Origin: Acrocarpospora macrocephala
Lineage (GTDB): Bacteria; Actinomycetota; Actinomycetes; Streptosporangiales; Streptosporangiaceae
DNA length: 60,049 bases
Assembly (NCBI RefSeq): GCF_009687865.1
Contig: NZ_BLAE01000042.1
Coordinates: forward strand, 38,068 to 98,116
Direction of reading: 5' to 3'
The position numbers were made by a program, and so were the translations under genes. The first letter of the stretch is position 1; every line of letters begins with the position of its first letter. Below, in pieces: positions 1 through 60,049 of the stretch. The notes under the pieces are model-generated. The model searched no databases. It saw only the letters and a list, made by a program, of their open reading frames with translations, and had not been told where the DNA came from.

Positions 1-789
1 GGGGATACCTGTCCGCCGGGGCGGTGGGTGGGGGGCGCGACCGACGGTCTGTACGCGACGGTGGGTCAGCACTTGAATGGGCTGGAAAGCACGATGGAGG
101 CATTCAAGTCATGGTTCTTCCTTGATGATGCGATTGTCTGCTTAGGGGCGGGGATTGCCAGCGAGGACGGCGTGCCTGTCGAAACCATCGTGGATAACCG
201 CAGGACGGAAACGTCGCTTACCCGCGGCGAGAACTGGGCGTATTTGGAGGGGCATGGCGGATATGTCGTGCCGGGGGAAGTTCGTACGCTCCAGGAAAAA
301 CGCACGCATGGGCAGGTGAGCCGGAGCTATGCCACGCTCTGGCTAGATCATGGAGTGGATCCCACCTCAGCGGGATATTTCTACATGCTTCTTCCGGGGG
401 CGAGTGCGGAAGAAACGCAGGCCCGCGCCGCCGACCTCGCCTGGGTGGACGTCCTCGCCAACACGGCGCGGCAGCAAGCGGTACGGATCCCCTCCCTCGG
501 GATCACCGCCGCCAACTTCTGGAACGAAGGAACCGCGGGCCCGCTGACTGCCTCCGCCCCTTGCGCCGTCCTCGCCAGGGAGAACCCCGACGGCACCGCC
601 ACCGTGTCCGTGTCGGACCCCCGGCGCGACCTCACCGAACTCACCGTGACCTGGCACCGCCCGACCACCAAGATCCTTCAATCCCACCCTCTCGTGACCA
701 ACGCCACCCCCGGCCGGCAGCTCACCCTCACCTTCGGCGATCTCTCCCACCAGCACGGCACGTCGATCACCGTCACGATCTCGGCCTAA
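1..789 (+). CDS. Polysaccharide lyase family 8 (hyaluronate/chondroitin/xanthan lyase type), C-terminal part
   Basis: This is the carboxy-terminal part of a family 8 polysaccharide lyase, a normally secreted enzyme that cleaves uronic-acid polysaccharides by beta-elimination. The frame is open from the first base, so the signal peptide and the catalytic alpha-toroid (Asn, His, Tyr, Arg) lie outside the window; 262 residues remain. The segments WVGGATDGLYATVGQHLNG, KSWFFLDDAIVCLGAGI and VETIVDNRRTE form the family's conserved central beta-sandwich signature, and the last ~100 residues fit the C-terminal beta domain. A GTG at base 28 is an internal codon, not a start. Substrate cannot be decided from this part. 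The gene stands alone at its 3' end; 285 bases with no recognisable gene or RNA follow before the next leader. Confidence 0.88.
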   Translation, partial: GDTCPPGRWVGGATDGLYATVGQHLNGLESTMEAFKSWFFLDDAIVCLGAGIASEDGVPVETIVDNRRTETSLTRGENWAYLEGHGGYVVPGEVRTLQEKRTHGQVSRSYATLWLDHGVDPTSAGYFYMLLPGASAEETQARAADLAWVDVLANTARQQAVRIPSLGITAANFWNEGTAGPLTASAPCAVLARENPDGTATVSVSDPRRDLTELTVTWHRPTTKILQSHPLVTNATPGRQLTLTFGDLSHQHGTSITVTISA

Positions 790-1058
790 CGTGCACCGAT
801 TCATCCCGCCAGAACGACGGGGTGGTGATCCCCCACAGGCCCACCACCGCCGCCGCAACAGCCGGAACCACCTCCGACCCAGCACGCTGTGGCCGGATTT
901 CGGTTGCCGCAAAAATACCCGCTGCCATGGGGATATTTCAAAGCATCACGCGTGATCGGCATTCCGCACAACCCCGCATGAGTGCCCCTGGTCAAGCGGA
1001 TGCGCAGGCCAGAAGCCCGCGCGAGGGCCATCGCGTCAGGTAGTCTGGCCCTACGTAC

Positions 1059-1163
1059 GAAGGAGGTGAGACCCATTACCGCCAGATCAGGCCGGGTGCT
1101 CTCCTCTCGTGGCCGTTTCTAGGTGACATCGAGAGCGCCCTTCGGCATCCCCGGAAGGCTTCT
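1059..1163 (+). promoter_or_regulatory. Attenuator-like 5' leader of the downstream methyltransferase
   Basis: A strong Shine-Dalgarno (AAGGAGGT, 1060-1067) sits here without a normal start codon after it. GGGTGCTCTC (1094-1103) can pair with GAGAGCGCCC (1131-1140, one G-U). CCTTC (1139-1143) can pair with GAAGG (1154-1158), which is the Shine-Dalgarno of the next gene. The two stems share bases 1139-1140 and so compete, as in translational attenuators of antibiotic-response genes. The mechanism is inferred; the pairings are read directly. Upstream, 790-1058 shows nothing I can name. Confidence 0.5.
1075..1122 (+). CDS. Putative 15-residue leader peptide with ATT start
   Basis: An Arg/Ser-rich mini-ORF, ATT ACC GCC AGA ... 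TTC TAG, would read MTARSGRVLSSRGRF. Its ATT lies 7 bases after the near-perfect Shine-Dalgarno AAGGAGGT, a good spacing, whereas the GTG inside that sequence overlaps it and would have no spacing. ATT starts are rare but known (infC). The ORF overlaps the left arm of the longer leader stem, so ribosome position could change folding. Its role as a stalling peptide is inferred only from this layout. Confidence 0.35.
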   Translation: MTARSGRVLSSRGRF

Positions 1164-1934
1164 ATGTCGCTTCTCACCTTGCCCGCCATCGTCATCCGGC
1201 TGCGCGCCGCAGGCTGCGTGTTCGCCGAGGACGAGGCGGAACTGCTCGTCTCCACCGCCAGAACCCCGGATGATCTCGCGGGTATGGTCGACCGGCGCGT
1301 CGCGGGGCTCCCGCTGGAACATGTCCTCGGCTGGGCGGAATTCTGTGGTCTGCGGATCGCCGTGGATCCCGGGGTGTTCGTGCCGCGGCGCCGTACCGAA
1401 TTCCTGGTCGAGCAGGCGCTGGCCCTGGCCGGCGGCGGGGCCGTGATCGTGGACCTGTGCTGCGGCTCGGGCGCGGTGGGCGCGGCCCTGGTCGCCGCCC
1501 TCGGCCAGGTCGAGCTGCACGCGGTCGACATCGACCCGATCGCGGTACGGTGCGCGAGGCGCAACCTCGACACCGCGGTCTACCAGGGCGACCTCTACGA
1601 CCCGCTGCCGCGGGACTTGCGCGGACGCGTCGACATCCTGGTGGCCAGCGCCCCTTATGTCCCCACCGGCGCGATCGGCCTGCTCCCCGCCGAAGCCCGC
1701 GTGCACGAGCCCATGATCGCCCTCGACGGTGGCGCGGACGGCCTGGACGTCGTCCGCCGGGTGACCGCCCGGGCCGCGGAATGGCTCGCCCCCGGCGGCC
1801 ACCTGCTGGTCGAGACCAGCGCCCGCCAGGCCGCCAGCACCGCCGAAGCGGTCGCCCGCGGCGGCCTGCTCCCCCGCGTGACCGGCTCCGACGACCTGGA
1901 CGCCACCGTCGTGATCGGAGCCCCGATCAGCTGA
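1164..1934 (+). CDS. PrmC-related putative protein N5-glutamine methyltransferase
   Basis: A 256-residue class I SAM-dependent methyltransferase of the HemK/PrmC-related group. The N-terminal ~75 residues are the helical PrmC-like domain, with VDRRVAGLPLEHVLGWAEF and GVFVPRRRTEFLVE. The SAM site VDLCCGSGAVGAALV lies near residue 95. The position of the NPPY methyl-acceptor motif reads ASAPYVP, so the Asn is replaced. That change, and the ending DGGADGLDVVRRV, fit the actinobacterial paralogue family rather than the true release-factor methyltransferase. The ATG follows GGAAGG by 5 bases, and that Shine-Dalgarno can be masked by the leader hairpin, suggesting inducible translation. The 3' end overlaps the convergent FBP gene by 8 bases. 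The real substrate is unknown. Confidence 0.8.
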   Translation: MSLLTLPAIVIRLRAAGCVFAEDEAELLVSTARTPDDLAGMVDRRVAGLPLEHVLGWAEFCGLRIAVDPGVFVPRRRTEFLVEQALALAGGGAVIVDLCCGSGAVGAALVAALGQVELHAVDIDPIAVRCARRNLDTAVYQGDLYDPLPRDLRGRVDILVASAPYVPTGAIGLLPAEARVHEPMIALDGGADGLDVVRRVTARAAEWLAPGGHLLVETSARQAASTAEAVARGGLLPRVTGSDDLDATVVIGAPIS

Positions 1935-2421
1935 AGAGCTTGCCCAGAAACGCCGTCAGCCGGCCCCGGGTCCGCTCGATCAGCTCGGCCTCGGTCAGCG
2001 ACTCCTCGAATCGCCCGCCCACGTCCGGGACCTTCTTTCCGCGCACGTAGAGCGAGCAGGCCATGTCGGTGCACATATACAAACCAACGGAATTGTTCTC
2101 TCGTCCGGCCAGACCCGCCTTCCTGGCGGTCATCAGCGACACCCCGTTCCCGGGATGCGTGGTCTGGCACAACGAGCACATGGACCGCTGCAGGAAGGCC
2201 CGCGCCTGCCCGGGAAACCGCAACGCCACGCCGATCAGCTGGTCCCCGTATTCGGTGACGAGGTAGCTGCGATCAGGCGCGGCGGGGTCGAGCCACCCCA
2301 GGAAGTCCAGATCCTCCCACGGCCGATCGGCGAGATCCCTCGGCACGGCCAGGCGCTTGGCCTCACCCTTGGAGCAGTTGACGAACGAACCGCGAATCTC
2401 CTGCTCAGTTACCGCTTGCAT
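1927..2421 (-). CDS. FBP-domain protein (EF-G-binding, FusB/FusC-like C-terminal zinc domain)
   Basis: A 164-residue protein of the FBP (fibronectin-binding-protein-like, EF-G-binding) family common in actinomycetes. Its C-terminal half carries a four-cysteine zinc site, CSLC and CTDMAC, with the typical flanks TTHPGNGVSLMTARKAG and NNSVGLYMCTDM. In Staphylococcus, FusB proteins use this fold to bind EF-G and release it from fusidic acid-stalled ribosomes. Actinobacterial members are mostly uncharacterised, so resistance is not claimed. I chose the ATG at 2421 (MQAVTEQEIRG), as residues upstream of it look non-coding. It is convergent with the methyltransferase gene. Confidence 0.8.
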   Translation of the reverse strand: MQAVTEQEIRGSFVNCSKGEAKRLAVPRDLADRPWEDLDFLGWLDPAAPDRSYLVTEYGDQLIGVALRFPGQARAFLQRSMCSLCQTTHPGNGVSLMTARKAGLAGRENNSVGLYMCTDMACSLYVRGKKVPDVGGRFEESLTEAELIERTRGRLTAFLGKLFS

Positions 2422-2466
2422 GCCCCGAAGGTACCGGCGGCCCCAGGTCGCGCCCAAGCCGTTTTC

Positions 2467-3645
2467 TCAGCGCCAGCGGCTGACGATCATTCGCCAGAGC
2501 ACGACCTGCACCAGGGCGAGGACGACGGCGAACGGCATCAGCGTCCACACGCCGACGCCCTGCGCGACGGCCCCGGCCAGCCACGGGAGCGCGGCGCCGC
2601 CGACGACCGAGAATCCGTTGATCACGCCGATGGCGGTGGGCACCAGCCGATCCGAGGTCAGGTTGGGCACCACCGCCATGGCGGTCGGGAAGATCGGCCC
2701 GAGGAAGAACCCGAGCAGCACGAACCCGGCTACGGCCACCGCGAACACCGGCGCCACCCAGATCAGCAGCGCGGACGCGGCCACCCCGGCCAGGCAGCCG
2801 AAGGTCATCGCGCCGGCACCGATCCCAAACCTGACCGCGATCGGGCTGATCAGGAACCGGCCCAGCGTCAACCCGAGCCAGTATCCGCTGACGGTGTATC
2901 CGGCGGCCAGCTCCGGCTGCGCGTGCTCCTCGATGAGGAACGTGAATCCCCAGTTGCCGACGCCGATCTCCAGCCCGACGTACACCGCCAGGAACACCGA
3001 CGCCAGCAGCACGACCGGGGTGCGCAGCACGGCGGGCAGCAATCGTGGCCGCGCTTCGCCGGTCCCGGCTTCCTCGCCGGTCGCGGTTTCCCGGCGAGGG
3101 TAGGTGGCCAGGAACCCGATGATCAGCGGCACGGTGATGAGCCCGAGCACCAGCACCACCGCCGTCCACGGCAGGAATCCCACCAGCCAGGCGGCCAGCA
3201 ACGGCCCCAGCAGCGCCCCCACCCCGAAGAACGCGTGCAGATGGTTGAGCAGCGTCGTGGCCGACGGCAGCTCGGTCAGGTACGCGTTGAGCACCGATTC
3301 CATCAACCCCGTGCCGTACCCCGCCAGCACCTGAACCGCGACAAGTCCCACGAAAGACGGCCGGATCGCCATGTACAGGGACGCCGCCAGGAACGCTCCT
3401 CCACCCACGGCCAGCGCGTATCGTGTCCCCAGCCGGTGGATCAGCGCCCCCGAGGTGGCCCCGGCGAGCATGAACCCGGCCGAGAAGGTGAAGAAGGTGA
3501 TCCCGATCGTCGCCTTGTCGACTTCGTAATCGCCGATCTGCGCCGCCAGCACCACCCCGTTGGCGCCGGCGCTCAACCCGACCAGCACGAACGCCGCGTA
3601 CGCCAGCACGACAGGCACCCGCAATGGACCGCCCAGAACTCTCAC
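2467..3645 (-). CDS. MFS transporter
   Basis: A 392-residue major facilitator superfamily permease with about twelve hydrophobic segments. GALIHRLGTRYALAVGGG is the loop 2-3 motif and the ending is a short basic tail, WRMIVSRWR. The GTG at 3645 (VRVLGGPLRVPVVLAY) is chosen because GGGGGA lies just upstream; the frame stays open to 3831 but the extra residues look non-coding. Substrate is not evident; the sequence is loosely like fucose-permease-type sugar transporters. It is divergent from glutamate decarboxylase. A glutamate/GABA antiporter would normally be an APC family protein, so a functional link to it is doubtful. Confidence 0.85.
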   Translation of the reverse strand: MRVLGGPLRVPVVLAYAAFVLVGLSAGANGVVLAAQIGDYEVDKATIGITFFTFSAGFMLAGATSGALIHRLGTRYALAVGGGAFLAASLYMAIRPSFVGLVAVQVLAGYGTGLMESVLNAYLTELPSATTLLNHLHAFFGVGALLGPLLAAWLVGFLPWTAVVLVLGLITVPLIIGFLATYPRRETATGEEAGTGEARPRLLPAVLRTPVVLLASVFLAVYVGLEIGVGNWGFTFLIEEHAQPELAAGYTVSGYWLGLTLGRFLISPIAVRFGIGAGAMTFGCLAGVAASALLIWVAPVFAVAVAGFVLLGFFLGPIFPTAMAVVPNLTSDRLVPTAIGVINGFSVVGGAALPWLAGAVAQGVGVWTLMPFAVVLALVQVVLWRMIVSRWR

Positions 3646-3693
3646 AAGTCCCCCAAATAGATTTTGCAGACACCGGGAGCCTGGCATACGTGA

Positions 3694-3781
3694 GGCGAGC
3701 TCGCCAAGATCCAAATATATGGCAGCACAGGGATATTTCCCGGCTAATGCGAGCAGTCCTGCCCGGTGAAACGGGCAGGAC
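3694..3781. promoter_or_regulatory. Divergent promoter with palindrome and start-proximal hairpin
   Basis: Between the MFS gene and glutamate decarboxylase lie a perfect 12-base palindrome, GGCGAGCTCGCC (3694-3705), and a perfect 10-bp hairpin (GTCCTGCCCG at 3756-3765 with CGGGCAGGAC at 3772-3781, 6-base loop). The hairpin ends 6 bases before the decarboxylase ATG, next to its GAGG ribosome-binding site, so it could limit translation. Function is inferred. Confidence 0.4.
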
Positions 3782-3787
3782 CTGAGG

Positions 3788-5128
3788 ATGCTCCACGCCA
3801 CTGATTTCGCCGAGAATGAGTACCAGGACATCTATTCCGGACATCTTGGCGGGCGGACCTTGCCCAAATTCGTCATTCCCCGAGAGCCCAGCGACCCTCG
3901 CACGGTTTACGCCCTGATCCGGGATGAACTCGCCCTCGACGGCAACTCCGCGCAGAATCTCGCCACCTTCTGCACGACCTGGACGGAACCGGAAATCCAC
4001 CGCCTGATGGACGACTGCCTCGGCAAGAACATGATCGACAAGGATGAGTACCCGCAGACCGCGGAGATCGAGTCCCGGTGCGTGCACATCCTGGCCAACC
4101 TGTGGAACAGCCCGAGCGGCGCGCGTACGATCGGCTGCTCGACGACGGGATCGAGCGAGGCCGCCATGCTGGCCGGGCTCGCGCTGAAATGGCGCTGGCG
4201 CGGCGCCGGGCGGCCCAACCTGGTGTGCGGCCCGGTCCAGGTCTGCTGGGAGAAGTTCGCCCGCTATTTCGACGTCGAACTCCGGCAGGTCCCGCTGGAG
4301 CCCGGCGCGACCGGCCTGCGGCCGAATCAGCTCCGCGACCACGTCGACGAGAACACCATCGGCGTGGTGGCCATTCTCGGCGTCACCTACACCTGCGACT
4401 ACGAGCCGGTCGCCGCCCTCGCCGCCGAACTGGACGCCATCCAGGCCGACACCGGCCTCGACATCCCCCTCCACGTCGACGCCGCCAGCGGCGGATTCAT
4501 CGCGCCCTTCGTGCAGCCCGAGCTGGAATGGGACTTCCGCATCCCCCGCGTGGCCTCGATCAACTCCTCCGGCCACAAGTACGGCCTCGCCCCGCTCGGC
4601 GTCGGCTGGGTGGTCTGGCGCACCGCCGACCTGCTCCCGGAGGAACTCGTCTTCCGCGTCGACTACCTGGGCGGCGAGATGCCGACGTTCGCCCTCAACT
4701 TCAGCCGCCCCGCCGGGGAGATCGTCGCCCAGTACTACAACTTCCTGCGCCTCGGCCGCGCAGGCTACACGGCGATCCAGCGCGTCTGCCTGGACACCGC
4801 CGCCCACCTCGCGGGACAGATCGAGCGCATGGGCCCTTTCACCCTTTTGTACGGCGGCGACGGCGCCCTCCCCGCCGTCTGCTACACCACGACCGAGGAC
4901 GCGGGCTTCTCCCTCTACGACCTTTCCACCCAGCTACGGATCAAAGGCTGGCAGGTCCCCTCATACCCGCTGCCCGCCAACCGCCAGGAAACGGTCGTGC
5001 AACGCGTCCTCGTCCGTCATGGGATCAGCCGCGACGTCGTCTCCCTGCTCGCGCAGGACATCCGCCGCGGCATCAAGGAACTGACCGGCGTCTCCCCCAA
5101 GCGCCGACAAGTCGGCTTCCATCATTAG
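3788..5128 (+). CDS. gadB: Glutamate decarboxylase (PLP-dependent, group II)
   Basis: This cytoplasmic enzyme converts L-glutamate to GABA and CO2, consuming a proton, and commonly serves acid tolerance or GABA metabolism. At 446 residues it is close to the usual ~460. The N-terminal segment LPKFVIPREPSDPRTVYALI is typical. The PLP pocket is present: TTGSSEAAMLAGLALKWRW near residue 120, HVDAASGGFIAPFV with the Asp contacting the PLP nitrogen, and the Schiff-base lysine in SINSSGHKYGLAPLGVGW near residue 265. The ATG follows GAGG with almost no spacing, just after a strong hairpin, which is odd for an efficiently translated gene. No GABA antiporter gene is adjacent. A 108-base internal part (4321-4428) recurs as a broken copy at 52909-53033. 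Confidence 0.93.
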   Translation: MLHATDFAENEYQDIYSGHLGGRTLPKFVIPREPSDPRTVYALIRDELALDGNSAQNLATFCTTWTEPEIHRLMDDCLGKNMIDKDEYPQTAEIESRCVHILANLWNSPSGARTIGCSTTGSSEAAMLAGLALKWRWRGAGRPNLVCGPVQVCWEKFARYFDVELRQVPLEPGATGLRPNQLRDHVDENTIGVVAILGVTYTCDYEPVAALAAELDAIQADTGLDIPLHVDAASGGFIAPFVQPELEWDFRIPRVASINSSGHKYGLAPLGVGWVVWRTADLLPEELVFRVDYLGGEMPTFALNFSRPAGEIVAQYYNFLRLGRAGYTAIQRVCLDTAAHLAGQIERMGPFTLLYGGDGALPAVCYTTTEDAGFSLYDLSTQLRIKGWQVPSYPLPANRQETVVQRVLVRHGISRDVVSLLAQDIRRGIKELTGVSPKRRQVGFHH

Positions 5129-5139
5129 GCGCAGCGCCA

Positions 5140-5154
5140 TTGGGAAAGTCCCAA
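5140..5154 (+). terminator. Short stem-loop after the decarboxylase gene
   Basis: TTGGGA (5140-5145) and TCCCAA (5149-5154) form a short stem with a 3-base loop, 12 bases past the stop codon, followed by an A/T-richer run. It is a weak terminator candidate. A second inverted repeat, TTGGGT/ACCCAA with an 11-base spacer, lies near 5203-5225, before the next gene, and could be an operator. Confidence 0.3.
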
Positions 5155-5250
5155 AATAGGATTTGTCCCACCCCTGTCCCGACAGGCACTCGATTTACCG
5201 CCTTGGGTAGGTAATACTCACCCAATGGTGGCGAATCCGCCCCGCCTTGG

Positions 5251-5610
5251 ATGGTGCCCATGCCTCGTCGTTGGTGTTCCTTACTGGGACTGGTGACAGT
5301 CGCCCCCTGGTTTCTGGTGTCCATCCAGAACCTGACCGACGACGCCCCCGACGCCACCTACCGCTCCATGCTGGCCATGCTCGCGGCCCAGCTCCTGCTC
5401 CTGCTCGCCTTCGCGGCGACCTGGACCCGCTGGAAAGCCGCCCCGCCGCTGCTGGCCTCGTCGGTCCTGGCGTACGCCCTGGCGGCGGCCTTCGCCGCGA
5501 TCGACAACAACGGCGACCCGGTCCTGGCCGTCATCCTGTTCGCCCTGGCCCCGGCCATGGCCGCGTTACCGATCATGCTGACCGGCCGGACGGCCGTACC
5601 GACCGGCTGA
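5251..5610 (+). CDS. Small integral membrane protein, unknown function
   Basis: I do not recognise the family. The 119 residues form about four hydrophobic segments (near 8-24, 40-60, 66-85 and 90-111) separated by short polar turns, with a basic start (MPRRW). The ATG at 5251 is used; an in-frame ATG at codon 4 is equally possible. It ends 5 bases before the convergent end of the HTH/citrate-synthase-like gene. Codon bias matches the neighbours, so it is likely a real gene. Confidence 0.6.
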   Translation: MVPMPRRWCSLLGLVTVAPWFLVSIQNLTDDAPDATYRSMLAMLAAQLLLLLAFAATWTRWKAAPPLLASSVLAYALAAAFAAIDNNGDPVLAVILFALAPAMAALPIMLTGRTAVPTG

Positions 5611-5615
5611 AAGCC

Positions 5616-6821
5616 TCAGACCGGCGGGCCCACGTACACCGATTGCAGGCGTTCGAGGGGTTCGCTGTTGTACTCCTCGATGGCGTGGGCGATCCACCCG
5701 GCCGCTCGGGACAGCACGAAGATGGCCTCCCCCGCCCCGGGCACCATGCCCAGCACGTACGTCAGCGCCGCCAGGGCGAATCCCGCGTTGGGCGGCGGCA
5801 GGCCGCGCCGGAGCTGGATCTGGATGACCTCCTCCACGGTGGCCAGCCGCTCGTTCCCCGCATGCGATTTGCGCAGTTCGTCGAGGATGAACGAGGCCCG
5901 GGTGTCCCCTTCGGGATAGACCGGATGCCCGAATCCCGGAATGGGGTCGCCCTGCCGCAACCGCCGGGTCAGGGCGGCTTCGACGCCGTCGCGGGAGTTG
6001 AGGTTGTGCAGCAGGGTCTCGATGGCGAGCGAGGCCGCGCCCTTGACCGGGCCGCTGCCGACGTCGATGCCGAGCCGGACGATGCCGCTGGGCTCGACCC
6101 CGGCGCGGGCGGCCGTGCGGGCCACGAAGGTCGCCGAGGCCAGGTCGTGGTCGGCGAGGATGATCATCGTGGCGTTGAGGAGCTTCACCTCGGCCTCGGC
6201 GGGCGGGCGATCGCACAGCCGGGACCAGAGCAGGGCGGCCATCGGGGAGGCCGGTCCGGCGAAGGCGGCGGCGTCGGCGGGCGGGGACTGCTCGGGCAGC
6301 GAGGCGAGCAGGGTGGCGAGCACCCGCTGCGCGGTGGTGGCGATGACGTCGGGGGTGAAGTCCCAGTCCGGCGGCTCCACGGTCGCGACGCAGGCGGCGA
6401 CGACCTTGATCAGGTCGACCGGGAGCACGCTGGACGGCAGTTCCGCGATCACCTTGCGGCAGAACCGCCGCGTGCTCTCCGAGGGCACCCAGACGGCCGT
6501 GGCCTTGGTGCTCCCCCACAGCAGGCAGGCGACCTGCTCGAAGGTGGCCGTCAGCGCGAGTTCCCTGGCGCTGTGCCCGCGGTAGTAGATGTCGTCGGCG
6601 GCGATCAGCGTGATCTCGGATTCGAGCACGTCCGGCTGCCGCCGCCGGGCTCCCTTGACCTTGGCCGACAGCCGTTCCACGTCGGCGGGGTTGAAGACGC
6701 TGCCGCGCCCGTCGTCGGCCCGCCTGCTGCGCAGCCGCCCCCGGCTCACGTACGCGTACACGGTTTCGCGCTTGATCTTCAGGCGGTCGGCGACCTCTTC
6801 GGCGGTCAGCCACCGGCTCAT
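5616..6821 (-). CDS. HTH-fused citrate-synthase-like protein with altered active site
   Basis: A 401-residue fusion. Residues 1-55 are a MerR/excisionase-type winged helix (WLTAEEVADRLKIKRETVYAYV); residues ~65-401 have the citrate/2-methylcitrate synthase fold (ALTATFEQVACLLWG, MIILADHDLASATFVAR, IPGFGHPVYPEGDTRASF). Citrate synthases condense acetyl- or propionyl-CoA with oxaloacetate using His, His and Asp. Here the first His motif (GPLHGGA) reads GPVKGAA (Lys260) and the Asp motif (N-x-D-F) reads PNAGF (Gly347); only His299 remains. The protein is therefore probably not a normal synthase and may sense a CoA ester or tricarboxylate as a DNA-binding regulator. It is the last gene of the leftward catabolic island. 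The ATG at 6821 starts the HTH; residues encoded further upstream look unrelated. Confidence 0.82.
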   Translation of the reverse strand: MSRWLTAEEVADRLKIKRETVYAYVSRGRLRSRRADDGRGSVFNPADVERLSAKVKGARRRQPDVLESEITLIAADDIYYRGHSARELALTATFEQVACLLWGSTKATAVWVPSESTRRFCRKVIAELPSSVLPVDLIKVVAACVATVEPPDWDFTPDVIATTAQRVLATLLASLPEQSPPADAAAFAGPASPMAALLWSRLCDRPPAEAEVKLLNATMIILADHDLASATFVARTAARAGVEPSGIVRLGIDVGSGPVKGAASLAIETLLHNLNSRDGVEAALTRRLRQGDPIPGFGHPVYPEGDTRASFILDELRKSHAGNERLATVEEVIQIQLRRGLPPPNAGFALAALTYVLGMVPGAGEAIFVLSRAAGWIAHAIEEYNSEPLERLQSVYVGPPV

Positions 6822-6876
6822 GTCCTCGCTGAACTGCCCCTGAGCGCGCAACCCGTTTCCCTGCCAGCATGAGAGG

Positions 6877-6893
6877 TTGATTTCATGGATCAA
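6877..6893. promoter_or_regulatory. Inverted repeat upstream of the HTH/citrate-synthase-like gene
   Basis: TTGAT (6877-6881) and ATCAA (6889-6893) form an inverted repeat with a 7-base spacer, in the gap between the MFS gene and the citrate-synthase-like gene. Bases 6884-6893, read on the minus strand, are ATTGATCCAT, identical to ten bases at 15537-15546 in another promoter region of the island. A shared operator is a reasonable inference. Confidence 0.4.
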
Positions 6894-6909
6894 TTTACCA
6901 GAGACGCAG

Positions 6910-8061
6910 TCAACGACGACGCCACCACAGCGGGATGGTGCCGAGCCCGATCAGGGCCGCACCCAGCCCGAATCCGGCGCCCACCCCGGCCGCGGCGGCG
7001 GCGAATCCGAAGCACAGCGGCGCGACGAAGTCGGTGACCCGGTTGCCGGTGACGCGGAGCGCCACCACCAGGCCGAGCTCGTCGGCCTGGGCCTCGTTCA
7101 CCACCAGCGCCATGCTGAGCGGCTTGCCCATGCCGAAGGCCAGGCCGAGGAGCGCGACCAGGACGGCGAGCACCGCCACCGACGCCGTGAACGGGATCGC
7201 GGCCAGCACGACCGCCACGACGACGCCGATGGCGGCCATCAGGGTGAGCGGCCCCAGCCGGTCGGCCAGGAGCGGCATGAGCAGGCGGGCGAACAGGCCG
7301 GTGATGGAGAACAGGCTCAGCACGTATCCGACCTGCTGGACGGTGAGCTGGGCGGCGGTCTCCAGGTAGACGGGCAGCAGCGAGGTGCGCAGCGTGTCGG
7401 GGGCGGCGATCAGGCAGCTCATCAGGATGGCGATCCGGGTCGGCGGGTCGCGCAGGTACCACAGGATGCGGGCGCGGCTGGCCTCCTGCCGGGGCGGGGG
7501 CGCGTGGGTGCCGGAGATCTTCGGGAAGATCAGGGCGGCGGTCAGGGCCAGCAGGGCGAGACCGGCCGCGAACAGGAACATGCCGGGGTAGCCGGCCCGG
7601 GTGACCAGGAAGCCGCCGCCGAGCGGGCCGAGGATCTGGCCGACCGAGGCGACCATGGTGTAGACGCTGAAACTGCGTTCCGCGCCGCGGCCGGAGGAGA
7701 GCCCGGCGACCCGGGACTGGGAGGCGACCAGGGTCATCAGCTGCCCGGCTCCGGCCAGCAGCTGGGCCACCAGGATCAGGGCCAGGCCGGGTCCGGTGGC
7801 CAGGAGCAGCAGCGCGGCCAGGCTGAGCGCCGACCCGGCGACCAGGACGGTACGCGTTCCGCGCCGGTCCGCCAGGATCCCCACCGGCAACGCGATGAAG
7901 ATCGGCAGCAACGCTCCGGCGGCGGCGACCACCCCCACTCCGGCCAGCCCGGCGCCCGCGCTGGCGGCGTACAGGGGAACGAACGGCTTGGTCATGTGGA
8001 GCTGGGTGTAGTAGATCACCGAGAACCCCATGATCGGCGCCAGGCCGCCCAGGCGGCTCAT
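6910..8061 (-). CDS. MFS transporter of the catabolic island
   Basis: A 383-residue, roughly 12-segment major facilitator. The motif VGILADRRGTRTVLVAGSAL between segments 2 and 3 is the MFS signature (D-R-x-G-R/K type), and LLADRLGPLTLMAAIG repeats it in the second half. The ATG at 8061 (MSRLGGLAPIMGF) overlaps the TGA of the upstream MmgE/PrpD gene as ATGA, so the two are translationally coupled. A second transporter beside TctABC could import a related acid or export a product. The sequence does not show which. Confidence 0.85.
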   Translation of the reverse strand: MSRLGGLAPIMGFSVIYYTQLHMTKPFVPLYAASAGAGLAGVGVVAAAGALLPIFIALPVGILADRRGTRTVLVAGSALSLAALLLLATGPGLALILVAQLLAGAGQLMTLVASQSRVAGLSSGRGAERSFSVYTMVASVGQILGPLGGGFLVTRAGYPGMFLFAAGLALLALTAALIFPKISGTHAPPPRQEASRARILWYLRDPPTRIAILMSCLIAAPDTLRTSLLPVYLETAAQLTVQQVGYVLSLFSITGLFARLLMPLLADRLGPLTLMAAIGVVVAVVLAAIPFTASVAVLAVLVALLGLAFGMGKPLSMALVVNEAQADELGLVVALRVTGNRVTDFVAPLCFGFAAAAAGVGAGFGLGAALIGLGTIPLWWRRR

Positions 8062-9386
8062 TCGTCCGCGATGAGCTGGACGAGCTCGCTCAGATCGGGC
8101 AGGGTTTCCAGCCGTTCGACCACGTCCACGAGCGGCTCCCACGAGCGGGACGCCTCCGACAGGCAGTCGGCGACCTTGCGCAGCCGGGTCTCCCGGTCCA
8201 TCGGCCGCCCGATCGCACCGAGATAGCGACGGCACGTCCGCGCCAACGTGCGCCCGTCATGGGTGTGTACGGTCACCCGCGCCCAGGTATGCGCCTTGTC
8301 CCGGGGAATATCGGGATTGTGGACAAGCCGGATCTTCGGCAGCGTCTCCTGCATCACCTCCGAACGCAGCACCGCATCCGCGAACGACCCGATCCTGACC
8401 TCGGGCTGGGTGAGCGCGACGGCGACGCAGTACTCGTAGCTGAACTTGCCGTCCAGCCCGCTCTCCGGCGACGGCCGGGACAGATCCGCCCGGAACACCG
8501 GCGGCTCGACGACGATCTCCGCCACCTCGCCCGGATCGAGCCCTTCCTCCTCGCGCAGGGTCCGCATGGCCTCCATCGGCCATTGCATGAAGATCTCGGC
8601 GGGAAACCGTTTGATCGCGAAGCCCGGATCGACCAGGTGGTGGGCCGTGCCCAGGGCCTTCTCGTCGTACGCCTCGCCGAAGAAAGCCGCCACGTAGCCG
8701 CGGTGATCTTCCAGGATGGCCGGGTTGGCGGTGACCCCGCAGGCGGCCAGGCCGGCGCACTCGACTCCGGCCCTGGCCGCGCCGCCGGGGTGCAGGGCCT
8801 TGGCCATCGTGCCGTTGTTGGCGAACAGGCCGCCGGCCCGGGAGGCGGCCAGGCCGAACGCGGCGGCGGTGGCGGCCTCGGGCAGGCGGAGCAGGTTGGC
8901 GGCGGCGGCGACCGCGCCCATCGGGCCGACCACGCCGGGCGGGTGGAAGCCGCGCGGGGGCGCCTTCTCCCCGGCCGTGCGCAGCCGCTGCTGCACGTCC
9001 CAGCCGACCGCGAAGGCGGTGATCACGTCCGCGCCGGAGGCGCCGGCGCGTTCGGCCAGCGCGAGGACGGCGGGCAGGATGGAGGAGGTGCCGTGCGCGG
9101 ACGGGTATCCCTGCACCTCGTAGTCGAGGCAGTGCAGCGCCACCCCGTTGACGAACGCGGCACTGCTCGCGGGCAGCCGAGCCCCGGCCACGGTCGCCTC
9201 CGGGTTCCCACCCTGCGCAGTGAAATAGGTCCGGATATATCCGGACACCGGCTGCCGAGACCCCGCGATCATGTTCGCGAAGCCGTCAAGGATGACCACT
9301 TTGGCCGCTTCGACGACCGCGGCGGGCAGCTGCTCGTAGCGGGCGCCCGCCGCGAACTCGACCAGCTGCCCGGTTCCTCGCGCCAT
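8058..9386 (-). CDS. MmgE/PrpD family protein, divergent (paralogue 1 of 5)
   Basis: A 442-residue MmgE/PrpD protein. The family includes 2-methylcitrate dehydratase and cis-aconitate decarboxylase, and acts on tricarboxylic acids. The start MARGTGQLVEFAAG shares a base with the stop of the upstream flavoprotein (TGATG). The fold is recognisable: ILDGFANMIAG, GTMAKALHPGGAARAGVE and FSYEYCVAVALTQPEV. Active-site motifs differ from the classical set. LDFDD plus GHP becomes LDYEVQGYPSAHGTSS, and the usual P-C-C-x-x-H segment reads IKRFPAEIFMQWPMEA. It therefore belongs to a different subclass from paralogues 3-5 and may catalyse a different step. Confidence 0.87.
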   Translation of the reverse strand: MARGTGQLVEFAAGARYEQLPAAVVEAAKVVILDGFANMIAGSRQPVSGYIRTYFTAQGGNPEATVAGARLPASSAAFVNGVALHCLDYEVQGYPSAHGTSSILPAVLALAERAGASGADVITAFAVGWDVQQRLRTAGEKAPPRGFHPPGVVGPMGAVAAAANLLRLPEAATAAAFGLAASRAGGLFANNGTMAKALHPGGAARAGVECAGLAACGVTANPAILEDHRGYVAAFFGEAYDEKALGTAHHLVDPGFAIKRFPAEIFMQWPMEAMRTLREEEGLDPGEVAEIVVEPPVFRADLSRPSPESGLDGKFSYEYCVAVALTQPEVRIGSFADAVLRSEVMQETLPKIRLVHNPDIPRDKAHTWARVTVHTHDGRTLARTCRRYLGAIGRPMDRETRLRKVADCLSEASRSWEPLVDVVERLETLPDLSELVQLIADE

Positions 9387-10873
9387 CAGTTCGCCAGCGC
9401 GGCGCGGGCGGCGCTGGTCCCCGCGATCCGCCCGAAGATCGCGCCGGCCATCATCCCCGAGCCGGACGGATAGTTCCAGTGCCACAACCCGCCCAGCATC
9501 TCCCCCGCCGTATAAAGGCCGGAAATTTCACGACCTGAGGTGTGCTGCACGCGCGCGGTCTCCGGATTCACCTTGAGCCCGCCAAAGGTGAACGTGATCC
9601 CGCAACACACCCCGTACGCCTCGAAAGGCCCTTCCACGATGTCGATGGAGTAGTTGCTCTTGTCGGGCGTGAGCCCCCGCGTCCGCTTCCCGTCCAGCGT
9701 GAACGGATTCGGATTGGCCGGACCCGGCTGGATCGCCTGGTTGTAGGCCGCGACCGTCTCCCGCAGATTCTCCGCGTTGATCCCCAGCTGCGCGGCGATG
9801 TCGTCGAGCGTGTCGCCCGTCACGCCGGTCGCGTTGTTCCGGTCGTAATCCTCCAGCAGCCCCTGCCGCCGCGCGTTCGCCCCGAAGATCTGGTACGCCA
9901 CGCCCCCCGGCTGCGCCAGCACCGCCCGCCCCATCTTGGCGTACGTCCGCCCGCGCACATCGCTGGCCTCGTCCACGAACCGGTACCCGTCGGTGTTGAC
10001 CATGATGCTGTACGGGTAGGCGTACCTGCTGGTCCGCAGCCCGCCCTTCGGCACCGAGGACGGCAGCGTGAACGCGGGCCGCGCGATGTCCTGCGGCGAG
10101 GCGTGGCAGCTGCTCCAGCTCCCGTGCGGCAGCGCGCCGATGGCCAGCGCCGCGTTGAGCCCGTCCCCCGTGTTGTACGGCACGCCGCGCATCTTCACCG
10201 TGTCCCAGCCAGGCCCCAGGTATTTGGCCCGCATCTCCGGATTCGACTCGAACCCTCCGCAGGCCAGCACCACGGCCTTGGCGTGGAATGTCACCCCGCC
10301 CTCAGGGGTGAGCGCCCGCACGCCCACGACCTCGCCGTCACGCCCTTGCAGCAGCTCGCTCATCGCGGTGTCGTAGAACACCTGCCCGCCCGACTTCTCC
10401 ACGCTGGTGAAGTGCCGTTCCTGCAGCCGGTAGCCGCGCCCGTCCATCTGCATGGTGTTCCCGGCCGTCGGCGCGAGGTTGGGCGTCCACGAGTGGCCCT
10501 TCCCGCGCAGCCACAGGATCGTCGGGTAGGCCCGCTCCACGTGCACCTTGAGCAGGTCGGGGTCGGCGAGCCCGGCTGTGGTCCGCATGACCTCGTCCCA
10601 CAGCACGTCCTTGGTGCGGCTGGGCAGCTTGTCGTGGATGGCGGCCAGCTGGGCGGGGTCCGGGTCGTCGATGAGCGGGGCCAGGTCGTCGACGCTGTCG
10701 TAGGTGAAGCGCATGTGGCCGGTCAGCGCGCTGTTGCCGCCACGCTCCTCGCGGGGCGCCTTCTCCAGCACGGCGACGGAGACGCCCAGGTCGAGGGCGG
10801 CCTGGGCGGCGCAGAGCCCGGCGTTGCCGCCGCCCACGATGACGACGTCGTAGTGGTGGTGTTCCTCGTGCAT
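9386..10873 (-). CDS. TcuA-like FAD-dependent dehydrogenase (tricarballylate dehydrogenase type)
   Basis: A 495-residue flavoprotein of the succinate dehydrogenase/fumarate reductase flavoprotein superfamily. The FAD site YDVVIVGGGNAGLCAAQAAL is at the N-terminus. APREERGGNSALTGHMRF, ACGGFESNPEMRAKYLG, YGVCCGITFTFGGLKVN and the final LYTAGEMLGG...NYPSGSGMMAG match the TcuA group best. In Salmonella, TcuA oxidises tricarballylate to cis-aconitate using FAD. The context (TctABC importer and PrpD proteins) supports a tricarboxylate or similar polycarboxylate substrate. A delta1-ketosteroid-dehydrogenase-like or fumarate-reductase-like role is the main alternative. No TcuB iron-sulfur partner is in the cluster, so the electron acceptor is unclear. 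Confidence 0.82.
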   Translation of the reverse strand: MHEEHHHYDVVIVGGGNAGLCAAQAALDLGVSVAVLEKAPREERGGNSALTGHMRFTYDSVDDLAPLIDDPDPAQLAAIHDKLPSRTKDVLWDEVMRTTAGLADPDLLKVHVERAYPTILWLRGKGHSWTPNLAPTAGNTMQMDGRGYRLQERHFTSVEKSGGQVFYDTAMSELLQGRDGEVVGVRALTPEGGVTFHAKAVVLACGGFESNPEMRAKYLGPGWDTVKMRGVPYNTGDGLNAALAIGALPHGSWSSCHASPQDIARPAFTLPSSVPKGGLRTSRYAYPYSIMVNTDGYRFVDEASDVRGRTYAKMGRAVLAQPGGVAYQIFGANARRQGLLEDYDRNNATGVTGDTLDDIAAQLGINAENLRETVAAYNQAIQPGPANPNPFTLDGKRTRGLTPDKSNYSIDIVEGPFEAYGVCCGITFTFGGLKVNPETARVQHTSGREISGLYTAGEMLGGLWHWNYPSGSGMMAGAIFGRIAGTSAARAALAN

Positions 10874-10897
10874 TGCGGTGTCCTTTTCCTTCGGGGT

Positions 10898-13192
10898 TCA
10901 GCGCAGGACGTTGTCGCGGGTGAGGCGGTCGATCTCGGCGTCGGTCAGGGCGAGCACGCCGGTGAGGACTTCGCGGGTGTGCTGGCCGAGCAGGGGGGCG
11001 GGAGAGTGGAGGTCGCCGGGGGTGGCGGAGAGGCGGAAAGGCGGCATGCCATAGAGGCTGGGTCCCATTTCGGGGTGAGTGAGGCGCTGCCAGTGGCCGC
11101 GGTGGACGAGCTGGGGGTCGGTGATCACGCCCGGCGCGTCCCGGACGACGCCGGCCGGAACGCCCTGGTCCTGGAGGGCGTTCATCAGCTTCTCAGCATC
11201 CCAAGCAGCGATTTTTCCGGAAATTTCGCCCGGAGCCTCGATGTCCAGAGTCGTCCGGAGGGCCTGCCATTCGGTTTCCGAGCGGACGGCCAGGGCGATC
11301 CAGGAGTCGCGGCAGCGGTAGACGCCGTGCGGGGACCAGACCGGATGAGCGTTCCCCATCGGCCCGGGGTCGGTTCCGTTCGCCGTCCACTCCATGATCG
11401 CCGGGCCGATGGCGGCGATGGTGGGTTCCGTCTGGGCGATGTCGATGTGCTGGCCCTGGCCGGTGCGGTCGCGGTGCCGGAGCGCGGCCAGCACGGCGAC
11501 GGCGGCGTGGCCCGGGTTGGGCACGTGGTCGGGGTAGTTGGTCCCGGTTCCGGCCGGGTAGCGGCCGGGCAGTCCGGTCAGGTGGGTGAGGCCGACGAGC
11601 GCGCCGATGGTCAGGCCGTATCCGAGGTAGTCGCGTTCCGGCCCGGAACCGCCCTGCATGGACATGGACAGGTAGACCAGCCCGGGATTGTTCGCCCGCA
11701 GTTCCTGGTAGCCGAGGCCGAGGCTCTCCATCACGCCGGGCCGGAAGTTGTTGGCCACGACGTCCGCGGTGGCGGCCAGCCGCTGGGCGATTTCGCGGCC
11801 TTCGGGCGTTTTCAGGTCCAGCGTGATGCCGCGTTTGCTGGTGTTCCGCTCGGCGAAGTAGCCGCTGCGGTTGATCCCCGGCACTCCCCCGGCGAACGGC
11901 GGCCCGGTGCGCAGGCTGTCCAGATGCGCCGCGCTCTCGACTTTGATCACGTCCGCGCCGTGGTCGGCGAGGAGTTTGGTGGTGTACGACCCGGCCCCGA
12001 CCCAGGTGAAGTCCAGCACCCGGATCCGCCCCTGGCGGGGAGCCACGGGATCGCGGGGCGGCCAGGTGATTCCCTGATGCTCGCCGGGCGCGGGCACCGG
12101 CAGGTCCTGCCGCCACGGCGTCCCGCTCAGGACGTACGGCGGCCCAGGCGCGTCCACCCGGCGGCCTGAGGGCAGCGTGAGCGGGCGGAAGTAGTCCCGA
12201 TGCCGGAGCTGCGGGCTGGCCACGATGTCGGCGGCGGTGTTGACCGGGCTCAGCGGGATGCCGCGCGCCTGCGCCTGCCGGTAGAGCTCGGCGCGGCCGC
12301 GATCCCGCGCGAACGCTCCGAAGATCTCCGCGAACCGCTCTTTGGCGTCCTCCCGTTCGAGGTGCGCCCGGTCTCGCCAGCGCGGTCCGGCCAGCTCGGC
12401 CGCCTCGTCGAACCCTTCGTCGAGGAGCCAGTCGGTCAGCCGCACCCAGAACCTGCTGGAGGCGATCCCGCCCACGTAAAGGTAGACATATCCATCGGCG
12501 CAGGGATAGAGGCCGGTTCCGGCGTGCCGTTGCATCCCGGCCGCGGGCCCGCGGACCACGCCTTCCAGGTCGAAGAACTGGGGGGCGTTCTCCAGCGCGC
12601 AGGACACCGATTCCTGCGCCGACACGTCCACGTGCTGGCCCCGCCCGGCGCGCAGGGCCAGCAGGGTGCCGACGGCGGCGAACAGCGAGGCCATCACGTG
12701 CGACTGCTCCTGGCAGACCTGCACCGGCGGGCCGTCGGCGTACCCGCCCAGCGACATCAGCCCGCCCAGCGCCAGGCAGACGATGTCGGTCGCCTCGAAC
12801 CCCGTGTAGGGCCCGGTCCACCCGAACGGCGTGATGCTCGTGACCACGAGTTCGGGATGTTCGGCCAGCAGGCGTTCCGGGGCGAGACCGCGTTCCCGCA
12901 ACCGGCGTGGATGCCCGCTCTGCAGCAGCACGTCGGCCCCCGCCGCCAGCTTCATCAGCGCGCCCCGGTCGCCGGGGTCGGTCAGATCCAGGCAGATCCC
13001 CCGCTTGTTGGCGTTCTGGTAGGCGAACCGCAGGCTCATCCCGTCGGCCATCGGGGGCTGGCGGCGCAGGGCCGTACCGCCCGGGGGTTCCACCAGCACG
13101 ACGTCGGCGCCGAGGTCGGCGAGGAGCTTGCCGCAGTACCCGCCGAACGGCCCGGCCACCTCCAGCACCCGGAGCCCTGCCAGCGCGTTCAC
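10898..13192 (-). CDS. Tandem-fused class III CoA-transferase (CaiB/BaiF family)
   Basis: A 764-residue protein containing two complete class III CoA-transferase (formyl-CoA transferase-like) units in one chain. Unit 1 starts at LAGLRVLEVAGPFGGYCGKL and contains NKRGICLDL and GRGQHVDVSAQESV. Unit 2 starts near residue 395 with IRVLDFTWVGAGSYTTKLLA and contains SKRGITLDLKTPEGRE and GQGQHIDIAQTEP. These enzymes move CoA between carboxylates through an aspartyl-CoA thioester. By eye, the position of the catalytic Asp of formyl-CoA transferase (Asp169) is Glu in both halves, which needs an alignment to settle. The natural enzymes are interlocked homodimers, so the fusion may make an intramolecular dimer with unequal halves. 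The GTG start overlaps the stop of the DUF35 gene. Confidence 0.88.
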   Translation of the reverse strand: MNALAGLRVLEVAGPFGGYCGKLLADLGADVVLVEPPGGTALRRQPPMADGMSLRFAYQNANKRGICLDLTDPGDRGALMKLAAGADVLLQSGHPRRLRERGLAPERLLAEHPELVVTSITPFGWTGPYTGFEATDIVCLALGGLMSLGGYADGPPVQVCQEQSHVMASLFAAVGTLLALRAGRGQHVDVSAQESVSCALENAPQFFDLEGVVRGPAAGMQRHAGTGLYPCADGYVYLYVGGIASSRFWVRLTDWLLDEGFDEAAELAGPRWRDRAHLEREDAKERFAEIFGAFARDRGRAELYRQAQARGIPLSPVNTAADIVASPQLRHRDYFRPLTLPSGRRVDAPGPPYVLSGTPWRQDLPVPAPGEHQGITWPPRDPVAPRQGRIRVLDFTWVGAGSYTTKLLADHGADVIKVESAAHLDSLRTGPPFAGGVPGINRSGYFAERNTSKRGITLDLKTPEGREIAQRLAATADVVANNFRPGVMESLGLGYQELRANNPGLVYLSMSMQGGSGPERDYLGYGLTIGALVGLTHLTGLPGRYPAGTGTNYPDHVPNPGHAAVAVLAALRHRDRTGQGQHIDIAQTEPTIAAIGPAIMEWTANGTDPGPMGNAHPVWSPHGVYRCRDSWIALAVRSETEWQALRTTLDIEAPGEISGKIAAWDAEKLMNALQDQGVPAGVVRDAPGVITDPQLVHRGHWQRLTHPEMGPSLYGMPPFRLSATPGDLHSPAPLLGQHTREVLTGVLALTDAEIDRLTRDNVLR

Positions 13193-13596
13193 TCCGGATC
13201 CCGGGGGACGAACTGGTGGATCACGGCGCCCTCAATGGCGGTGAAGATCACCTGAACCGGCATTCCCACGGTGACCTGGTCGGTTCCGACCACGTTCGTC
13301 ATGATCAGTGGGCCTTCGTCGAGCTCGACCATGGCCACGTTGTACGGCACCCGATCCGCGAACGCCGGATGGTAGACCTGGTGGAACACCACCGACGAGA
13401 ACACCGTCCCCCGCCCCGACATGGCCTCCCACCCGTGCTCCTTGCTCAGGCAGCGCGGGCACACCAGCGCGATCGGGTAGCGCGGATGCCCGCACCCCGA
13501 ACACCGCTGAAGCAGCAGCCTCCCCTCCGCCAGCCCTTCCCAGAACGGCCGGTTCTCCTCCGTCACCACCGGCACAGGTCGCGATATTTCCGACAT
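13189..13596 (-). CDS. Zn-ribbon OB-fold protein (DUF35), partner of the thiolase-like protein
   Basis: A 135-residue DUF35 protein. An N-terminal helix (ENRPFWEGLAEGRLLLQRC) is followed by a rubredoxin-like zinc ribbon, CSGCGHPRYP and CPRCL, and then an OB fold (GRGTVFSSVVFHQVYHPAF). In known complexes, such as the Ltp2-DUF35 side-chain aldolases of steroid catabolism and archaeal HMG-CoA synthase/thiolase assemblies, this subunit bridges acyl-CoA enzymes and channels the CoA ester. It lies one base after the thiolase-like gene and overlaps the CoA-transferase gene, which supports a physical complex with the thiolase-like protein. Confidence 0.9.
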   Translation of the reverse strand: MSEISRPVPVVTEENRPFWEGLAEGRLLLQRCSGCGHPRYPIALVCPRCLSKEHGWEAMSGRGTVFSSVVFHQVYHPAFADRVPYNVAMVELDEGPLIMTNVVGTDQVTVGMPVQVIFTAIEGAVIHQFVPRDPE

Positions 13597-13597
13597 T

Positions 13598-14731
13598 TCA
13601 CGCTCCCGTGAGGATCATGGCGTTCGCGCAGTTCAGGGACATGCCACGCCCGGTGACCAGGCACACTTCGGCATCGGGCACCTGGCGGACCCCTGCCTGC
13701 CCGCGTATCTGCCGGACACCTTCGACGATGTGCAGCCACCCCTCCATGTACGACTCCGACAGGTTGCCCCCCGCCGTGTTGACGGGCAGCTCACCTCCGA
13801 GCCGGATCCGCCCGCCTTCCACGAAGGACCCGCCCTCTCCCGGCGCGCAGAATCCGGCATGCTCCAGCCAGAGCAGGACGCTGATGGTGAAGTTGTCGTA
13901 CAGCTGGGCGACGTCGATGTCGCCGGGCCCGACCCCGGCCGTCCGGTAGGCGTCGTGCACGGCGGTGCGCTGGTGCGGCACGGCGAGCCAGTCCTTGCTG
14001 CCCAGTGTCTGGTTCGTGTGGGCCTGTCCCATCCCGGCGATGCGCACGGGCGGCTGCCTCAGGTCTCTGGCGCGATCCATCGAGGTGACGATCACGCATA
14101 CGCCGCCGTCGGAGATCAGGCAGCAGTCCAGCAGGCGCAGGGGTTCGACGATCCAGCGCGAGGCCTGGTGGTCGGCCACGGTGATCGGGGTCCGCATGAC
14201 CGCGGCCGGGTTCAGCGAGGCGTGGTAGCGGCAGGCCACGGCGACCTCGGCGAGTTGCTCGCCGGTGGTGCCGTACAGGGCCATGTGGCGGGAAGCCACC
14301 AGGGCGCTGTTGGCGGCGGCGCCGAACATGCCCCAGATGCCCCAGGAATCCCCCCAGCCTGAGGCGCGCCCGAAGCGGCTGCCGCCAGTGCGGGCGGCGT
14401 CGCCGAACACGCACGCGACCGTGGTCGCCAGCCCGGCCTGGATGGCGGCGGCGGCCATCTGGACCAGCGACCCCGCGCTCGCCCCGCCCATCGACAGACT
14501 GCCGGTCAAAAGCGGGTTCATCCCGAGTTCCTCACCCAGGCGGAGGTAGTTGAGCCCTTGTTCCGGCGCGGTCGTGCCGGGAAAGGTGAGCAGCCCGTCG
14601 ATGTCGTCCTTGGCCAGCCCGGAGTCCGCGAGCGCGTCGATGAACGCGTCCACGGCCAGCGACAGCGAGGTCGAGCCGGGCAGCTTCCCCTGCGGGGTGG
14701 CACCCACCCCCACGATCGCTATGTCCGTCAT
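13598..14731 (-). CDS. Thiolase-superfamily protein lacking the nucleophilic Cys (Ltp2-like aldolase candidate)
   Basis: A 377-residue thiolase-fold protein of the lipid-transfer/SCPx-like group (IAIVGVGATPQGKLPGSTSL, YDNFTISVLLWLEHAGFC, NTAGGNLSESYMEGWLHIVEG). The segment where thiolases carry the acyl-accepting Cys reads SMGGASAGSLVQMA, with no Cys. This is the hallmark of DUF35-associated aldolases, which split beta-hydroxyacyl-CoA by retro-aldol cleavage rather than thiolysis. The DUF35 gene lies immediately downstream. I infer a retro-aldolase subunit acting after the crotonase. A structural acyl-CoA-binding role is the alternative. Confidence 0.85.
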   Translation of the reverse strand: MTDIAIVGVGATPQGKLPGSTSLSLAVDAFIDALADSGLAKDDIDGLLTFPGTTAPEQGLNYLRLGEELGMNPLLTGSLSMGGASAGSLVQMAAAAIQAGLATTVACVFGDAARTGGSRFGRASGWGDSWGIWGMFGAAANSALVASRHMALYGTTGEQLAEVAVACRYHASLNPAAVMRTPITVADHQASRWIVEPLRLLDCCLISDGGVCVIVTSMDRARDLRQPPVRIAGMGQAHTNQTLGSKDWLAVPHQRTAVHDAYRTAGVGPGDIDVAQLYDNFTISVLLWLEHAGFCAPGEGGSFVEGGRIRLGGELPVNTAGGNLSESYMEGWLHIVEGVRQIRGQAGVRQVPDAEVCLVTGRGMSLNCANAMILTGA

Positions 14732-14743
14732 TTCGGTTTCCTC

Positions 14744-15520
14744 CTAGCGGCCGTGGAAGTCGGGGTCGCGCTTCTCGGCGAAGGCGCGGCGGCCTTCCGC
14801 GCGGTCGTCGGTGTCTCTGATCAGGCCGAACGCCATGCGTTCCAGCTCCATGGCGGCGGGCAGCGGGGCCTGCAGGCCGATCCGGACCAGCCGTTTGATC
14901 GCGCGTACGGAAAGCGGGGCGTTGCGGGCGATCCGCTCGGCCAGCGCCTGGGCTCTGGGCAGCAGTTCGCCGGCCGGGAGCACCTCACTGACCAGCCCGC
15001 ACCGCAGCGCGTCCGGCGCGGCGAGGCGGTCGCCGGTGAGCAGCAGCTGCATGGCCAGGGACTGGCCGATGATCCGGGGCAGCCGCTGGGTGCCGCCCGC
15101 CCCGGGGATGCTGCCGACCCGCGCCTCGGTCAGCGCGAACTCGGCGTTCTCGGCGGCGAGCCGGATGTCGCAGGCCAGCGCGATCTCGAAGCCGCCGCCG
15201 AACGCGTAGCCGTTGACGGCCGCGATCAGCGGGACGTCGGTGTCCAGACCGGCCAGCAGGTGGTCGCCGCCGGGCGAGCCGAACGCCTGGGTGGCGAACG
15301 CGTCCGCGGGCGGGGGAACGCCCTTCAGGTCGGTGCCGGTGCAGAAGGCCCGCTCCCCCGCGCCGGTCAGGACGGCGACGCGGATACGGGAGTCGGTGGC
15401 GAGCTCGCGCCAGACGTCCTGGAGCTCGACGCGCATGGCGAGATCGATGGAGTTGAGCTTCTCGGGCCGGTTGAGGGTGATCGTCGCGATCGGCCCGTCC
15501 AGCCTCAGATCAACTGACAT
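14744..15520 (-). CDS. Enoyl-CoA hydratase/isomerase (crotonase family)
   Basis: A 258-residue crotonase that should add water to an enoyl-CoA to give the beta-hydroxyacyl-CoA used by the aldolase. ITLNRPEKLNSID is the N-terminal motif. The oxyanion-hole loops are AFCTGTDL and NGYAFGGGFEIALACD. Both catalytic glutamates of true hydratases are present: Glu in GGGFE and, 20 residues later, Glu in LTEARVGSIPGAGGTQR, matching Glu144 and Glu164 of rat crotonase. An active hydratase is therefore likely. It ends 12 bases before the thiolase-like gene. The ATG overlaps one copy of the repeated ATTGAT promoter motif. Confidence 0.9.
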   Translation of the reverse strand: MSVDLRLDGPIATITLNRPEKLNSIDLAMRVELQDVWRELATDSRIRVAVLTGAGERAFCTGTDLKGVPPPADAFATQAFGSPGGDHLLAGLDTDVPLIAAVNGYAFGGGFEIALACDIRLAAENAEFALTEARVGSIPGAGGTQRLPRIIGQSLAMQLLLTGDRLAAPDALRCGLVSEVLPAGELLPRAQALAERIARNAPLSVRAIKRLVRIGLQAPLPAAMELERMAFGLIRDTDDRAEGRRAFAEKRDPDFHGR

Positions 15521-15546
15521 TGATTGACTCGACTACATTGATCCAT
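15517..15546. promoter_or_regulatory. Direct repeat of ATTGAT in the crotonase promoter region
   Basis: ACATTGAT occurs at 15517-15524 and again at 15535-15542, exactly 18 bases apart, between the crotonase and MmgE/PrpD paralogue 2. The same ACATTGATT occurs at 24460-24468, before the first gene of the island, and ATTGATCCAT recurs inverted at 6884-6893. This A/T-rich patch is unusual for the region and is probably an internal promoter with regulator sites. Confidence 0.42.
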
Positions 15547-15559
15547 ATAAATCATGTTA

Positions 15560-16831
15560 TCAGCCCAACGTAGCGGAGAACAGGTCGTTGACGCGCAAAG
15601 GGCGTTCTGTCCAGTGGTCGAGGACCAGACCGATGCGCGAGCGGACCGCTGGCGGCAGCGCGGGGTCGGCTTCGGCGAGCCGCCATTTGGCCAGGACCTC
15701 GTCCGGGGTCGCGCCTTCTTCACCGACCGTGGCAGTCAGCTCCTCGCCGGTCGACAACCGGAGGCGGACGAGGGTTTCCGAGTCGTGCCAGCGGGAGTTC
15801 ACGCCGATGACGATCTCCGGCCGGGAGGTCACCAGCCGGGTGAGGGTGTGCCGGAGGCTGACCAGCTCCTGCTCCGGGGTGACGGGGATGTCGACCGAGA
15901 GGCCCTCCGACGTGGCCGGGACGCCGGTCACCTCCACCAGGAGCACGTCCGCGCCGGCCGACACGAGGTTCGCGGCGAACGTGTCCCCGGCCTGCGGTAC
16001 GTCCGCGCCCGCGCGGGCCAGCAGGGACCGGACCGCGCGGACCACCGGCTGGTGGTCGGCGTGGCCGGGCACCGAACCCGCCTTCACCACAGCGGGCCGG
16101 TCGAGCTCGTCCGCCAGCCGTTCCAGCCCGGCCCGGCCGAAGAACGCCTCGCCGAAGCCTTGACGTGCTTCGAAGACGTCCTTCGCGCCCGCGTAGCCGT
16201 CGGCGGCCAGCGAGGCCGCCAGCACTCCGGCGTGCGCGGCCGACGCGGCGTGCGCGGCCCGCGCGCCGCCGGTCACGTTCGCGACCAGCCCGCCCGCGTG
16301 CGAGGCCGCGATCGACAGCGCACCCGCGCAGGCCTCCGCGGACAGGCCGAGCAGCCGGGCGCAAGCCGCGGCGGCGGCGATACCCCCGAAAACCGACGTG
16401 CCGTCGAAGCCACGGTCGGCCTGCCGGTAGCGCCCCGCCCGCCACAACGCCGACGCGGCCCGCACGCCCACCCCGAACGCGTCCATCATCGGGGCGGCCT
16501 CCAGCCGTCCTTCGCGATGCGCGGTGGCCAGCAGCGCGCTCCACACCGGCGCGCCCGCCGCGCCGTAGCAGGCCGTGTCGTCCATGCCGGAGGCATGCGC
16601 CAGCCCGGCCGACGCCCACGCCGCCCACGCGGCGGGAACGGTGGCGTCCAGGCCGATCACCGGCACCGGACCCGCACCGAGGTCCTCTTCGACCAGCGCG
16701 GAGACGACCGCCCCGAACGGGGTGGCCTGTCCGGCTATGGCCGCGCACAGCGTGTCCAGCAGCGACACCGTGGCGTCCTGGCCGGCAGCGGCTCCGGCGA
16801 CGAATTCCGCCAGCACCCGGGTCGCGCTCAC
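15560..16831 (-). CDS. MmgE/PrpD family protein, degenerate (paralogue 2 of 5)
   Basis: A 423-residue MmgE/PrpD member, short for the family, starting at the GTG at 16831 (VSATRVLAEFVAGAAAG). The fold is visible from LLDTLCAAIAG, GVGVRAASALWRAGRYR, ALSIAASHAGGL and EARQGFGEAFFG. Key motifs have decayed. The LDFDD...GHP region reads HASGMDDTACYGAAGAPVW. The Lys of M-x-K-P-L-H is missing (VTGGARAAHAASAAHAG), and P-C-C-x-x-H reads VPGHADHQPVVRAV. It may be catalytically dead, or a subunit of a heteromer with a neighbouring paralogue. Its 5' end lies in a run of imperfect 47-49-base repeats, so the exact start is uncertain. Confidence 0.78.
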   Translation of the reverse strand: MSATRVLAEFVAGAAAGQDATVSLLDTLCAAIAGQATPFGAVVSALVEEDLGAGPVPVIGLDATVPAAWAAWASAGLAHASGMDDTACYGAAGAPVWSALLATAHREGRLEAAPMMDAFGVGVRAASALWRAGRYRQADRGFDGTSVFGGIAAAAACARLLGLSAEACAGALSIAASHAGGLVANVTGGARAAHAASAAHAGVLAASLAADGYAGAKDVFEARQGFGEAFFGRAGLERLADELDRPAVVKAGSVPGHADHQPVVRAVRSLLARAGADVPQAGDTFAANLVSAGADVLLVEVTGVPATSEGLSVDIPVTPEQELVSLRHTLTRLVTSRPEIVIGVNSRWHDSETLVRLRLSTGEELTATVGEEGATPDEVLAKWRLAEADPALPPAVRSRIGLVLDHWTERPLRVNDLFSATLG

Positions 16832-16955
16832 CGGGACACCAGCACGACCAATTCCGTGAACACCTGGATCGCGCTCACCAGGACACCCGACGCGATCAAT
16901 TCCGCTGGCACCTGAGGTCGCGTTCACCGAGACACCAGCGCGATCAGCTCGGCCA
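16822..16955. repeat. Three imperfect tandem repeats (47-49 bp) at an MmgE/PrpD gene junction
   Basis: Copies begin at 16822 (TCGCGCTCACCGGGACACC), 16869 (TCGCGCTCACCAGGACACC) and 16918 (TCGCGTTCACCGAGACACC), and each continues with a similar CGACCAATTCC/GCGATCAATTCC-type segment. The third copy overlaps the coding end of paralogue 3, and the first overlaps the start of paralogue 2. The spacer between these two genes thus seems to have grown by tandem duplication of the end of the upstream gene. Confidence 0.7.
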
Positions 16956-18294
16956 CGTCTGGACACTCCCGCAATGCCCGCCACCGCTCCCCGGCCGTCA
17001 CCGCCTGCTCCGGTGCCAGCGACCGGCGCGCGTTGCCCTCGAACTTGGCGGCCAGGTCGACCTCGCTCAGCGGCGCGAAAGGCCCGCCCGGCAACTCCTT
17101 CCGAGGCACAAAATGGCGATATATCCGGCCTTTGTGGTCGTGGATCGTCACCGGGTTGCCTTTCCGTTTGTCGGCTCCGGCGGCGTCCCACCGGGACAGC
17201 ACCTCGGCTCGCACCTTCCGCGCGGCCGCGGCGACGGCGGGATCGGCGAGTGCCTCGGCGGTGAAGTCGTCCACGCTCACCCGGCCGCGCACCATGAGCG
17301 TGCCGAGCATGCGGTGCACGCTGAACTTGGCCTCGCATCCGCTGGCGGGCTCGGGAAAGCGCAGCACGGGCGAGGTCTCGGCCATCTCGTGCACGATCAC
17401 CCGCTCGATGTCGTCCGCGGCGAGCCCGTGCTTCTCCAGCAGCCCCGCCAGCCCGGCCAGCGCGCTGTGGTTGGAGCCGCAACACGGATACCGCTTGAGG
17501 AAAATCGTCTTCGCCGCCCGGTACGGGTTCCCGAGTTCCCCGATGATCCGGTCGATCGGCACCAGGCGATGCCCGAAGAACGCCTCCAGGAATCCCCCGC
17601 GCGCCTCGAAGGCCCGCGCCGATCCCGCGCCGCCGCGCCGCGCGGCCAGCACGGCCAGCACCCCGGCCTTGGCCGCGTGCCCGGCGTGCAGGGGTTTGAC
17701 CATGCTTCCGCTGCTTCGTCCCAGCCCGGCGGCGGCTGAGGCGGCCAGCGTCAGCGCGTTCGCGGTCCGCGTCTCGTCGAGGTCCAGGACCTTGGCGGCG
17801 GCACAGGTCGCGGCGAGGGCGCCGAAGACGGGCGTACTGTGGAAACACCGGTCGTACTGGTCGTACGCGCCGGTCTGGCACAGCCCGACGCCGAGCTCGA
17901 ACCCGGTCGCGTAGGCGAGCAGCAGAGCCGAGCCGGGGATGGGGCGGCGCGCGTATTCGGCCGCGGCCAGGATCGCCGGGACCAACGCCACGCTGGGATG
18001 CCCGTAGCCGCCCATGTCGTCGAAGTCGTCGCTGTGCCCGAAGGTGCCGTTGACCATCGCCGCCGTGGGCGCGCCCGTCCTGAGCCCGGTGCCGATGATC
18101 GTGCAGGGTCCCGCGCCGCCTTCGCGAGCGGCGTGCGCCTCCATGATGCGGCCGTGTTCGGACGTGCGCCCGGCCAGCATGGTGCCGACCGTGTCCAGGA
18201 AGGACCGTTCGATCGCGTCCAGGTCGGCGGCCGGAACCTCGGGCGTGCCCGCCACGAACGCGGCGATCCGCTCCGCGACGCTAGGCGACGGCAT
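16924..18294 (-). CDS. MmgE/PrpD family protein, canonical motifs (paralogue 3 of 5)
   Basis: A 456-residue MmgE/PrpD protein with the full set of family active-site motifs. HSDDFDDMGGYGHPSVALVPA carries the acidic loop and the following His. GSMVKPLHAGHAAKAG carries the Lys, and FLKRYPCCGSNHSALAGL carries P-C-C-x-x-H. In cis-aconitate decarboxylase and 2-methylcitrate dehydratase these residues line the tricarboxylate pocket, so this copy is probably catalytically active. Its start overlaps the end of paralogue 4 by 14 bases, showing translational coupling. Dehydratase or decarboxylase cannot be told apart by eye. Confidence 0.88.
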   Translation of the reverse strand: MPSPSVAERIAAFVAGTPEVPAADLDAIERSFLDTVGTMLAGRTSEHGRIMEAHAAREGGAGPCTIIGTGLRTGAPTAAMVNGTFGHSDDFDDMGGYGHPSVALVPAILAAAEYARRPIPGSALLLAYATGFELGVGLCQTGAYDQYDRCFHSTPVFGALAATCAAAKVLDLDETRTANALTLAASAAAGLGRSSGSMVKPLHAGHAAKAGVLAVLAARRGGAGSARAFEARGGFLEAFFGHRLVPIDRIIGELGNPYRAAKTIFLKRYPCCGSNHSALAGLAGLLEKHGLAADDIERVIVHEMAETSPVLRFPEPASGCEAKFSVHRMLGTLMVRGRVSVDDFTAEALADPAVAAAARKVRAEVLSRWDAAGADKRKGNPVTIHDHKGRIYRHFVPRKELPGGPFAPLSEVDLAAKFEGNARRSLAPEQAVTAGERWRALRECPDVAELIALVSR

Positions 18295-19693
18295 CGGCGA
18301 CCTCCGCGACGGGCGCGAGGTGGGTCACGAGCCGGCTCACGTCCGCCACCTCGGTCAGGCCTTCGATCAGGTCGAGCGCGGCCCGGGCGTGCTCGGCGGG
18401 CAGCCGGCCGTACTCGGTGCAGGCGAAGAACTTCTCTCGCAGCGACGCCCACGACAGCGGGCGCGCCGGGGACCCCGGCGCGTGCCTGACCTGGAGGCGG
18501 TGGCGTTCCCCGTTGGTGAGCTCGATCCGCACGTCGACGAAGCCGCGCGTGCCCGCGCTGGCCCGCCGCCCGTCCGGATCCCCGGGGGAACACTCCGGAT
18601 CCTCGACCACGAAGGTGCGCTCGATCACCTCCTTGATCTCCGGCCGCCGCACCGCCTCGTCGGTGAAGGCGCTCAACCCGAAGTCGCCGTCGTGCACGCC
18701 GACGGCCAGCGCGTACTCCATGCTGAACTTGCCCTGCAGCCCCGTCACCGGCCGCGTGTACGGCAACGGCTTCAAGGTCCCCGGCGGCACGTGCACGCCG
18801 GCCGACCTGACCCGCTCCGGGTCGCCCAGGATGCCCGCCGCCCGCATGCGCTCCAGCGCGTCGATCGTGCGGTGCATGGCGAAGCAGCACGGATACTTCT
18901 TGATCGAGATCCCCGGCGAGGCCAGCGTGTACGGCGCGCCCAGCGACTCGATGAAACTCTCCGGCGTCGATTCGGCGGTGCCGTACACGTCGAAGAAGCC
19001 GCCCTTGCCGTCCAGCGCGGCCGCAAGGCCGGTGTAACCGCTGGCGGCCAGCGTGGCCGCGGTGAGCCCGGCGCTGGCCGCCCACCCGCTGTGCAGGGGT
19101 TTGGTCATCGTGCCGAAGTTGACCCGCAGCCCGCTCGCCATCGACGCGGCGATGCCGAGCGCGGCGGCGATCTGCTCGCGGTCCAGCCGCAGCAGCGCCG
19201 CCACCGCCGCGCACGCCCCGAACACGCCGATCGTCCCGGTGGAATGCCAGCCGCGGTTGTAGTGCCCGGACCCGATCGCGGCCCCGAACTTGGTCGCGAC
19301 CTCGTATCCGGTCACGAACGCCCGCAGCAGCTCGTTCCCGCTGCGCGGCTCCTGGCCGAGCGCGGCCAGCAGCGCGGGCAGGATGACCCCGCCGGGATGG
19401 CCAGGCATGGCGGAGACGGTGTCGTCGAAGTCCAGCGCGTGCGCCAGCGCGCCGTTGGCCAGGGCCGCCCGGTCCGCGCTGGTCCTGATCTGGGTGCCGA
19501 GCACCGCGTACGCGCCCGACGTGCCGCTCAGATAGCGCGCGATCGGGGTGGCCAGATCGCTCCTGGTGCCCGCGACGGCGACGGCCGCCGTGTCGGCGAG
19601 GCTGCGTTTGGCCTGGTCGAGCACGTCGTCGGGCAGGTCCGCCGTGGCCGATCCCTCGATGAAGGCGGCCAGCTGGCGCTGAATTTCCGGCAT
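18281..19693 (-). CDS. MmgE/PrpD family protein, canonical motifs (paralogue 4 of 5)
   Basis: A 470-residue MmgE/PrpD protein. AHALDFDDTVSAMPGHPGGV, GTMTKPLHSGWAASAG and IKKYPCCFAMHRTIDAL are all intact, so it is predicted to be active. The ATG at 19693 (MPEIQRQLAAFIEG) has GGAG eight bases upstream. A GTG at 19711, overlapping the tctB stop, is an alternative start adding six residues. It directly follows the transporter genes. Copies 3 and 4 are clearly diverged from each other, so they are not a recent duplication. Confidence 0.88.
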   Translation of the reverse strand: MPEIQRQLAAFIEGSATADLPDDVLDQAKRSLADTAAVAVAGTRSDLATPIARYLSGTSGAYAVLGTQIRTSADRAALANGALAHALDFDDTVSAMPGHPGGVILPALLAALGQEPRSGNELLRAFVTGYEVATKFGAAIGSGHYNRGWHSTGTIGVFGACAAVAALLRLDREQIAAALGIAASMASGLRVNFGTMTKPLHSGWAASAGLTAATLAASGYTGLAAALDGKGGFFDVYGTAESTPESFIESLGAPYTLASPGISIKKYPCCFAMHRTIDALERMRAAGILGDPERVRSAGVHVPPGTLKPLPYTRPVTGLQGKFSMEYALAVGVHDGDFGLSAFTDEAVRRPEIKEVIERTFVVEDPECSPGDPDGRRASAGTRGFVDVRIELTNGERHRLQVRHAPGSPARPLSWASLREKFFACTEYGRLPAEHARAALDLIEGLTEVADVSRLVTHLAPVAEVADAVA

Positions 19694-19707
19694 AACGATG
19701 GCTCCGT

Positions 19708-20166
19708 TCACAGACCGAAGGGGCCTGGGGGAAGGTGGAAGTCGAGCGTGGCGCTCAGCAGCAGCAACAGCGCCGTGGTCACGACCGCGCCGCCCAGCGA
19801 GAAGGACAGGCTCAACCGGCTGCCGAAGCGCAGGAAGGCGAACAGCCAGATCGGCACGCCGATGACCCCGCCCAGCGCGACCAGCAGCACGAGCAACCCG
19901 GCGAACCAGCCCATCCACAGCGCGAACGCCCGGAGGGTGCCCGCGTCAACCCGCTCCTCGCCGTCCTCTTCGGGGTGGTCACGGCGCAATGTCCGCAGGT
20001 CCATGACGATGATCACCAGCGCGGTGATCGTGCCGAGGATCGCGACCAGCGTGGGGAACCACATCGAGGCGTCCCGGAAGCCGCGCGCCTCATATCCGGC
20101 GTAGACCATCACGACCAGCGTGAGCGCCGCGACCGCGAGGCTGAGCCTCGCCTGAGCCGTCTTCAT
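19708..20166 (-). CDS. tctB: Tripartite tricarboxylate transporter, small membrane subunit TctB
   Basis: A 152-residue TctB subunit with four hydrophobic segments (LSLAVAALTLVVMVYAGY, WFPTLVAILGTITALVIIV, LVLLVALGGVIGVPIWLFAF, GGAVVTTALLLLLSATLDF) and a charged central loop (RRDHPEEDGEERVD). TctB pairs with the large TctA channel and the periplasmic-type binding protein TctC in secondary uptake of citrate-like acids. Its ATG overlaps the tctA stop as ATGA, and its stop overlaps a possible GTG start of MmgE/PrpD paralogue 4. Confidence 0.85.
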   Translation of the reverse strand: MKTAQARLSLAVAALTLVVMVYAGYEARGFRDASMWFPTLVAILGTITALVIIVMDLRTLRRDHPEEDGEERVDAGTLRAFALWMGWFAGLLVLLVALGGVIGVPIWLFAFLRFGSRLSLSFSLGGAVVTTALLLLLSATLDFHLPPGPFGL

Positions 20167-21662
20167 CGGGCGCTCACCAGAACCTCGTCCCGCACCGGCG
20201 GGCGTTCCTTGCGCAGGCTCCCGGCCAGCAGCACGCCGAGAATCGCGACCGCGATGAGGATCACCCCGGGCCGCACCAGCCAGCTCAGGTCGTAGCGGGC
20301 CATCGAGATCCACAGATAGCGTTCCGCGGGCGGCCCGAGCACGAAGCCGACCACGAACGCGGCCCGCGACCAGCCCGAATGCACCGCGAACCAGCCGAAC
20401 AGGCCGAGGATCAGGAGCATCGCGATGTCCGCCCAGGTCTGCGTGGTCTGGTAGACGGCCAGCGCGACCGCCACGAACAGGAACGGCACCAGCCGCCGCC
20501 CCGGGATCAGGCACAGCTTCGCCACGAAGTTGCGCAGCGAGAAGCAGATCGCGGTGGCCAGGATGTTGGCCACCACCAGGCTCCACACGATCGTCAGCAC
20601 CACCGGCAGGTTGGCGTCCGACACCAGCTCGGGGCCCGGCTGGATGCCGACCAGGATCAGGCCGCCGAGCAGCACCGCCGTCACGCCGCTGCCCGGGATG
20701 CCGAACATGAGCGCCGGGATGAGCTGGCCGCCCTCCATCGAGTTGTTGGCGGCCTCGGGCGCGATCACGCCGCGGATGTCGCCCTTGCCGAAGCGGCTGC
20801 GGTCTTTGGACAGGCGGGCGGTCAGGCCGTACACGATCCAGTTGATGGCGCTGCCGCCCACGCCCGGGATCGCGCCGAGCAGGGCGCCGAGGCCGGAGCT
20901 GCGCAGCACGAGCCCGGGATGGCGGAGCGTGTCCCGCGCCCCCTCCAGCCGCCCGGCCGTGATCCGCGCGGTGACGTCGCTGATCGGCTTGTTGCGGCGC
21001 AGCAGGTCGACGAACTCGGGGATCGCGAAGATCGCCATCGCCACCATCGCGATCGGCAGCCCGTCCGTCAGGTACGGCGAGCCGAAGGTGTAGCGGTAGT
21101 CCGGCGAGGCGGGCGCGGACCCCACCGTGCTCAGCAGCATGCCGAACAGGGCCGCCAGCAGCCCTTTGGCGACCGCGCCCCGGGCCAGGATGGCGACCGT
21201 GCTGATGCCGAGCATGGTCAGCATGAACAGCTCGGGCGACCCGAACGCCAGGATCAGCGGCCGGAACAGCGGCAGCACCGCGAACAGCACGGCCGCGCCG
21301 AAGATGCCGCCCAGCATGGACGCGGTGAACGAGGCGCCCAGCGCCCGCCCGGCCTGCCCTTGTTTGGCGAGGGGATAGCCGTCCATCACGGTCGCGCCCG
21401 CGCCGGCCGAGCCGGGCACCCCGACCAGCACGGCGGGGAAGGTGTCGGAGGTGTGGTTGGCCGCCATGATGCCGATCATCAGCGCCATCGCCGAATGCGG
21501 GTCCATCCCGTACACGAACGGCAGCAGCAGCGACATTCCGGCCACGCCGCCCAGGCCCGGAATCAGGCCGACCACGAGACCGACCAGCACGCCCAGCAGC
21601 AGCCAGCCCAGGCGCTCCGGGGTGAACAGCCCGGCCAGCGCCTCTAATGCGATATCCAGCAT
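20163..21662 (-). CDS. tctA: Tripartite tricarboxylate transporter, large membrane subunit TctA
   Basis: A 499-residue TctA with about twelve hydrophobic segments. The family signatures are clear: VGLVVGLIPGLGGVAGMSLL, LMIGIMAANHTSDTFPAVLV and VGVPGSAGAGATVMDGYPLA, and later FGIPGSGVTAVLLGGLIL, the second half of the inverted repeat. TctA forms the transport path and takes its substrate from TctC. Citrate and tricarballylate are the known substrates of the family, but many members carry other carboxylates. It lies 64 bases after tctC, with a strong hairpin between. Confidence 0.93.
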   Translation of the reverse strand: MLDIALEALAGLFTPERLGWLLLGVLVGLVVGLIPGLGGVAGMSLLLPFVYGMDPHSAMALMIGIMAANHTSDTFPAVLVGVPGSAGAGATVMDGYPLAKQGQAGRALGASFTASMLGGIFGAAVLFAVLPLFRPLILAFGSPELFMLTMLGISTVAILARGAVAKGLLAALFGMLLSTVGSAPASPDYRYTFGSPYLTDGLPIAMVAMAIFAIPEFVDLLRRNKPISDVTARITAGRLEGARDTLRHPGLVLRSSGLGALLGAIPGVGGSAINWIVYGLTARLSKDRSRFGKGDIRGVIAPEAANNSMEGGQLIPALMFGIPGSGVTAVLLGGLILVGIQPGPELVSDANLPVVLTIVWSLVVANILATAICFSLRNFVAKLCLIPGRRLVPFLFVAVALAVYQTTQTWADIAMLLILGLFGWFAVHSGWSRAAFVVGFVLGPPAERYLWISMARYDLSWLVRPGVILIAVAILGVLLAGSLRKERPPVRDEVLVSAR

Positions 21663-21687
21663 GCGAATCCTCGATCGAAAGGGGGCT

Positions 21688-21718
21688 CCGGGCGGGCGGG
21701 GCGACCCCGCCCGCCCGG
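21688..21718 (-). terminator. GC-rich hairpin between tctC and tctA (attenuating terminator)
   Basis: CCGGGCGGGCGGGG (21688-21701) pairs perfectly with CCCCGCCCGCCCGG (21705-21718), with a 3-base loop, in the tctC-tctA gap. In the direction of transcription it is followed by GAGCCCCCTTTC rather than a T-run, so partial termination or mRNA 3'-end stabilisation is likely. This would give more binding protein than channel. Confidence 0.6.
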
Positions 21719-21726
21719 TTTGATCG

Positions 21727-22872
21727 TCAGGACGGGAACTTGTAGTCCCAGCGCCTGGTCAGGTAGTCCTGCAGCCACTTGCGGGCCTCGGGGCTGGGCT
21801 TGACCATCGCGTCGATGGCCGACTGCAGCGCCGCGCCGCGCAGCGGTTCGTTGCCCTGCAGCTCCTCGTCCAGCGTCTTGCGCATGGCCGGATCGGTGAG
21901 CATCTTCTCGATGCCCTGGTTGAAGGCGTCCACGGCCGCCGCCGGCGCGTCGCCGTGCAGCCACAGCGCCTTGCTGAGCGAGTCGCCACTGGCCACCAGC
22001 AGGTTGTTGGCCTCCCATTCGGGGCCGGCCGCGGGCTTGCCGGTGATCTTCTCGTACAGCTCGGCGGGGGTCATCAGGTCGGGCAGCGACGGCACCCGCT
22101 CCAGCTTCCCGTTGACCACCAGGCCGGTGCTCATGATCGGCACGATCTCGCCGCTGTCCACCTTCGGCTTGATCTCCCGCAGGTACGGCAGGGCGCTGTC
22201 GGTGGAGATGTTGCTCTCGCCGCGCTCGAAGGCGATCCGGCTGTCACCGGCGCCCTCGTACCCGAAGATCGCCTGGTATTTCACGCCCAGCAGGTCGAGC
22301 GCGAGCAGCCGGCGCAGGTCGCCGCCGGACGGGTTCTCCCCGGCGAACCGCAGCGGCTCCGCCGTCTTGCCCGCGATGTCCTCGGGCTTCTTGATGCCGG
22401 TGCTGGCCCACACGTAGAGCGCGCCGCCGAACGGGAAGCCCACGATGGGCTTCATGTCGACGAAGTCGAACTTCACGTTGGGGTCCTGCAGCACGTAGGC
22501 GGAGTGGGTGGAGCCGGAGGAGACCAGGATCGTGGTGCCGTCGTGCGGCTCACGCTCCATGAAATGGTTGGTGCCGGTGATGCTGCCGCCACCACCCCGG
22601 TTCTCGATGAAGATGCTGGGATTGCCCGGGATGGCCTTCTGCAGCAGCGGCGCCAGCAGCCGCGCCGTCGTGTCGGCCCCGCCGCCCGGCGCGAACGGCA
22701 CCAGCAGCTTGATCTTCTTGCCTTCGTAGTACGGCGCCTGCTGCTCGGCGCCCTGCTGGGCTCCGTCGGTGGCGGCGGTCCCGCCGCAGGCGGCCAGCAG
22801 CGCGCACGCGACGGCGGCGGCTCCCAGCCGAATGGTCGTTAAACGCTGCCGGTGGTGGTCGGTTCGGGTCAT
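21727..22872 (-). CDS. tctC: Tripartite tricarboxylate transporter solute-binding lipoprotein TctC
   Basis: A 381-residue binding protein of the Bug/TctC family. The N-terminus has a basic start, a hydrophobic stretch and the lipobox ALLAACGG near residue 30, so it is probably anchored outside the membrane as a lipoprotein. KIKLLVPFAPGGGADTTARL, ENRGGGGSITGTNHF and the final domain match the family's two-lobed carboxylate-binding fold. It is longer than usual (~320) because of extra residues at both ends. The ATG at 22872 is chosen because AGGAGG lies 10 bases upstream; the in-frame GTG at 22881 would have no room for a ribosome-binding site. Confidence 0.9.
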   Translation of the reverse strand: MTRTDHHRQRLTTIRLGAAAVACALLAACGGTAATDGAQQGAEQQAPYYEGKKIKLLVPFAPGGGADTTARLLAPLLQKAIPGNPSIFIENRGGGGSITGTNHFMEREPHDGTTILVSSGSTHSAYVLQDPNVKFDFVDMKPIVGFPFGGALYVWASTGIKKPEDIAGKTAEPLRFAGENPSGGDLRRLLALDLLGVKYQAIFGYEGAGDSRIAFERGESNISTDSALPYLREIKPKVDSGEIVPIMSTGLVVNGKLERVPSLPDLMTPAELYEKITGKPAAGPEWEANNLLVASGDSLSKALWLHGDAPAAAVDAFNQGIEKMLTDPAMRKTLDEELQGNEPLRGAALQSAIDAMVKPSPEARKWLQDYLTRRWDYKFPS

Positions 22873-22948
22873 TGCAGCCACGCCTCCTGGGGCCTGCTAG
22901 CTGTCGTGCTCACTTACGCGGGGCCACGGTCGTCGTCACCTCTCTTCG

Positions 22949-24415
22949 TCACCTCTCTTCCGGGATCCCCGTGCCGTGGCGCGCGCGGGATCCGATCAGC
23001 AGCCTGGAAAGTTCCCCGAGGTCAGGCATGCCGGCCAGGTTCTTGATCAGGTCGATGACGCGGTCCGGTTCGTCGAGGCCCGAGCACCGCGCGAACTTGC
23101 CCTCGATGTCGCCGTCGGTGAGCGCGGTCTCGGGCGTGCGCCCGCGCGGGCGTTCCATCCGGGCGGTGTACGTCCGGCCGCCCGCCTTCACCGTCACCTC
23201 CGCGGCGAAATGCTCCGGCCCCTGGCGGTCCTCCGGCAGCGGGCGGGCCCGCACTTTCGCGCGCATCGCGACGACGTCGGGCCGGTTGATCGCCTCCGGG
23301 GTGAAGTGCTCGATGGCGATATATCCGTCTAACAGGGCCAGGGCGACCACATGCTGCAGGCTGAACTTCGCGCTCAGCGGCCCGTCCACCTCCGGCCGGT
23401 CCAGGTGCGCGAACCTGCGCGGATGGATGAACGCCTCAACCTCATCGATCGAGCCTGCGAAGTTGGCCTGACCCGCGAAGCCACTCGGACCCGCGTTGGT
23501 CAGACCCGCGCCGTCCGGACCTGCGATATTGGTCGTGCCCGCTATCTCGGCCCGGAGCTTGATCGCGGCGTCGATGGCCGCGTGTGTCCCGCCGCAGCAC
23601 GGATGAAGCTTGATCGCCAGCCCGGGATCCTCCAGATCCCACGGGTTCCCCAGGCTCGCCACCATGGCCGCCGGGTCGAACAGCCCAGGCCCGTTGAAGA
23701 CCGCCCCGAACCCCTGCTTGTCCTCCATGGCGCCCGGGTTGGCCGTCGCCCCCGCCCGGGCCAGCAGCGCGCAGGCCACCCCCGCCTGCGCCGCCCGCCC
23801 GACCTGCAGCGGCTTGGCCATCGCCCCGAAACTCGACTTGATCCCGGCCGCGGCCGCCGTGGCCAGCGCCAGCGCGGCCGTCACCTGCCCGGCCGTACAT
23901 CCCAGTAGCTTCGCGGCCGCCGCGGCCGCCCCGAACGTCCCCAGCGTCGATGTCGGATGCCACCCTTTGTCGTAGTGCAGGAAGTTCACCCCACGCGCGA
24001 TGGAGGTGGCCACCTCCACCCCCGCGCAGTAGGCCGCCAGCAGCTCCCGCCCCGACCGCCCTTCCTGCTCCGCCACCGCGAACGCGGCCGGAAACACGGC
24101 AACCGTCGGATGTCCCCCCATGGTGTGACTCACATCGTCGAAGTCGAGCGCGTGCCCCACCGCCCCGTTGGCGAAGGCGGCCAGCTCAGCCGTACTCCGC
24201 CGCCCCATCCCCAGCACGGTCGCCGCCCCCGGCCCACCGTGATCGAGATACGCGCCGACCACCTCGGCCAGCGGCTCCCCCCGCCCCGCCAGCGTGACCC
24301 CCACCAGATCCAGCACGCTCCGCAGCGCGGTCGCCCGCGCCCGCTCCGGCACATCCTCAAGCCGCGCACCGGCCACCCACCGGCCCAGAACACTCAGTAC
24401 GAATTGGTCGGCCAC
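22949..24415 (-). CDS. MmgE/PrpD family protein with repeat insertion (paralogue 5 of 5)
   Basis: A 488-residue MmgE/PrpD protein, the first gene of the island. Motifs are intact: GHALDFDDVSHTMGGHPTV, GAMAKPLQVGRAAQAG and IKLHPCCGGTHAAIDAA. A Gly/Ala/Asn-rich stretch of about 30 residues (IAGPDGAGLTNAGPS, then GFAGQANFAGS) interrupts the domain after the CC motif; it is built of degenerate x-A-G-x-x pentapeptides and explains the extra length. The GTG start has GGGAG seven bases upstream. It is preceded by a 286-base control region carrying the shared ACATTGATT motif, so this is probably where the main transcript begins. Confidence 0.87.
   Translation of the reverse strand: MADQFVLSVLGRWVAGARLEDVPERARATALRSVLDLVGVTLAGRGEPLAEVVGAYLDHGGPGAATVLGMGRRSTAELAAFANGAVGHALDFDDVSHTMGGHPTVAVFPAAFAVAEQEGRSGRELLAAYCAGVEVATSIARGVNFLHYDKGWHPTSTLGTFGAAAAAAKLLGCTAGQVTAALALATAAAAGIKSSFGAMAKPLQVGRAAQAGVACALLARAGATANPGAMEDKQGFGAVFNGPGLFDPAAMVASLGNPWDLEDPGLAIKLHPCCGGTHAAIDAAIKLRAEIAGTTNIAGPDGAGLTNAGPSGFAGQANFAGSIDEVEAFIHPRRFAHLDRPEVDGPLSAKFSLQHVVALALLDGYIAIEHFTPEAINRPDVVAMRAKVRARPLPEDRQGPEHFAAEVTVKAGGRTYTARMERPRGRTPETALTDGDIEGKFARCSGLDEPDRVIDLIKNLAGMPDLGELSRLLIGSRARHGTGIPEER
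23455..23545 (-). repeat. In-frame degenerate 15-bp repeats inside MmgE/PrpD paralogue 5
   Basis: Five to six degenerate 15-base units encode an x-A-G-x-x pattern, in frame within the coding region. The four other paralogues have no such insertion at this place. It is probably a surface loop expanded by replication slippage. Confidence 0.6.
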
Positions 24416-24459
24416 GGCGAACTCCCTCGCCTACCTAGCGAACCTGATCAACCAGGTAC

Positions 24460-24524
24460 ACATTGATTACGCTGATGTAAAAAGTAAACATAGACACGTT
24501 GATGCACCTCGTCAATGGTGCATC
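24460..24524. promoter_or_regulatory. Control region of the catabolic island
   Basis: The A/T-richer region before MmgE/PrpD paralogue 5 contains ACATTGATT (24460-24468), shared with the crotonase promoter, and a perfect 8-bp inverted repeat GATGCACC (24501-24508) / GGTGCATC (24517-24524) with an 8-base spacer. Its dyad symmetry suits a dimeric GntR- or TetR-type repressor. No such regulator gene lies next to it. The rest of 24416-24701 holds only the terminator described separately. Confidence 0.45.
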
Positions 24525-24579
24525 GCAAAAAGGCAGGTATCGGACTATCCCAACCATCTACCTGCGAAAACAAGAAGAC

Positions 24580-24603
24580 GGGCCCACCTAGGGAGGTGGG
24601 CCC
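24580..24603 (-). terminator. Terminator of the sigma factor/subtilase operon
   Basis: GGGCCCACCT and AGGTGGGCCC form a perfect 10-bp stem with a 4-base loop. On the minus strand it is followed by GTCTTCTTGTTTT, a T-rich tail, about 100 bases past the last gene of the leftward sigma/subtilase operon. It also insulates the catabolic island. Confidence 0.75.
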
Positions 24604-24701
24604 GCCTGCGGCTTTGGGCACCTGACGGCGCGGCCGACGAATGAGATCCGCGCCAACTTGAGGCTCGGTGCGACGTTACGGCGGGTACCGGTCCGATCGG
24701 G

Positions 24702-25163
24702 TCACACCGTCGCCCAGGTCGTTATCACGTCCGCGATGCCGGGGCAGCGGCACCACAGCCGGAATCGGTCGACCGGCTTGGTGATGGTGAACCCGCCCAC
24801 CTCGTCCACCGGCATCTCGGGCCCCCAGCCGGATTCGGCCCAGATCCGGACCGTCCCGGGCCGTGGTGGCACCAGCTGGCCGACCAGTGTTCGCTCCGTG
24901 ACCTCGATCTCGATGGTCAGTTCGGCTGACCGGAAGGTCAGGGAATGGAGATGGGCGGTGTCGGCGCGGGTCAGGGCAAGGTCTTCCTCATGCTGGGCCG
25001 AGTCGTAGGCGAGGACGGCGAGTTCGGCGTCGATGCCGTGCCAGGCGTACGCGGTCTTGGCGGCCTCGACGAAGTCACGCGGGACGGCGTCGGCGGCTCT
25101 CAGCGCGGCGGCCAGGCGGCCGAGGAGTTCGTCGTCGTCCCATCGCTCAGCCACGTCGGTCAC
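24702..25163 (-). CDS. Unknown protein coupled to the ECF-type sigma factor
   Basis: The 153-residue protein is not assigned to a family. The N-terminal ~60 residues look helical and acidic (WDDDELLGRLAAALRAADAVP, FVEAAKTAYAWHG). The rest looks beta-rich (LTIEIEVTERTLVGQLVPP, TVRIWAESGWG, FTITKPVDRFRLWCRC), without membrane segments, so it is not a classical membrane anti-sigma factor. The GTG start lies inside the end of the sigma gene (17-base overlap), giving translational coupling. A soluble sigma regulator or a substrate of the nearby proteases are possible roles; both are inferred from position alone. Confidence 0.72.
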   Translation of the reverse strand: MTDVAERWDDDELLGRLAAALRAADAVPRDFVEAAKTAYAWHGIDAELAVLAYDSAQHEEDLALTRADTAHLHSLTFRSAELTIEIEVTERTLVGQLVPPRPGTVRIWAESGWGPEMPVDEVGGFTITKPVDRFRLWCRCPGIADVITTWATV

Positions 25164-25743
25164 CGCCCGGCGCCGGTGTCCCGGCGTCCATCAGCGCGGC
25201 GAGCTCCGGATCGCCGCGTAGCTTGGCCAGGCAGCGTGCCCGGGTCGGGCCGATGCTCCCGATCGGTATCCCGAGGCGCGCGCTGATCTCCGTGTAGGAG
25301 ACGTCCTGGATGAGGAGCGAGACGATGCGCCGGCACGCCGGGGACAGCCGTGCGAAGGCGGCGCGTAACGCCGCATCCCGTTCCGCGGCTTCCAGCACCT
25401 GATCGATGCTGAGGGATCTGTCATCGGGATACATGGTGATGTCCGGAGGGAGCTCGACGTTCAGATGTTCACGTCGTGCCCTGAGAGTGCGGAAGCATTC
25501 GTGTTTGGTGGTGGTGGCGAGCCACGCGCCGAAACGATCCGCCTGGCGTAACCCGGACAGGTGCTCGACGGCGAGCATCCACACGCGCTGGGCCGCGTCA
25601 TCGATGTCCTGGCGGCTGGCCAGGTATCCCCGGCAGATCGACCACACCATGGGCGAGTAGCGCTTGACCAGCTCGTCCCACGCGTTCTGGTCACCGGCCC
25701 TGGCCTGGACGACGAGAGCTTCGACCAGCGACTGCGCGGGCAT
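25147..25743 (-). CDS. ECF-type RNA polymerase sigma factor
   Basis: A 198-residue group IV sigma factor. Region 2 runs from about residue 18 to 90 (AWDELVKRYSPMVWSICRGY, DIDDAAQRVWMLAVEHL, FGAWLATTTKHECFRTLR). Region 4 covers about 130-180 (LSPACRRIVSLLIQDVSYTE, ISARLGIPIGSIGPTRARCL). The ATG at 25743 follows AAAGGAGAGCACG. It lies 29 bases after the subtilase gene and overlaps the next gene, so it belongs to one operon with them. It may drive this operon and the divergent CHAT gene. Confidence 0.9.
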   Translation of the reverse strand: MPAQSLVEALVVQARAGDQNAWDELVKRYSPMVWSICRGYLASRQDIDDAAQRVWMLAVEHLSGLRQADRFGAWLATTTKHECFRTLRARREHLNVELPPDITMYPDDRSLSIDQVLEAAERDAALRAAFARLSPACRRIVSLLIQDVSYTEISARLGIPIGSIGPTRARCLAKLRGDPELAALMDAGTPAPGGDRRG

Positions 25744-25772
25744 CGTGCTCTCCTTTCGGCACCGTCGGCTCG

Positions 25773-27068
25773 TTATCTCCGAACCACCCTGATGTCCTGC
25801 TGGCTGAACGCCAGTTGCGGTGAGGTGAGCAGTTCGTTCGCCACCTCGGCGACGGTGGCACCCCGCGATGCGGCCTCTCCCGCGATGAAGCCCGCCACGT
25901 CCGCGGTGGCGAAAGAGCTTCCCTCCCACGTCGCGTAGCCTTCGCCGAAGTCCTCGATCTCGGGCAGGTCGACCATTCGGCCCCGGGCGTCGTCCACGGT
26001 CACCAGTTGCACTTCGCCGGGCAGGAACAGGCCGCGTCTGTCCGTTCCCCGCGCCATGACATCGGCCCAGACCGCCTGGTCCAGGGTGGGAGAGAAGAAT
26101 GCCTCCCGACCAGATTCGTCGTCCGCGCCAACCGCGATCACGGTGGAGCTGGCGGCCGGCCACATGGGTGTCGCGGCCGGAGGCTTGAACGGACTTGATG
26201 ATGGCTGGTCACCGTGGTTGCCAAGAGCCGCCACTTTCACCACACCGACGGTCCGTTCGCAGGCGCGCTGCAACACCAGGGGTTCCTGCCCGTCGGCCGA
26301 GGTGCCGCCCAGGGCCAGGACGAACATGTCGAGGTCGTCCTTCAATGCCTCGACCATGGCCTTGGCCACCTCCCACACCGTGGTGAGGAGGGTTCGCTCG
26401 TCGAGCACCGGCTTGATGACGAATTCCGCGTCCGGCGCCCGCTCGGCGGCGATCGAGCAGACCAGGAGGCAGTGCCCGGCGAACGAGGACAGCCTTGTCC
26501 CCCGTTCTTGCTCGATGAGAACATCCAGTGCCGATTCGTACCGCCCGTCCAGGCCGGGATGGGGAAACAGCCGGGTATCGAACACGCCAATGCGTATCCG
26601 GCGATCCCGCTGCGGCGTTTGAGGCGGCAGCCTGAAGGCGGCAGCTTTTTTCGGATGGCCGAAGCTGCCGCCGTGGTATGGCGCGGCCTTAATGCTTTCG
26701 CACATCCGGTTCTTCGCCATCGCCGGGTACCAGCCGAAATGCTTTTCGGCGAATTTCTCGCGGAGGTGGAACAACAGCTCGTCCAGCGGCGTGATCGCGA
26801 CTCCGGCGTACGTCGCTCCCCCCGCCTTCACCATCCTCGCCTTGAGGTCCGCCCTGGCCGGCAGGTTCGCCATGGCCTGGTCAAGCCCGTCCAGTTCGAA
26901 TCTCGTGAGCCCGAGCGCCTCGTTGCGTTCCGGCAGGGTCGGCACGGTGATTTTCAGATCGCGCAGCGCGTCCTCCACAATGCCCTGCTCTTTCAGGTCC
27001 ACCACGAGCTGATCGACATGGAACGACTCGGTCGCCCGACGTGCGATCCGGGATATCTCGGCTGCCAC
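25773..27068 (-). CDS. S8 family subtilisin-like serine peptidase, intracellular
   Basis: A 431-residue subtilase with the triad intact: Asp164 in RIGVFDTRLFPHPGLDG, His199 in SSFAGHCLLVCSIAAE and Ser385 in WEGSSFATADVAGF, with the oxyanion Asn in VAALGNHGDQ. There is no signal peptide, and the first ~160 residues form a helical, non-secretory N-terminal region, so it should act in the cytoplasm. I chose the GTG at 27068 because AAGAAGGGA sits upstream; an ATG at 27137 is possible but lacks a ribosome-binding site. Cytoplasmic subtilases beside CHAT proteases occur in predicted prokaryotic conflict or cell-death modules, in which one protease may activate the other. Confidence 0.9.
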   Translation of the reverse strand: MAAEISRIARRATESFHVDQLVVDLKEQGIVEDALRDLKITVPTLPERNEALGLTRFELDGLDQAMANLPARADLKARMVKAGGATYAGVAITPLDELLFHLREKFAEKHFGWYPAMAKNRMCESIKAAPYHGGSFGHPKKAAAFRLPPQTPQRDRRIRIGVFDTRLFPHPGLDGRYESALDVLIEQERGTRLSSFAGHCLLVCSIAAERAPDAEFVIKPVLDERTLLTTVWEVAKAMVEALKDDLDMFVLALGGTSADGQEPLVLQRACERTVGVVKVAALGNHGDQPSSSPFKPPAATPMWPAASSTVIAVGADDESGREAFFSPTLDQAVWADVMARGTDRRGLFLPGEVQLVTVDDARGRMVDLPEIEDFGEGYATWEGSSFATADVAGFIAGEAASRGATVAEVANELLTSPQLAFSQQDIRVVRR

Positions 27069-27170
27069 GCGACTGTCCCTTCTTTGCGAGTGCGGCGTCT
27101 CCCGATATAGAGAGGGTTTGTCGCCCGGCTGATACATCACAGCGGCGGGACTCCGCGACAAACTGCTGGG
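27069..27170. promoter_or_regulatory. Divergent promoter of the subtilase and CHAT genes
   Basis: This 102-base divergent region holds a perfect 9-bp inverted repeat, GTTTGTCGC (27116-27124) and GCGACAAAC (27155-27163), with a 30-base spacer. The right arm ends 7 bases before the CHAT start codon. It could bind a regulator controlling both directions, or mark sites for the operon's own sigma factor. Confidence 0.42.
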
Positions 27171-29819
27171 ATGGACATCAGCGCTGTGGAGCTGGCGGCC
27201 GAAATGCTGCGGCAGGCGGAGGATGATCCGGCGCGGCTGATGGTCGTGGCGTCCGGCGTCGCCGGCCGGGCCAAGGCGGGCGGCGACTTCGCGCTCGCCT
27301 CGGTCGCGACCCGGGCCATGGGCGTCGCCGCCTTCCACGTCACGAGCCTCGACGTCGCGGCCCGCCACCTCAGGGCCGCGATTCAGCTGGCCGCCCGGGC
27401 GCGGGCGCCTGAGCTGGCGGCGGAGGCCCGGTTACGGCTGGCGTTCGTCTGCTGCGTACGCGGGCACATCCAGCAGGCCATGACGGAGATCGACACGGCG
27501 ATGAGCGATCTGCGGGGATCCGGCCGGGCCCGCGCGGAGGCGCAGCGAGGCGTGATCTTCAACTTCCTCAAGCGACCGGAGGAGGCGCTGGCCTGCTACC
27601 GCACCGCGGTCCCGGTCCTGCGGCGGGACGGGGACCGCCTCTGGCTGCAGCGGGTGCTGTCCAACCGCGGGATCATTCATGGCTACCGGCACGAGTTCGC
27701 GGCCGCGGAGACGGATCTGGCCGAAGCCGAGGCGCAGTGCGAACGGCTGGACCTCGACCTCTCCATGGCCATCGTGCAGCAGAATCGTGGCTGGGTCAGC
27801 GCGATGCGCGGGGATGTCCCCGCCGCGCTGCTGCGGCTGGATTTCGCCGAGCGCCGGTTCCGCGCCCTGGGCACCCACCAGCTGTGCTGGACTCTCGTCG
27901 ACCGAGCCGAGCTGCTGCTCTCGGCCGGCCTGATCGCCGAGGCGGCCGAGGCCGCCCAGGAGGCGGTCGCCGAGTTCGAGCTCAGGCGGCGCGCCATCGG
28001 CCTGCCGGAGGCACGCCTGGTCCTGGCCCGTACGGCCTATCTGAGCGGCGAGCATGCCGCCTCGGCGGAGGTGGCGCGCCGGGCGGCCCGCGATTTCGCC
28101 CGGCAGCGCCGCCCGGACTGGGTGGCGATGGCCCGCTTCGTGGCGGTGCGGGCGTCGATCGCCGGAACCGGCGGCAAGGGCGTGACCGTGGCGCAGATCG
28201 AGCGGTGCGCGGCGGCGCTGGAAAGCTCGGGCTGGGCGCTGACCGGCGTGGAGGCGCGGATGCTCGCGGCCGGCCTCGCCACGGAGCGGGGCCAGGCCGG
28301 GCGCGCCCGCGAGCAGCTGGAGCCGGCCGCCCGGCGGCGCCATCGCGGCCCGGCCCTGCTGCGGATCCGTGCCTGGCACGCGGAGGCTCTGCTCCGGCTG
28401 GCCCGGGGCGACCGGCGTGGGGCCAGGAGCGCGATCCGCACGGCGCTGCGCGTGCACGACGAGCACGGGGCGACCCTGCGGGCCACCGACCTGCGCGCGC
28501 ACGCCTCCGGATTCCGGGTGGAAGTGGCGGAGGCCGGGCTCCGGCTGGCCCTGCAGGACGGCGACCCCGCCCAGGTCCTGACCTGGGCGGAGCAGGGCAG
28601 GGCCAGGCACCTGCTCATGCGGCCCGCGCGGCCGCCGGATGATCCCGGCCTGGCCGAGGCCATGGCGCAGCTGAGGGTCGTCGTCACCGAGATCGGTGAA
28701 GCACGTGCCGCCGGGCACGGCCCCGGTGGCCTGGCCAAGCGGCAGCTCGCGCTCGAACGGGAGATCCGCGACCACAGCCGCCGGCAGGCCGGCGAATCTC
28801 CCCAAGTGCGGGCCAGTCCGGTACGGCCCGGCGAGCTGTCGGCCGATCTCGATGACGCCGCGCTGGTCGAGTATGTCCACCTCGACGACCTGCTGTACGC
28901 GGTCACCGTGGCCGGCGGCCGGGTCCGGCTCCACCGGCTGGGGCCCTTGCCGCCGATCCGCGAGATCATCGATCGCGTGCCGTTCGCGCTGCGGCGGCTG
29001 GCCCGGCACCGCACCAGCTCCGCCGGCCGCTCCGCCGCCGCGATGCTCCTGGAACACGCCGCCACCCGGTTGGACGCGGCCCTGCTGCGCCCGCTGGAGG
29101 CCGAGATCCGCGACCGGCCCGTGGTGCTGATCCCGAGCGGTCCGCTCCAGGCGATGCCCTGGTCGATCCTGCCCTCCTGCGCCGGGCGTACGGTCACCCT
29201 GTCACCGTCGGCGACCCTGTGGCACGCCAGCGCCAGGGGGCGGCCGGTGGACGGGCCGACGATCGCGGCCGCGGGACCTGACCTGCCGGGGGCCCGCGCC
29301 GAGGTCGAGGCGGTCGCCTCGATCCACGCCGTGCCGCCGCTGGTGGGCGAGGCGGCGAGCACGGAGGCGGTGCTGGCCGCGCTGGACGGCGCCGGGCTGG
29401 CCCATCTGGCCGCCCACGGCCGCCTGCACGCGACGAACCCCTTGTTCTCCTCCCTGCGCCTGGCGGACGGCCCGCTGACCATCTACGACCTGGAACGCCT
29501 GCGCCGCCCGCCGCAGGTGCTCGTGCTGGCCGCCTGCGACAGCGGGCGTTTCGTCGTCCGCGCGGGAGATGAGCTGCTGGGGCTGAGCGCGACCTTCCTC
29601 GCGCTCGGCACGCGCGCGATCGTGGCGCCGGTCCTGTCGGTCCTCGACGCCGAGACCACCACGCTCATGATCGCTCTGCACAAGCTGCTGGCCGCCGGGC
29701 ATTCCGTCGCGTCCGCGCTCGCGCAGACCCAGCGGCAGATCGCGGGAGAGGACCCCCAAGCCGGTGCGCTGGCGGCCGCGTTCGTCTGCATCGGAGCCGA
29801 CCGCGCCGTAACGCCGTAA
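27171..29819 (+). CDS. TPR-CHAT caspase-like protease
   Basis: An 882-residue protein. Residues ~1-480 are a long array of helical TPR-like repeats (AARHLRAAIQLAARARAPEL, RPEEALACYRTAVPVL, AAETDLAEAEAQCERLDL). Residues ~560-880 form a CHAT (caspase HetF-associated with TPRs) peptidase domain. The catalytic dyad is present: His749 in LAHLAAHGRLH and Cys789 in VLVLAACDSGRF, followed by GLSATFLALGTRAIVAPV. CHAT proteases are caspase relatives that are usually activated by binding a signal through the TPR part and then cleave partner proteins. The gene is divergent from the subtilase-sigma operon across a shared promoter, so the four genes probably form one module. Confidence 0.92.
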   Translation: MDISAVELAAEMLRQAEDDPARLMVVASGVAGRAKAGGDFALASVATRAMGVAAFHVTSLDVAARHLRAAIQLAARARAPELAAEARLRLAFVCCVRGHIQQAMTEIDTAMSDLRGSGRARAEAQRGVIFNFLKRPEEALACYRTAVPVLRRDGDRLWLQRVLSNRGIIHGYRHEFAAAETDLAEAEAQCERLDLDLSMAIVQQNRGWVSAMRGDVPAALLRLDFAERRFRALGTHQLCWTLVDRAELLLSAGLIAEAAEAAQEAVAEFELRRRAIGLPEARLVLARTAYLSGEHAASAEVARRAARDFARQRRPDWVAMARFVAVRASIAGTGGKGVTVAQIERCAAALESSGWALTGVEARMLAAGLATERGQAGRAREQLEPAARRRHRGPALLRIRAWHAEALLRLARGDRRGARSAIRTALRVHDEHGATLRATDLRAHASGFRVEVAEAGLRLALQDGDPAQVLTWAEQGRARHLLMRPARPPDDPGLAEAMAQLRVVVTEIGEARAAGHGPGGLAKRQLALEREIRDHSRRQAGESPQVRASPVRPGELSADLDDAALVEYVHLDDLLYAVTVAGGRVRLHRLGPLPPIREIIDRVPFALRRLARHRTSSAGRSAAAMLLEHAATRLDAALLRPLEAEIRDRPVVLIPSGPLQAMPWSILPSCAGRTVTLSPSATLWHASARGRPVDGPTIAAAGPDLPGARAEVEAVASIHAVPPLVGEAASTEAVLAALDGAGLAHLAAHGRLHATNPLFSSLRLADGPLTIYDLERLRRPPQVLVLAACDSGRFVVRAGDELLGLSATFLALGTRAIVAPVLSVLDAETTTLMIALHKLLAAGHSVASALAQTQRQIAGEDPQAGALAAAFVCIGADRAVTP

Positions 29820-29951
29820 CCCGGTCACCACGGGCGTGTATCAGATGGCGGACTACCCGGCTCTGTGTCTAGTGCGAGCGGATTCGACACGAAAAGAGCC
29901 GGGTTCCGATGAATTCTCCGGCTCCACCTCACGAAAGCAGGGAACCGGGAA

Positions 29952-31583
29952 ATGGAACGTCATCAGCGCGACGAGTACTACGTGGTGAACGAGGGTGTGT
30001 ACCGCAGCGAGCGAGGAGTGCCCTCGTGCGTGCCCCCTTCGACAAGAGACGAGATACGGCGCTTCCGCTTCTCCCGCCTGCTGGCACCCGATCTCTCCGG
30101 CGCGGACGCGACCGGTCCCGCCCTGTCCGAGGAGCTGCTGGGGCGGCTGGCCGACGCGATGACCGTACAGGATCAGGCCGAGATCGACAGCCAGCCCGAC
30201 AGCGCCATCCCCGCCGGATACACCTATCTGGGGCAGAAGATCGACCATGACCTCACCATGGACCTCACGTCCGGGTCCCTCAACTCGAAGATCACAGTGG
30301 ACGAGCTCCTTCAGGGGCGGTCGCCCGCGCTGGACCTGGACTCGCTCTACGGGCTGGGCCCGGCGCACCCGGACAGTGCCGGGTTCTACGCCCCCGACGG
30401 CGTCCGGCTGCTCATGGGGAAGAACATCGCCGGGGGCGACATGCCCCGGCTGGATGGCTTCGACCTGCCGCGGCGCGAGGTTCCCGTCGCGGGCCGGGGC
30501 ACCGCGCTGATCCCCGACCACCGCAACGACGAGAACCTCGCGGTGGCGCAGATCCACCTGGCCTTCATCCGGTTCCACAACAAGGTGGTGGCCGATCTCG
30601 CGGAGGCCGGCACGCCCAGCGTGACGCTCTTCGAGACGGCGCGCGAACTGGTGGTGAAGCACTACCAGTGGCTGATCCGGCACGACTACCTGCCGAGGAT
30701 CGTCGACCCCGCGATCGTCGACGAGGTCTTCGGCTACGGCCGGAGGTTCTTCGAGACCTCGGCCACCCAGCCCGGCGACACCCCCACGATGCCGGTCGAG
30801 TTCTCCATGGCCGCGTTCCGTTTCGGGCACAGCATGGTCCGGGACCGGTACGAATGGAACAGCGTCTTCAACAGCGACCCGGCAGCTCCGAGACATCGGG
30901 CCCAGGCGACTCTGGAACTGCTCTTCAAATTCTCCGGCACGGGCGGCGACCGGACCTTCGAGGTCTCGGTTCCCTCGGACTGGATCGCCGACTACTGCCG
31001 GCTGTTCGACCTGACCACGGTGCCCGGCGCCGACGCCGCGTTCCACCGCTCCGCCACCGAGTTCAACTTCGCCAAGCGCATCGACACGCTGGTGGTCGAT
31101 TTCCTCCGCAGGCTCCCACCGGCCACCTTCGGCGCGACCGCCGGCGTGAGCGTCAGCGCCCGGGAGCGCAACCTCGCCTTCCGCAATCTCATGCGGGCGA
31201 CCACGGTCGATCTGGCGAGCGGCCAGCGGACGGCCGCGCTCCTCGGCGTGAAGGCGCTGACCGACGCGGAGATCCTGGTCGGGTCCGGCGGCGCCGACCT
31301 CACCGGTCTCCCCGGAGAGGATCAGCAGGCGCTGCTCGCGAACACGCCGCTGTGGTTCTACATCCTGCGGGAGGCGGAGATCAACGGCGGGCGCCTCACC
31401 GGTGTCGGCGGCCGGATCGTCGCCGAGGTGTTCCACCGGGCCATGGAGGGCAGCCGCCACTCGATCGTGCGCGAGCCCTCATGGCGGCCGACCCTCGGCC
31501 TGGAGCCGGGGACATTCGGCATGCCGCATCTCCTGATCTACGCGTTCGAGAATCGGAGTGAGCTGCTCAACCGGGTTGGGTGA
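29952..31583 (+). CDS. Animal-type haem peroxidase (peroxidase-cyclooxygenase superfamily)
   Basis: A 543-residue bacterial member of the animal haem peroxidase family, which use H2O2 to oxidise halides or organic substrates. Distal His99 lies in LGQKIDHDLTMD, followed by a Ca-loop-like segment. The catalytic Arg is probably Arg191 in IPDHRNDENLAVAQIH, and the proximal haem ligand His293 is in MAAFRFGHSMVRDRY. There is no signal peptide, so a cytosolic location is likely. It follows the CHAT gene by 132 bases on the same strand and may be an effector or simply a neighbour. The last 17 bases overlap the convergent MFS gene. Confidence 0.9.
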   Translation: MERHQRDEYYVVNEGVYRSERGVPSCVPPSTRDEIRRFRFSRLLAPDLSGADATGPALSEELLGRLADAMTVQDQAEIDSQPDSAIPAGYTYLGQKIDHDLTMDLTSGSLNSKITVDELLQGRSPALDLDSLYGLGPAHPDSAGFYAPDGVRLLMGKNIAGGDMPRLDGFDLPRREVPVAGRGTALIPDHRNDENLAVAQIHLAFIRFHNKVVADLAEAGTPSVTLFETARELVVKHYQWLIRHDYLPRIVDPAIVDEVFGYGRRFFETSATQPGDTPTMPVEFSMAAFRFGHSMVRDRYEWNSVFNSDPAAPRHRAQATLELLFKFSGTGGDRTFEVSVPSDWIADYCRLFDLTTVPGADAAFHRSATEFNFAKRIDTLVVDFLRRLPPATFGATAGVSVSARERNLAFRNLMRATTVDLASGQRTAALLGVKALTDAEILVGSGGADLTGLPGEDQQALLANTPLWFYILREAEINGGRLTGVGGRIVAEVFHRAMEGSRHSIVREPSWRPTLGLEPGTFGMPHLLIYAFENRSELLNRVG

Positions 31584-32754
31584 CCGCCACCTCGCGGTAG
31601 GCCGAACGCAGGCCGGCGGCCAGGAGCAGGGTGACGATGACGGAGGCGCAGGCCATGACGCCCATCGCGGTGGCCGGGGTGGTGAGCTGGGCGATCGTTC
31701 CGGCCAGGGCGGCGCCGACGCCCTGCATGGTGGTCAGGCCGGCGGATTGCAGGCCGAGGGCCTGGCCGGAGATGGACTCGGGGGTGAGGGCCAGCAGGCG
31801 TTCCTGGAGGAGCAGGCTGGCGGAGAAGCCGATGGAGGCGAGGGCGACGGCGGCCACGGCGAAGGGCAAGGACGGGTGCAGGAAGAAGATCAGGTAGGGG
31901 ATGGCGAGCAGGAGGCGGAGGGGGGCGCCTAGCCGTACGCGCCAGTGAGGTGGGAGGAAGCGGCCCGCGGCGATGTCGCCGAGGAGCATGCCGAAGGCGG
32001 CGAAGGCGAACAGCACGCCCGCGTGGGCGGGATCGAAGGCGACGAAGAGGGACTCGCAGCCGACAATCAAGCCGTTGGGAACCCATAACGCGAGGTAGAG
32101 GGACCGGTGCGACCCGGACGACCAGAGGACGCGGTTGGTGCGCCAGGTTTCGGGGATCGAAGGTCGGCCGGTGGCGCGGGGCGGCCTGGCGGTCAGGCCG
32201 AGGCGGGCGGTGGCGGCGGCGAGCAGGTAGAGGGACGCGCCGGTGAGGAGGGTGAGGGCGGGGGCCAGGAAGGTGACGAGCAGGCCGCCGATGGCGTATC
32301 CGACGATCTGCTGGATGCCGACGGACATGTTGATCGTGGAGCGGCCGAGCAGGTAGCCGTCCTTGGGGAGGATCTCGTTGAGGAGGCCGAAACGTACGCC
32401 GCCGCCGATGGAGGCGGCCAGGCCGAGCAGGAAGATGATCGCGAAGATGGCCCAGACGGGCAGGCCCGGGATGGCCACGGCGGCCGTGCCGAGGGCGAAG
32501 GTGAGGGCGAGGGCGATCATGGCGGCGCGGGGCGGCAGGCGGTCGGCCGCGGAGAGCAGGGCGAGCGCGCCGATCATCTGCGCGAAGGACGGGCCGAACA
32601 TGCTCAGGGCGGATAACAACGGCGAACTGGTGGCGGTGTAGACGAGCACGCCGAGGGCCAGGCCGCTGATGGTGGAGGCGGCGATCTGCAGGGATACGAC
32701 GGAGAAGAGGGCCTTGAATTCGGGGACGCGGAAAAGATCCCCATAGGTGCGCAT
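31567..32754 (-). CDS. MFS transporter (DUF5937/ArsR-controlled exporter)
   Basis: A 395-residue major facilitator with about twelve hydrophobic segments, of the kind often annotated as a drug efflux permease (ALGVLVYTATSSPLLSALS, IGGGVRFGLLNEILP). The start MRTYGDLFRVPEFKALF at 32754 is typical for this group. It is divergent from an ArsR-type regulator whose operator-like palindrome lies between them, so it is probably the regulated target. Substrate is unknown. The frame runs on upstream to 33768, but that part is antisense to the regulator. Confidence 0.88.
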   Translation of the reverse strand: MRTYGDLFRVPEFKALFSVVSLQIAASTISGLALGVLVYTATSSPLLSALSMFGPSFAQMIGALALLSAADRLPPRAAMIALALTFALGTAAVAIPGLPVWAIFAIIFLLGLAASIGGGVRFGLLNEILPKDGYLLGRSTINMSVGIQQIVGYAIGGLLVTFLAPALTLLTGASLYLLAAATARLGLTARPPRATGRPSIPETWRTNRVLWSSGSHRSLYLALWVPNGLIVGCESLFVAFDPAHAGVLFAFAAFGMLLGDIAAGRFLPPHWRVRLGAPLRLLLAIPYLIFFLHPSLPFAVAAVALASIGFSASLLLQERLLALTPESISGQALGLQSAGLTTMQGVGAALAGTIAQLTTPATAMGVMACASVIVTLLLAAGLRSAYREVAVTQPG

Positions 32755-32790
32755 GACGGGAAGTCTCCGGGGGGCCCGCGCGCGGGCGTT

Positions 32791-32816
32791 ATTGTTTCGC
32801 GGGGAGGCGAAACAAT
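32791..32816. promoter_or_regulatory. Perfect palindromic operator over the regulator's start codon
   Basis: ATTGTTTCGC (32791-32800) and GCGAAACAAT (32807-32816) form a perfect 10-bp inverted repeat around GGGGAG, which is the ribosome-binding site of the regulator gene. The right arm includes the first two bases of its ATG (32815). A bound dimer would cover the start of the regulator and the promoter of the divergent MFS gene, a classical autorepression layout. Confidence 0.65.
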
Positions 32817-33822
32817 GGGGTTGTGGCAGGTCAACGCGGACACGATGGCGGGCAGCCGGTTCGTGGTCTCGGCGGCGGCCGAAACCACCGCGTGCATGTT
32901 CGCCCTGGAGAAGGGCATGGCCACGCACCCGGGCGACCGCGCGTGGCTGGACGCCCACTCCCCCGCCTACCGGGCCCGGCTGGCCGGCGACCCGATCACC
33001 GCGCTGCTGCTGCGGGCGGCCCGGGGACGCAACTGGATCGCCGACTTCCTCACCCCGACCCCGCCGGGTGACGGCGCCCCTGCCTTTCTCGACGAGATCG
33101 GCCGGGTACGGCGCACGCCGCCCGAGGTCGTCCACGCCGACCTGGAGGTGTGCCTGCGCCGCCCCCTGCCGGCGGCGCTCCGGCGTGACGATCTCGCCGA
33201 CCGGGCGGCCGACCTGCTGGAATGGGTGTGGGCGGAGACCGTGCTGCCGTACTGGCCGAGGCGGCGGCGCATTCTTGAGGCCGATATCGTCGCGCGTACC
33301 AGGCATCTCGGGCAGGGCGGGTGGGCGGCGGCGCTGGACGACATGTCTCCGGGCATGCGCTGGCTGGGCGACAACCGCCTGCAGATCAACACCCATGACT
33401 ATCCGCCGCGAGACGTGACGGACGCCCGGCTGATGTTCGTTCCGGTGACGCCGCGCTCGGGGTGGGTGTCCTGGGACAGCGGGCGGCGCTTCTGCGTCGT
33501 CTATCCCTGTTCGGGCCCGCTCGCCGAACCCGAACCGGCGCGGCCCCCGGACGCCCTGGCGCGGCTGATCGGCGCGGGGCGGGCGCACGTGCTGACGCTG
33601 CTGGACACGCCGAAGAGCACCTCGCATCTGGTGGCGCTGACCGGCCAGGGTCTGGGTTCCGTCGGCCGCCACCTCAAGATCTTGCTGGACGCCGGGCTGA
33701 TCCAGCGCCGCCGATCGGGGCGATCTGTCCTGTATTTCCGTACGGACGCGGGCGCGGTCCTCGTTCAATCGTCAGCTGGTCAGGGGGCGTTGTGTGGCGC
33801 GATGCCCAGGCCGTCCACCTGA
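32815..33822 (+). CDS. DUF5937/ArsR-type winged-helix transcriptional regulator
   Basis: A 335-residue regulator. Residues ~1-240 resemble the DUF5937 domain (FVVSAAAETTACMFALEK, WIADFLTPTPPGDG), presumably ligand-sensing. Residues ~245-320 form an ArsR-type winged helix (LARLIGAGRAHVLTLLDTPK, STSHLVALTGQGLGSVGRHL, LLDAGLIQRRRSGRSVLYF). The ATG overlaps a perfect operator-like palindrome, with GGGGAGG as ribosome-binding site. It probably represses itself and the divergent MFS exporter. Confidence 0.88.
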   Translation: MGLWQVNADTMAGSRFVVSAAAETTACMFALEKGMATHPGDRAWLDAHSPAYRARLAGDPITALLLRAARGRNWIADFLTPTPPGDGAPAFLDEIGRVRRTPPEVVHADLEVCLRRPLPAALRRDDLADRAADLLEWVWAETVLPYWPRRRRILEADIVARTRHLGQGGWAAALDDMSPGMRWLGDNRLQINTHDYPPRDVTDARLMFVPVTPRSGWVSWDSGRRFCVVYPCSGPLAEPEPARPPDALARLIGAGRAHVLTLLDTPKSTSHLVALTGQGLGSVGRHLKILLDAGLIQRRRSGRSVLYFRTDAGAVLVQSSAGQGALCGAMPRPST

Positions 33823-33925
33823 GCACCGCGCCGGGTGTTCTCCCACGCGCTATGCAACCGTGTTTCCCTGTCAACGCACAGGTCCACTCCCGCACCGGAA
33901 TCTCCCCGTTGTGGACCCCTGTCTT

Positions 33926-34900
33926 TCAGCCGATGACGGCGGCGACGAGCTGGGAGGGGTCGCGTTCCAGCTGGTCGCGGGCGTGGATGTAGATGTCGGT
34001 GGTGGCGGAGCTGGCGTGGCCCAAGGCGTGCTGGAGCTGCTTGACCGAGGCGCCGCGGTCGCTGGCCACGGTGGCGAAGGTGTGCCGGAGGGAGTGCGGG
34101 GTGACCTTGGCCTCCAGACCGGCGGCTTTGGCGACGCGGATCACCAGGCGGTAGGCGTCGGTACGGTCGAGCGCCCGGCCGGAGGCGGTCGCGAACAGGG
34201 GGCCGGTGAGCTGGGCGACGGGGATCCCGGCGGCGGCGGCGCGGGACTCCAGGTAGGCGTCGACGGCGGCCGCGGTGGCGGGAGGCAGGTTGCGCACCCG
34301 GGTTTTCTGGCCCTTGCCGACGATGCGGAGGGTGCGGTGGCCGCGCTGGTGGCCGAGGTCGGCGATCGTGGCGGCGAGGGCCTCCGACACGCGGGGCCCT
34401 AGTTCGATCATGAGGCGGATGAACGCGGCCGTGCGCGGGCCGGTCGGGCCCGGGACGGCGTCGGCGGCGGCGACCATGGCGCGGGCCTCGTCCTCGGTGA
34501 GGCCGACGGTTTCTGATTGGAATCGTTCGACCTTGGGGCGGCGGACTCTGGCGAACGGGTTGGCGGGGAGCACGCCTTCCTCGGTGGCGTAGCCGTACCA
34601 GCTGGAGATCGCGGAGAGTTTGCGGGCGAGGGTGCGGGGGGCGGTCGGGGCGGGCCCCGCGTCGAGCCAGCGGGCGAAGGCGTCCCCGTGCACGCGGGCC
34701 GCCTGGAGCGGGTTGAGGTCGTGGGCGGCGCAGAAGGCGAACCACTGGTCCAGGTCGGTGCCGTACGCGGCCCGGGTGTGCGGCGAGGTGAACGAGACCA
34801 GCCACGCTTTCTTCAGGCGATCCAGCAGCGGCGGCAGGTCGCCGGCAGCCGCGATCGTGCCGTCGATGATGCGCTCAGGAACCGTCGTCACCCCGCGCAT
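33926..34900 (-). CDS. Tyrosine recombinase (XerC/XerD-like integrase)
   Basis: A 324-residue tyrosine recombinase. The N-terminal SAM-like core-binding domain (SPHTRAAYGTDLDQWFAFC, LARKLSAISSWYGYATEEG) is followed by the catalytic domain with all key residues: Arg in LGPRVSEA, Lys in VGKGQKTRVR, H-x-x-R in PHSLRHTFATVA, and His and Tyr in LGHASSATTDIYIHA. It should cut and rejoin DNA through a 3'-phosphotyrosine. The ATG at 34900 lies just after the stop of the upstream gene. No excisionase, phage or transfer genes are nearby, and I see no att repeat, so it is an orphan. Confidence 0.9.
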   Translation of the reverse strand: MRGVTTVPERIIDGTIAAAGDLPPLLDRLKKAWLVSFTSPHTRAAYGTDLDQWFAFCAAHDLNPLQAARVHGDAFARWLDAGPAPTAPRTLARKLSAISSWYGYATEEGVLPANPFARVRRPKVERFQSETVGLTEDEARAMVAAADAVPGPTGPRTAAFIRLMIELGPRVSEALAATIADLGHQRGHRTLRIVGKGQKTRVRNLPPATAAAVDAYLESRAAAAGIPVAQLTGPLFATASGRALDRTDAYRLVIRVAKAAGLEAKVTPHSLRHTFATVASDRGASVKQLQHALGHASSATTDIYIHARDQLERDPSQLVAAVIG

Positions 34901-34901
34901 T

Positions 34902-35780
34902 CTACTGATCAGCACCCCGGCCGCTCAGGAATCCGCTCGTGCCTGTTGTGCCTTGAGGCGCAGCCGGTGTCCGCATCGCGGAGGCGAGGAGCGCGAGTTT
35001 GTCGGCGTTGTCGGTGCCGGGGTCCGGGTGGTAGACGACGAGCGTCTGGCCTGCCGTGCCGCCGATGCCCAGCCTCTCCCGGTTCAGCCGCAGGCCACCG
35101 ACCTGGGGGTGGTCGATGTGCTTGGGCGCGCCTTCGCACGCCTCTACGTCGTGGCGGGCCCAGAGCCGGCTGAAGCGGGGGCTGGCGAGGGAGAGCTCGC
35201 CGACGAGCTCGATGAATCGCGGGTCGTCCGTGTCGGTGCCGACGGACTCGCGGAAGCCGGCGACCATGCCCGCGGCGGCGTTCTCCCAGTCCGCGTAGAG
35301 GGCCTGCTCGGCGGGGTCGAGGAACACGTCCCGCAGGCGGTTGGCTCCCGCCGCGAGGCGCGGTGACAGCGCGGTCGCCAAGGCGTTGGCGGCGAGGACG
35401 TCGAAGTAGCGGCCCTCGACGTACGCGGGTAGCGGGAGCGTGGCGACGAGCTTGGCGACGCCCGGAGGGACGGTCTCCTTCCGGCGCCGGCGCCGTCGGG
35501 GTTTGCCGGCGCCAAGGCGGAGGAGGTATGCCGTCGCGTCGTCGTCGAGCCGCAGCACGCGGGCGAGGGACTCGAGGACCTGCACGGAGGGGTTGCGGTC
35601 GCGGCCCTGTTCCAGGCGCAGGTAGTAGTCGGCGCTGATGCCGGCGAGCATCGCGACCTCTTCCCGGCGCAGGCCCGGCACGCGCCGTACCCCCCAGGCG
35701 GGAATACCGGCCTGTTCAGGGGTGACGAGCTCACGGCGGGCGCGCACGTAATCGCCCAGCAGGTTCGGTTCGCCGCTCAT
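34902..35780 (-). CDS. XRE-family transcriptional regulator with MmyB-like ligand domain
   Basis: A 292-residue regulator. The N-terminal helix-turn-helix is VPGLRREEVAMLAGISADYY followed by LRLEQGRDRNPSVQVL, and the C-terminal PAS-like MmyB domain includes VEGRYFDVLAANALATAL and RFSRLWARHDV. This group, very common in actinomycetes, typically represses a divergent gene for a small oxidoreductase or hydrolase. Here the divergent gene encodes an alpha/beta hydrolase, a likely target. The ATG at 35780 is followed directly by the typical segment GDYVRARRELVTPEQAG. Confidence 0.9.
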   Translation of the reverse strand: MSGEPNLLGDYVRARRELVTPEQAGIPAWGVRRVPGLRREEVAMLAGISADYYLRLEQGRDRNPSVQVLESLARVLRLDDDATAYLLRLGAGKPRRRRRRKETVPPGVAKLVATLPLPAYVEGRYFDVLAANALATALSPRLAAGANRLRDVFLDPAEQALYADWENAAAGMVAGFRESVGTDTDDPRFIELVGELSLASPRFSRLWARHDVEACEGAPKHIDHPQVGGLRLNRERLGIGGTAGQTLVVYHPDPGTDNADKLALLASAMRTPAAPQGTTGTSGFLSGRGADQ

Positions 35781-35910
35781 CTCCTCACTGTATTTCGCGC
35801 GACTGCGCGCGTGCCTGGTCCTGTCACCCCCAGGAGCGCGAGAGCCCTGGCTCGGTCAAAACCTGGACGGCAGCCTGGTCAGCGGCTCAACGACAGTAAG
35901 GAGCGAAACC

Positions 35911-36636
35911 ATGTCAACATATCTGCTGGTACACGGTGCCTGGCATAGCGGACAGTGCTGGGAGCGGGTGGTCCCGTTGCTGGCGTCGGCCGGACATCGG
36001 GTGGCCGCGCCGTCGCTGACCGGCCACGGCGACAAGGCGCATCTGCTCAGCCGCGAGGTAGGGCTGGACACGCACGTCGATGACATCGTCAGGCTGATCA
36101 TCGAGGAAGACCTCACCGAGGTGGTACTCGTGGGACACAGCTACGCCGGGCTGGTCATCTCGTCGGCGGCCAACCAGATCCCGGATCGGATCGCACATTT
36201 GGTCTACCTCGACGCGATGGTCCCGGAGGACGGCGAGAGCGCGGCCGATGTCCAGCCCGTGACCCAGGTCCTGATCGACCGCGCCGCGACGTCCGGCATT
36301 GACTGGCGGGTTCCGCCGCTCCCCGAGATGCCGCCGCCCTCGGGTCTGTTCGGGGTCACCGATCCGGCGGACGTCGCCTGGCTGCGCACGATGCTGTCGG
36401 ATCAGTCGGTGCGCAGCCTCCAGCAACCGGTCCGGCTGGACAACCCGGCCGTGAACACGATCCCGCGGACGCACATCCACTGCGTTGCCGGCGTGCCGGA
36501 GGGCATTGCCCGGCGACCAATCCCCGCGATACAGCCCAACGGCACCCCAGCACAGGTGTGGGAATTGGCGACCGGCCACGACTGCATGATCACCATGCCG
36601 GTCGAGCTCGCCGAGCTCCTGCTCAAGCTCGGCTGA
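35911..36636 (+). CDS. Alpha/beta hydrolase (esterase-like)
   Basis: A 241-residue serine hydrolase of the small plant-esterase/hydroxynitrile-lyase-like group. TYLLVHGAWHSGQCWERV is the oxyanion strand. The nucleophile elbow is VLVGHSYAGLVI (Ser), the acid is probably Asp in VYLDAMVPEDGES or a later one, and the catalytic His is in ATGHDCMITMP near the end. AAGGAGCG lies nine bases before the ATG. Natural substrate is unknown. It is probably controlled by the divergent MmyB-like regulator. Confidence 0.87.
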   Translation: MSTYLLVHGAWHSGQCWERVVPLLASAGHRVAAPSLTGHGDKAHLLSREVGLDTHVDDIVRLIIEEDLTEVVLVGHSYAGLVISSAANQIPDRIAHLVYLDAMVPEDGESAADVQPVTQVLIDRAATSGIDWRVPPLPEMPPPSGLFGVTDPADVAWLRTMLSDQSVRSLQQPVRLDNPAVNTIPRTHIHCVAGVPEGIARRPIPAIQPNGTPAQVWELATGHDCMITMPVELAELLLKLG

Positions 36637-36688
36637 CCCGGCGCGTCGGAGCCGTGGCCGGTCGTCGTGACCGGCCACGGGCGCCCGA

Positions 36689-37639
36689 TCAATTCACCAG
36701 CACGATTTTTCCGCGGGCGTGGCGGCTCTCGCTCAGCTCGTGCGCGGCCGCGGCCTCGGCCAGCGGGAACGCCGCCGCGACCGGCGCCCGCAGCCGGCCC
36801 TGCTCGGCAAGCGCGACCGCGATGCCGAGGCCGTGCAGTGCCATCGGGTCGGCGGCGGCTCCGACGGCCGCGGCCGTGTCGTCGGCCGGTGCTCCGTGCG
36901 ACATGTGCACGCCGTGGGCCGCCGCGGTGAAGTCGGCGATCGTCACCACGCGCGCTGGATCGCCGGCAATGGCGATGAGGTCGGGCAGCGCCCCTCCGGC
37001 GCAGTCGAACACCGCGTCCACTCCGGCGGGTGCCAGCGCGCGGATCCGTTCGACGAGCCCTGTCCCGTACATCGCAGGCTCCGCGCCGAGAGAACGCAGG
37101 AAGTCGTGGTTGTGCTCGCTGGCCGTACCGATGACGGTGGCGCCGCGGGCGACCGCCAGCTGGACGGCGACGGTGCCCACCCCACCGGCCGCGCCCTGCA
37201 CCAGCACGGTGTGCCCGGCACCGACCGCGAGCCGGTCCAGGACCCGGGTGGCCGTCTCGACGTTGCCCGCGGCGCCGCCGGCTTCCTCCCAGCTCCACGC
37301 GGCCGGCTTGGGCGCCCAGGCGGCCAGGACCACGTAATCGGCGTTGGCGCCGCGCGCGGCCGTGGTGGTCATGCCGAACACCTCGTCGCCGACGCCGACG
37401 CCCGTCACGCCGTCGCCGACCTCGTCCACCACGCCCGCGGCGTCGAACCCGGTCCGGTACGGGAACGTCACGGGCACCACGTCACGCAGCGTCCCGGAGC
37501 GGACGTACGTCTCTCCTGCCGAGAGCCCGGACGCCCGTACGGCGATGCGGATCTTCCCCGGTCCGGCGTGTGGCTCCTCGACCTCGGCGACGTGCACCAC
37601 GCCGGGCGGGCCGTACTCAGTGAATTGAACTGCTCTCAT
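36689..37639 (-). CDS. NADPH:quinone reductase-like zinc-independent medium-chain dehydrogenase
   Basis: A 316-residue MDR oxidoreductase of the quinone reductase/zeta-crystallin group. The GroES-like N-terminal domain (MRAVQFTEYGPPGVVHVAE, PYRTGFDAAGVVDEVGDGV) is followed by a Rossmann fold with VLVQGAAGGVGTVAVQLA. The zinc-binding Cys/His set is absent, as usual for this group. It reduces quinones or enones using NADPH. It starts 49 bases from a divergent TetR regulator, the likely repressor. Confidence 0.9.
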   Translation of the reverse strand: MRAVQFTEYGPPGVVHVAEVEEPHAGPGKIRIAVRASGLSAGETYVRSGTLRDVVPVTFPYRTGFDAAGVVDEVGDGVTGVGVGDEVFGMTTTAARGANADYVVLAAWAPKPAAWSWEEAGGAAGNVETATRVLDRLAVGAGHTVLVQGAAGGVGTVAVQLAVARGATVIGTASEHNHDFLRSLGAEPAMYGTGLVERIRALAPAGVDAVFDCAGGALPDLIAIAGDPARVVTIADFTAAAHGVHMSHGAPADDTAAAVGAAADPMALHGLGIAVALAEQGRLRAPVAAAFPLAEAAAAHELSESRHARGKIVLVN

Positions 37640-37688
37640 GCGCCGCACCGTAACGGAACACCCCGTCCGGTTGACTAAAGTGAGAGTG

Positions 37689-38315
37689 GTGACGGCAGAA
37701 GTGACGCAAAAGCTGCGCTCGGACGCCCGCGACAACCGCCTGCGCATCCTCGCGGTCGCCCGCGCGGCCTTCGCCGCCGAGGGCCTCGACGTGCCGATCC
37801 GGGAGATCGCCCGGCGCGCGCAGGTGGGTGCCGCGACCGTCTACCGGCACTTCCCGACCAAGGAAGCACTGTTCACCGAAGCCTTCGCCGAGCCGATGGC
37901 CACCTGCTCGGCGATCGTCGCGGAAGGTATGGCGGCGGCCGACCCGTGGCGCGGATTCAGTCTGGTGATCGAGAAGCTCATGACGGTGCACGCCCTCGAC
38001 CGGGGCTTCTCCCGCGCGTTCACCTCGCGGCTTCCCCCGGCGGTCGACTACTTCACCGCGGACCGCGACCGCACGCTGCGCCTGCTGCTCCAGCTCATCC
38101 GGCGCGCGAAGGAGGCGGGCGACCTGCGGGCGGATTTCGTCCTGGAGGACATCGTCCTGGCCATGATGGCGACCGAGGGCATCCGCGCCGAATCATCCGA
38201 GCTGAAAGTGGCGGCCTCGCGCCGCCTTGCCGCCCTGATGATCCAATCATTCCGGGCGAACCCCGTCCCGACGCCGCTTCCGCCGGCCGTCCGGCTGCCG
38301 CTCTCCGCCCGCTAG
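37689..38315 (+). CDS. TetR family transcriptional regulator
   Basis: A 208-residue TetR regulator. The HTH covers NRLRILAVARAAFAAEGLDV, IREIARRAQVGAATVYRHF and PTKEALFTEAFAEPM (residues ~15-62); the rest is a helical ligand domain. The GTG at 37689 is my choice. The frame extends upstream to 37638, but that part would overlap the divergent gene's start. The adjacent quinone reductase gene is the probable target. Four bases overlap the convergent MocR gene. Confidence 0.85.
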   Translation: MTAEVTQKLRSDARDNRLRILAVARAAFAAEGLDVPIREIARRAQVGAATVYRHFPTKEALFTEAFAEPMATCSAIVAEGMAAADPWRGFSLVIEKLMTVHALDRGFSRAFTSRLPPAVDYFTADRDRTLRLLLQLIRRAKEAGDLRADFVLEDIVLAMMATEGIRAESSELKVAASRRLAALMIQSFRANPVPTPLPPAVRLPLSAR

Positions 38316-39784
38316 TACGGGGGGAAACTGTCCGCGAGGAGGGCTAGGCCTTTGTCGATGTTGTCGGGGTGGATCAGGCCGTAGCCGAGGATCAGGCCGG
38401 GTTGGGGGTGATCGGTGTAGAAGGGGGCGATGCTGTCGATCGCCAGGCCGGAGTCGCGGGCGCGGGAGACGACGGTGTCGAAGTCCACCGTGGAGCCGGG
38501 GGCCGGGAGGGCGCACAGGTGGAGGCCGGCGGCTGAGGGGATCGGGGTGAGAGTGCCGGCGAAGCGGGTGTGCAGGGTGGTGAGGATGGCGGCGCGGCGG
38601 GCGGCGTACTCCTGGGTGGCTTTGCGGATGTGGCGGGAGAGGAGGCCTTCGTCGATGAAGGTGGCGAGGGCGCCCTGGGTGGTGGGGTCGCCGTGCCAGT
38701 CGGTGAGTTGCCTGGCGGTGCGGAGGGCGGGCTGGAGGGAGGCGGGGGCGATCAGGAAGCCGAGGCGGAGCGTGGGGAGGAGGGTCTTGGAGAAGGAGCC
38801 GACGTAGATGACGCGGCCGCAGGCGTCGAGGCTCTGCAGGGGTTCCAGGGGGCGGCCCTCGAAGCGGTACTCGCTGTCGTAGTCGTCCTCGACGATGACG
38901 GCGTCGTGGCGGGCCGCCCAGGTGAGGAGGGCGGCGCGGCGGGAGACGGACATGGGGGTGCCGAGGGGGAACTGGTGGGAGGGCGTGACGTAGATCAGCC
39001 GGGCGCCGTCGGGGAGGGCGGCGACGTCCAGGCCCTCCTCGTCGACGGGGACGGCGGCGACGCGGGCGCCGAGAGAGTGGAAGAGCAGGCGAGCGGCGCG
39101 GTAGCCGGGTTCCTCGATGGCGACCAGGTCGCCGGGCTCGATCAGGACGCGGCCGATGAGGTCCAGGGCCTGCTGGGCGCCCTGGGTGATCAGGACGTCG
39201 TCGGCGCCGGCGCGTACCGACCGGGAGACGCCCACGTAGCGGGCGATGGCGGCGCGCAGGCCCGGGTGCCCGGCGGGGTCGGCGTATCCGGGGGCGCCGA
39301 CGTTGGCCCGGCGCAGCTCGCGGGCGACCATCCGGCGCCAGGTCTCCAGCGGGAACAGGGCGGGATCGGGGATGCCGAAGCGGAAGTCGTACCTGGTGGG
39401 GATCTTCCCGGCGGGGGCGGGTACGGCCTCGCGGACCAGCGTCTCCCACAGCGGCCGCGGCCGCAGGCCCCGGCCGGGGGGCGCGGCCCGGGGGCGCTGG
39501 TGGATGTGGTGGCGCGGGCAGACGTACGTGCCCGCGCCGGTCTTGCCGACCAGGAAGCCCTCGGCGGTGAGCCGGTCGTACGCGACGGTCACCGTGTTCC
39601 TGGACACACCCAGCCGGGTGGCCATCTCCCGGGTGGGCGGCAGCCGCTCCCCCGGCCGCAGCCGCCCGTCCAGGATCGCGTCCAGCAACTGGCGGTAGAT
39701 CCGCGCGGCCAGGTCCCCGCGCCCGTTGAGCCCGACGTCGAACTCCACGCCCGCCCCCTCCATTGGCCCAATCATTTCTCCCAA
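38312..39784 (-). CDS. MocR/PdxR-type regulator (GntR HTH fused to aminotransferase fold)
   Basis: A 490-residue MocR protein. The GntR winged helix (LRPGERLPPTREMATRLGV, SRNTVTVAYDRLTAEGFLV) covers residues ~30-95. After a linker comes a fold-type I aminotransferase-like domain with the PLP lysine in VYVGSFSKTLLPTLRLGFL and VEDDYDSEYRFEGRPL upstream. MocR proteins bind PLP or PLP-amino acid adducts and control one neighbouring operon. The DsbA-like gene across the divergent promoter is the likely target. The start may be TTG (39784, AAGG upstream), ATG 39775 or ATG 39763. Confidence 0.9.
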   Translation of the reverse strand: MGEMIGPMEGAGVEFDVGLNGRGDLAARIYRQLLDAILDGRLRPGERLPPTREMATRLGVSRNTVTVAYDRLTAEGFLVGKTGAGTYVCPRHHIHQRPRAAPPGRGLRPRPLWETLVREAVPAPAGKIPTRYDFRFGIPDPALFPLETWRRMVARELRRANVGAPGYADPAGHPGLRAAIARYVGVSRSVRAGADDVLITQGAQQALDLIGRVLIEPGDLVAIEEPGYRAARLLFHSLGARVAAVPVDEEGLDVAALPDGARLIYVTPSHQFPLGTPMSVSRRAALLTWAARHDAVIVEDDYDSEYRFEGRPLEPLQSLDACGRVIYVGSFSKTLLPTLRLGFLIAPASLQPALRTARQLTDWHGDPTTQGALATFIDEGLLSRHIRKATQEYAARRAAILTTLHTRFAGTLTPIPSAAGLHLCALPAPGSTVDFDTVVSRARDSGLAIDSIAPFYTDHPQPGLILGYGLIHPDNIDKGLALLADSFPPY

Positions 39785-39808
39785 TATTGGACCTTACACT
39801 CAGCCAAT
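39762..39808. promoter_or_regulatory. CCAAT/ATTGG boxes in the MocR divergent promoter
   Basis: ATTGGCCCAAT (39762-39772) and CCAATATTGG (39781-39790) are perfect palindromes, and GCCAATA (39802-39808) adds a half-site, all within 47 bases. MocR proteins often bind spaced direct or inverted repeats beside their own gene, so these are probable MocR operators. They overlap the 5' end of the regulator gene if the earliest start is used. Confidence 0.55.
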
Positions 39809-39860
39809 ACCCCCATTAAAGTGATCATTACTCCCGATTTCACCACCAACAGGAGGAAAT

Positions 39861-40484
39861 ATGCCAGAAACTACAGCGGACATGTGGTTTGACCCGGTTT
39901 GCCCATGGGCGTGGATCACCTCCCGGTGGCTGCTGGAGGTCGAGCAGGTCCGTGACGTGCGGATCCGGTTCCACGTGATGAGCCTGGCGGTCCTCAACGA
40001 GGGCCGCGACGAGCTCCCGGAGCGCTACCGCGAGTTCATGACCACCGCCTGGGGCCCGGTCCGGATCGCCATCGCGGCCGAGCAGAAATACGGCGGCGAC
40101 ATCCTGCGCGACCTCTACACCGCCTTCGGCACCCGCATCCACCACGACAAGATCCCCGTCGGCCCCGACCTGTACGCGGCCGTGCTCGCCGAACTAGGCC
40201 TCCCGGAGGACCTCGCCGACGCCGCGGACAGCGACGCCTTCGACGAGCAGCTGCGGGCCAGCCACCACACCGGCATGGAACCGGTCGGCTACGAGGTCGG
40301 CACTCCGGTGATCCACGTCCCCGGCCCGGACGGCGAGCTGATCGCCTTCTTCGGCCCGGTCGTCACCCCGATCCCGCGCGGCGAGGCCGCCGGACGCCTC
40401 TGGGACGGCGTCCTGCTGGTGGCGGGCACCGACGGCTTCTTCGAGCTGAAGCGGACCAGAACCCGATCACCGGAGTTCCACTGA
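39861..40484 (+). CDS. DsbA-family oxidoreductase, Rv2466c-like mycothiol-dependent type, one-cysteine active site
   Basis: A 207-residue thioredoxin-fold protein of the DsbA/Rv2466c group. [20 protein letters not shown] is the active-site strand and [14 protein letters not shown] carries the cis-Pro loop. Rv2466c of M. tuberculosis reduces disulfides and nitro prodrugs using mycothiol, with a C-x-x-C site. Here the motif is C-P-W-A, so the resolving Cys is absent and a monothiol mechanism with mycothiol must be assumed. AGGAGGAAAT precedes the ATG. Divergent MocR control is likely. Confidence 0.88.
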
Positions 40485-40491
40485 GCATTGA

Positions 40492-41400
40492 TCAGCGTTC
40501 CGCCCGCAGGGCCGCGATCAGCCATTCGTACGCGGCCGCGGCCGGCGGGAACGGCGGGTGGCCGTTGAGGACGCCCATCAGCCGCCAGTACCGCTCCACC
40601 CGCACGTCGGTGAAGGTCGCCAGCTGATCGGCCAGCGCCCGCCGCTCGGCGACCGCCAGCCCGGGATCGAGGATCAGGCCGACCACCTGCTGCGCCTGCG
40701 GCGAGCCCGGGTCCGTCCCCGCGCCGAGCGCGGCCCCCGCGTGCTCAAGGACCGCCTCACTGTCGACGGCAGCCGAGGTCCCGCCCGGCCGCGTGCCCGC
40801 CTCGGCCATCTCCCGCACGCGCCGCTGGAACCCCTCGTCACCAACCAGTTCGGCCAGCTCAACCCAGGCGTCCACCTGCTCGTCGGTCGGCTCATCCGGC
40901 AGTTCGGCCGGCATCCGGCGCATCGCCTCCGCGATCCGCGCCCCGGGCGCGGCCGGATCCAGCCCCGCGAAGGCGCGGTCCACGAATCCGTCGATCAGGT
41001 GCTGCCGCTCGCGCGCGGACAACCGGGCCATCTTGTGCATCAGTCTCATCTCCTCGGCGTCGCTTCCTCGTCGAGCGATCGACCGCAGCACCGCGCGCTT
41101 CAGCCGCAGGGCCCGGATCTCGGCGTCCAGCGCGTCGGCGTGCGCGCCGGCGATCTCCGCCACGCTCTCCTGCCGCCGCACCACTCGGACCACGGTGCCC
41201 AGATCCAGCCCCAGCTCCCGAAGCGTGCGCACCAGCTCCAGCCGCGCCACCGCGGCCACGTCGTACAGCCGGTATCCCCCGGCCGACCGCCGCGTCTCCG
41301 GCAGCACACCTTGATCGGACCAGAACCGGATGGTACGCACCGACAGCCCGGTGCTACGAGCGAGCTGCCCAATGGTGAACAGCTCGGTACGTTCGCTCAC
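40492..41400 (-). CDS. MerR family transcriptional regulator
   Basis: A 302-residue MerR regulator. The HTH and wing are FTIGQLARSTGLSVRTIRFW, SDQGVLPETRRSAGGYRLY and DVAAVARLELVRTLRELGL (residues ~8-70), followed by a coiled dimer helix and a long C-terminal effector domain with no Cys-rich metal loop, so it is not a metal sensor. It starts with GTG at 41400 and lies 33 bases after a small ORF on the same strand. No obvious target gene is adjacent; self-control is possible. Confidence 0.88.
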   Translation of the reverse strand: MSERTELFTIGQLARSTGLSVRTIRFWSDQGVLPETRRSAGGYRLYDVAAVARLELVRTLRELGLDLGTVVRVVRRQESVAEIAGAHADALDAEIRALRLKRAVLRSIARRGSDAEEMRLMHKMARLSARERQHLIDGFVDRAFAGLDPAAPGARIAEAMRRMPAELPDEPTDEQVDAWVELAELVGDEGFQRRVREMAEAGTRPGGTSAAVDSEAVLEHAGAALGAGTDPGSPQAQQVVGLILDPGLAVAERRALADQLATFTDVRVERYWRLMGVLNGHPPFPPAAAAYEWLIAALRAER

Positions 41401-41433
41401 GGATCCAGCCTCAACCCTCCACCTGCTGGAGAC

Positions 41434-41577
41434 TCAACCGTTTTTCATGAGGTCTTCGAGCACCTCCTGCGCGGTCTGCAACTTCAGCCGCCACCCCCGA
41501 TCGACGTCCTCGCCGAGCCGGGCGGTGATCTCCTCGTTCACCACCCGCAGACAATCACCGAGTTCATGCGTCCCCAT
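41434..41577 (-). CDS. Small 47-residue protein upstream of the MerR gene
   Basis: I do not recognise this protein. The reading frame MGTHELGDCLRVVNEEIT continues with ARLGEDVDRGWRLKLQTAQE and ends VLEDLMKNG. It has the GC-rich third positions of real genes, and its C-terminal half is amphipathic and helical. GGAGGT abuts the ATG, so the ATG is poorly spaced; the GTG pair at codons 12-13 is an alternative start. It is on the MerR strand and could be co-transcribed. Confidence 0.5.
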   Translation of the reverse strand: MGTHELGDCLRVVNEEITARLGEDVDRGWRLKLQTAQEVLEDLMKNG

Positions 41578-41623
41578 ACCTCCACAATCGACCGGTGAGT
41601 CCCATCACCACGTCATGATCGGG

Positions 41624-42484
41624 TCAACGCTCGGCCACGCCCAGCTGCCGTTCCGCGGCGTCGACCGTCTGGGCCAGCAGCACGGCGATGGTCATGGGGC
41701 CGACCCCGCCAGGAACCGGGGTGATGAGGCTCGCGCGGGTCTTCGCGCTGTCGAAGTCGACGTCACCGACGTTCCCGGCGTTGTATCCGGCGTCGATGAC
41801 CACGGCCCCCGGCTTGATGTCATCGCCGTGGATGAAACGCGCCCGGCCCACCGCGGCCACCAGCACGTCGGCCTCCTTGACGATCGAGCTCAGGTCTCTG
41901 GTGCGGGAGTGGCAGTAGGTGACGGTGGCGTTGCGGTCCAGCAGCAGCATCCCGGCAGGCTTGCCGAGGATCGCGCTGCGGCCCACCACGACGGCGTGCT
42001 TGCCGGTGAGGTCGACGTCGTAGGCGTCCAGCAGCCGCATGATGCCGCCCGGCGTGCAGGACTGGAAGCCCGGCAGCCCGAAGCTCATCGCGGCGAAGGA
42101 GTGCATGGTGACGCCGTCGACGTCCTTCTCCGGGGCGATGGCCTCGAACGCGGCCCGCTCGTCGATGTGCTCCCCGACCGGATGCTGCAGCAGGATGCCG
42201 TGCACCGCCGGATCCTCCGAGAGCGCGGTGATGGCGCCGACCAGCTCCTTGGTCGTGGTCGTGGCGGGAAGTTCCACGTGCCGGGACAGGATGCCGGCCT
42301 TCGCGCTGCGGGAGCGCTTCATCCGCACGTACGTCACCGAGGCCGGATCCTCGCCGACCAGCACGGTCGCCAGGCACGGCGCCTGGCCGGTGCTTTCGGT
42401 GAGGGCGGCCGCTCTCGACGTGCACTCCTCGACGATCCGGCCGGCGAGTCCGGCGCCATCCATCAAACGGGCGGTCTGCGTCAC
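41624..42484 (-). CDS. folD: Bifunctional methylenetetrahydrofolate dehydrogenase/cyclohydrolase FolD
   Basis: A 286-residue FolD, which interconverts 5,10-methylene-THF and 10-formyl-THF in the cytosol, supplying purine and formyl-Met synthesis. Catalytic motifs are clear: SVTYVRMKRSRSAKAGI (Tyr and Lys of the cyclohydrolase site), HGILLQHPVGEHIDERAAFE, IAPEKDVDGVTMHSFAAM, CTPGGIMRLLDAY and the NADP loop VVVGRSAILGKPAGMLLL. The GTG at 42484 follows AGGAG by 6 bases. The gene is single, and its leader carries a ZTP riboswitch. Confidence 0.95.
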   Translation of the reverse strand: MTQTARLMDGAGLAGRIVEECTSRAAALTESTGQAPCLATVLVGEDPASVTYVRMKRSRSAKAGILSRHVELPATTTTKELVGAITALSEDPAVHGILLQHPVGEHIDERAAFEAIAPEKDVDGVTMHSFAAMSFGLPGFQSCTPGGIMRLLDAYDVDLTGKHAVVVGRSAILGKPAGMLLLDRNATVTYCHSRTRDLSSIVKEADVLVAAVGRARFIHGDDIKPGAVVIDAGYNAGNVGDVDFDSAKTRASLITPVPGGVGPMTIAVLLAQTVDAAERQLGVAER

Positions 42485-42518
42485 GAGTTCTCCTGGACAT
42501 GGCTGCGTGCTGCTGCTT

Positions 42519-42603
42519 GTGGCCCAGGCGCACGGCACTTCCCGAGAACGGCGGCCGCTCCCCGGTGGTGCTCCACCTCAGCGCCAGTCACGGCCTACGC
42601 CTC
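42519..42603 (-). ncRNA. ZTP (pfl) riboswitch in the folD leader
   Basis: Read on the minus strand, the leader contains the conserved pfl-motif blocks in order: GGCCGTGACTGGCGC, GGTGGAGCACCACCGGGGAG, CGGCC, then CCGTGCGCCTGGGC near the 3' side. This matches the ZTP/ZMP-binding riboswitch, which senses the purine intermediate that accumulates when 10-formyl-THF is low and turns on one-carbon genes. It lies 35 bases before the folD GTG, close enough to expose or mask the ribosome-binding site. Confidence 0.92.
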
Positions 42604-42657
42604 ACAGTAGTGGAGCCCGCCCCGGCGAGCACAATCCGCCGGGCCCGCGTCAGCGGT

Positions 42658-43887
<1,230 letters not shown>

Positions 43888-43905
43888 CCTGCCGATCGTA
43901 GGGCC

Positions 43906-45165
43906 TCAGGCGGATTTCTCCCGGTGGCCGGAGGCGCGGTGGTCGCGGGGGATGAGGGTGGGGTTGACGTTGTCCAGCACCGTGTCGCGGGTGACCACCA
44001 CGCGGGCCACGTCGTCGCGGCTGGGCACCTCGTACATGACGTTGAGCAGGACCTCTTCCAGGATGGCGCGGGTGGCGCGGGCGCCGGTGCGGCGCAGCAG
44101 GGCCTGCTCGGCGATGGCGGCGACGGCGTCCTCGGCGAACTCGAGTTCCACGCCGTCCATCTCGAACAGCCGCTGGTACTGCTTGATGAGCGCGTTGCGC
44201 GGCTCGGTGAGGATGCGGGCCAGCGCGGTGCGGTCCAGCGGCTGGAAGGTGGAGATGACGGGAAGCCGCCCGACGAACTCCGGGATGAGCCCGAATTTCA
44301 CCAGATCCTGGGGCATCACGTCGGCGAGGCCGTCCTTCTTCTCCCGGGTGCGCAGTGTCGTCCCGAACCCCGCGCCCTTACGCCCGGCCCGCTGCTCGAT
44401 GATCTTCTCCAGGCCCGCGAACGCGCCCCCGACGATGAACAGCACGTTGGCGGTGTCGATCTGGATGAACTCCTGGTGCGGATGCTTGCGCCCGCCCTGC
44501 GGCGGCACGCTCGCCGTGGTGCCCTCCAGCATCTTCAGCAGCGCCTGCTGCACGCCCTCCCCGGACACGTCCCGCGTGATCGACGGGTTCTCGCTCTTGC
44601 GCGAGATCTTGTCGATCTCGTCGATGTAGATGATCCCGGTCTCGGCCCGCTTCACGTCGAAGTCGGCCGCCTGCAGCAGCCTGAGCAGGATGTTCTCCAC
44701 ATCCTCGCCGACATATCCGGCCTCGGTCAGCGCGGTGGCGTCGGCGATGGCGAACGGCACGTTCAGCATCCGCGCCAGCGTCTGCGCCAGGTACGTCTTG
44801 CCGCTGCCGGTCGGCCCGATCAGCAGGATGTTGGACTTGCCGAGCTCGACCTCGTCCCCGGGCTTCCCGGCCTGGACCCGCTTGTAATGGTTGTAGACGG
44901 CCACCGACAGGGCCATCTTCGCGCGATCCTGACCTATCACGTACTGCGCCAGGAAGTCGAAGATCTCGCGCGGCTTGGGCAGCTCGGGCCGCTCGGACCC
45001 GGCCGACTCCTGCCGCTCCTCCTCGATGAGCTCGTTGCACAGCTCCACGCACTCGTCGCAGATGCAGATCCGGCCAGGCCCGGCGATGAGCTTCTTGACC
45101 TGCTTCTGGCTCTTCCCGCAGAACGTGCACTTCAGCAGGTCGCCGCCCTCACCCATGCGCGCCAC
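43906..45165 (-). CDS. clpX: ClpX-like ATP-dependent unfoldase, stand-alone paralogue
   Basis: A 419-residue AAA+ unfoldase with ClpX architecture: an N-terminal zinc-binding domain (Cys13, Cys16, Cys36, Cys39), Walker [17 protein letters not shown], pore loop GYVGEDVEN, Walker [17 protein letters not shown] loop GGRKHPHQ and sensor region [13 protein letters not shown]. The GTG start ([13 protein letters not shown]) matches the usual MARIGDGG start and has GAGGAG upstream. The ClpP-docking loop, normally I/L-G-F, reads GAGFGTT (265-267 = AGF). No clpP or tig gene is nearby, unlike the housekeeping locus, so this is probably a second ClpX with altered or no ClpP binding. Confidence 0.9.
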
Positions 45166-45269
45166 GAGTCTCCTCAAATGATCCCATCATCCAGATGGCG
45201 ACGGTATCTTGGATACGAGGGTACGGCAACGCGGCACGAAAAACCGGGACAATCCGGCAAGGAGGACGA

Positions 45270-46355
45270 TTGGGTCGGCTCAGCCGGGCGCAACTTCAGG
45301 CACGCAACCGGGACAAGGTCCTCACCGCCGCCCGCCAGGAGTTCGCCGAGCGCGGCTTCCGCGGCGCCAAGATCGACCTCATCGCCGACCGGGCCGGATT
45401 CACCCGCGGCGCGGTCTACTCCAACTTTCCCGGCAAGCGCGCCCTCTACTTCGCCGTCCTGGCCGACCTCGCCGAACAGGGCCCCCGGGTGCCGCCGCCG
45501 GAGGCCGTCCGCGACGGGCGGGAGGCGCTCGCGGCGCTGGCCAGGGCCTGGCTGGCCCGCCTTCCCCTGCCCGATGAACCCGAATCGGCCCGGCTCACCC
45601 GCGACCTGCATCCCGAGATCCTCGCCGAGGAGCGCACCCGCCGGCCGTACGCGCAGTTGCTGAAACTCGACGCCATCCTGCTCGGCCTCGCCCTCGAACG
45701 CCTGGAGGGTACGTCCGGCCGGCGGGTCCGGCTGGCCGGGACCGTCCTGGCGGCCCTGCACGGCGCCCGCCAGCTGTCGGCCGCCGCGCCCGGCTTCGTC
45801 GAGCCGTTCGACGTGGTCGGGGTGTGCGAGCGGCTGGCCGGGCTCGATCTCGGCGACTGGTGGCCCGTGCTGCCCTGGATTCCCGCCGTACGGGCCGTGG
45901 ACGAGGCGTGGGCGGCGCCGTACGCGAAGGATCTGCTGAGCGGCGGGCCCGCGCGGCTGGACCGGGACGGGGTGATCGCGGTGCTCGGCCTGAACCGGCT
46001 CGAAGCCGTCGAGGAGGCGGTGCGCGCCGGGTCGCCGGTCACCGCGATCCTCGTCACCGGCGATCCCGACGAGCTCGCGCCGCTGGCCCGGCTGGTCGTG
46101 GCCGAGCTGAGCGCCTGCCTGCGCGAGGCCTTTCCCCCGGCGGCCTGGCCGGACGTGCGGATCGTGGTCGATCAGGGCGAGCTCGCCGCGGCCGTTGGCC
46201 TGGCCGAGCCGAGCGACGACACCGAGCTCGCGCTGCGGATCGGCGGGGGCAGGGTCGTGCTGCGCGCCGAGGGCCGGGGCGCCTGCCATGTCGCCGCCTC
46301 CGCCCAGGACGATCAGGCGGTGACGGCCGTCGTCACGCCCACCGGGAGCCAGTGA
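45270..46355 (+). CDS. TetR family transcriptional regulator, long form
   Basis: A 361-residue regulator. The TetR HTH is at the N-terminus (ARNRDKVLTAARQEFAERGF, KIDLIADRAGFTRGAVYSNF, PGKRALYFAVLADLAEQGP); the C-terminal ~250 residues are unusually long and contain a second, unfamiliar region. The start is TTG at 45270: AAGGAGG lies 5 bases upstream, a textbook site, while upstream in-frame codons have none. It ends inside the convergent metallo-hydrolase gene (43-base overlap). Possible targets are the metallo-hydrolase and the ABC exporter downstream. Confidence 0.86.
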   Translation: MGRLSRAQLQARNRDKVLTAARQEFAERGFRGAKIDLIADRAGFTRGAVYSNFPGKRALYFAVLADLAEQGPRVPPPEAVRDGREALAALARAWLARLPLPDEPESARLTRDLHPEILAEERTRRPYAQLLKLDAILLGLALERLEGTSGRRVRLAGTVLAALHGARQLSAAAPGFVEPFDVVGVCERLAGLDLGDWWPVLPWIPAVRAVDEAWAAPYAKDLLSGGPARLDRDGVIAVLGLNRLEAVEEAVRAGSPVTAILVTGDPDELAPLARLVVAELSACLREAFPPAAWPDVRIVVDQGELAAAVGLAEPSDDTELALRIGGGRVVLRAEGRGACHVAASAQDDQAVTAVVTPTGSQ

Positions 46356-47104
46356 ATGCGGCTGCGGATGTCCTCCGGGGCGCGGGCGAACTCGCGTTCC
46401 ATCGCGTCGCGGCCCTGCTGGAAGTGGCGCCAGCCCTCGTAGTGGATCGGGATCGCGGTCATCGGGCGGATCAGGCCGCAGAGTTCGACGGCGTCGCGGG
46501 CGGTCATCGTGTAGCGGATCGGGCCGGTGATCGGGAAGCGCACGCCGCCCAGGTGCAGTAAGGCGGTGCCGACCTGGAAACGGCCGGCGACCTGCCGCAC
46601 CCCGTCGTAGAGCACGGTGTCGCCGGAGATCCACAGCGCGCCGTGGCGCTGGCCCTTCCAGGTCAGCGCGAAACCGATCACCTCGCCGGTGAGGGGGCGG
46701 CTGAGTGGCGGGCCGTGCCGGGCCGGGGTGGCGGTGATCTCCAGCGTCGGCTGGCCCGGCGCCTCCAGGCGCGTCGCCGCCCACGGCTTCAGCCCGCGCG
46801 CCCGGCCGCCCAGCCGCCGCGCCCCCGACACCGTCGTGATCACCACCCGCGCCGACGGCAGCAGCCCGCGCCCGGCCTCGTCCAGGTTGTCGCCGTGATG
46901 GTCGTGGCTGAGCAGGACCGCGTCGATCGGCGGCAGCTCCGAGGCCGGGAGCGCCGGACCGGCCACCTTGTGCGAGCTCGTCCCCAGACCGAAGAAATAG
47001 CGCCGCCCGGGCGGGTCGAACGTCGGGTCGGTCAGCAGCCGCCACTCCCCTACCTCGATCAGGGCCGTCGGGCCGCCGATGTGGGTGATGCGGACCTCGC
47101 TCAT
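46313..47104 (-). CDS. Metallo-beta-lactamase-fold hydrolase (UlaG/L-ascorbate lactonase-like)
   Basis: A 263-residue MBL-fold enzyme of the UlaG-like group. ITHIGGPTALIEVGEWRLLT starts the fold, and the metal motif is LLSHDHHGDNLDEAGRG (H-x-H-x-D-N), with further ligands in TPARHGPP and LWISGDTVLYDG and the His of IPIHYEGWRHF. Such enzymes hydrolyse lactones or phosphodiesters; the substrate is not evident. The ATG at 47104 follows GGGGAGAG. A TGTTGG/CCAACA inverted repeat upstream may be its operator. Confidence 0.87.
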   Translation of the reverse strand: MSEVRITHIGGPTALIEVGEWRLLTDPTFDPPGRRYFFGLGTSSHKVAGPALPASELPPIDAVLLSHDHHGDNLDEAGRGLLPSARVVITTVSGARRLGGRARGLKPWAATRLEAPGQPTLEITATPARHGPPLSRPLTGEVIGFALTWKGQRHGALWISGDTVLYDGVRQVAGRFQVGTALLHLGGVRFPITGPIRYTMTARDAVELCGLIRPMTAIPIHYEGWRHFQQGRDAMEREFARAPEDIRSRIHWLPVGVTTAVTA

Positions 47105-47173
47105 GCGCGGCTCTCCCCTTGGAGGATCCAGCTGGTACGGGCGGCGCGGGGCCGCCACACAGCCGACGGTACT

Positions 47174-47190
47174 TGTTGGTCAAGCCAACA
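47174..47190. promoter_or_regulatory. Inverted repeat upstream of the metallo-hydrolase gene
   Basis: TGTTGG (47174-47179) and CCAACA (47185-47190) form an inverted repeat with a 5-base spacer, 70 bases before the metallo-hydrolase start. It is a candidate TetR-type operator. Confidence 0.4.
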
Positions 47191-47401
47191 GCTCAGACAC
47201 GGGCATAGACCACGATTTACCAGCTCGGTATAGGTCTGCGGCGGCCCGGGCGGGCGTGCGGCACGGCGGCTGGCGGGTGGCTGGCGGAATTTCTCCGGAT
47301 TTTTTTGGATTGGCCGCGAATGCGCAGGTCAACGGTCCGATTCCGGTTGGTGTCGCCGATCACGCCACTGCTGAGGAAAGCGTGTTTCCGCAGGTCAGGC
47401 A

Positions 47402-47426
47402 AAACGTGAATGTATGTTACACGTTT
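47402..47426. promoter_or_regulatory. Long palindrome upstream of the ABC exporter
   Basis: AAACGTG (47402-47408) and CACGTTT (47420-47426) flank an AT-rich 11-base centre, about 100 bases before the ABC ATPase gene. The size suits a TetR-type operator controlling the exporter. The rest of the 425-base gap 47105-47529 shows no gene. Confidence 0.5.
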
Positions 47427-47529
47427 GCCAAAGCGGCTTTGACTGGTCAAGGATGGATTAACTCCACCAAACAGCCCCGACCAGGGCTTTCTTCGCCATG
47501 CCCACACTTTTCACCCCCGAGGAGGGGCG

Positions 47530-48552
47530 ATGATCCATGCCCGCGGACTGACCCGCAGCTTCAAGATCAAGGGCGGCGCCGTCGAAGCGGTGCGCGGCAT
47601 CGACATCGACGTCGAAGCCGGACAGCTGGTGGCGTTTCTCGGCCCGAACGGGGCGGGCAAGTCCACCAGCCTGCGCATGCTCACCTCGCTGCTGCCGCCG
47701 ACGTCCGGGACCGCCACCGTGGCCGGTCACGACATCGTGAAGAACCCCGGCGCCGTACGGGCCCGGATCGGATACATCGGGCAGAAGAACGGCGCCGGGG
47801 AGAACTTCCGCGTCCGCGACGAGCTCGTCACCCAGGGCCGCTGCTACGGCCTCACCCGAACCGAGGCCCGGGCCCGCGCCGACGAGGTCCTCGCCCAGCT
47901 GGACCTGGAAGCGCTGGCCGTCCGGAAACCCGGCACGCTCTCCGGGGGGCAGCGCCGCCGCCTGGACATCGCACTCGGCCTGGTGCACCGGCCCGGGCTG
48001 CTGTTCCTGGACGAACCCTCCACCGGCCTGGACCCGCAGAGCCGCGCCAACATCTGGGAGCACATCCTCCGCCTGCGCGCCGACCACGGCACCACCCTCT
48101 TCCTGACCACCCACTACTTGGAAGAGGCCGACAGCATGGCCGAACGCGTGATCATCATCGATCACGGCCGCATCATCGCCGACGGCACCGCCGCTCAGCT
48201 CAAAAGCGACCTCGCCGGCGACCGCATCACCGTCGCCCTCGCCACCGAATCCGACACCGCCCGCGCGGCCGCCATTGCCGAACGCATGACCGGCTCCGCG
48301 CCCACCGTCACCGGCGACGTCGTCCAGCTCCGCGTGCCCCATGCCGGCGCCGCACTGCCGGAATACCTCCGCGCCCTGGAATCAGCCGGAACAAAAGCCA
48401 CCGCCGCGGAAACCTCCCGCCCCACCCTGGACGACGTCTTCCTCGCCCTCACCGGCCGCAGCCTCCGCGAATCCGAAACCACCAACCCCACCTCAGCCGA
48501 CCCCACCGATCCTGCCAAGGACAAGAGCACCACCACTCCCACACCGGTCTAG
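47530..48552 (+). CDS. ABC exporter ATP-binding protein, DrrA type
   Basis: A 340-residue ABC ATPase. Walker A is FLGPNGAGKSTSLRML, the signature is TLSGGQRRRLDIALGL and Walker B is GLLFLDEPSTGLDP, followed by the switch His in LFLTTHYLEEADSMAE. The C-terminal ~100 residues are the DrrA-type extension (RPTLDDVFLALTGRSL) and end in a Thr/Pro-rich tail. It energises export of a lipophilic compound together with the permease downstream. GAGGAGGGGCG precedes the ATG. The partner gene is unusually distant (over 300 bases), separated by a repeat array. Confidence 0.93.
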   Translation: MIHARGLTRSFKIKGGAVEAVRGIDIDVEAGQLVAFLGPNGAGKSTSLRMLTSLLPPTSGTATVAGHDIVKNPGAVRARIGYIGQKNGAGENFRVRDELVTQGRCYGLTRTEARARADEVLAQLDLEALAVRKPGTLSGGQRRRLDIALGLVHRPGLLFLDEPSTGLDPQSRANIWEHILRLRADHGTTLFLTTHYLEEADSMAERVIIIDHGRIIADGTAAQLKSDLAGDRITVALATESDTARAAAIAERMTGSAPTVTGDVVQLRVPHAGAALPEYLRALESAGTKATAAETSRPTLDDVFLALTGRSLRESETTNPTSADPTDPAKDKSTTTPTPV

Positions 48553-48765
48553 AACCCCCGCGAGCGGCCTAACCCGCCAGAACCGCGCGACGCCGCCTTC
48601 ATTCACCAGAATCGCGCGAGCTGCCTTAACCCGCCAGAACCGCGCGAGCGGCCTTCAGTCGTCAGAACCGCCCGAGATGCCTAACCCGCCAGGACCGCGC
48701 GAGCCGCCTTCAGTCGTCAGAACCGTGCGAGCCGCTCTAACCCGCCAGGACCGCGCGTTGCCCGC
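48553..48765. repeat. Degenerate ~28-bp tandem repeat array between ABC subunit genes
   Basis: About eight imperfect units of ~28 bases, of the type TAACCCGCCAGAACCGCGCG plus AGCGGCCT, follow the ATPase stop codon. Two versions alternate, one with ACCCGCCAG and one with TTCAGTCGTCAG. There are no spacers of unique sequence as in CRISPR and no long open frame. The remaining ~100 bases up to the permease contain nothing recognisable. Confidence 0.75.
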
Positions 48766-48872
48766 TGGATCCGGCCGGGGATCCCTCACCCTGGCGCGCT
48801 TCCCGGAATCTCAGACTTGGCGCGATTCCGGAATCCCCGATCAGCCGAAACCCCCCCATTGAAGGGATGACC

Positions 48873-49622
48873 ATGCCATTCGTCCGTGACACCGTGACCG
48901 TTTTCCAGCGGGAGATCGCGCCTACCTTCCGCGACCCGCTGGGGCTGCTCTTCACGATGATGCAGCCCCTGCTGTTCCTGTTCCTGTTCGGCCCGCTGCT
49001 GTCGGGCAACACCGACCTCGGCGACGCGCCCTGGCAGTGGTTCGTCCCCGGCATCCTGATCATGATGTGCCTGTCCGGCCCGATGATGGCCGGATACATG
49101 CTCCTCGTCGAGCTGATCGGCGGCTCCATGGAGCGCATGCTGGTCACCCCGCTCAACCGTACCGCGATGCTGATCGGCCGCACCCTCAAAGAGTTCGTCG
49201 TCCTACTCGCCCAGTCCGCGCTGATCATCGGCCTGTCCATCCCGCTGGGATTCCAGCCCAACGCCGCAGGAGTCCTGGCCGGGCTGGCCCTGCTGATCGT
49301 ATTCGGCATCGGCCTAGGCGCGCTCTCCTTCGTCCTGGCCATCGCCTCAGCCCCCGGCGGCGAACTCTTCTACGGCATCACCCAACTCGTCATGTTCCCC
49401 CTACTCCTGCTCTCCGGCGTCCTGCTCCCCGTCAACGCCGGCCCCGGCTGGCTCCAGACAGCCGCCGCCCTCAACCCCGTCACCTACGTCGTCAACGCCG
49501 AACGCGCCCTCTTCGCCGGCTCCTTCACCGACATCTCCCTCCTCCACGGCCTACTCGCCGCCACCGCAGTCGCCACCCTCGGCCTAACCCTGGGCACCCG
49601 CGCGATGCGCCGCGGCATCTGA
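48873..49622 (+). CDS. ABC-2 type permease, DrrB type
   Basis: A 249-residue ABC-2 permease with six hydrophobic segments (LLFTMMQPLLFLFLFGPLL, WFVPGILIMMCLSGPMMAG, LLAQSALIIGLSIPLGF, GVLAGLALLIVFGIGLGALS, LVMFPLLLLSGVLLPVNAG, LLAATAVATLGLTLG). REIAPTFRDPLGLLFTMMQP is the family's N-terminal signature and LNPVTYVVNAERALF the late one. It forms the membrane channel for the DrrA-like ATPase. An ATG at 48867 is also in frame, but GAAGGG is better spaced for 48873. Confidence 0.9.
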   Translation: MPFVRDTVTVFQREIAPTFRDPLGLLFTMMQPLLFLFLFGPLLSGNTDLGDAPWQWFVPGILIMMCLSGPMMAGYMLLVELIGGSMERMLVTPLNRTAMLIGRTLKEFVVLLAQSALIIGLSIPLGFQPNAAGVLAGLALLIVFGIGLGALSFVLAIASAPGGELFYGITQLVMFPLLLLSGVLLPVNAGPGWLQTAAALNPVTYVVNAERALFAGSFTDISLLHGLLAATAVATLGLTLGTRAMRRGI

Positions 49623-49724
49623 CCGCCCCTCAGCTACCTGGTCGAGCCCAACCGACCGCAGGCTGTGGGCCTCCCGGCTGGTCCAGCCTTCGGTGACGTA
49701 GACGATGTCGGTTCTCGACGGCTT

Positions 49725-50849
49725 TCAGGCCAGTTCGACGTGATGAGAGCGCGCGCCAGGCTGGCAGAAGACCAGCATGTTCTCCGCTTCGGTGATGAGT
49801 TCCTTGCGGACCGAGGCGGAGAGTTGCTGGAGTGGTTTCAAGGTGAGCGTGGCCGCTCCTTTTGTTAACTCGATCGACCACATCCCGGCGACCATCCCGT
49901 CGACCAGGAACGTCGGCTTGAGCTGGCCGTTCGCCTTGACGTACACGATGTCTCTGAACTGCTCGGGAAGAATGCGGGTGCGCCGCTTCGGGGCGTACGC
50001 CAGCAAGGTGCTGTCGAACCATGGGAGCAGCCGCACCGGAGCGGGGACGTCCGGATCGGGCCGGGGAGCCTCGGGCAGATCGTAGAGGATCCGCCCGGTC
50101 TCATCGGCGAACCTGACGAGCCCGTCCATGCGCTCGAGCGCGACCCGCACCGGAGTGATGTTCCAGGCGATCCAGCTGGCCACATCCTCAGCCGCGGCCG
50201 GACCGAACGCCCGCAAATGGCAGCGGATCACGCTGTTCAGGGCCGCCGCGACATCCGTCTCCTCGGCCCCGGGCGCGGTCACGAAATGCGCGGGCGTCCT
50301 GGCTCCCCAGGTCCCGTCGGCGGGCACCCGCACGAACCGCGCCCGCATCATGACCGCCAACCACTTGTACTCCCGCTGCCGCACGGCCTCCTCCGCGCTC
50401 ACCCCACCCGGGTTCCCCGCCACCCACGCCTCAACGAACTCCACCAACTCCGACGCCGGCCGCGCCGTCACACCATGCGCCTTCAACTCGGCCGTCAACT
50501 CCCCCACCCCCGGCCCGGGATCAGGCCCCGCCCACCATTTCCCCGCGTTCGACGCCGCCGCGACGGCCGCATAAGCCGCATACTCCCCCGCCGTAACGGT
50601 ATGAATGGTCCCCCGCAGCAACGTCCCCGTCAGCAACTCCCCCACGTCATGCGCCAGAAACGGCCCCTCCGGATGACACCCCTCCATCCGGCTCCACAAA
50701 GCGGGCCGCAACGCGGGCCAGTACTGCATCTGCAACGCCCCCACCGCCGCCACCACCGCACCAACCGGCCCCGCCAGCCGATCGAGCAGCCCCTGCCTGG
50801 CCAACAGCGCCCGATTCAACGCCCGCTCATCCATCACCCTCACACTCAC
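49725..50849 (-). CDS. Winged-helix DNA-binding domain protein (HTH_42/YcaQ-related), copy A
   Basis: A 374-residue protein of the winged-helix DNA-binding-domain family related to AlkZ/YcaQ, some members of which are DNA glycosylases that unhook crosslinks or excise alkylated bases. Features seen: ALNRALLARQGLLDR, LQMQYWPALRPALWSRM, GTLLRGTIHTVTAGEYAAYA, FGPAAAEDVASWIAWN, LPWFDSTLLAYAPKRRTRIL and FLVDGMVAGMWSIE. The catalytic Q-x-Q of AlkZ is LQMQ here, so activity is possible. It is divergent from a paralogue. A TATTCT box just before the GTG suggests a leaderless mRNA; GTG codons 1, 3 and 5 are all possible starts. Confidence 0.85.
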   Translation of the reverse strand: MSVRVMDERALNRALLARQGLLDRLAGPVGAVVAAVGALQMQYWPALRPALWSRMEGCHPEGPFLAHDVGELLTGTLLRGTIHTVTAGEYAAYAAVAAASNAGKWWAGPDPGPGVGELTAELKAHGVTARPASELVEFVEAWVAGNPGGVSAEEAVRQREYKWLAVMMRARFVRVPADGTWGARTPAHFVTAPGAEETDVAAALNSVIRCHLRAFGPAAAEDVASWIAWNITPVRVALERMDGLVRFADETGRILYDLPEAPRPDPDVPAPVRLLPWFDSTLLAYAPKRRTRILPEQFRDIVYVKANGQLKPTFLVDGMVAGMWSIELTKGAATLTLKPLQQLSASVRKELITEAENMLVFCQPGARSHHVELA

Positions 50850-50998
50850 CCGCGCAGAATAGGCCGCCCCACCGACAGAACCAGCACCCTGTGCCGGACC
50901 GCGGAGAGTAACCCGGCCACCTGCTCATCCTGTTGGGTGCTCTAGGGCCCGGGTCAGTGGGCGGCGATTATGTCGGTGGGCGCGTCTACGTTTGGTCT

Positions 50999-52096
50999 AT
51001 GGCCGTGCTCACGCTCCGGGAACTCAATCGGGCCACGCTCGCCCGGCAGTTGCTGCTGCGCCGGTCGGACATGGGTGTCGTGGCGGCGTTGGAACATCTG
51101 GTTGGGTTGCAGGCGCAGACGCCGCACTCCTGGTATGTCGGGCTGTGGTCGCGGCTGGCCGGGTTCCGGGCGGAGCAGGCCGCGGATCTGCTGCTTGGCA
51201 GGGATGCGGTGCGGATCGCCGTCATGCGTTCCACGATCCATTTCGTGACCGCGCGCGACGCGGTGTGGTTGCGGCCTCTGGTGCAGGTGGTCATCGAGCG
51301 CAGCACCAACGGTGCGTTCGGCAAGCATCTCAAGGACATCGATCGGGAGGCCTTGACGAAGGACGGGCGGGAGTTAGTGGAGAGTGCTCCGCGCACTCCG
51401 TCCGAGCTGGGCAAGTTGCTGGCGGAGCGGTGGCCGGGGCGGGATCCGGCGGCGCTCTATCAGGCGATCCGGATGTGGCTGCCGCTCGTGCAGGTGCCGC
51501 CGCGCGGCGTCTGGGGCCGCAGCGGCGCGACCTCCCACACCACCACCGACGCCTGGCTCGGCCGCCCCTTGGCCACCGACGCCACACCCGACGAACTCGT
51601 CCTGCGTTACCTGGCCGCGTTCGGCCCGGCCTCGGTGAAGGACATCCAGACCTGGTGCGGCCTGACTCGCCTCGCCGAGGTGACCACCCGGCTCGGCGAC
51701 CGCCTCATCCGATTCCGCGACGAACAGGGCCAGGAGTTGTTCGACCTCCCCGACGCCCCACGCCCGCCCGCCGACACCCCGGCCCCGATCCGTTTCCTCT
51801 ACGACTACGACAACCTGCTGCTGTCCCACGCCGACCGCACCCGCTTCATCACCCCCGAATACTTCCGCCAGGGATTCACCGACAACGGCCCGATGCCCAG
51901 CATCATCCTGATCGACGGTTTCACCGGCGCCCACTGGCGAATCACCCGGCAGCGCCGCACCGCCACCCTCCACATCAAACCCTTCGCCCCACTCGCCCCC
52001 GCCGACGTGGCGGCGATCGAAGAGGAGGGCGCCCGCCTCCTGGCCTTCACCGAACCCCGCACCACCACCCACGACATCCAGTGGCTCCCCCACTGA
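50999..52096 (+). CDS. Winged-helix DNA-binding domain protein (HTH_42/YcaQ-related), copy B
   Basis: A 365-residue paralogue of the divergent gene: TLRELNRATLARQLLLRR, LVGLQAQTPHSWYVGLWSRL, VRIAVMRSTIHFVTARDAVW, FGPASVKDIQTWCGLTRLAE, RFLYDYDNLLLSHADRTRFI and ILIDGFTGAHWRITRQRRTA. The Q-x-Q motif (LQAQ), catalytic in AlkZ-type glycosylases, is present. The two copies are similar in plan but clearly diverged, so the head-to-head pair is old. Both could be expressed from the 149-base gap between them. Confidence 0.87.
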   Translation: MAVLTLRELNRATLARQLLLRRSDMGVVAALEHLVGLQAQTPHSWYVGLWSRLAGFRAEQAADLLLGRDAVRIAVMRSTIHFVTARDAVWLRPLVQVVIERSTNGAFGKHLKDIDREALTKDGRELVESAPRTPSELGKLLAERWPGRDPAALYQAIRMWLPLVQVPPRGVWGRSGATSHTTTDAWLGRPLATDATPDELVLRYLAAFGPASVKDIQTWCGLTRLAEVTTRLGDRLIRFRDEQGQELFDLPDAPRPPADTPAPIRFLYDYDNLLLSHADRTRFITPEYFRQGFTDNGPMPSIILIDGFTGAHWRITRQRRTATLHIKPFAPLAPADVAAIEEEGARLLAFTEPRTTTHDIQWLPH

Positions 52097-52264
52097 CCGG
52101 TCCAGGCACACAGGGGTGTCGCAGTCGGCGAGGCGGATGATGTTGATTCCGGCAGTTCTCTTCTCGCCTCCCTCTTGGCGCAGGTGTGGCGAGGATCACC
52201 GCCAGCGTGAACGGCGCCGGATAACGGGGGGCTACCCGCTGGCTGGCTCGTTCTGGTCGGTGTG

Positions 52265-52792
52265 CTAATTCGCTGGGGCGTGGATTCGGTAGAGGACGTG
52301 TCTGCGTTGGGGGCTGTTGTCGGGCAGTGCCGGGTGGTCGAAGTCGTCGGCGGGGTCGTGGGTCATGCCGATGCGGCGCATGACCGCGCGAGAGCGGATG
52401 TTCTCCGCGGCCGTGAAGGAGATGATCTCCCGTAGGTCGTGCCGCTCGAAGCCTTCCGCCAGGACGGCGCGGGCCGCCTCGCTCGCGTAGCCGTACCCCC
52501 ACGCGGAGCGGGCCAGTCGCCAGCCGATCTCCACACCGGGGCGGAAGCCGGGGACGGCCAGGCCGGTGAAGCCGATGAACTCGCCGGTGGCGGCGATCTC
52601 CACCGCCCAGAGGCCGAACCCGCGCGCCTCGAATCCGGCTTCGATCCTGTCCACCAGCAGGTCGCTCTCCTCGCGGGTCAATCTGGCGGGGAAATGCTCC
52701 ATGACCTGAGGATCGGCGTTCAGCGCGGCGAACGGCTCACGATCAACGTCCCGCCAGCGCCGCAGGATCAGCCGTTCAGTCGAAAAGACCAT
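52265..52792 (-). CDS. GNAT N-acetyltransferase (RimJ/RimL-like)
   Basis: A 175-residue acetyltransferase of the RimJ/RimL-like GNAT group: VFSTERLILRRWRDVDREPF, GFGLWAVEIAATGEFIGFTG, VEIGWRLARSAWGYGYASEA and FTAAENIRSRAVMRRIGM. The acetyl-CoA loop is R-S-A-W-G-Y-G-Y-A, close to the Q/R-x-x-G-x-G/A consensus. Its acceptor is unknown. The ATG at 52792 is chosen; the frame reaches 52873 but has no better start. The stop is 168 bases from the upstream gene's end. Confidence 0.87.
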   Translation of the reverse strand: MVFSTERLILRRWRDVDREPFAALNADPQVMEHFPARLTREESDLLVDRIEAGFEARGFGLWAVEIAATGEFIGFTGLAVPGFRPGVEIGWRLARSAWGYGYASEAARAVLAEGFERHDLREIISFTAAENIRSRAVMRRIGMTHDPADDFDHPALPDNSPQRRHVLYRIHAPAN

Positions 52793-52908
52793 GAGCCCAT
52801 TGTCGTTCACCACGGCCCCTGTGTCATTTGAGATAACCACAAAAGGGATTACTAACCAGAAAACGGACTCCAAATCGTTGGTGACGACGACTGTTCCGTT
52901 ACGGCCGC

Positions 52909-53033
52909 TCGGCGGCGAGGGCGGCGACCGGCTCGTAGTCGCAGGTGTACTCGTAGTCGCAGGTGTAGGTGACGCCGAGAATGGCCACCACGCCGATGGT
53001 GTTCTCGTCGACGTGTCGCGGAGCTGATTCGGC
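52909..53033 (-). pseudogene. Displaced fragment of the glutamate decarboxylase gene
   Basis: This 125-base stretch, on the minus strand, repeats bases 4321-4428 of the decarboxylase gene almost exactly. It differs by one missing C (GCGACACG for GCGACCACG), which shifts the frame relative to upstream sequence, and by an 18-base tandem duplication (TACACCTGCGACTACGAG twice). The translation HVDENTIGVVAILGVTYTCDYE is identical to the functional protein before the duplication. Sequence on both sides differs from the decarboxylase. The near-identity suggests a recent copy event. Confidence 0.9.
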
Positions 53034-53189
53034 CAGCAGCTTCATGGCCGTGGAGGGGCAGTGGATGTGCGGGACAGTGGATGTGAAGGTGCGCGGGAGA
53101 TCCTGGCCGGAGCCGGGCAGCCCTCTCGCGGCTAGACCGGGGGCGCGAAACACCGCTACCGGGATGTCGTGCGGGAACAAGGGGTCGGA

Positions 53190-53372
53190 CCGTGTGGTTA
53201 ACTACATATGCCGGTGTGGATGTGTCCCCCGGGCCGCATTTACCGCCTTCACGGAATACCGTTCGGCTGGAGCCGTGTTGTGCATCTCGCCGAGGAGGCG
53301 ACCACCACACCGGCCTGAACGTTGGAGTGCCTCGCCCTCGGGCGGGGCATTCTGCATTTAACCCCCAGCCTG
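53190..53372 (+). mobile_element. Possible right-end remnant of an IS200/IS605-type (TnpB) element
   Basis: The stretch GGCCTGAACGTTGGAGTGCC followed by a GC-rich hairpin and ATTCTGCATTTAA resembles, from memory, the 3' ends of TnpB-carrying elements (CGTTGGAATCCCC, hairpin, GGATGTCAA). No intact transposase frame remains. It sits in the 909-base gene-free gap 52793-53701 next to the displaced decarboxylase fragment. This is a resemblance, not a match I could verify. Confidence 0.3.
53328..53349 (+). terminator. Hairpin in the gene-free region
   Basis: TGCCTCGCC (53328-53336) and GGCGGGGCA (53341-53349) pair over 9 bases with one G-T and a CTCG loop. It is either the element-end hairpin or a simple terminator. 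Confidence 0.45.
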
Positions 53373-53701
53373 CTCAACCCGCCCATCCACCTGGACCACA
53401 GGGTGAGAAACCCGGCCAGCGGAAGCGTCGGCCAAACCCGGATCGGCGCAGGCTCCATCGGCCACAAGGGCCTGAGCAGCCCGATGTGGTCGCCGTCGAG
53501 CCTTGATGGCTCGTCAGTAACGCGGTTACTCAGGTGGGGCCTGAGCAGTCGCGCAGGATGTCATCTGCTGGGGATGGCGATGCGGCAACGACGATCTTTT
53601 GCTTTCGGGTCAGGGGATCATCCTGGTGGCTCAGCCTGCCTCGGTGAGGATCAACGTGTGGGGAACTACGCTTGATCTGGTCGCCTAGCGGAGGAGTATC
53701 T

Positions 53702-54364
53702 GTGTTCTACCGTGTCGCCAAGTTTCTCAGCGTTCCCGCGGTTCATCTGGTGTGGCGGCCGAGGGTCGAGGGGCGGGGGCATGTGCCCGAGCAGGGGCCG
53801 GCGATTCTGGCGTCGAATCACCTTTCTGTGCTCGATTCGTTCTTTCTTCCCGCGTTGCTGTCGCGGCGGGTGACGTTCGTGGCCAAGAACGAGTACTTCA
53901 CGTCGGGGAATCCGATCATGCGCATGATCATGCAGGGGAATCTGGCCATAGACCGGGACAGTGCGGGGGCGGCGCAGGAGATGCTCGACGCGGCGGCGGG
54001 GGTTCTGAAGGCGGGCGAGCTGTTCGGCATCTACCCGGAGGGGACGCGGTCGCCGGACGGGCGGTTGTACAAGGGCAAGATCGGGGTGGCGTGGCTGACG
54101 TTGACGACGGGGGCGCCGGTGCTGCCGGTGGCGATGCTGGGGACCGATCGGGTCCTGCCGCTGGGTGCGTCGGTGCCGCGAATCCACCGGATCGGGGTAC
54201 GGATCGGTGAACCCATGACGTTCACCGGCGACCCTGGCCGGGCCCGCGACCGGCGGCAGGTCACCGACGAGGTCATGGCGGCCATTCAGCGGCTCTCCGG
54301 CCAGGAGTACGTGCCTTCGTACGCGAAGCGTCCAGGAGTGGATGCCCCACCCACCCACCCTTGA
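53702..54364 (+). CDS. 1-acyl-sn-glycerol-3-phosphate acyltransferase (PlsC family)
   Basis: A 220-residue membrane-associated acyltransferase that adds the second acyl chain to lysophosphatidate. The catalytic motif N-H-x4-D is ILASNHLSVLDSFFLP near residue 40. The second and third motifs are GNLAIDRDS and GIYPEGTRSPDG, with PVLPVAMLGTDRVLPLG as the fourth. The GTG at 53702 has GGAGGAG upstream with good spacing; an upstream ATG at 53672 lies before that site. The short ending AKRPGVDAPPTHP runs into a repeat cluster. Confidence 0.92.
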   Translation: MFYRVAKFLSVPAVHLVWRPRVEGRGHVPEQGPAILASNHLSVLDSFFLPALLSRRVTFVAKNEYFTSGNPIMRMIMQGNLAIDRDSAGAAQEMLDAAAGVLKAGELFGIYPEGTRSPDGRLYKGKIGVAWLTLTTGAPVLPVAMLGTDRVLPLGASVPRIHRIGVRIGEPMTFTGDPGRARDRRQVTDEVMAAIQRLSGQEYVPSYAKRPGVDAPPTHP

Positions 54365-54420
54365 TCGTGTTGCGCCTCCGCCCCGATCCCGCTTCGCGCA
54401 CCCAAATCCCGCTTCGCGTT

Positions 54421-54660
54421 CACGCGACTCACGCCAGCATCCCGCTTCGCGCGAGCCGCACGCCAATCCGCTTCGCGTTCGCGCGACTCACGCCAGCATC
54501 CGGCTTCGCGCGAGCCGCACGCCAATCCGGCTTCGCGTTCGCGGCCCAGGCGCTGGCGTCTCGCGCAAACCACGCGTTCGCACCGCAACCACCGATGCCT
54601 GGCGCAAACCACGGGTTCGCGCCGCAACCACCGATGCCTGGCGCAAACCACGCGTTCGCC
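54421..54660. repeat. Two tandem repeat blocks (60-bp x2 and 39-bp x2.5) after the acyltransferase gene
   Basis: Bases 54421-54480 and 54481-54540 are near-identical 60-base copies (CGCGACTCACGCCAGCATC core). Then 39-base units starting GCGCAAACCACG occur at 54563, 54602 and (partial) 54641. All contain variants of CGCTTCGCG or GCGTTCGC. No convincing gene is seen in 54365-54926; frames through it on both strands are repeat-driven. Confidence 0.8.
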
Positions 54661-54926
54661 GGCGTGGTCGCTGACGTCTGCGCAAGCACCTTGGCGATCC
54701 CGGTTCGTGCCGGTTCTCCTGCGATCTCGCTTCGCGGTGGCCTTGGGGGATTCGCTCCGCGTGTGCGTGCGCTGAGCCCGGGTTCGGGTGGCGGACGATG
54801 GAGTCTTTCGGAGTGGATCTGTCTTGCGCCCGTCCTTGACCCGTAGGCTTCCGGTCTGCCAAAAGCCAGAAAGGTAACGAATCGGGCGCGCTAAGATCTC
54901 AGGCGAGCTTTAAAAGGGGGCATAAG

Positions 54927-56537
54927 GTGCGTGGACGGACGATAGCGATCACGTCGGTGGCGGTAGTTGTGGTCGCTGGGGGTGCCGGTGGGGGCGCGTA
55001 CTACCTGCTGCACACTCGCGGCACACCCCAGGAGACCGCCCAACGCTTCGCCGCCGCGTGGACGAAAGGCGATATGACCGCTCTGAAGGCCGAACTCGCC
55101 GCACCGGCGACCGGCGAGTTCGACGCCGCCTATGCCGAACTGACCAAGAACCTGAACGCCACAGGGGTCACGGTCAAGCTCGGCCAGGTCACCGAGACGG
55201 GTGACGACAAGGCGACCGCCGCCTACACGGCCACCGCCGCTCTCAAGAACATCGGCGACTGGACCTACACCGGCAGCCTCGACCTCACCGTCGCCGACCG
55301 CCAATGGAAGGTCGACTGGAGCCCAGCCGCCGTACATCCCTCCCTTAACGGCACCAACCACCTCAAGCTCAAAACCACCTGGCCCAGCCGAGCCGCCGTC
55401 ACCGACGCCGCGGGCGCTCGCATCGACGGCACCGACGTCGGCGGATCCGTCCAGCAACTCGTCGGCTTCCTCGACAAGGCCACCGACAAGGACGTCAAGA
55501 AGCTCGGCCCGGCCTACCGCGCGGGGCAGGCCGTCGGCCGTGGCGGGCTCCAGGAGACCTTCCAGAAACGTCTCGCCGGAACGCCTACCACCGAGGTCAT
55601 GGCCGGCGACGACAGCCTGACCACCATCGAGGGCACCGACGGCAAACCCCTGGCCACCACGCTCGACATGAGGATCCAGCAAGCCGCCGCCAACGCCGTA
55701 CGCGACATGGAAAAGCCCACCTCCATGGTGGCCATCCGACCCTCCACCGGCGAGATCCTCGCCGTCGTCAACAACCAGGGCGGCTTCAACCGCGCCCTCG
55801 ACGGCCGCTACGCCCCCGGCTCGACCTTCAAAACCGTCACCGCCGTGGGACTCCTCACCGCCGGGGTGACCACGGCCGACCAGGTCACCTGCCCCAAGAA
55901 CGTCAACGTCGGCGGCCTCAAGATCCGCAACAGCGACCATGCCGCCTACGGGACCCTCAGCTTCCTCGACGCCTACGCCCACTCCTGCAACACCACGTTC
56001 GCGCCCCTCACCAAGCAACACCTCAGCGCCAAAGCCCTGTACGACACCGCCACCGCGCTCGGCTTCAACCAGCCCCTCAACATCGGCGTCCCCGCCACCA
56101 AAGCCAGCTTCCCCCGCGCCACCAGCGACGCCGAACTCGCCGCCGAATCCTTCGGCCAGGCCAAGATCACCGCCAGCCCGCTCGTCATGGCCTCCGTCGC
56201 CGCCGCCATCGCCGACGGCTCCTGGCGCCCGCCCACCCTGATCCCCAACCTCAAACAGAAGGCCACGGAACAGCCGCTCCCCGACGGCGTCGCGGACCAG
56301 ATCCGCCCCATGATGCGCGCCGTCGTCACCAAGGGCACCGCCCAGGCCGCGGGCCTCCCCTCCGGCACGTACGGCAAGACCGGCACCGCCGAATTCGGCA
56401 GCGGACCCGTACTCGAATCCCACGCCTGGTTCCACGGCTACCTCGGCGACCTCGCCTTCGCGGTCGTCGTCGAAGGCGGCGGAGGCGGCGGCAAGATCGC
56501 CGCACCCGTGGCGGCCCGCTTCCTCAACGCCCTCTGA
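54927..56537 (+). CDS. Penicillin-binding protein (transpeptidase) with NTF2-like N-terminal domain
   Basis: A 536-residue class B-type penicillin-binding protein that crosslinks peptidoglycan outside the membrane. A single N-terminal anchor (IAITSVAVVVVAGGAGGGAY) is followed by an NTF2-like/MecA_N domain (ETAQRFAAAWTKGDMTALKA). The transpeptidase domain has the active Ser in YAPGSTFKTVTAVGLL (S-x-x-K), AYAHSCNTTFA (S-x-N) and YGKTGTAEFGSG (K-T-G). The dimerisation domain in between is short. The start is GTG with AAAAGGGGG upstream. The MecA_N-type domain is also normal in actinomycete PBPs, so resistance is not implied. Confidence 0.92.
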   Translation: MRGRTIAITSVAVVVVAGGAGGGAYYLLHTRGTPQETAQRFAAAWTKGDMTALKAELAAPATGEFDAAYAELTKNLNATGVTVKLGQVTETGDDKATAAYTATAALKNIGDWTYTGSLDLTVADRQWKVDWSPAAVHPSLNGTNHLKLKTTWPSRAAVTDAAGARIDGTDVGGSVQQLVGFLDKATDKDVKKLGPAYRAGQAVGRGGLQETFQKRLAGTPTTEVMAGDDSLTTIEGTDGKPLATTLDMRIQQAAANAVRDMEKPTSMVAIRPSTGEILAVVNNQGGFNRALDGRYAPGSTFKTVTAVGLLTAGVTTADQVTCPKNVNVGGLKIRNSDHAAYGTLSFLDAYAHSCNTTFAPLTKQHLSAKALYDTATALGFNQPLNIGVPATKASFPRATSDAELAAESFGQAKITASPLVMASVAAAIADGSWRPPTLIPNLKQKATEQPLPDGVADQIRPMMRAVVTKGTAQAAGLPSGTYGKTGTAEFGSGPVLESHAWFHGYLGDLAFAVVVEGGGGGGKIAAPVAARFLNAL

Positions 56538-56799
56538 CCCAGCGGCGCGGGCTGATACCAATCAGCACGCGCGATTTCAATCATTCGGCTATAGCGCGCC
56601 AGAATTCTGCCGTTAATTCCCCAAAGTGGAACGGAATTCAAGCACTCCCCGGAAGGGCGAAGACGCACAACATGCGCGTTTCCATAGCCATCGCAGGTCC
56701 AGACCCTCACCCGTACCATCAGAGCGAACGGCGCCCAGCACACCTCGCCTACCGGCGAATACCGCGCCTGCTCGGCCGCCTCCAGCGAATAGCGGCCGG

Positions 56800-57072
56800 T
56801 TAGAAGACCAGCGCCGCCGCCGCGTCATGCCGGAACGCCATGACCAGCAATGTGGCGATCAACGTCGCGATCAGCAGCCAGCTCACCGCGATCACCACCG
56901 TCGAACGCCGCGGCCGCCTGCGCCTTCGACGATCACCCCGGCGCCGACCGTGTTCCCCGCGCTCCACGCGCTCATTGAACGACTCCAGGCGGGCGGCGAG
57001 CCGCGGATCCTCATCGCTGAGGTGCCGCTCGATCATCGCCAGCATCCGCTCCTCGTCCTGCGACCAGGCCAT
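56800..57072 (-). CDS. DUF3040 membrane protein
   Basis: A 90-residue protein of the actinobacterial DUF3040 family. The N-terminal motif WSQDEERMLAMIERHLSDED continues PRLAARLESFNER, and is followed by a highly basic linker (GRRRGDRRRRRRPRRS) and one membrane segment (VVIAVSWLLIATLIATLLVM). Function is unknown across the family; members occur near cell-division and cell-envelope genes. It is divergent from the glycosyltransferase gene. Confidence 0.85.
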   Translation of the reverse strand: MAWSQDEERMLAMIERHLSDEDPRLAARLESFNERVERGEHGRRRGDRRRRRRPRRSTVVIAVSWLLIATLIATLLVMAFRHDAAAALVF

Positions 57073-57270
57073 GGCGCACCTCCCCGGGATGCAAGGTGTG
57101 TGCCGACGTTCTGCCCAACCATGAAGATCGTTAGCCGTTTGCTGGCCGGGTATTTACCAGCCGTTGGCCAGCACCGGCAACTCCCCACGAACCCCCGCTG
57201 AAGCCTTGAACAGCCAATATTCCCCGCGAACCACTCGACAGGCCGATAAATCCGCTGATCAGGGGATCAA

Positions 57271-57286
57271 TGTGACCCACATCACA
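57271..57286. promoter_or_regulatory. CRP-type binding site upstream of the glycosyltransferase gene
   Basis: TGTGACCCACATCACA is a perfect TGTGA-N6-TCACA palindrome, the consensus of CRP family cAMP receptors (Crp/GlxR in actinobacteria). It lies 65 bases before the glycosyltransferase start and also upstream of the divergent DUF3040 gene. The remaining bases of 57073-57350 show nothing else clear. Confidence 0.7.
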
Positions 57287-57350
57287 TCAACAACTGGGGC
57301 GGTCCCGCCGTCCTAGGGAAGAAGGGTCCGCACACGACTGGGGGAAACAG

Positions 57351-58580
57351 TTGTCGATCTCGGGGGCATTACGACGCGCCGCCATCACCATGCTCGAAAG
57401 ACGAGACCGGAGACGCGCCAGAAACGCACCGCCACCTGACACCCGCGAGATCCGCATCCTGCTCCTCCACGCCAACGGCATGGGCGGCACCATCCGCACC
57501 GTATTCAACCTCGCCGGGCACCTCGCCAAAAGCCACGATGTCGAAATCGTCAGCGTCGTCCGCGAAAGCCCGCAGCCATTCTTCGACGTCCCGCCCGGCG
57601 TCCGCGTCCGCTACCTGGACGACCGCGTCAACGGCAGAAAAGGCCTCCTCAACCGTTTCCGCAGCCGCCTCACGCCGCCCGACGAAACCGCCTACCACTG
57701 GCTCACCCTCAAAACCGACCTGGCTCTCCTCCGATATATCCGCGGCCGCCGCCGCGGCGTCCTGATCGGCACTCGCCCCGCCCTCAATCTCCTCATCGCC
57801 AGGACCGCGGGACCGGAAATCATCACCATCGGCCAGGAACACGCCAACCTCGCCGCCCACCAACCCCAAACCCGGAAACAAATCCTCCGCCGGTACGGCA
57901 AGCTGACCGCCCTCATCACCCTCACCCAGGCCGACCTGCACGCCTACCGGAAAGCCCTCAAACACGCGCCCGCCCATCTCGCCCAGATCCCCAACGCGGT
58001 CACCCGCCTTTCCGGCCCGGACGCCCACCGCACCGATCCCATCGCCGTCGCCATCGGCCGCCTCAACCACGCCAAGGGTTACGACCTGCTCATCCGTGCC
58101 TGGGCCCACGTGCACCGCAACCACCCCGACTGGACGCTACGCATCTACGGCCGCGGCCCCCGCCACGACAAACTCCAGGAATCCATCGACAAACGCGAGC
58201 TCACCGGGAGTGTCCACCTCATGGGCCCCGCCGAAGACGTCGGCGCCGCCCTCGCCGACGCCGCCATCAACATCCTCAGCAGCCGCCGCGAAGGCATGCC
58301 CATGACCATCCTCGAAGCCATGAGCAAAGCCGTCCCCGTCATCGCCTACGACTGCCCCACCGGCCCCGCCGAAATCATCACCCACGGCTACGACGGCCTC
58401 CTCGTACCCCCCGAAAAGATCCACGCCCTCGCCAACGCCATCACCACCCTCATCACCGACCCCGACCTCCGCACCAAACTCGCCACCCAAGCCCAAACCA
58501 CAGCCGCCCAATACAACATGTCGGTCATCGGCCCCCGCTGGGACAAACTCCTCAACCAGCTCAGCCACCCCTCCCCGTGA
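57351..58580 (+). CDS. Glycosyltransferase family 4 protein
   Basis: A 409-residue GT-B glycosyltransferase with a GT4 signature. The N-terminal acceptor domain has ILLLHANGMGGTIRTVFNLA. The C-terminal donor domain has AVAIGRLNHAKGYDLLIRAW, LRIYGRGPRHDKLQE, VHLMGPAEDVGAALADA, and the catalytic E-x7-E as SRREGMPMTILEAM. It transfers a sugar from a nucleotide donor, probably to a cell-envelope polymer or a secondary metabolite. The start is taken as TTG 57351 with GGGGGAAACAG upstream. A perfect CRP-type site upstream suggests cAMP control. Confidence 0.88.
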   Translation: MSISGALRRAAITMLERRDRRRARNAPPPDTREIRILLLHANGMGGTIRTVFNLAGHLAKSHDVEIVSVVRESPQPFFDVPPGVRVRYLDDRVNGRKGLLNRFRSRLTPPDETAYHWLTLKTDLALLRYIRGRRRGVLIGTRPALNLLIARTAGPEIITIGQEHANLAAHQPQTRKQILRRYGKLTALITLTQADLHAYRKALKHAPAHLAQIPNAVTRLSGPDAHRTDPIAVAIGRLNHAKGYDLLIRAWAHVHRNHPDWTLRIYGRGPRHDKLQESIDKRELTGSVHLMGPAEDVGAALADAAINILSSRREGMPMTILEAMSKAVPVIAYDCPTGPAEIITHGYDGLLVPPEKIHALANAITTLITDPDLRTKLATQAQTTAAQYNMSVIGPRWDKLLNQLSHPSP

Positions 58581-58625
58581 GTCGTGTGGTGCCTGTACTG
58601 AGGGCGGCTGCGAGGACGCGCGCGA

Positions 58626-58652
58626 CCGGACGGGGAGATCTTCGGTGTCCGG
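58626..58652 (+). terminator. Weak stem-loop after the glycosyltransferase gene
   Basis: CCGGAC (58626-58631) and GTCCGG (58647-58652) form a 6-bp stem with a 15-base loop, 46 bases past the stop codon and before the M-box. No T-run follows, so it is a weak terminator candidate. Confidence 0.3.
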
Positions 58653-58693
58653 CCTTGACCTGGGCAGATGGCAGCAGGTTTCCTGAAATGGAA

Positions 58694-58862
58694 GGCACCT
58701 CGTTCGGTGAGGCGTCTGTGCGGATACAGGCCGCTGACCCCACGACATCGAGAGATGCCCAGGGTCAGGACAGGTTTCCCCGGCTTAAGGGGTGACCCCA
58801 GGTGGCTTCCCGGGTACGGGATCACGCCGCGCAGTGCCAAAGCTCTTACGTGAGGGGTGCCG
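58694..58862 (+). ncRNA. M-box (ykoK) magnesium riboswitch
   Basis: The conserved blocks of the M-box are present in order: CTCGTTCGGTGAGGCGTCTG, GATACAGGCCGCTGACCC, GACATCGAGAGATGCC, GGGTCAGGACAGG, and near the end GCGCAGTGCCAAAGCTCTTA. The closing helix pairs GGCACCTCGT (58694-58703) with ACGTGAGGGGTGCC (58849-58862). The M-box folds on Mg2+ and normally turns off Mg2+ uptake genes. The first downstream frames here are a 23-codon ORF and a 61-codon ORF, rather than a known Mg2+ transporter within the window. Confidence 0.9.
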
Positions 58863-58960
58863 ACCATCGATGGGCTGTTGGTCCCGGGTCACGCGTGCAG
58901 GAGTGCCAGGGCGCTCGTGCACGCCTGGGACAGGCGAAGGGCAAGGAGGTGGGCGCCGCG

Positions 58961-59032
58961 ATGGAAGGCGATTGTCATAGTCAAGGATTTCCGTTCGTGA
59001 CACCCCGCGCCCACCGGCGTCAGCGTGGCTGA
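58961..59032 (+). CDS. Possible 23-codon ORF behind the M-box
   Basis: ATG at 58961 after AAGGAGG (12-base spacing) opens MEGDCHSQGFPFVTPRAHRR and ends with QRG. The peptide is short and basic with three Pro-type turns, reminiscent in size of leader peptides in Mg2+-controlled mRNAs. Whether it is translated is unknown. Confidence 0.3.
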   Translation: MEGDCHSQGFPFVTPRAHRRQRG

Positions 59033-59132
59033 CTCCGCGGCAGCTCTGCGGTAGATCAAGCCTGGGTGCTGGCCGCCGTCTCGCTGGTGCGATGCCGCTG
59101 CGGGGCGTCCCCCTTCAGAGAGGAAGGCCGCC

Positions 59133-59318
59133 ATGACCATCACGATCACGCTGCCCCGTCTGCCAGCCACCGCTGACCTGGGTCGGGCACTGCGTACGCT
59201 GTGGCCGTGGGCCACGATCGCGCTGCCGGCACTGGCCGAGATCGCCGGCGCTTCCGTGCTCGTGCGCGTGATGCTAGAGGTCGCCATGCGGATGGCCGAG
59301 CGTGCCATGGGCCTGTAG
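59133..59318 (+). CDS. 61-residue membrane-like protein in the M-box transcript
   Basis: Unknown family. GAGGAAGG lies 5 bases before the ATG, a strong site. The protein starts MTITITLPRLPATADLGRAL, has a hydrophobic middle (WPWATIALPALAEIAGASVL) and ends VRVMLEVAMRMAERAMGL, so one membrane helix with an amphipathic tail is likely. It is the only well-formed gene between the M-box (271 bases upstream) and a strong terminator just downstream, implying it is the riboswitch-controlled product. In M. tuberculosis one M-box also precedes a small protein gene (Rv1535); relation is untested. Confidence 0.65.
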   Translation: MTITITLPRLPATADLGRALRTLWPWATIALPALAEIAGASVLVRVMLEVAMRMAERAMGL

Positions 59319-59339
59319 CGGGCACCAGACCACGGCGGA

Positions 59340-59386
59340 GAGCGGCCCCCGCCCGTGTGCCTCAGATAGACGGGGCGGGGCCGCTC
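59340..59386 (+). terminator. Long inverted repeat after the 61-residue protein gene
   Basis: A 17-base left arm (GAGCGGCCCCCGCCCGT, 59340-59356) and right arm (ACGGGGCGGGGCCGCTC, 59370-59386) pair nearly completely around a 13-base loop, 22 bases past the stop codon. No T-run follows, as is common for actinomycete terminators. Confidence 0.65.
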
Positions 59387-60049
59387 GCAAGGGGCAAGCA
59401 CGACGGCCGCCCGTCCGTCATCACTGACGGCTCGCTGAACACGGTGCGTCAGCCCGTCGGTCGCCGACCGAGCAGTTGATGCCCGCGAAGGCCATCAGCA
59501 TAGGCCCGAAGATCTGCGTCGTGTGACTGGCCGGCACGTGGCACAAACCCTCAGCGCCGAAACGGCCTGACGCCAGCACCTTGGTTCCCCACACGAAACA
59601 ACAACCACAGCGCGGTGGATTTCCCACCCACCCTCCGGTTTCCCCGGCTCCGCCCACCCCCGCCGTCGCCATGACGCGATGGTTCTCCCGCCCACCCTGG
59701 GAGCATCCTCATAGCCGAGGTCGGCGAGAGCGACCGGCCCTTCCGTGGTGAACGCGCCCAAAGGACCGAGGGTGCCGTGCCCACAGCCCTGCTCACAGCC
59801 CGCTCGAACGCGGCGATCCGATGCCGATCAGCTCGTGATCTACTGCCGCTCCTTGTGATCTTCTGTGGATCACTCTCTCCGCACCCATGGAGCTGATCTA
59901 GCCGCGCTCGTGGGATCAGGTTGTCCGGTGACGTCTGCCTGCAGGCGTGTGTCGTCCTCCAGGCGCGGGGGGTGAGTTCGGGGTACGCGGCCGGAGCCGG
60001 GTGTGACACCCGGTCTATGCCGCAGTTGGGTGCGATGCCCGGGGTGGGG
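59387..60049. other. Gene-free end of the window
   Basis: No convincing gene, RNA or repeat is seen in these 663 bases. On the minus strand, 59660-59761 encodes AFTTEGPVALADLGYEDAP, which faintly recalls the ADLGYEG segment of DDE transposases, but no other transposase motif follows. Short minus-strand frames nearby lack coding character. Confidence 0.3.

What the first reader, a model, noticed from the sequence alone, without database searches (positions are those of the whole stretch)
24702..29819. CHAT protease, intracellular subtilase, ECF-type sigma factor and an unknown protein form one compact divergent module
Seen: a sigma factor, a signal-less S8 peptidase (Asp164, His199, Ser385) and an unassigned 153-residue protein in an overlapping operon with its own terminator, divergent by 102 bases from an 882-residue TPR-CHAT protein with His749/Cys789 intact. 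Known: CHAT proteases are caspase-like and act in bacterial immunity and cell-death systems; subtilases and sigma factors recur beside them. Inferred: a signal sensed by the TPRs activates CHAT, the two proteases act in cascade, and the 153-residue protein or the sigma factor is a substrate, coupling proteolysis to transcription.
Basis: partly seen in the sequence, partly recalled or inferred. Interest (0 to 1): 0.8.

Follow-up and report, generated by a model that had tools for sequence, protein, structure and literature searches.

The report
Protease-controlled sigma-factor switch (ECF54 type)
Four neighbouring genes, two protein-cutting enzymes, a gene-expression switch protein and a small partner protein, travel together across many actinobacteria and most likely form a signalling switch in which cutting the small partner turns genes on; the grouping is already in print, but how it works has not been shown.

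Summary
In detail: TPR-CHAT protease, cytoplasmic S8 peptidase, ECF sigma factor and 153-residue protein lie as described. The grouping is real: 74 of 102 loci seeded mainly by the 153-residue family, and 45 of 80 seeded by sigma alone, hold all four genes, in about 15 arrangements. It is not new as a grouping: a review reports CHAT, subtilase and 'carboxypeptidase' genes around sigma group ECF54. The 153-residue protein is probably that third item: a helical hairpin plus a beta-sandwich weakly like carboxypeptidase-regulatory domains, not a peptidase. Its most conserved residue is an Arg (R66) in the flexible linker, in a V-R-[G/S/A] motif, a candidate cleavage site. It co-diversifies with sigma and CHAT, not with the subtilase. 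A promoter-like box, GTATCA-N16/17-CTC, occurs in 63 of 80 sigma-seeded loci; the window has two, before the subtilase operon and before a haem-peroxidase gene after CHAT. Best reading: a CRISPR-free, Craspase-like switch in which CHAT cuts the small partner and so controls sigma. Binding, cleavage, signal and the subtilase's role are untested. The two-protease cascade and the immune role gained no support here and are not excluded.

The parts
24702..25163 (-). 153-residue partner: helical hairpin (10-23, 29-40), flexible linker, C-terminal beta-sandwich weakly like carboxypeptidase-regulatory domains
24966..24968 (-). codon of linker residue Arg66, candidate cleavage site of the 153-residue protein (inference)
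25147..25743 (-). ECF sigma factor, most likely group ECF54, overlapping the partner gene by 17 nt
25773..27068 (-). S8 peptidase (subtilase), no signal peptide seen, intact catalytic residues
27107..27136 (-). promoter-like box TGTATCA-N17-CTCTAT upstream of the S8-sigma-partner operon
27171..29819 (+). TPR-CHAT protease, 882 aa, His749/Cys789; predicted fold like separase and Csx29
29837..29866 (+). second promoter-like box TGTATCA-N17-CTCTGT, between CHAT and the peroxidase gene
29952..31583 (+). animal-type haem peroxidase gene, predicted target; also next to CHAT in L034, L035, L037 and L092 with a similar box
24576..24607 (-). terminator-like hairpin after the 153-residue gene

Best explanation
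A cytoplasmic, protease-gated ECF sigma-factor switch of the ECF54 type. SHOWN by sequence analysis: the four genes form a conserved module; the sigma gene is usually followed directly by the small-partner gene; both proteases keep their catalytic residues; a GTATCA-N16/17-CTC box lies upstream of the operon and of a few neighbouring genes, here a haem peroxidase. INFERRED: the sigma factor recognises that box, so the circuit is self-amplifying. The small partner binds the sigma factor and is also read by CHAT. When the TPR repeats of CHAT sense a still unknown signal, CHAT cuts the partner after Arg66, splitting the helical hairpin from the beta-sandwich and freeing the sigma factor (less likely, arming it). 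The S8 peptidase is a second cytoplasmic step, most simply clearing fragments or resetting the switch; its target is unknown. In this genome the output looks local: the operon itself plus the peroxidase gene.
For: Linkage: all four genes in 74 of 102 loci and in 45 of 80 loci seeded by sigma alone, 68 of 80 with at least sigma and partner; no other neighbour family in more than 15 of 102 loci. Partner domain begins within 260 nt after the sigma frame on the same strand in 77 of 90 loci with sigma. Partial correlations of distances over 74 loci, bootstrap 95%: partner-sigma 0.48 [0.35,0.62], partner-CHAT 0.44 [0.34,0.52], partner-S8 -0.13 [-0.26,0.01]. Linker motif [VTLIA]R[GSA] in 149 of 168 linkers against a mean of 54 in shuffled linkers. 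Box: 107 sites in 63 of 80 loci, 2 in the reversed-pattern control, mean 2.6 in 10 Markov controls; the window has exactly 2, either side of CHAT, 0.04 expected. L034, L035, L037 and L092, with the peroxidase next to CHAT, carry [GC]GTATCA-N16-CTC in that gap (L034 and L092 are identical there, so three independent cases). CHAT fold is among the closest to Csx29, which cuts the sigma inhibitor Csx30 (PMC10028731 passages).
Against: Seven of 102 loci keep CHAT, S8 and partner but lack an adjacent sigma gene, and all seven keep the TGATACATC core of the box, so the partner may serve the proteases alone or a sigma in trans. Six of 102 have sigma and partner with no protease found nearby, two of them on very short contigs. 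No recognised anti-sigma domain; the N-terminal part is only two predicted helices. Sigma follows the N- and C-terminal parts of the partner equally (0.29, 0.32), so the data do not say which part binds it; no housekeeping genes were used to remove the species tree. The conserved Arg could be a binding residue. Genome-wide, exact boxes are hardly more frequent than the reversed control (54 against 37 in 16 genomes; 16 against 21 in 8), so no wide regulon is seen. Which sigma uses the box, complex formation, cleavage and signal were not tested.
Confidence: 0.45

Rival explanations
1. Published ECF54 view: the proteases keep the system off by degrading the sigma factor itself, and a signal stops the proteolysis; the small protein is an adaptor or scaffold.
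For: PMC8999054 section 3.3 (passages) describes proteolytic degradation of sigma factors and proposes proteolytic control for ECF54 because of the subtilase, CHAT and carboxypeptidase genes around it. S8 co-varies with sigma (0.33) and not with the partner (-0.13).
Against: The partner, not sigma, is present in the seven sigma-less protease loci and its linkers carry the motif. Sigma was not examined for a comparable motif.
Confidence: 0.25
2. TPR-CHAT acts mainly as the anti-sigma or sensor subunit itself, as the CHAT-containing transmembrane anti-sigma factor DdvA may, and proteolysis is secondary.
For: DdvA (8rw5, 8rot; entry titles only) is among the closest solved structures to the CHAT model and a profile hit at 1.1e-10. 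CHAT-sigma partial correlation 0.33.
Against: Catalytic His and Cys kept in 57 of 57 rows. No N-terminal or linker membrane stretch: the one 19-residue window above a mean hydropathy of 1.6 starts at residue 807, inside the folded CHAT domain. CHAT follows the partner (0.44) more closely than sigma (0.33), though the intervals overlap.
Confidence: 0.12
3. Anti-phage or cell-death system in which CHAT and the subtilase act as an executing cascade.
For: Craspase, CalpL and SAVED-CHAT are immune proteases that work through sigma factors or cascades (PMC10028731, PMC11417357, PMC11229360; passages). Weak PADLOC BovA matches at the CHAT active site (E 0.0018 and 0.0025); weak Csa3 and PDC-M05A matches for an ArsR-like neighbour (best 1.1e-5).
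Against: No PADLOC match for the other three proteins or for the four other neighbours scanned, no CRISPR-like repeats in 18-38 kb, partner family present in 132 of 249 genomes of the order, predicted targets are a peroxidase and LuxR-type regulators. Defence genes around the related loci were not surveyed, and no phage test can be run here.
Confidence: 0.13
4. Chance neighbours or simple shared inheritance without joint function.
For: Some loci share flanking genes within a group.
Against: The 74 loci with all four genes show 15 different arrangements; reciprocal searches agree.
Confidence: 0.02

Closest known systems
ECF54 sigma-factor group and its gene context (review PMC8999054, passages; it cites Casas-Pastor 2021 and Huang 2015, neither held)
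   Same: ECF sigma without a classical anti-sigma factor, with subtilase, CHAT and 'carboxypeptidase' genes in conserved context. A Geodermatophilus sp. locus (L283), the genus of the review's ECF54 model protein, holds all four families, in another order.
   Different: The review calls the third item carboxypeptidase; here it is a helical hairpin plus a regulatory-like beta-sandwich with a possible cleavage linker. That the two are the same item is my inference. Promoter box, targets and co-diversification are additions that I could not check against the 2021 paper.
Craspase: Csx29 (TPR-CHAT), Csx30, CASP-sigma of type III-E CRISPR
   Same: TPR-CHAT protease, ECF sigma factor and a two-domain partner gene together; Csx30 inhibits CASP-sigma and is cut by Csx29 (PMC10028731 passages); the CHAT model resembles Csx29 (8eey, E 6.1e-13).
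   Different: No CRISPR-like repeats and no Cas gene recognised among the neighbours examined, no match near the Csx29 cut-off (19.1 against 300 bits), a far smaller partner, and an added subtilase.
CalpL/CalpT/CalpS
   Same: Protease, anti-sigma factor and ECF sigma factor; cleavage of the anti-sigma releases a fragment still bound to sigma, later thought to be degraded (PMC11417357 passages).
   Different: Lon-type protease with a SAVED domain that binds cyclic oligoadenylate; the two proteases here match CHAT and S8.
DdvA transmembrane anti-sigma factor (PDB 8rw5, 8rot)
   Same: CHAT-domain protein tied to sigma-factor control and similar in fold.
   Different: DdvA is a membrane protein by its title; the window protein has no likely membrane segment outside the CHAT fold. 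Known to me only from the entry titles.

Membership tests
ECF54 sigma-factor context | subtilase, CHAT and carboxypeptidase-type domain genes beside the sigma gene | tested here: met
   for the third item only weakly: CarboxypepD_reg matches 29 of 58 partner proteins at E up to 0.5, best 2.5e-4, and not the window's own protein
ECF54 sigma-factor context | sequence falls in the ECF54 group by its published model | not testable with these tools
   no ECF54 model is held and the paper is not held; the same four families occur at a Geodermatophilus sp. locus found by a sigma-seeded search
Type III-E Craspase | TPR-CHAT protein of the Csx29 family | tested here: not met
   NF041237 19.1 bits against a cut-off of 300
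Type III-E Craspase | Cas7-11 and CRISPR array at the locus | tested here: not met
   no direct repeats of 22 nt or more within 120 nt in window 18000-38000; no ORF longer than 882 aa overlaps 20000-34000; neighbours scanned are other families. The whole genome was not searched for Cas7-11
Type III-E Craspase | protease cuts the partner that binds sigma | not testable with these tools
   only indirect signs: linker motif and co-diversification
CHAT protease family (PF12770) | CHAT domain above the curated cut-off with catalytic His and Cys | tested here: met
   115.3 bits against 24; His and Cys in 57 of 57 rows
Known anti-phage defence system | match to a PADLOC model | tested here: inconclusive
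   none for three proteins; weak BovA matches for CHAT, E 0.0018 and 0.0025
CalpL/T/S | Lon-SAVED protease | tested here: not met
   the two proteases match CHAT (with TPR) and Peptidase_S8 only

The most novel reading that the evidence does not exclude
A CRISPR-free counterpart of Craspase that is widespread in actinobacteria: an Arg-specific, separase-like TPR-CHAT protease cuts a 150-residue two-domain sigma partner at a conserved V-R-[G/S/A] linker, releasing an ECF sigma factor that fires GTATCA-N16/17-CTC promoters of its own operon and of local effectors such as a haem peroxidase or LuxR-type regulators. It could be the ancestral form from which the CRISPR-linked version was recruited.
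Probability: 0.35. Interest if true: 0.8.

Novelty: new member of a known kind. Interest (0 to 1): 0.55.

Why it matters
TPR-CHAT proteases that act through a sigma factor are known experimentally, as far as I know, from rare CRISPR loci. Here the same parts occur with no CRISPR seen at the locus, and the partner family is in 132 of 249 genomes of one order. There is a predicted cleavage residue, a predicted promoter and a predicted target gene. That turns a published context-only proposal about ECF54 into direct bench tests, and may show what such circuits did before CRISPR systems used them.

Tried and rejected
Considered and dropped: (1) Reading the + strand as TTGTC-N7-TGATACATC: in the own genome only the window's site is exact. 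The operon-strand reading GTATCA-N16/17-CTC keeps its spacing across families and replaced it. (2) A wide regulon: genome-wide counts are near the reversed-pattern control. (3) A peptidase in the 153-aa protein: no peptidase family matched; the commonest weak match is CarboxypepD_reg. (4) Naming its fold by structure search: nothing below E 0.001. (5) A further conserved module gene: none above 15 of 102 loci. (6) Reading the 2021 and 2015 ECF papers: not held. (7) A paper on DdvA: no hit in the listing.

Selection to keep in mind: the 60 flanks and 38 of the 40 (the other two are own-genome copies) were picked by hand down the rankings, so the 102-locus counts (these 100, L092 and the window) are not a random sample, and the partner is present in them by construction. 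In one search only the best nine candidates per genome were scored, so 44 of 396 is a lower bound. In one search I pasted the 150 partner places, the best 123 CHAT places and the best 50 sigma places from the printed lists. One S8 row (L051) is an unrelated gene and was left in. In one search, 15 of 107 box sites have no assigned gene, and two members of the LuxR cluster (L230, L293) look doubtful. Gene starts in relatives are estimates.
Full report
OBSERVATION. The three minus-strand genes S8 (25773-27068), sigma (25147-25743) and a 153-residue protein (24702-25163) form one unit: 29 nt between S8 and sigma, a 17-nt overlap between sigma and the 153-aa gene, and a terminator-like hairpin after it. 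TPR-CHAT (27171-29819, +) starts 102 nt away. Sigma70_r2, Peptidase_S8 and CHAT are above their Pfam cut-offs; the 153-aa protein has no match above a cut-off. No hydrophobic N-terminus was found; the one window of high hydropathy, in CHAT from residue 807, lies inside the folded domain.

CONSERVATION OF THE MODULE. The 153-aa family occurs in 132 of 249 genomes of the order and, with a profile, in at least 44 of 396 genomes drawn from the phylum. In 102 loci with flanks (60 hand-picked places, 40, one Nonomuraea record, the window) all four genes are present in 74, in 15 arrangements. Examples: CHAT divergent from S8-sigma-partner (34 loci), S8-sigma-partner-CHAT in one direction (20), CHAT divergent from sigma-partner-S8 (3). 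Some incomplete loci are cut by contig ends. No other neighbour family occurs in more than 15 of the 102 loci. The reverse searches agree: 30 of the 31 best CHAT-domain hits (93 of the best 123) have the partner within 10 kb, and 34 of the 35 best sigma hits (42 of the best 50) within 2 kb. A search of named genomes with sigma alone (best 80 of 527 kept) gave 68 of 80 with the partner, 51 with CHAT, 50 with S8 and 45 with all four; 12 had sigma only. The loci with all four include Streptomyces, Micromonospora, Catellatospora, Amycolatopsis, Saccharothrix and Geodermatophilus.

WHAT IS ALREADY IN PRINT. A 2022 review (PMC8999054; passages seen) says that proteolytic control has been proposed for sigma group ECF54 because carboxypeptidase, subtilase and CHAT genes lie in its context, citing two papers that are not held here. 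My searches for ECF54 and related terms listed no other paper on this module. So the grouping is known; I found no experiment on it in this library.

THE 153-RESIDUE PROTEIN. The predicted structure (mean pLDDT 86.8) has two N-terminal helices, a low-confidence linker (residues 61-70, mean 62) and a confident C-terminal beta-sandwich. CarboxypepD_reg matches 29 of 58 family members at E up to 0.5, best 2.5e-4, but not the window protein; fold search gives only weak, mostly Ig-like matches. I take it to be the review's 'carboxypeptidase', a regulatory-like domain and not an enzyme. Its most conserved position is an Arg in the linker, R66 in the window (165 of 168 unique proteins; the other three have a gap), followed by G, S or A in 147 of 165. 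Linker length varies on both sides. Because an aligner tends to line up Args, I tested the motif without relying on that column: [VTLIA]R[GSA] occurs in 149 of 168 linkers, against a mean of 54 (maximum 72) after shuffling each linker, and in 64 of 78 representatives below 50% identity against 26. Every linker holds some Arg, shuffled or not, so the motif and not the Arg alone is the signal. This is what a processing site would look like; it is not proof of one.

WHO GOES WITH WHOM. Over 74 complete loci, partial correlations of corrected distances (bootstrap over loci) are partner-sigma 0.48, partner-CHAT 0.44, partner-S8 -0.13, S8-sigma 0.33, CHAT-sigma 0.33, CHAT-S8 0.21. The C-terminal part of the partner follows CHAT more closely than the N-terminal part does (0.35 against 0.19, bootstrap share 0.97), while sigma follows both parts alike (0.29, 0.32). 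This fits a partner that touches both sigma and CHAT. It says nothing directly about cutting, S8 distances may be noisier, and no housekeeping genes were used as a control. Against the simple view, seven loci keep CHAT, S8 and partner without a neighbouring sigma gene; six of these share flanking genes and may be one lineage. Six loci have sigma and partner without proteases nearby.

PROMOTER BOX. The gap between CHAT and S8 holds a conserved element. Read on the operon strand it is TGTATCA followed at 16 or 17 nt by CTC. In the 102 loci 51 of 85 TGTATCA words lie near the start of S8, sigma or partner frames on the same strand (6.0 expected); 41 of these 51 have CTC at 16/17, and so do 22 of the other 34, several of them before neighbouring genes. 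In the 80 sigma-seeded loci there are 107 sites in 63 loci, against 2 in the reversed-pattern control and a mean of 2.6 in ten Markov controls; 49 of the 107 are assigned to one of the four module genes. The window has exactly two sites, minus strand at 27107-27136 and plus strand at 29837-29866, with 0.04 or 0.01 expected; with the 17-nt spacing the 12.1-Mb genome has three. The second site precedes an animal-type haem peroxidase gene (PF03098, 6.2e-17). The same gene lies beside CHAT in L034, L035, L037 and L092 and in none of the other loci searched; each of the four has [GC]GTATCA-N16-CTC in the gap, one letter off the window's box (L034 and L092 are identical there). In the 80 loci a cluster of 17 predicted genes follows boxes; of the 14 printed, 12 start 33-34 nt from the box, as for a leaderless message. 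Two were scanned and are LuxR-type (GerE) regulators, one with a clear AAA domain; two similar genes of the 102-locus set are LuxR-type too. Genome-wide, boxes are not clearly in excess, so the response looks local. That the module's own sigma uses the box is an inference.

THE CHAT PROTEIN. The model (mean pLDDT 88.3) has a long TPR superhelix and a CHAT domain, with a disordered loop (790-803) just after Cys789. Closest solved structures by E-value are separase, Csx29 and the transmembrane anti-sigma factor DdvA; TM-scores by query among these are moderate (up to 0.52). By sequence alone the best single-protein match is Csx29, weak (E 0.043). Csx29 cuts Csx30, an inhibitor of an ECF sigma factor (PMC10028731 passages). 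Separase is, from my own knowledge, Arg-specific, which would fit the linker Arg.

VERDICT. The module is real, widespread and documented as ECF54 context. The most likely mechanism is a Craspase-like sigma switch without CRISPR, with the small partner as substrate; confidence 0.45. The role of the subtilase, the signal and any link to immunity remain open.

Noticed in passing
G000:C24 (L032), G000:C72 (L123), G000:C80 (L124): The window's genome carries three further copies of the module or parts of it: C24 without a sigma gene, C72 with S8, sigma and partner near a contig end, C80 with CHAT, partner and sigma.
   Followed up: partly
window 27129-27170 and relatives: Counted by eye in about six close loci, TGATACATC stands 32-33 nt before the CHAT start codon and a CACACT-like word just before it, suggesting a leaderless CHAT message from a promoter overlapping the operon promoter.
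   Followed up: partly
L151-L159: A diverged branch of the partner family with longer proteins, still next to sigma and mostly to S8 and CHAT.
   Followed up: no
L233:2276-3010 and seven further loci, six of the eight Catellatospora: A gene after a box; the one protein scanned (L233) has a weak CarboxypepD_reg match, 6.7e-6.
   Followed up: no
L038:10291-12114; L226:8675-9514; L230:2687-3850: Other genes after a box: a matrixin metallopeptidase, a HopA1-family protein and a radical SAM protein.
   Followed up: no
G000:C123:2175-2200 (L195): A box just after a related sigma gene (40% identity) in the own genome, leading to an ATPase-like protein similar at its start to the LuxR-type regulator of L272.
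   Followed up: partly
window 33926-34915: Tyrosine recombinase (Phage_integrase, 7.8e-28), about 4 kb beyond the CHAT gene.
   Followed up: no
window 32815-33822: ArsR-like protein with weak PADLOC Csa3 matches, probably only the shared DNA-binding fold.
   Followed up: no
window 42661-43905: A second ECF-type sigma factor with a C-terminal DUF6596 domain.
   Followed up: no
plasmid record NZ_LT559118.1 (L092): An 11.85-Mb Nonomuraea gerenzanensis replicon labelled as a plasmid looks like a chromosome; it carries all four genes, but its CHAT reading frame is shorter than in its near-identical relative L034, so it appears interrupted.
   Followed up: no
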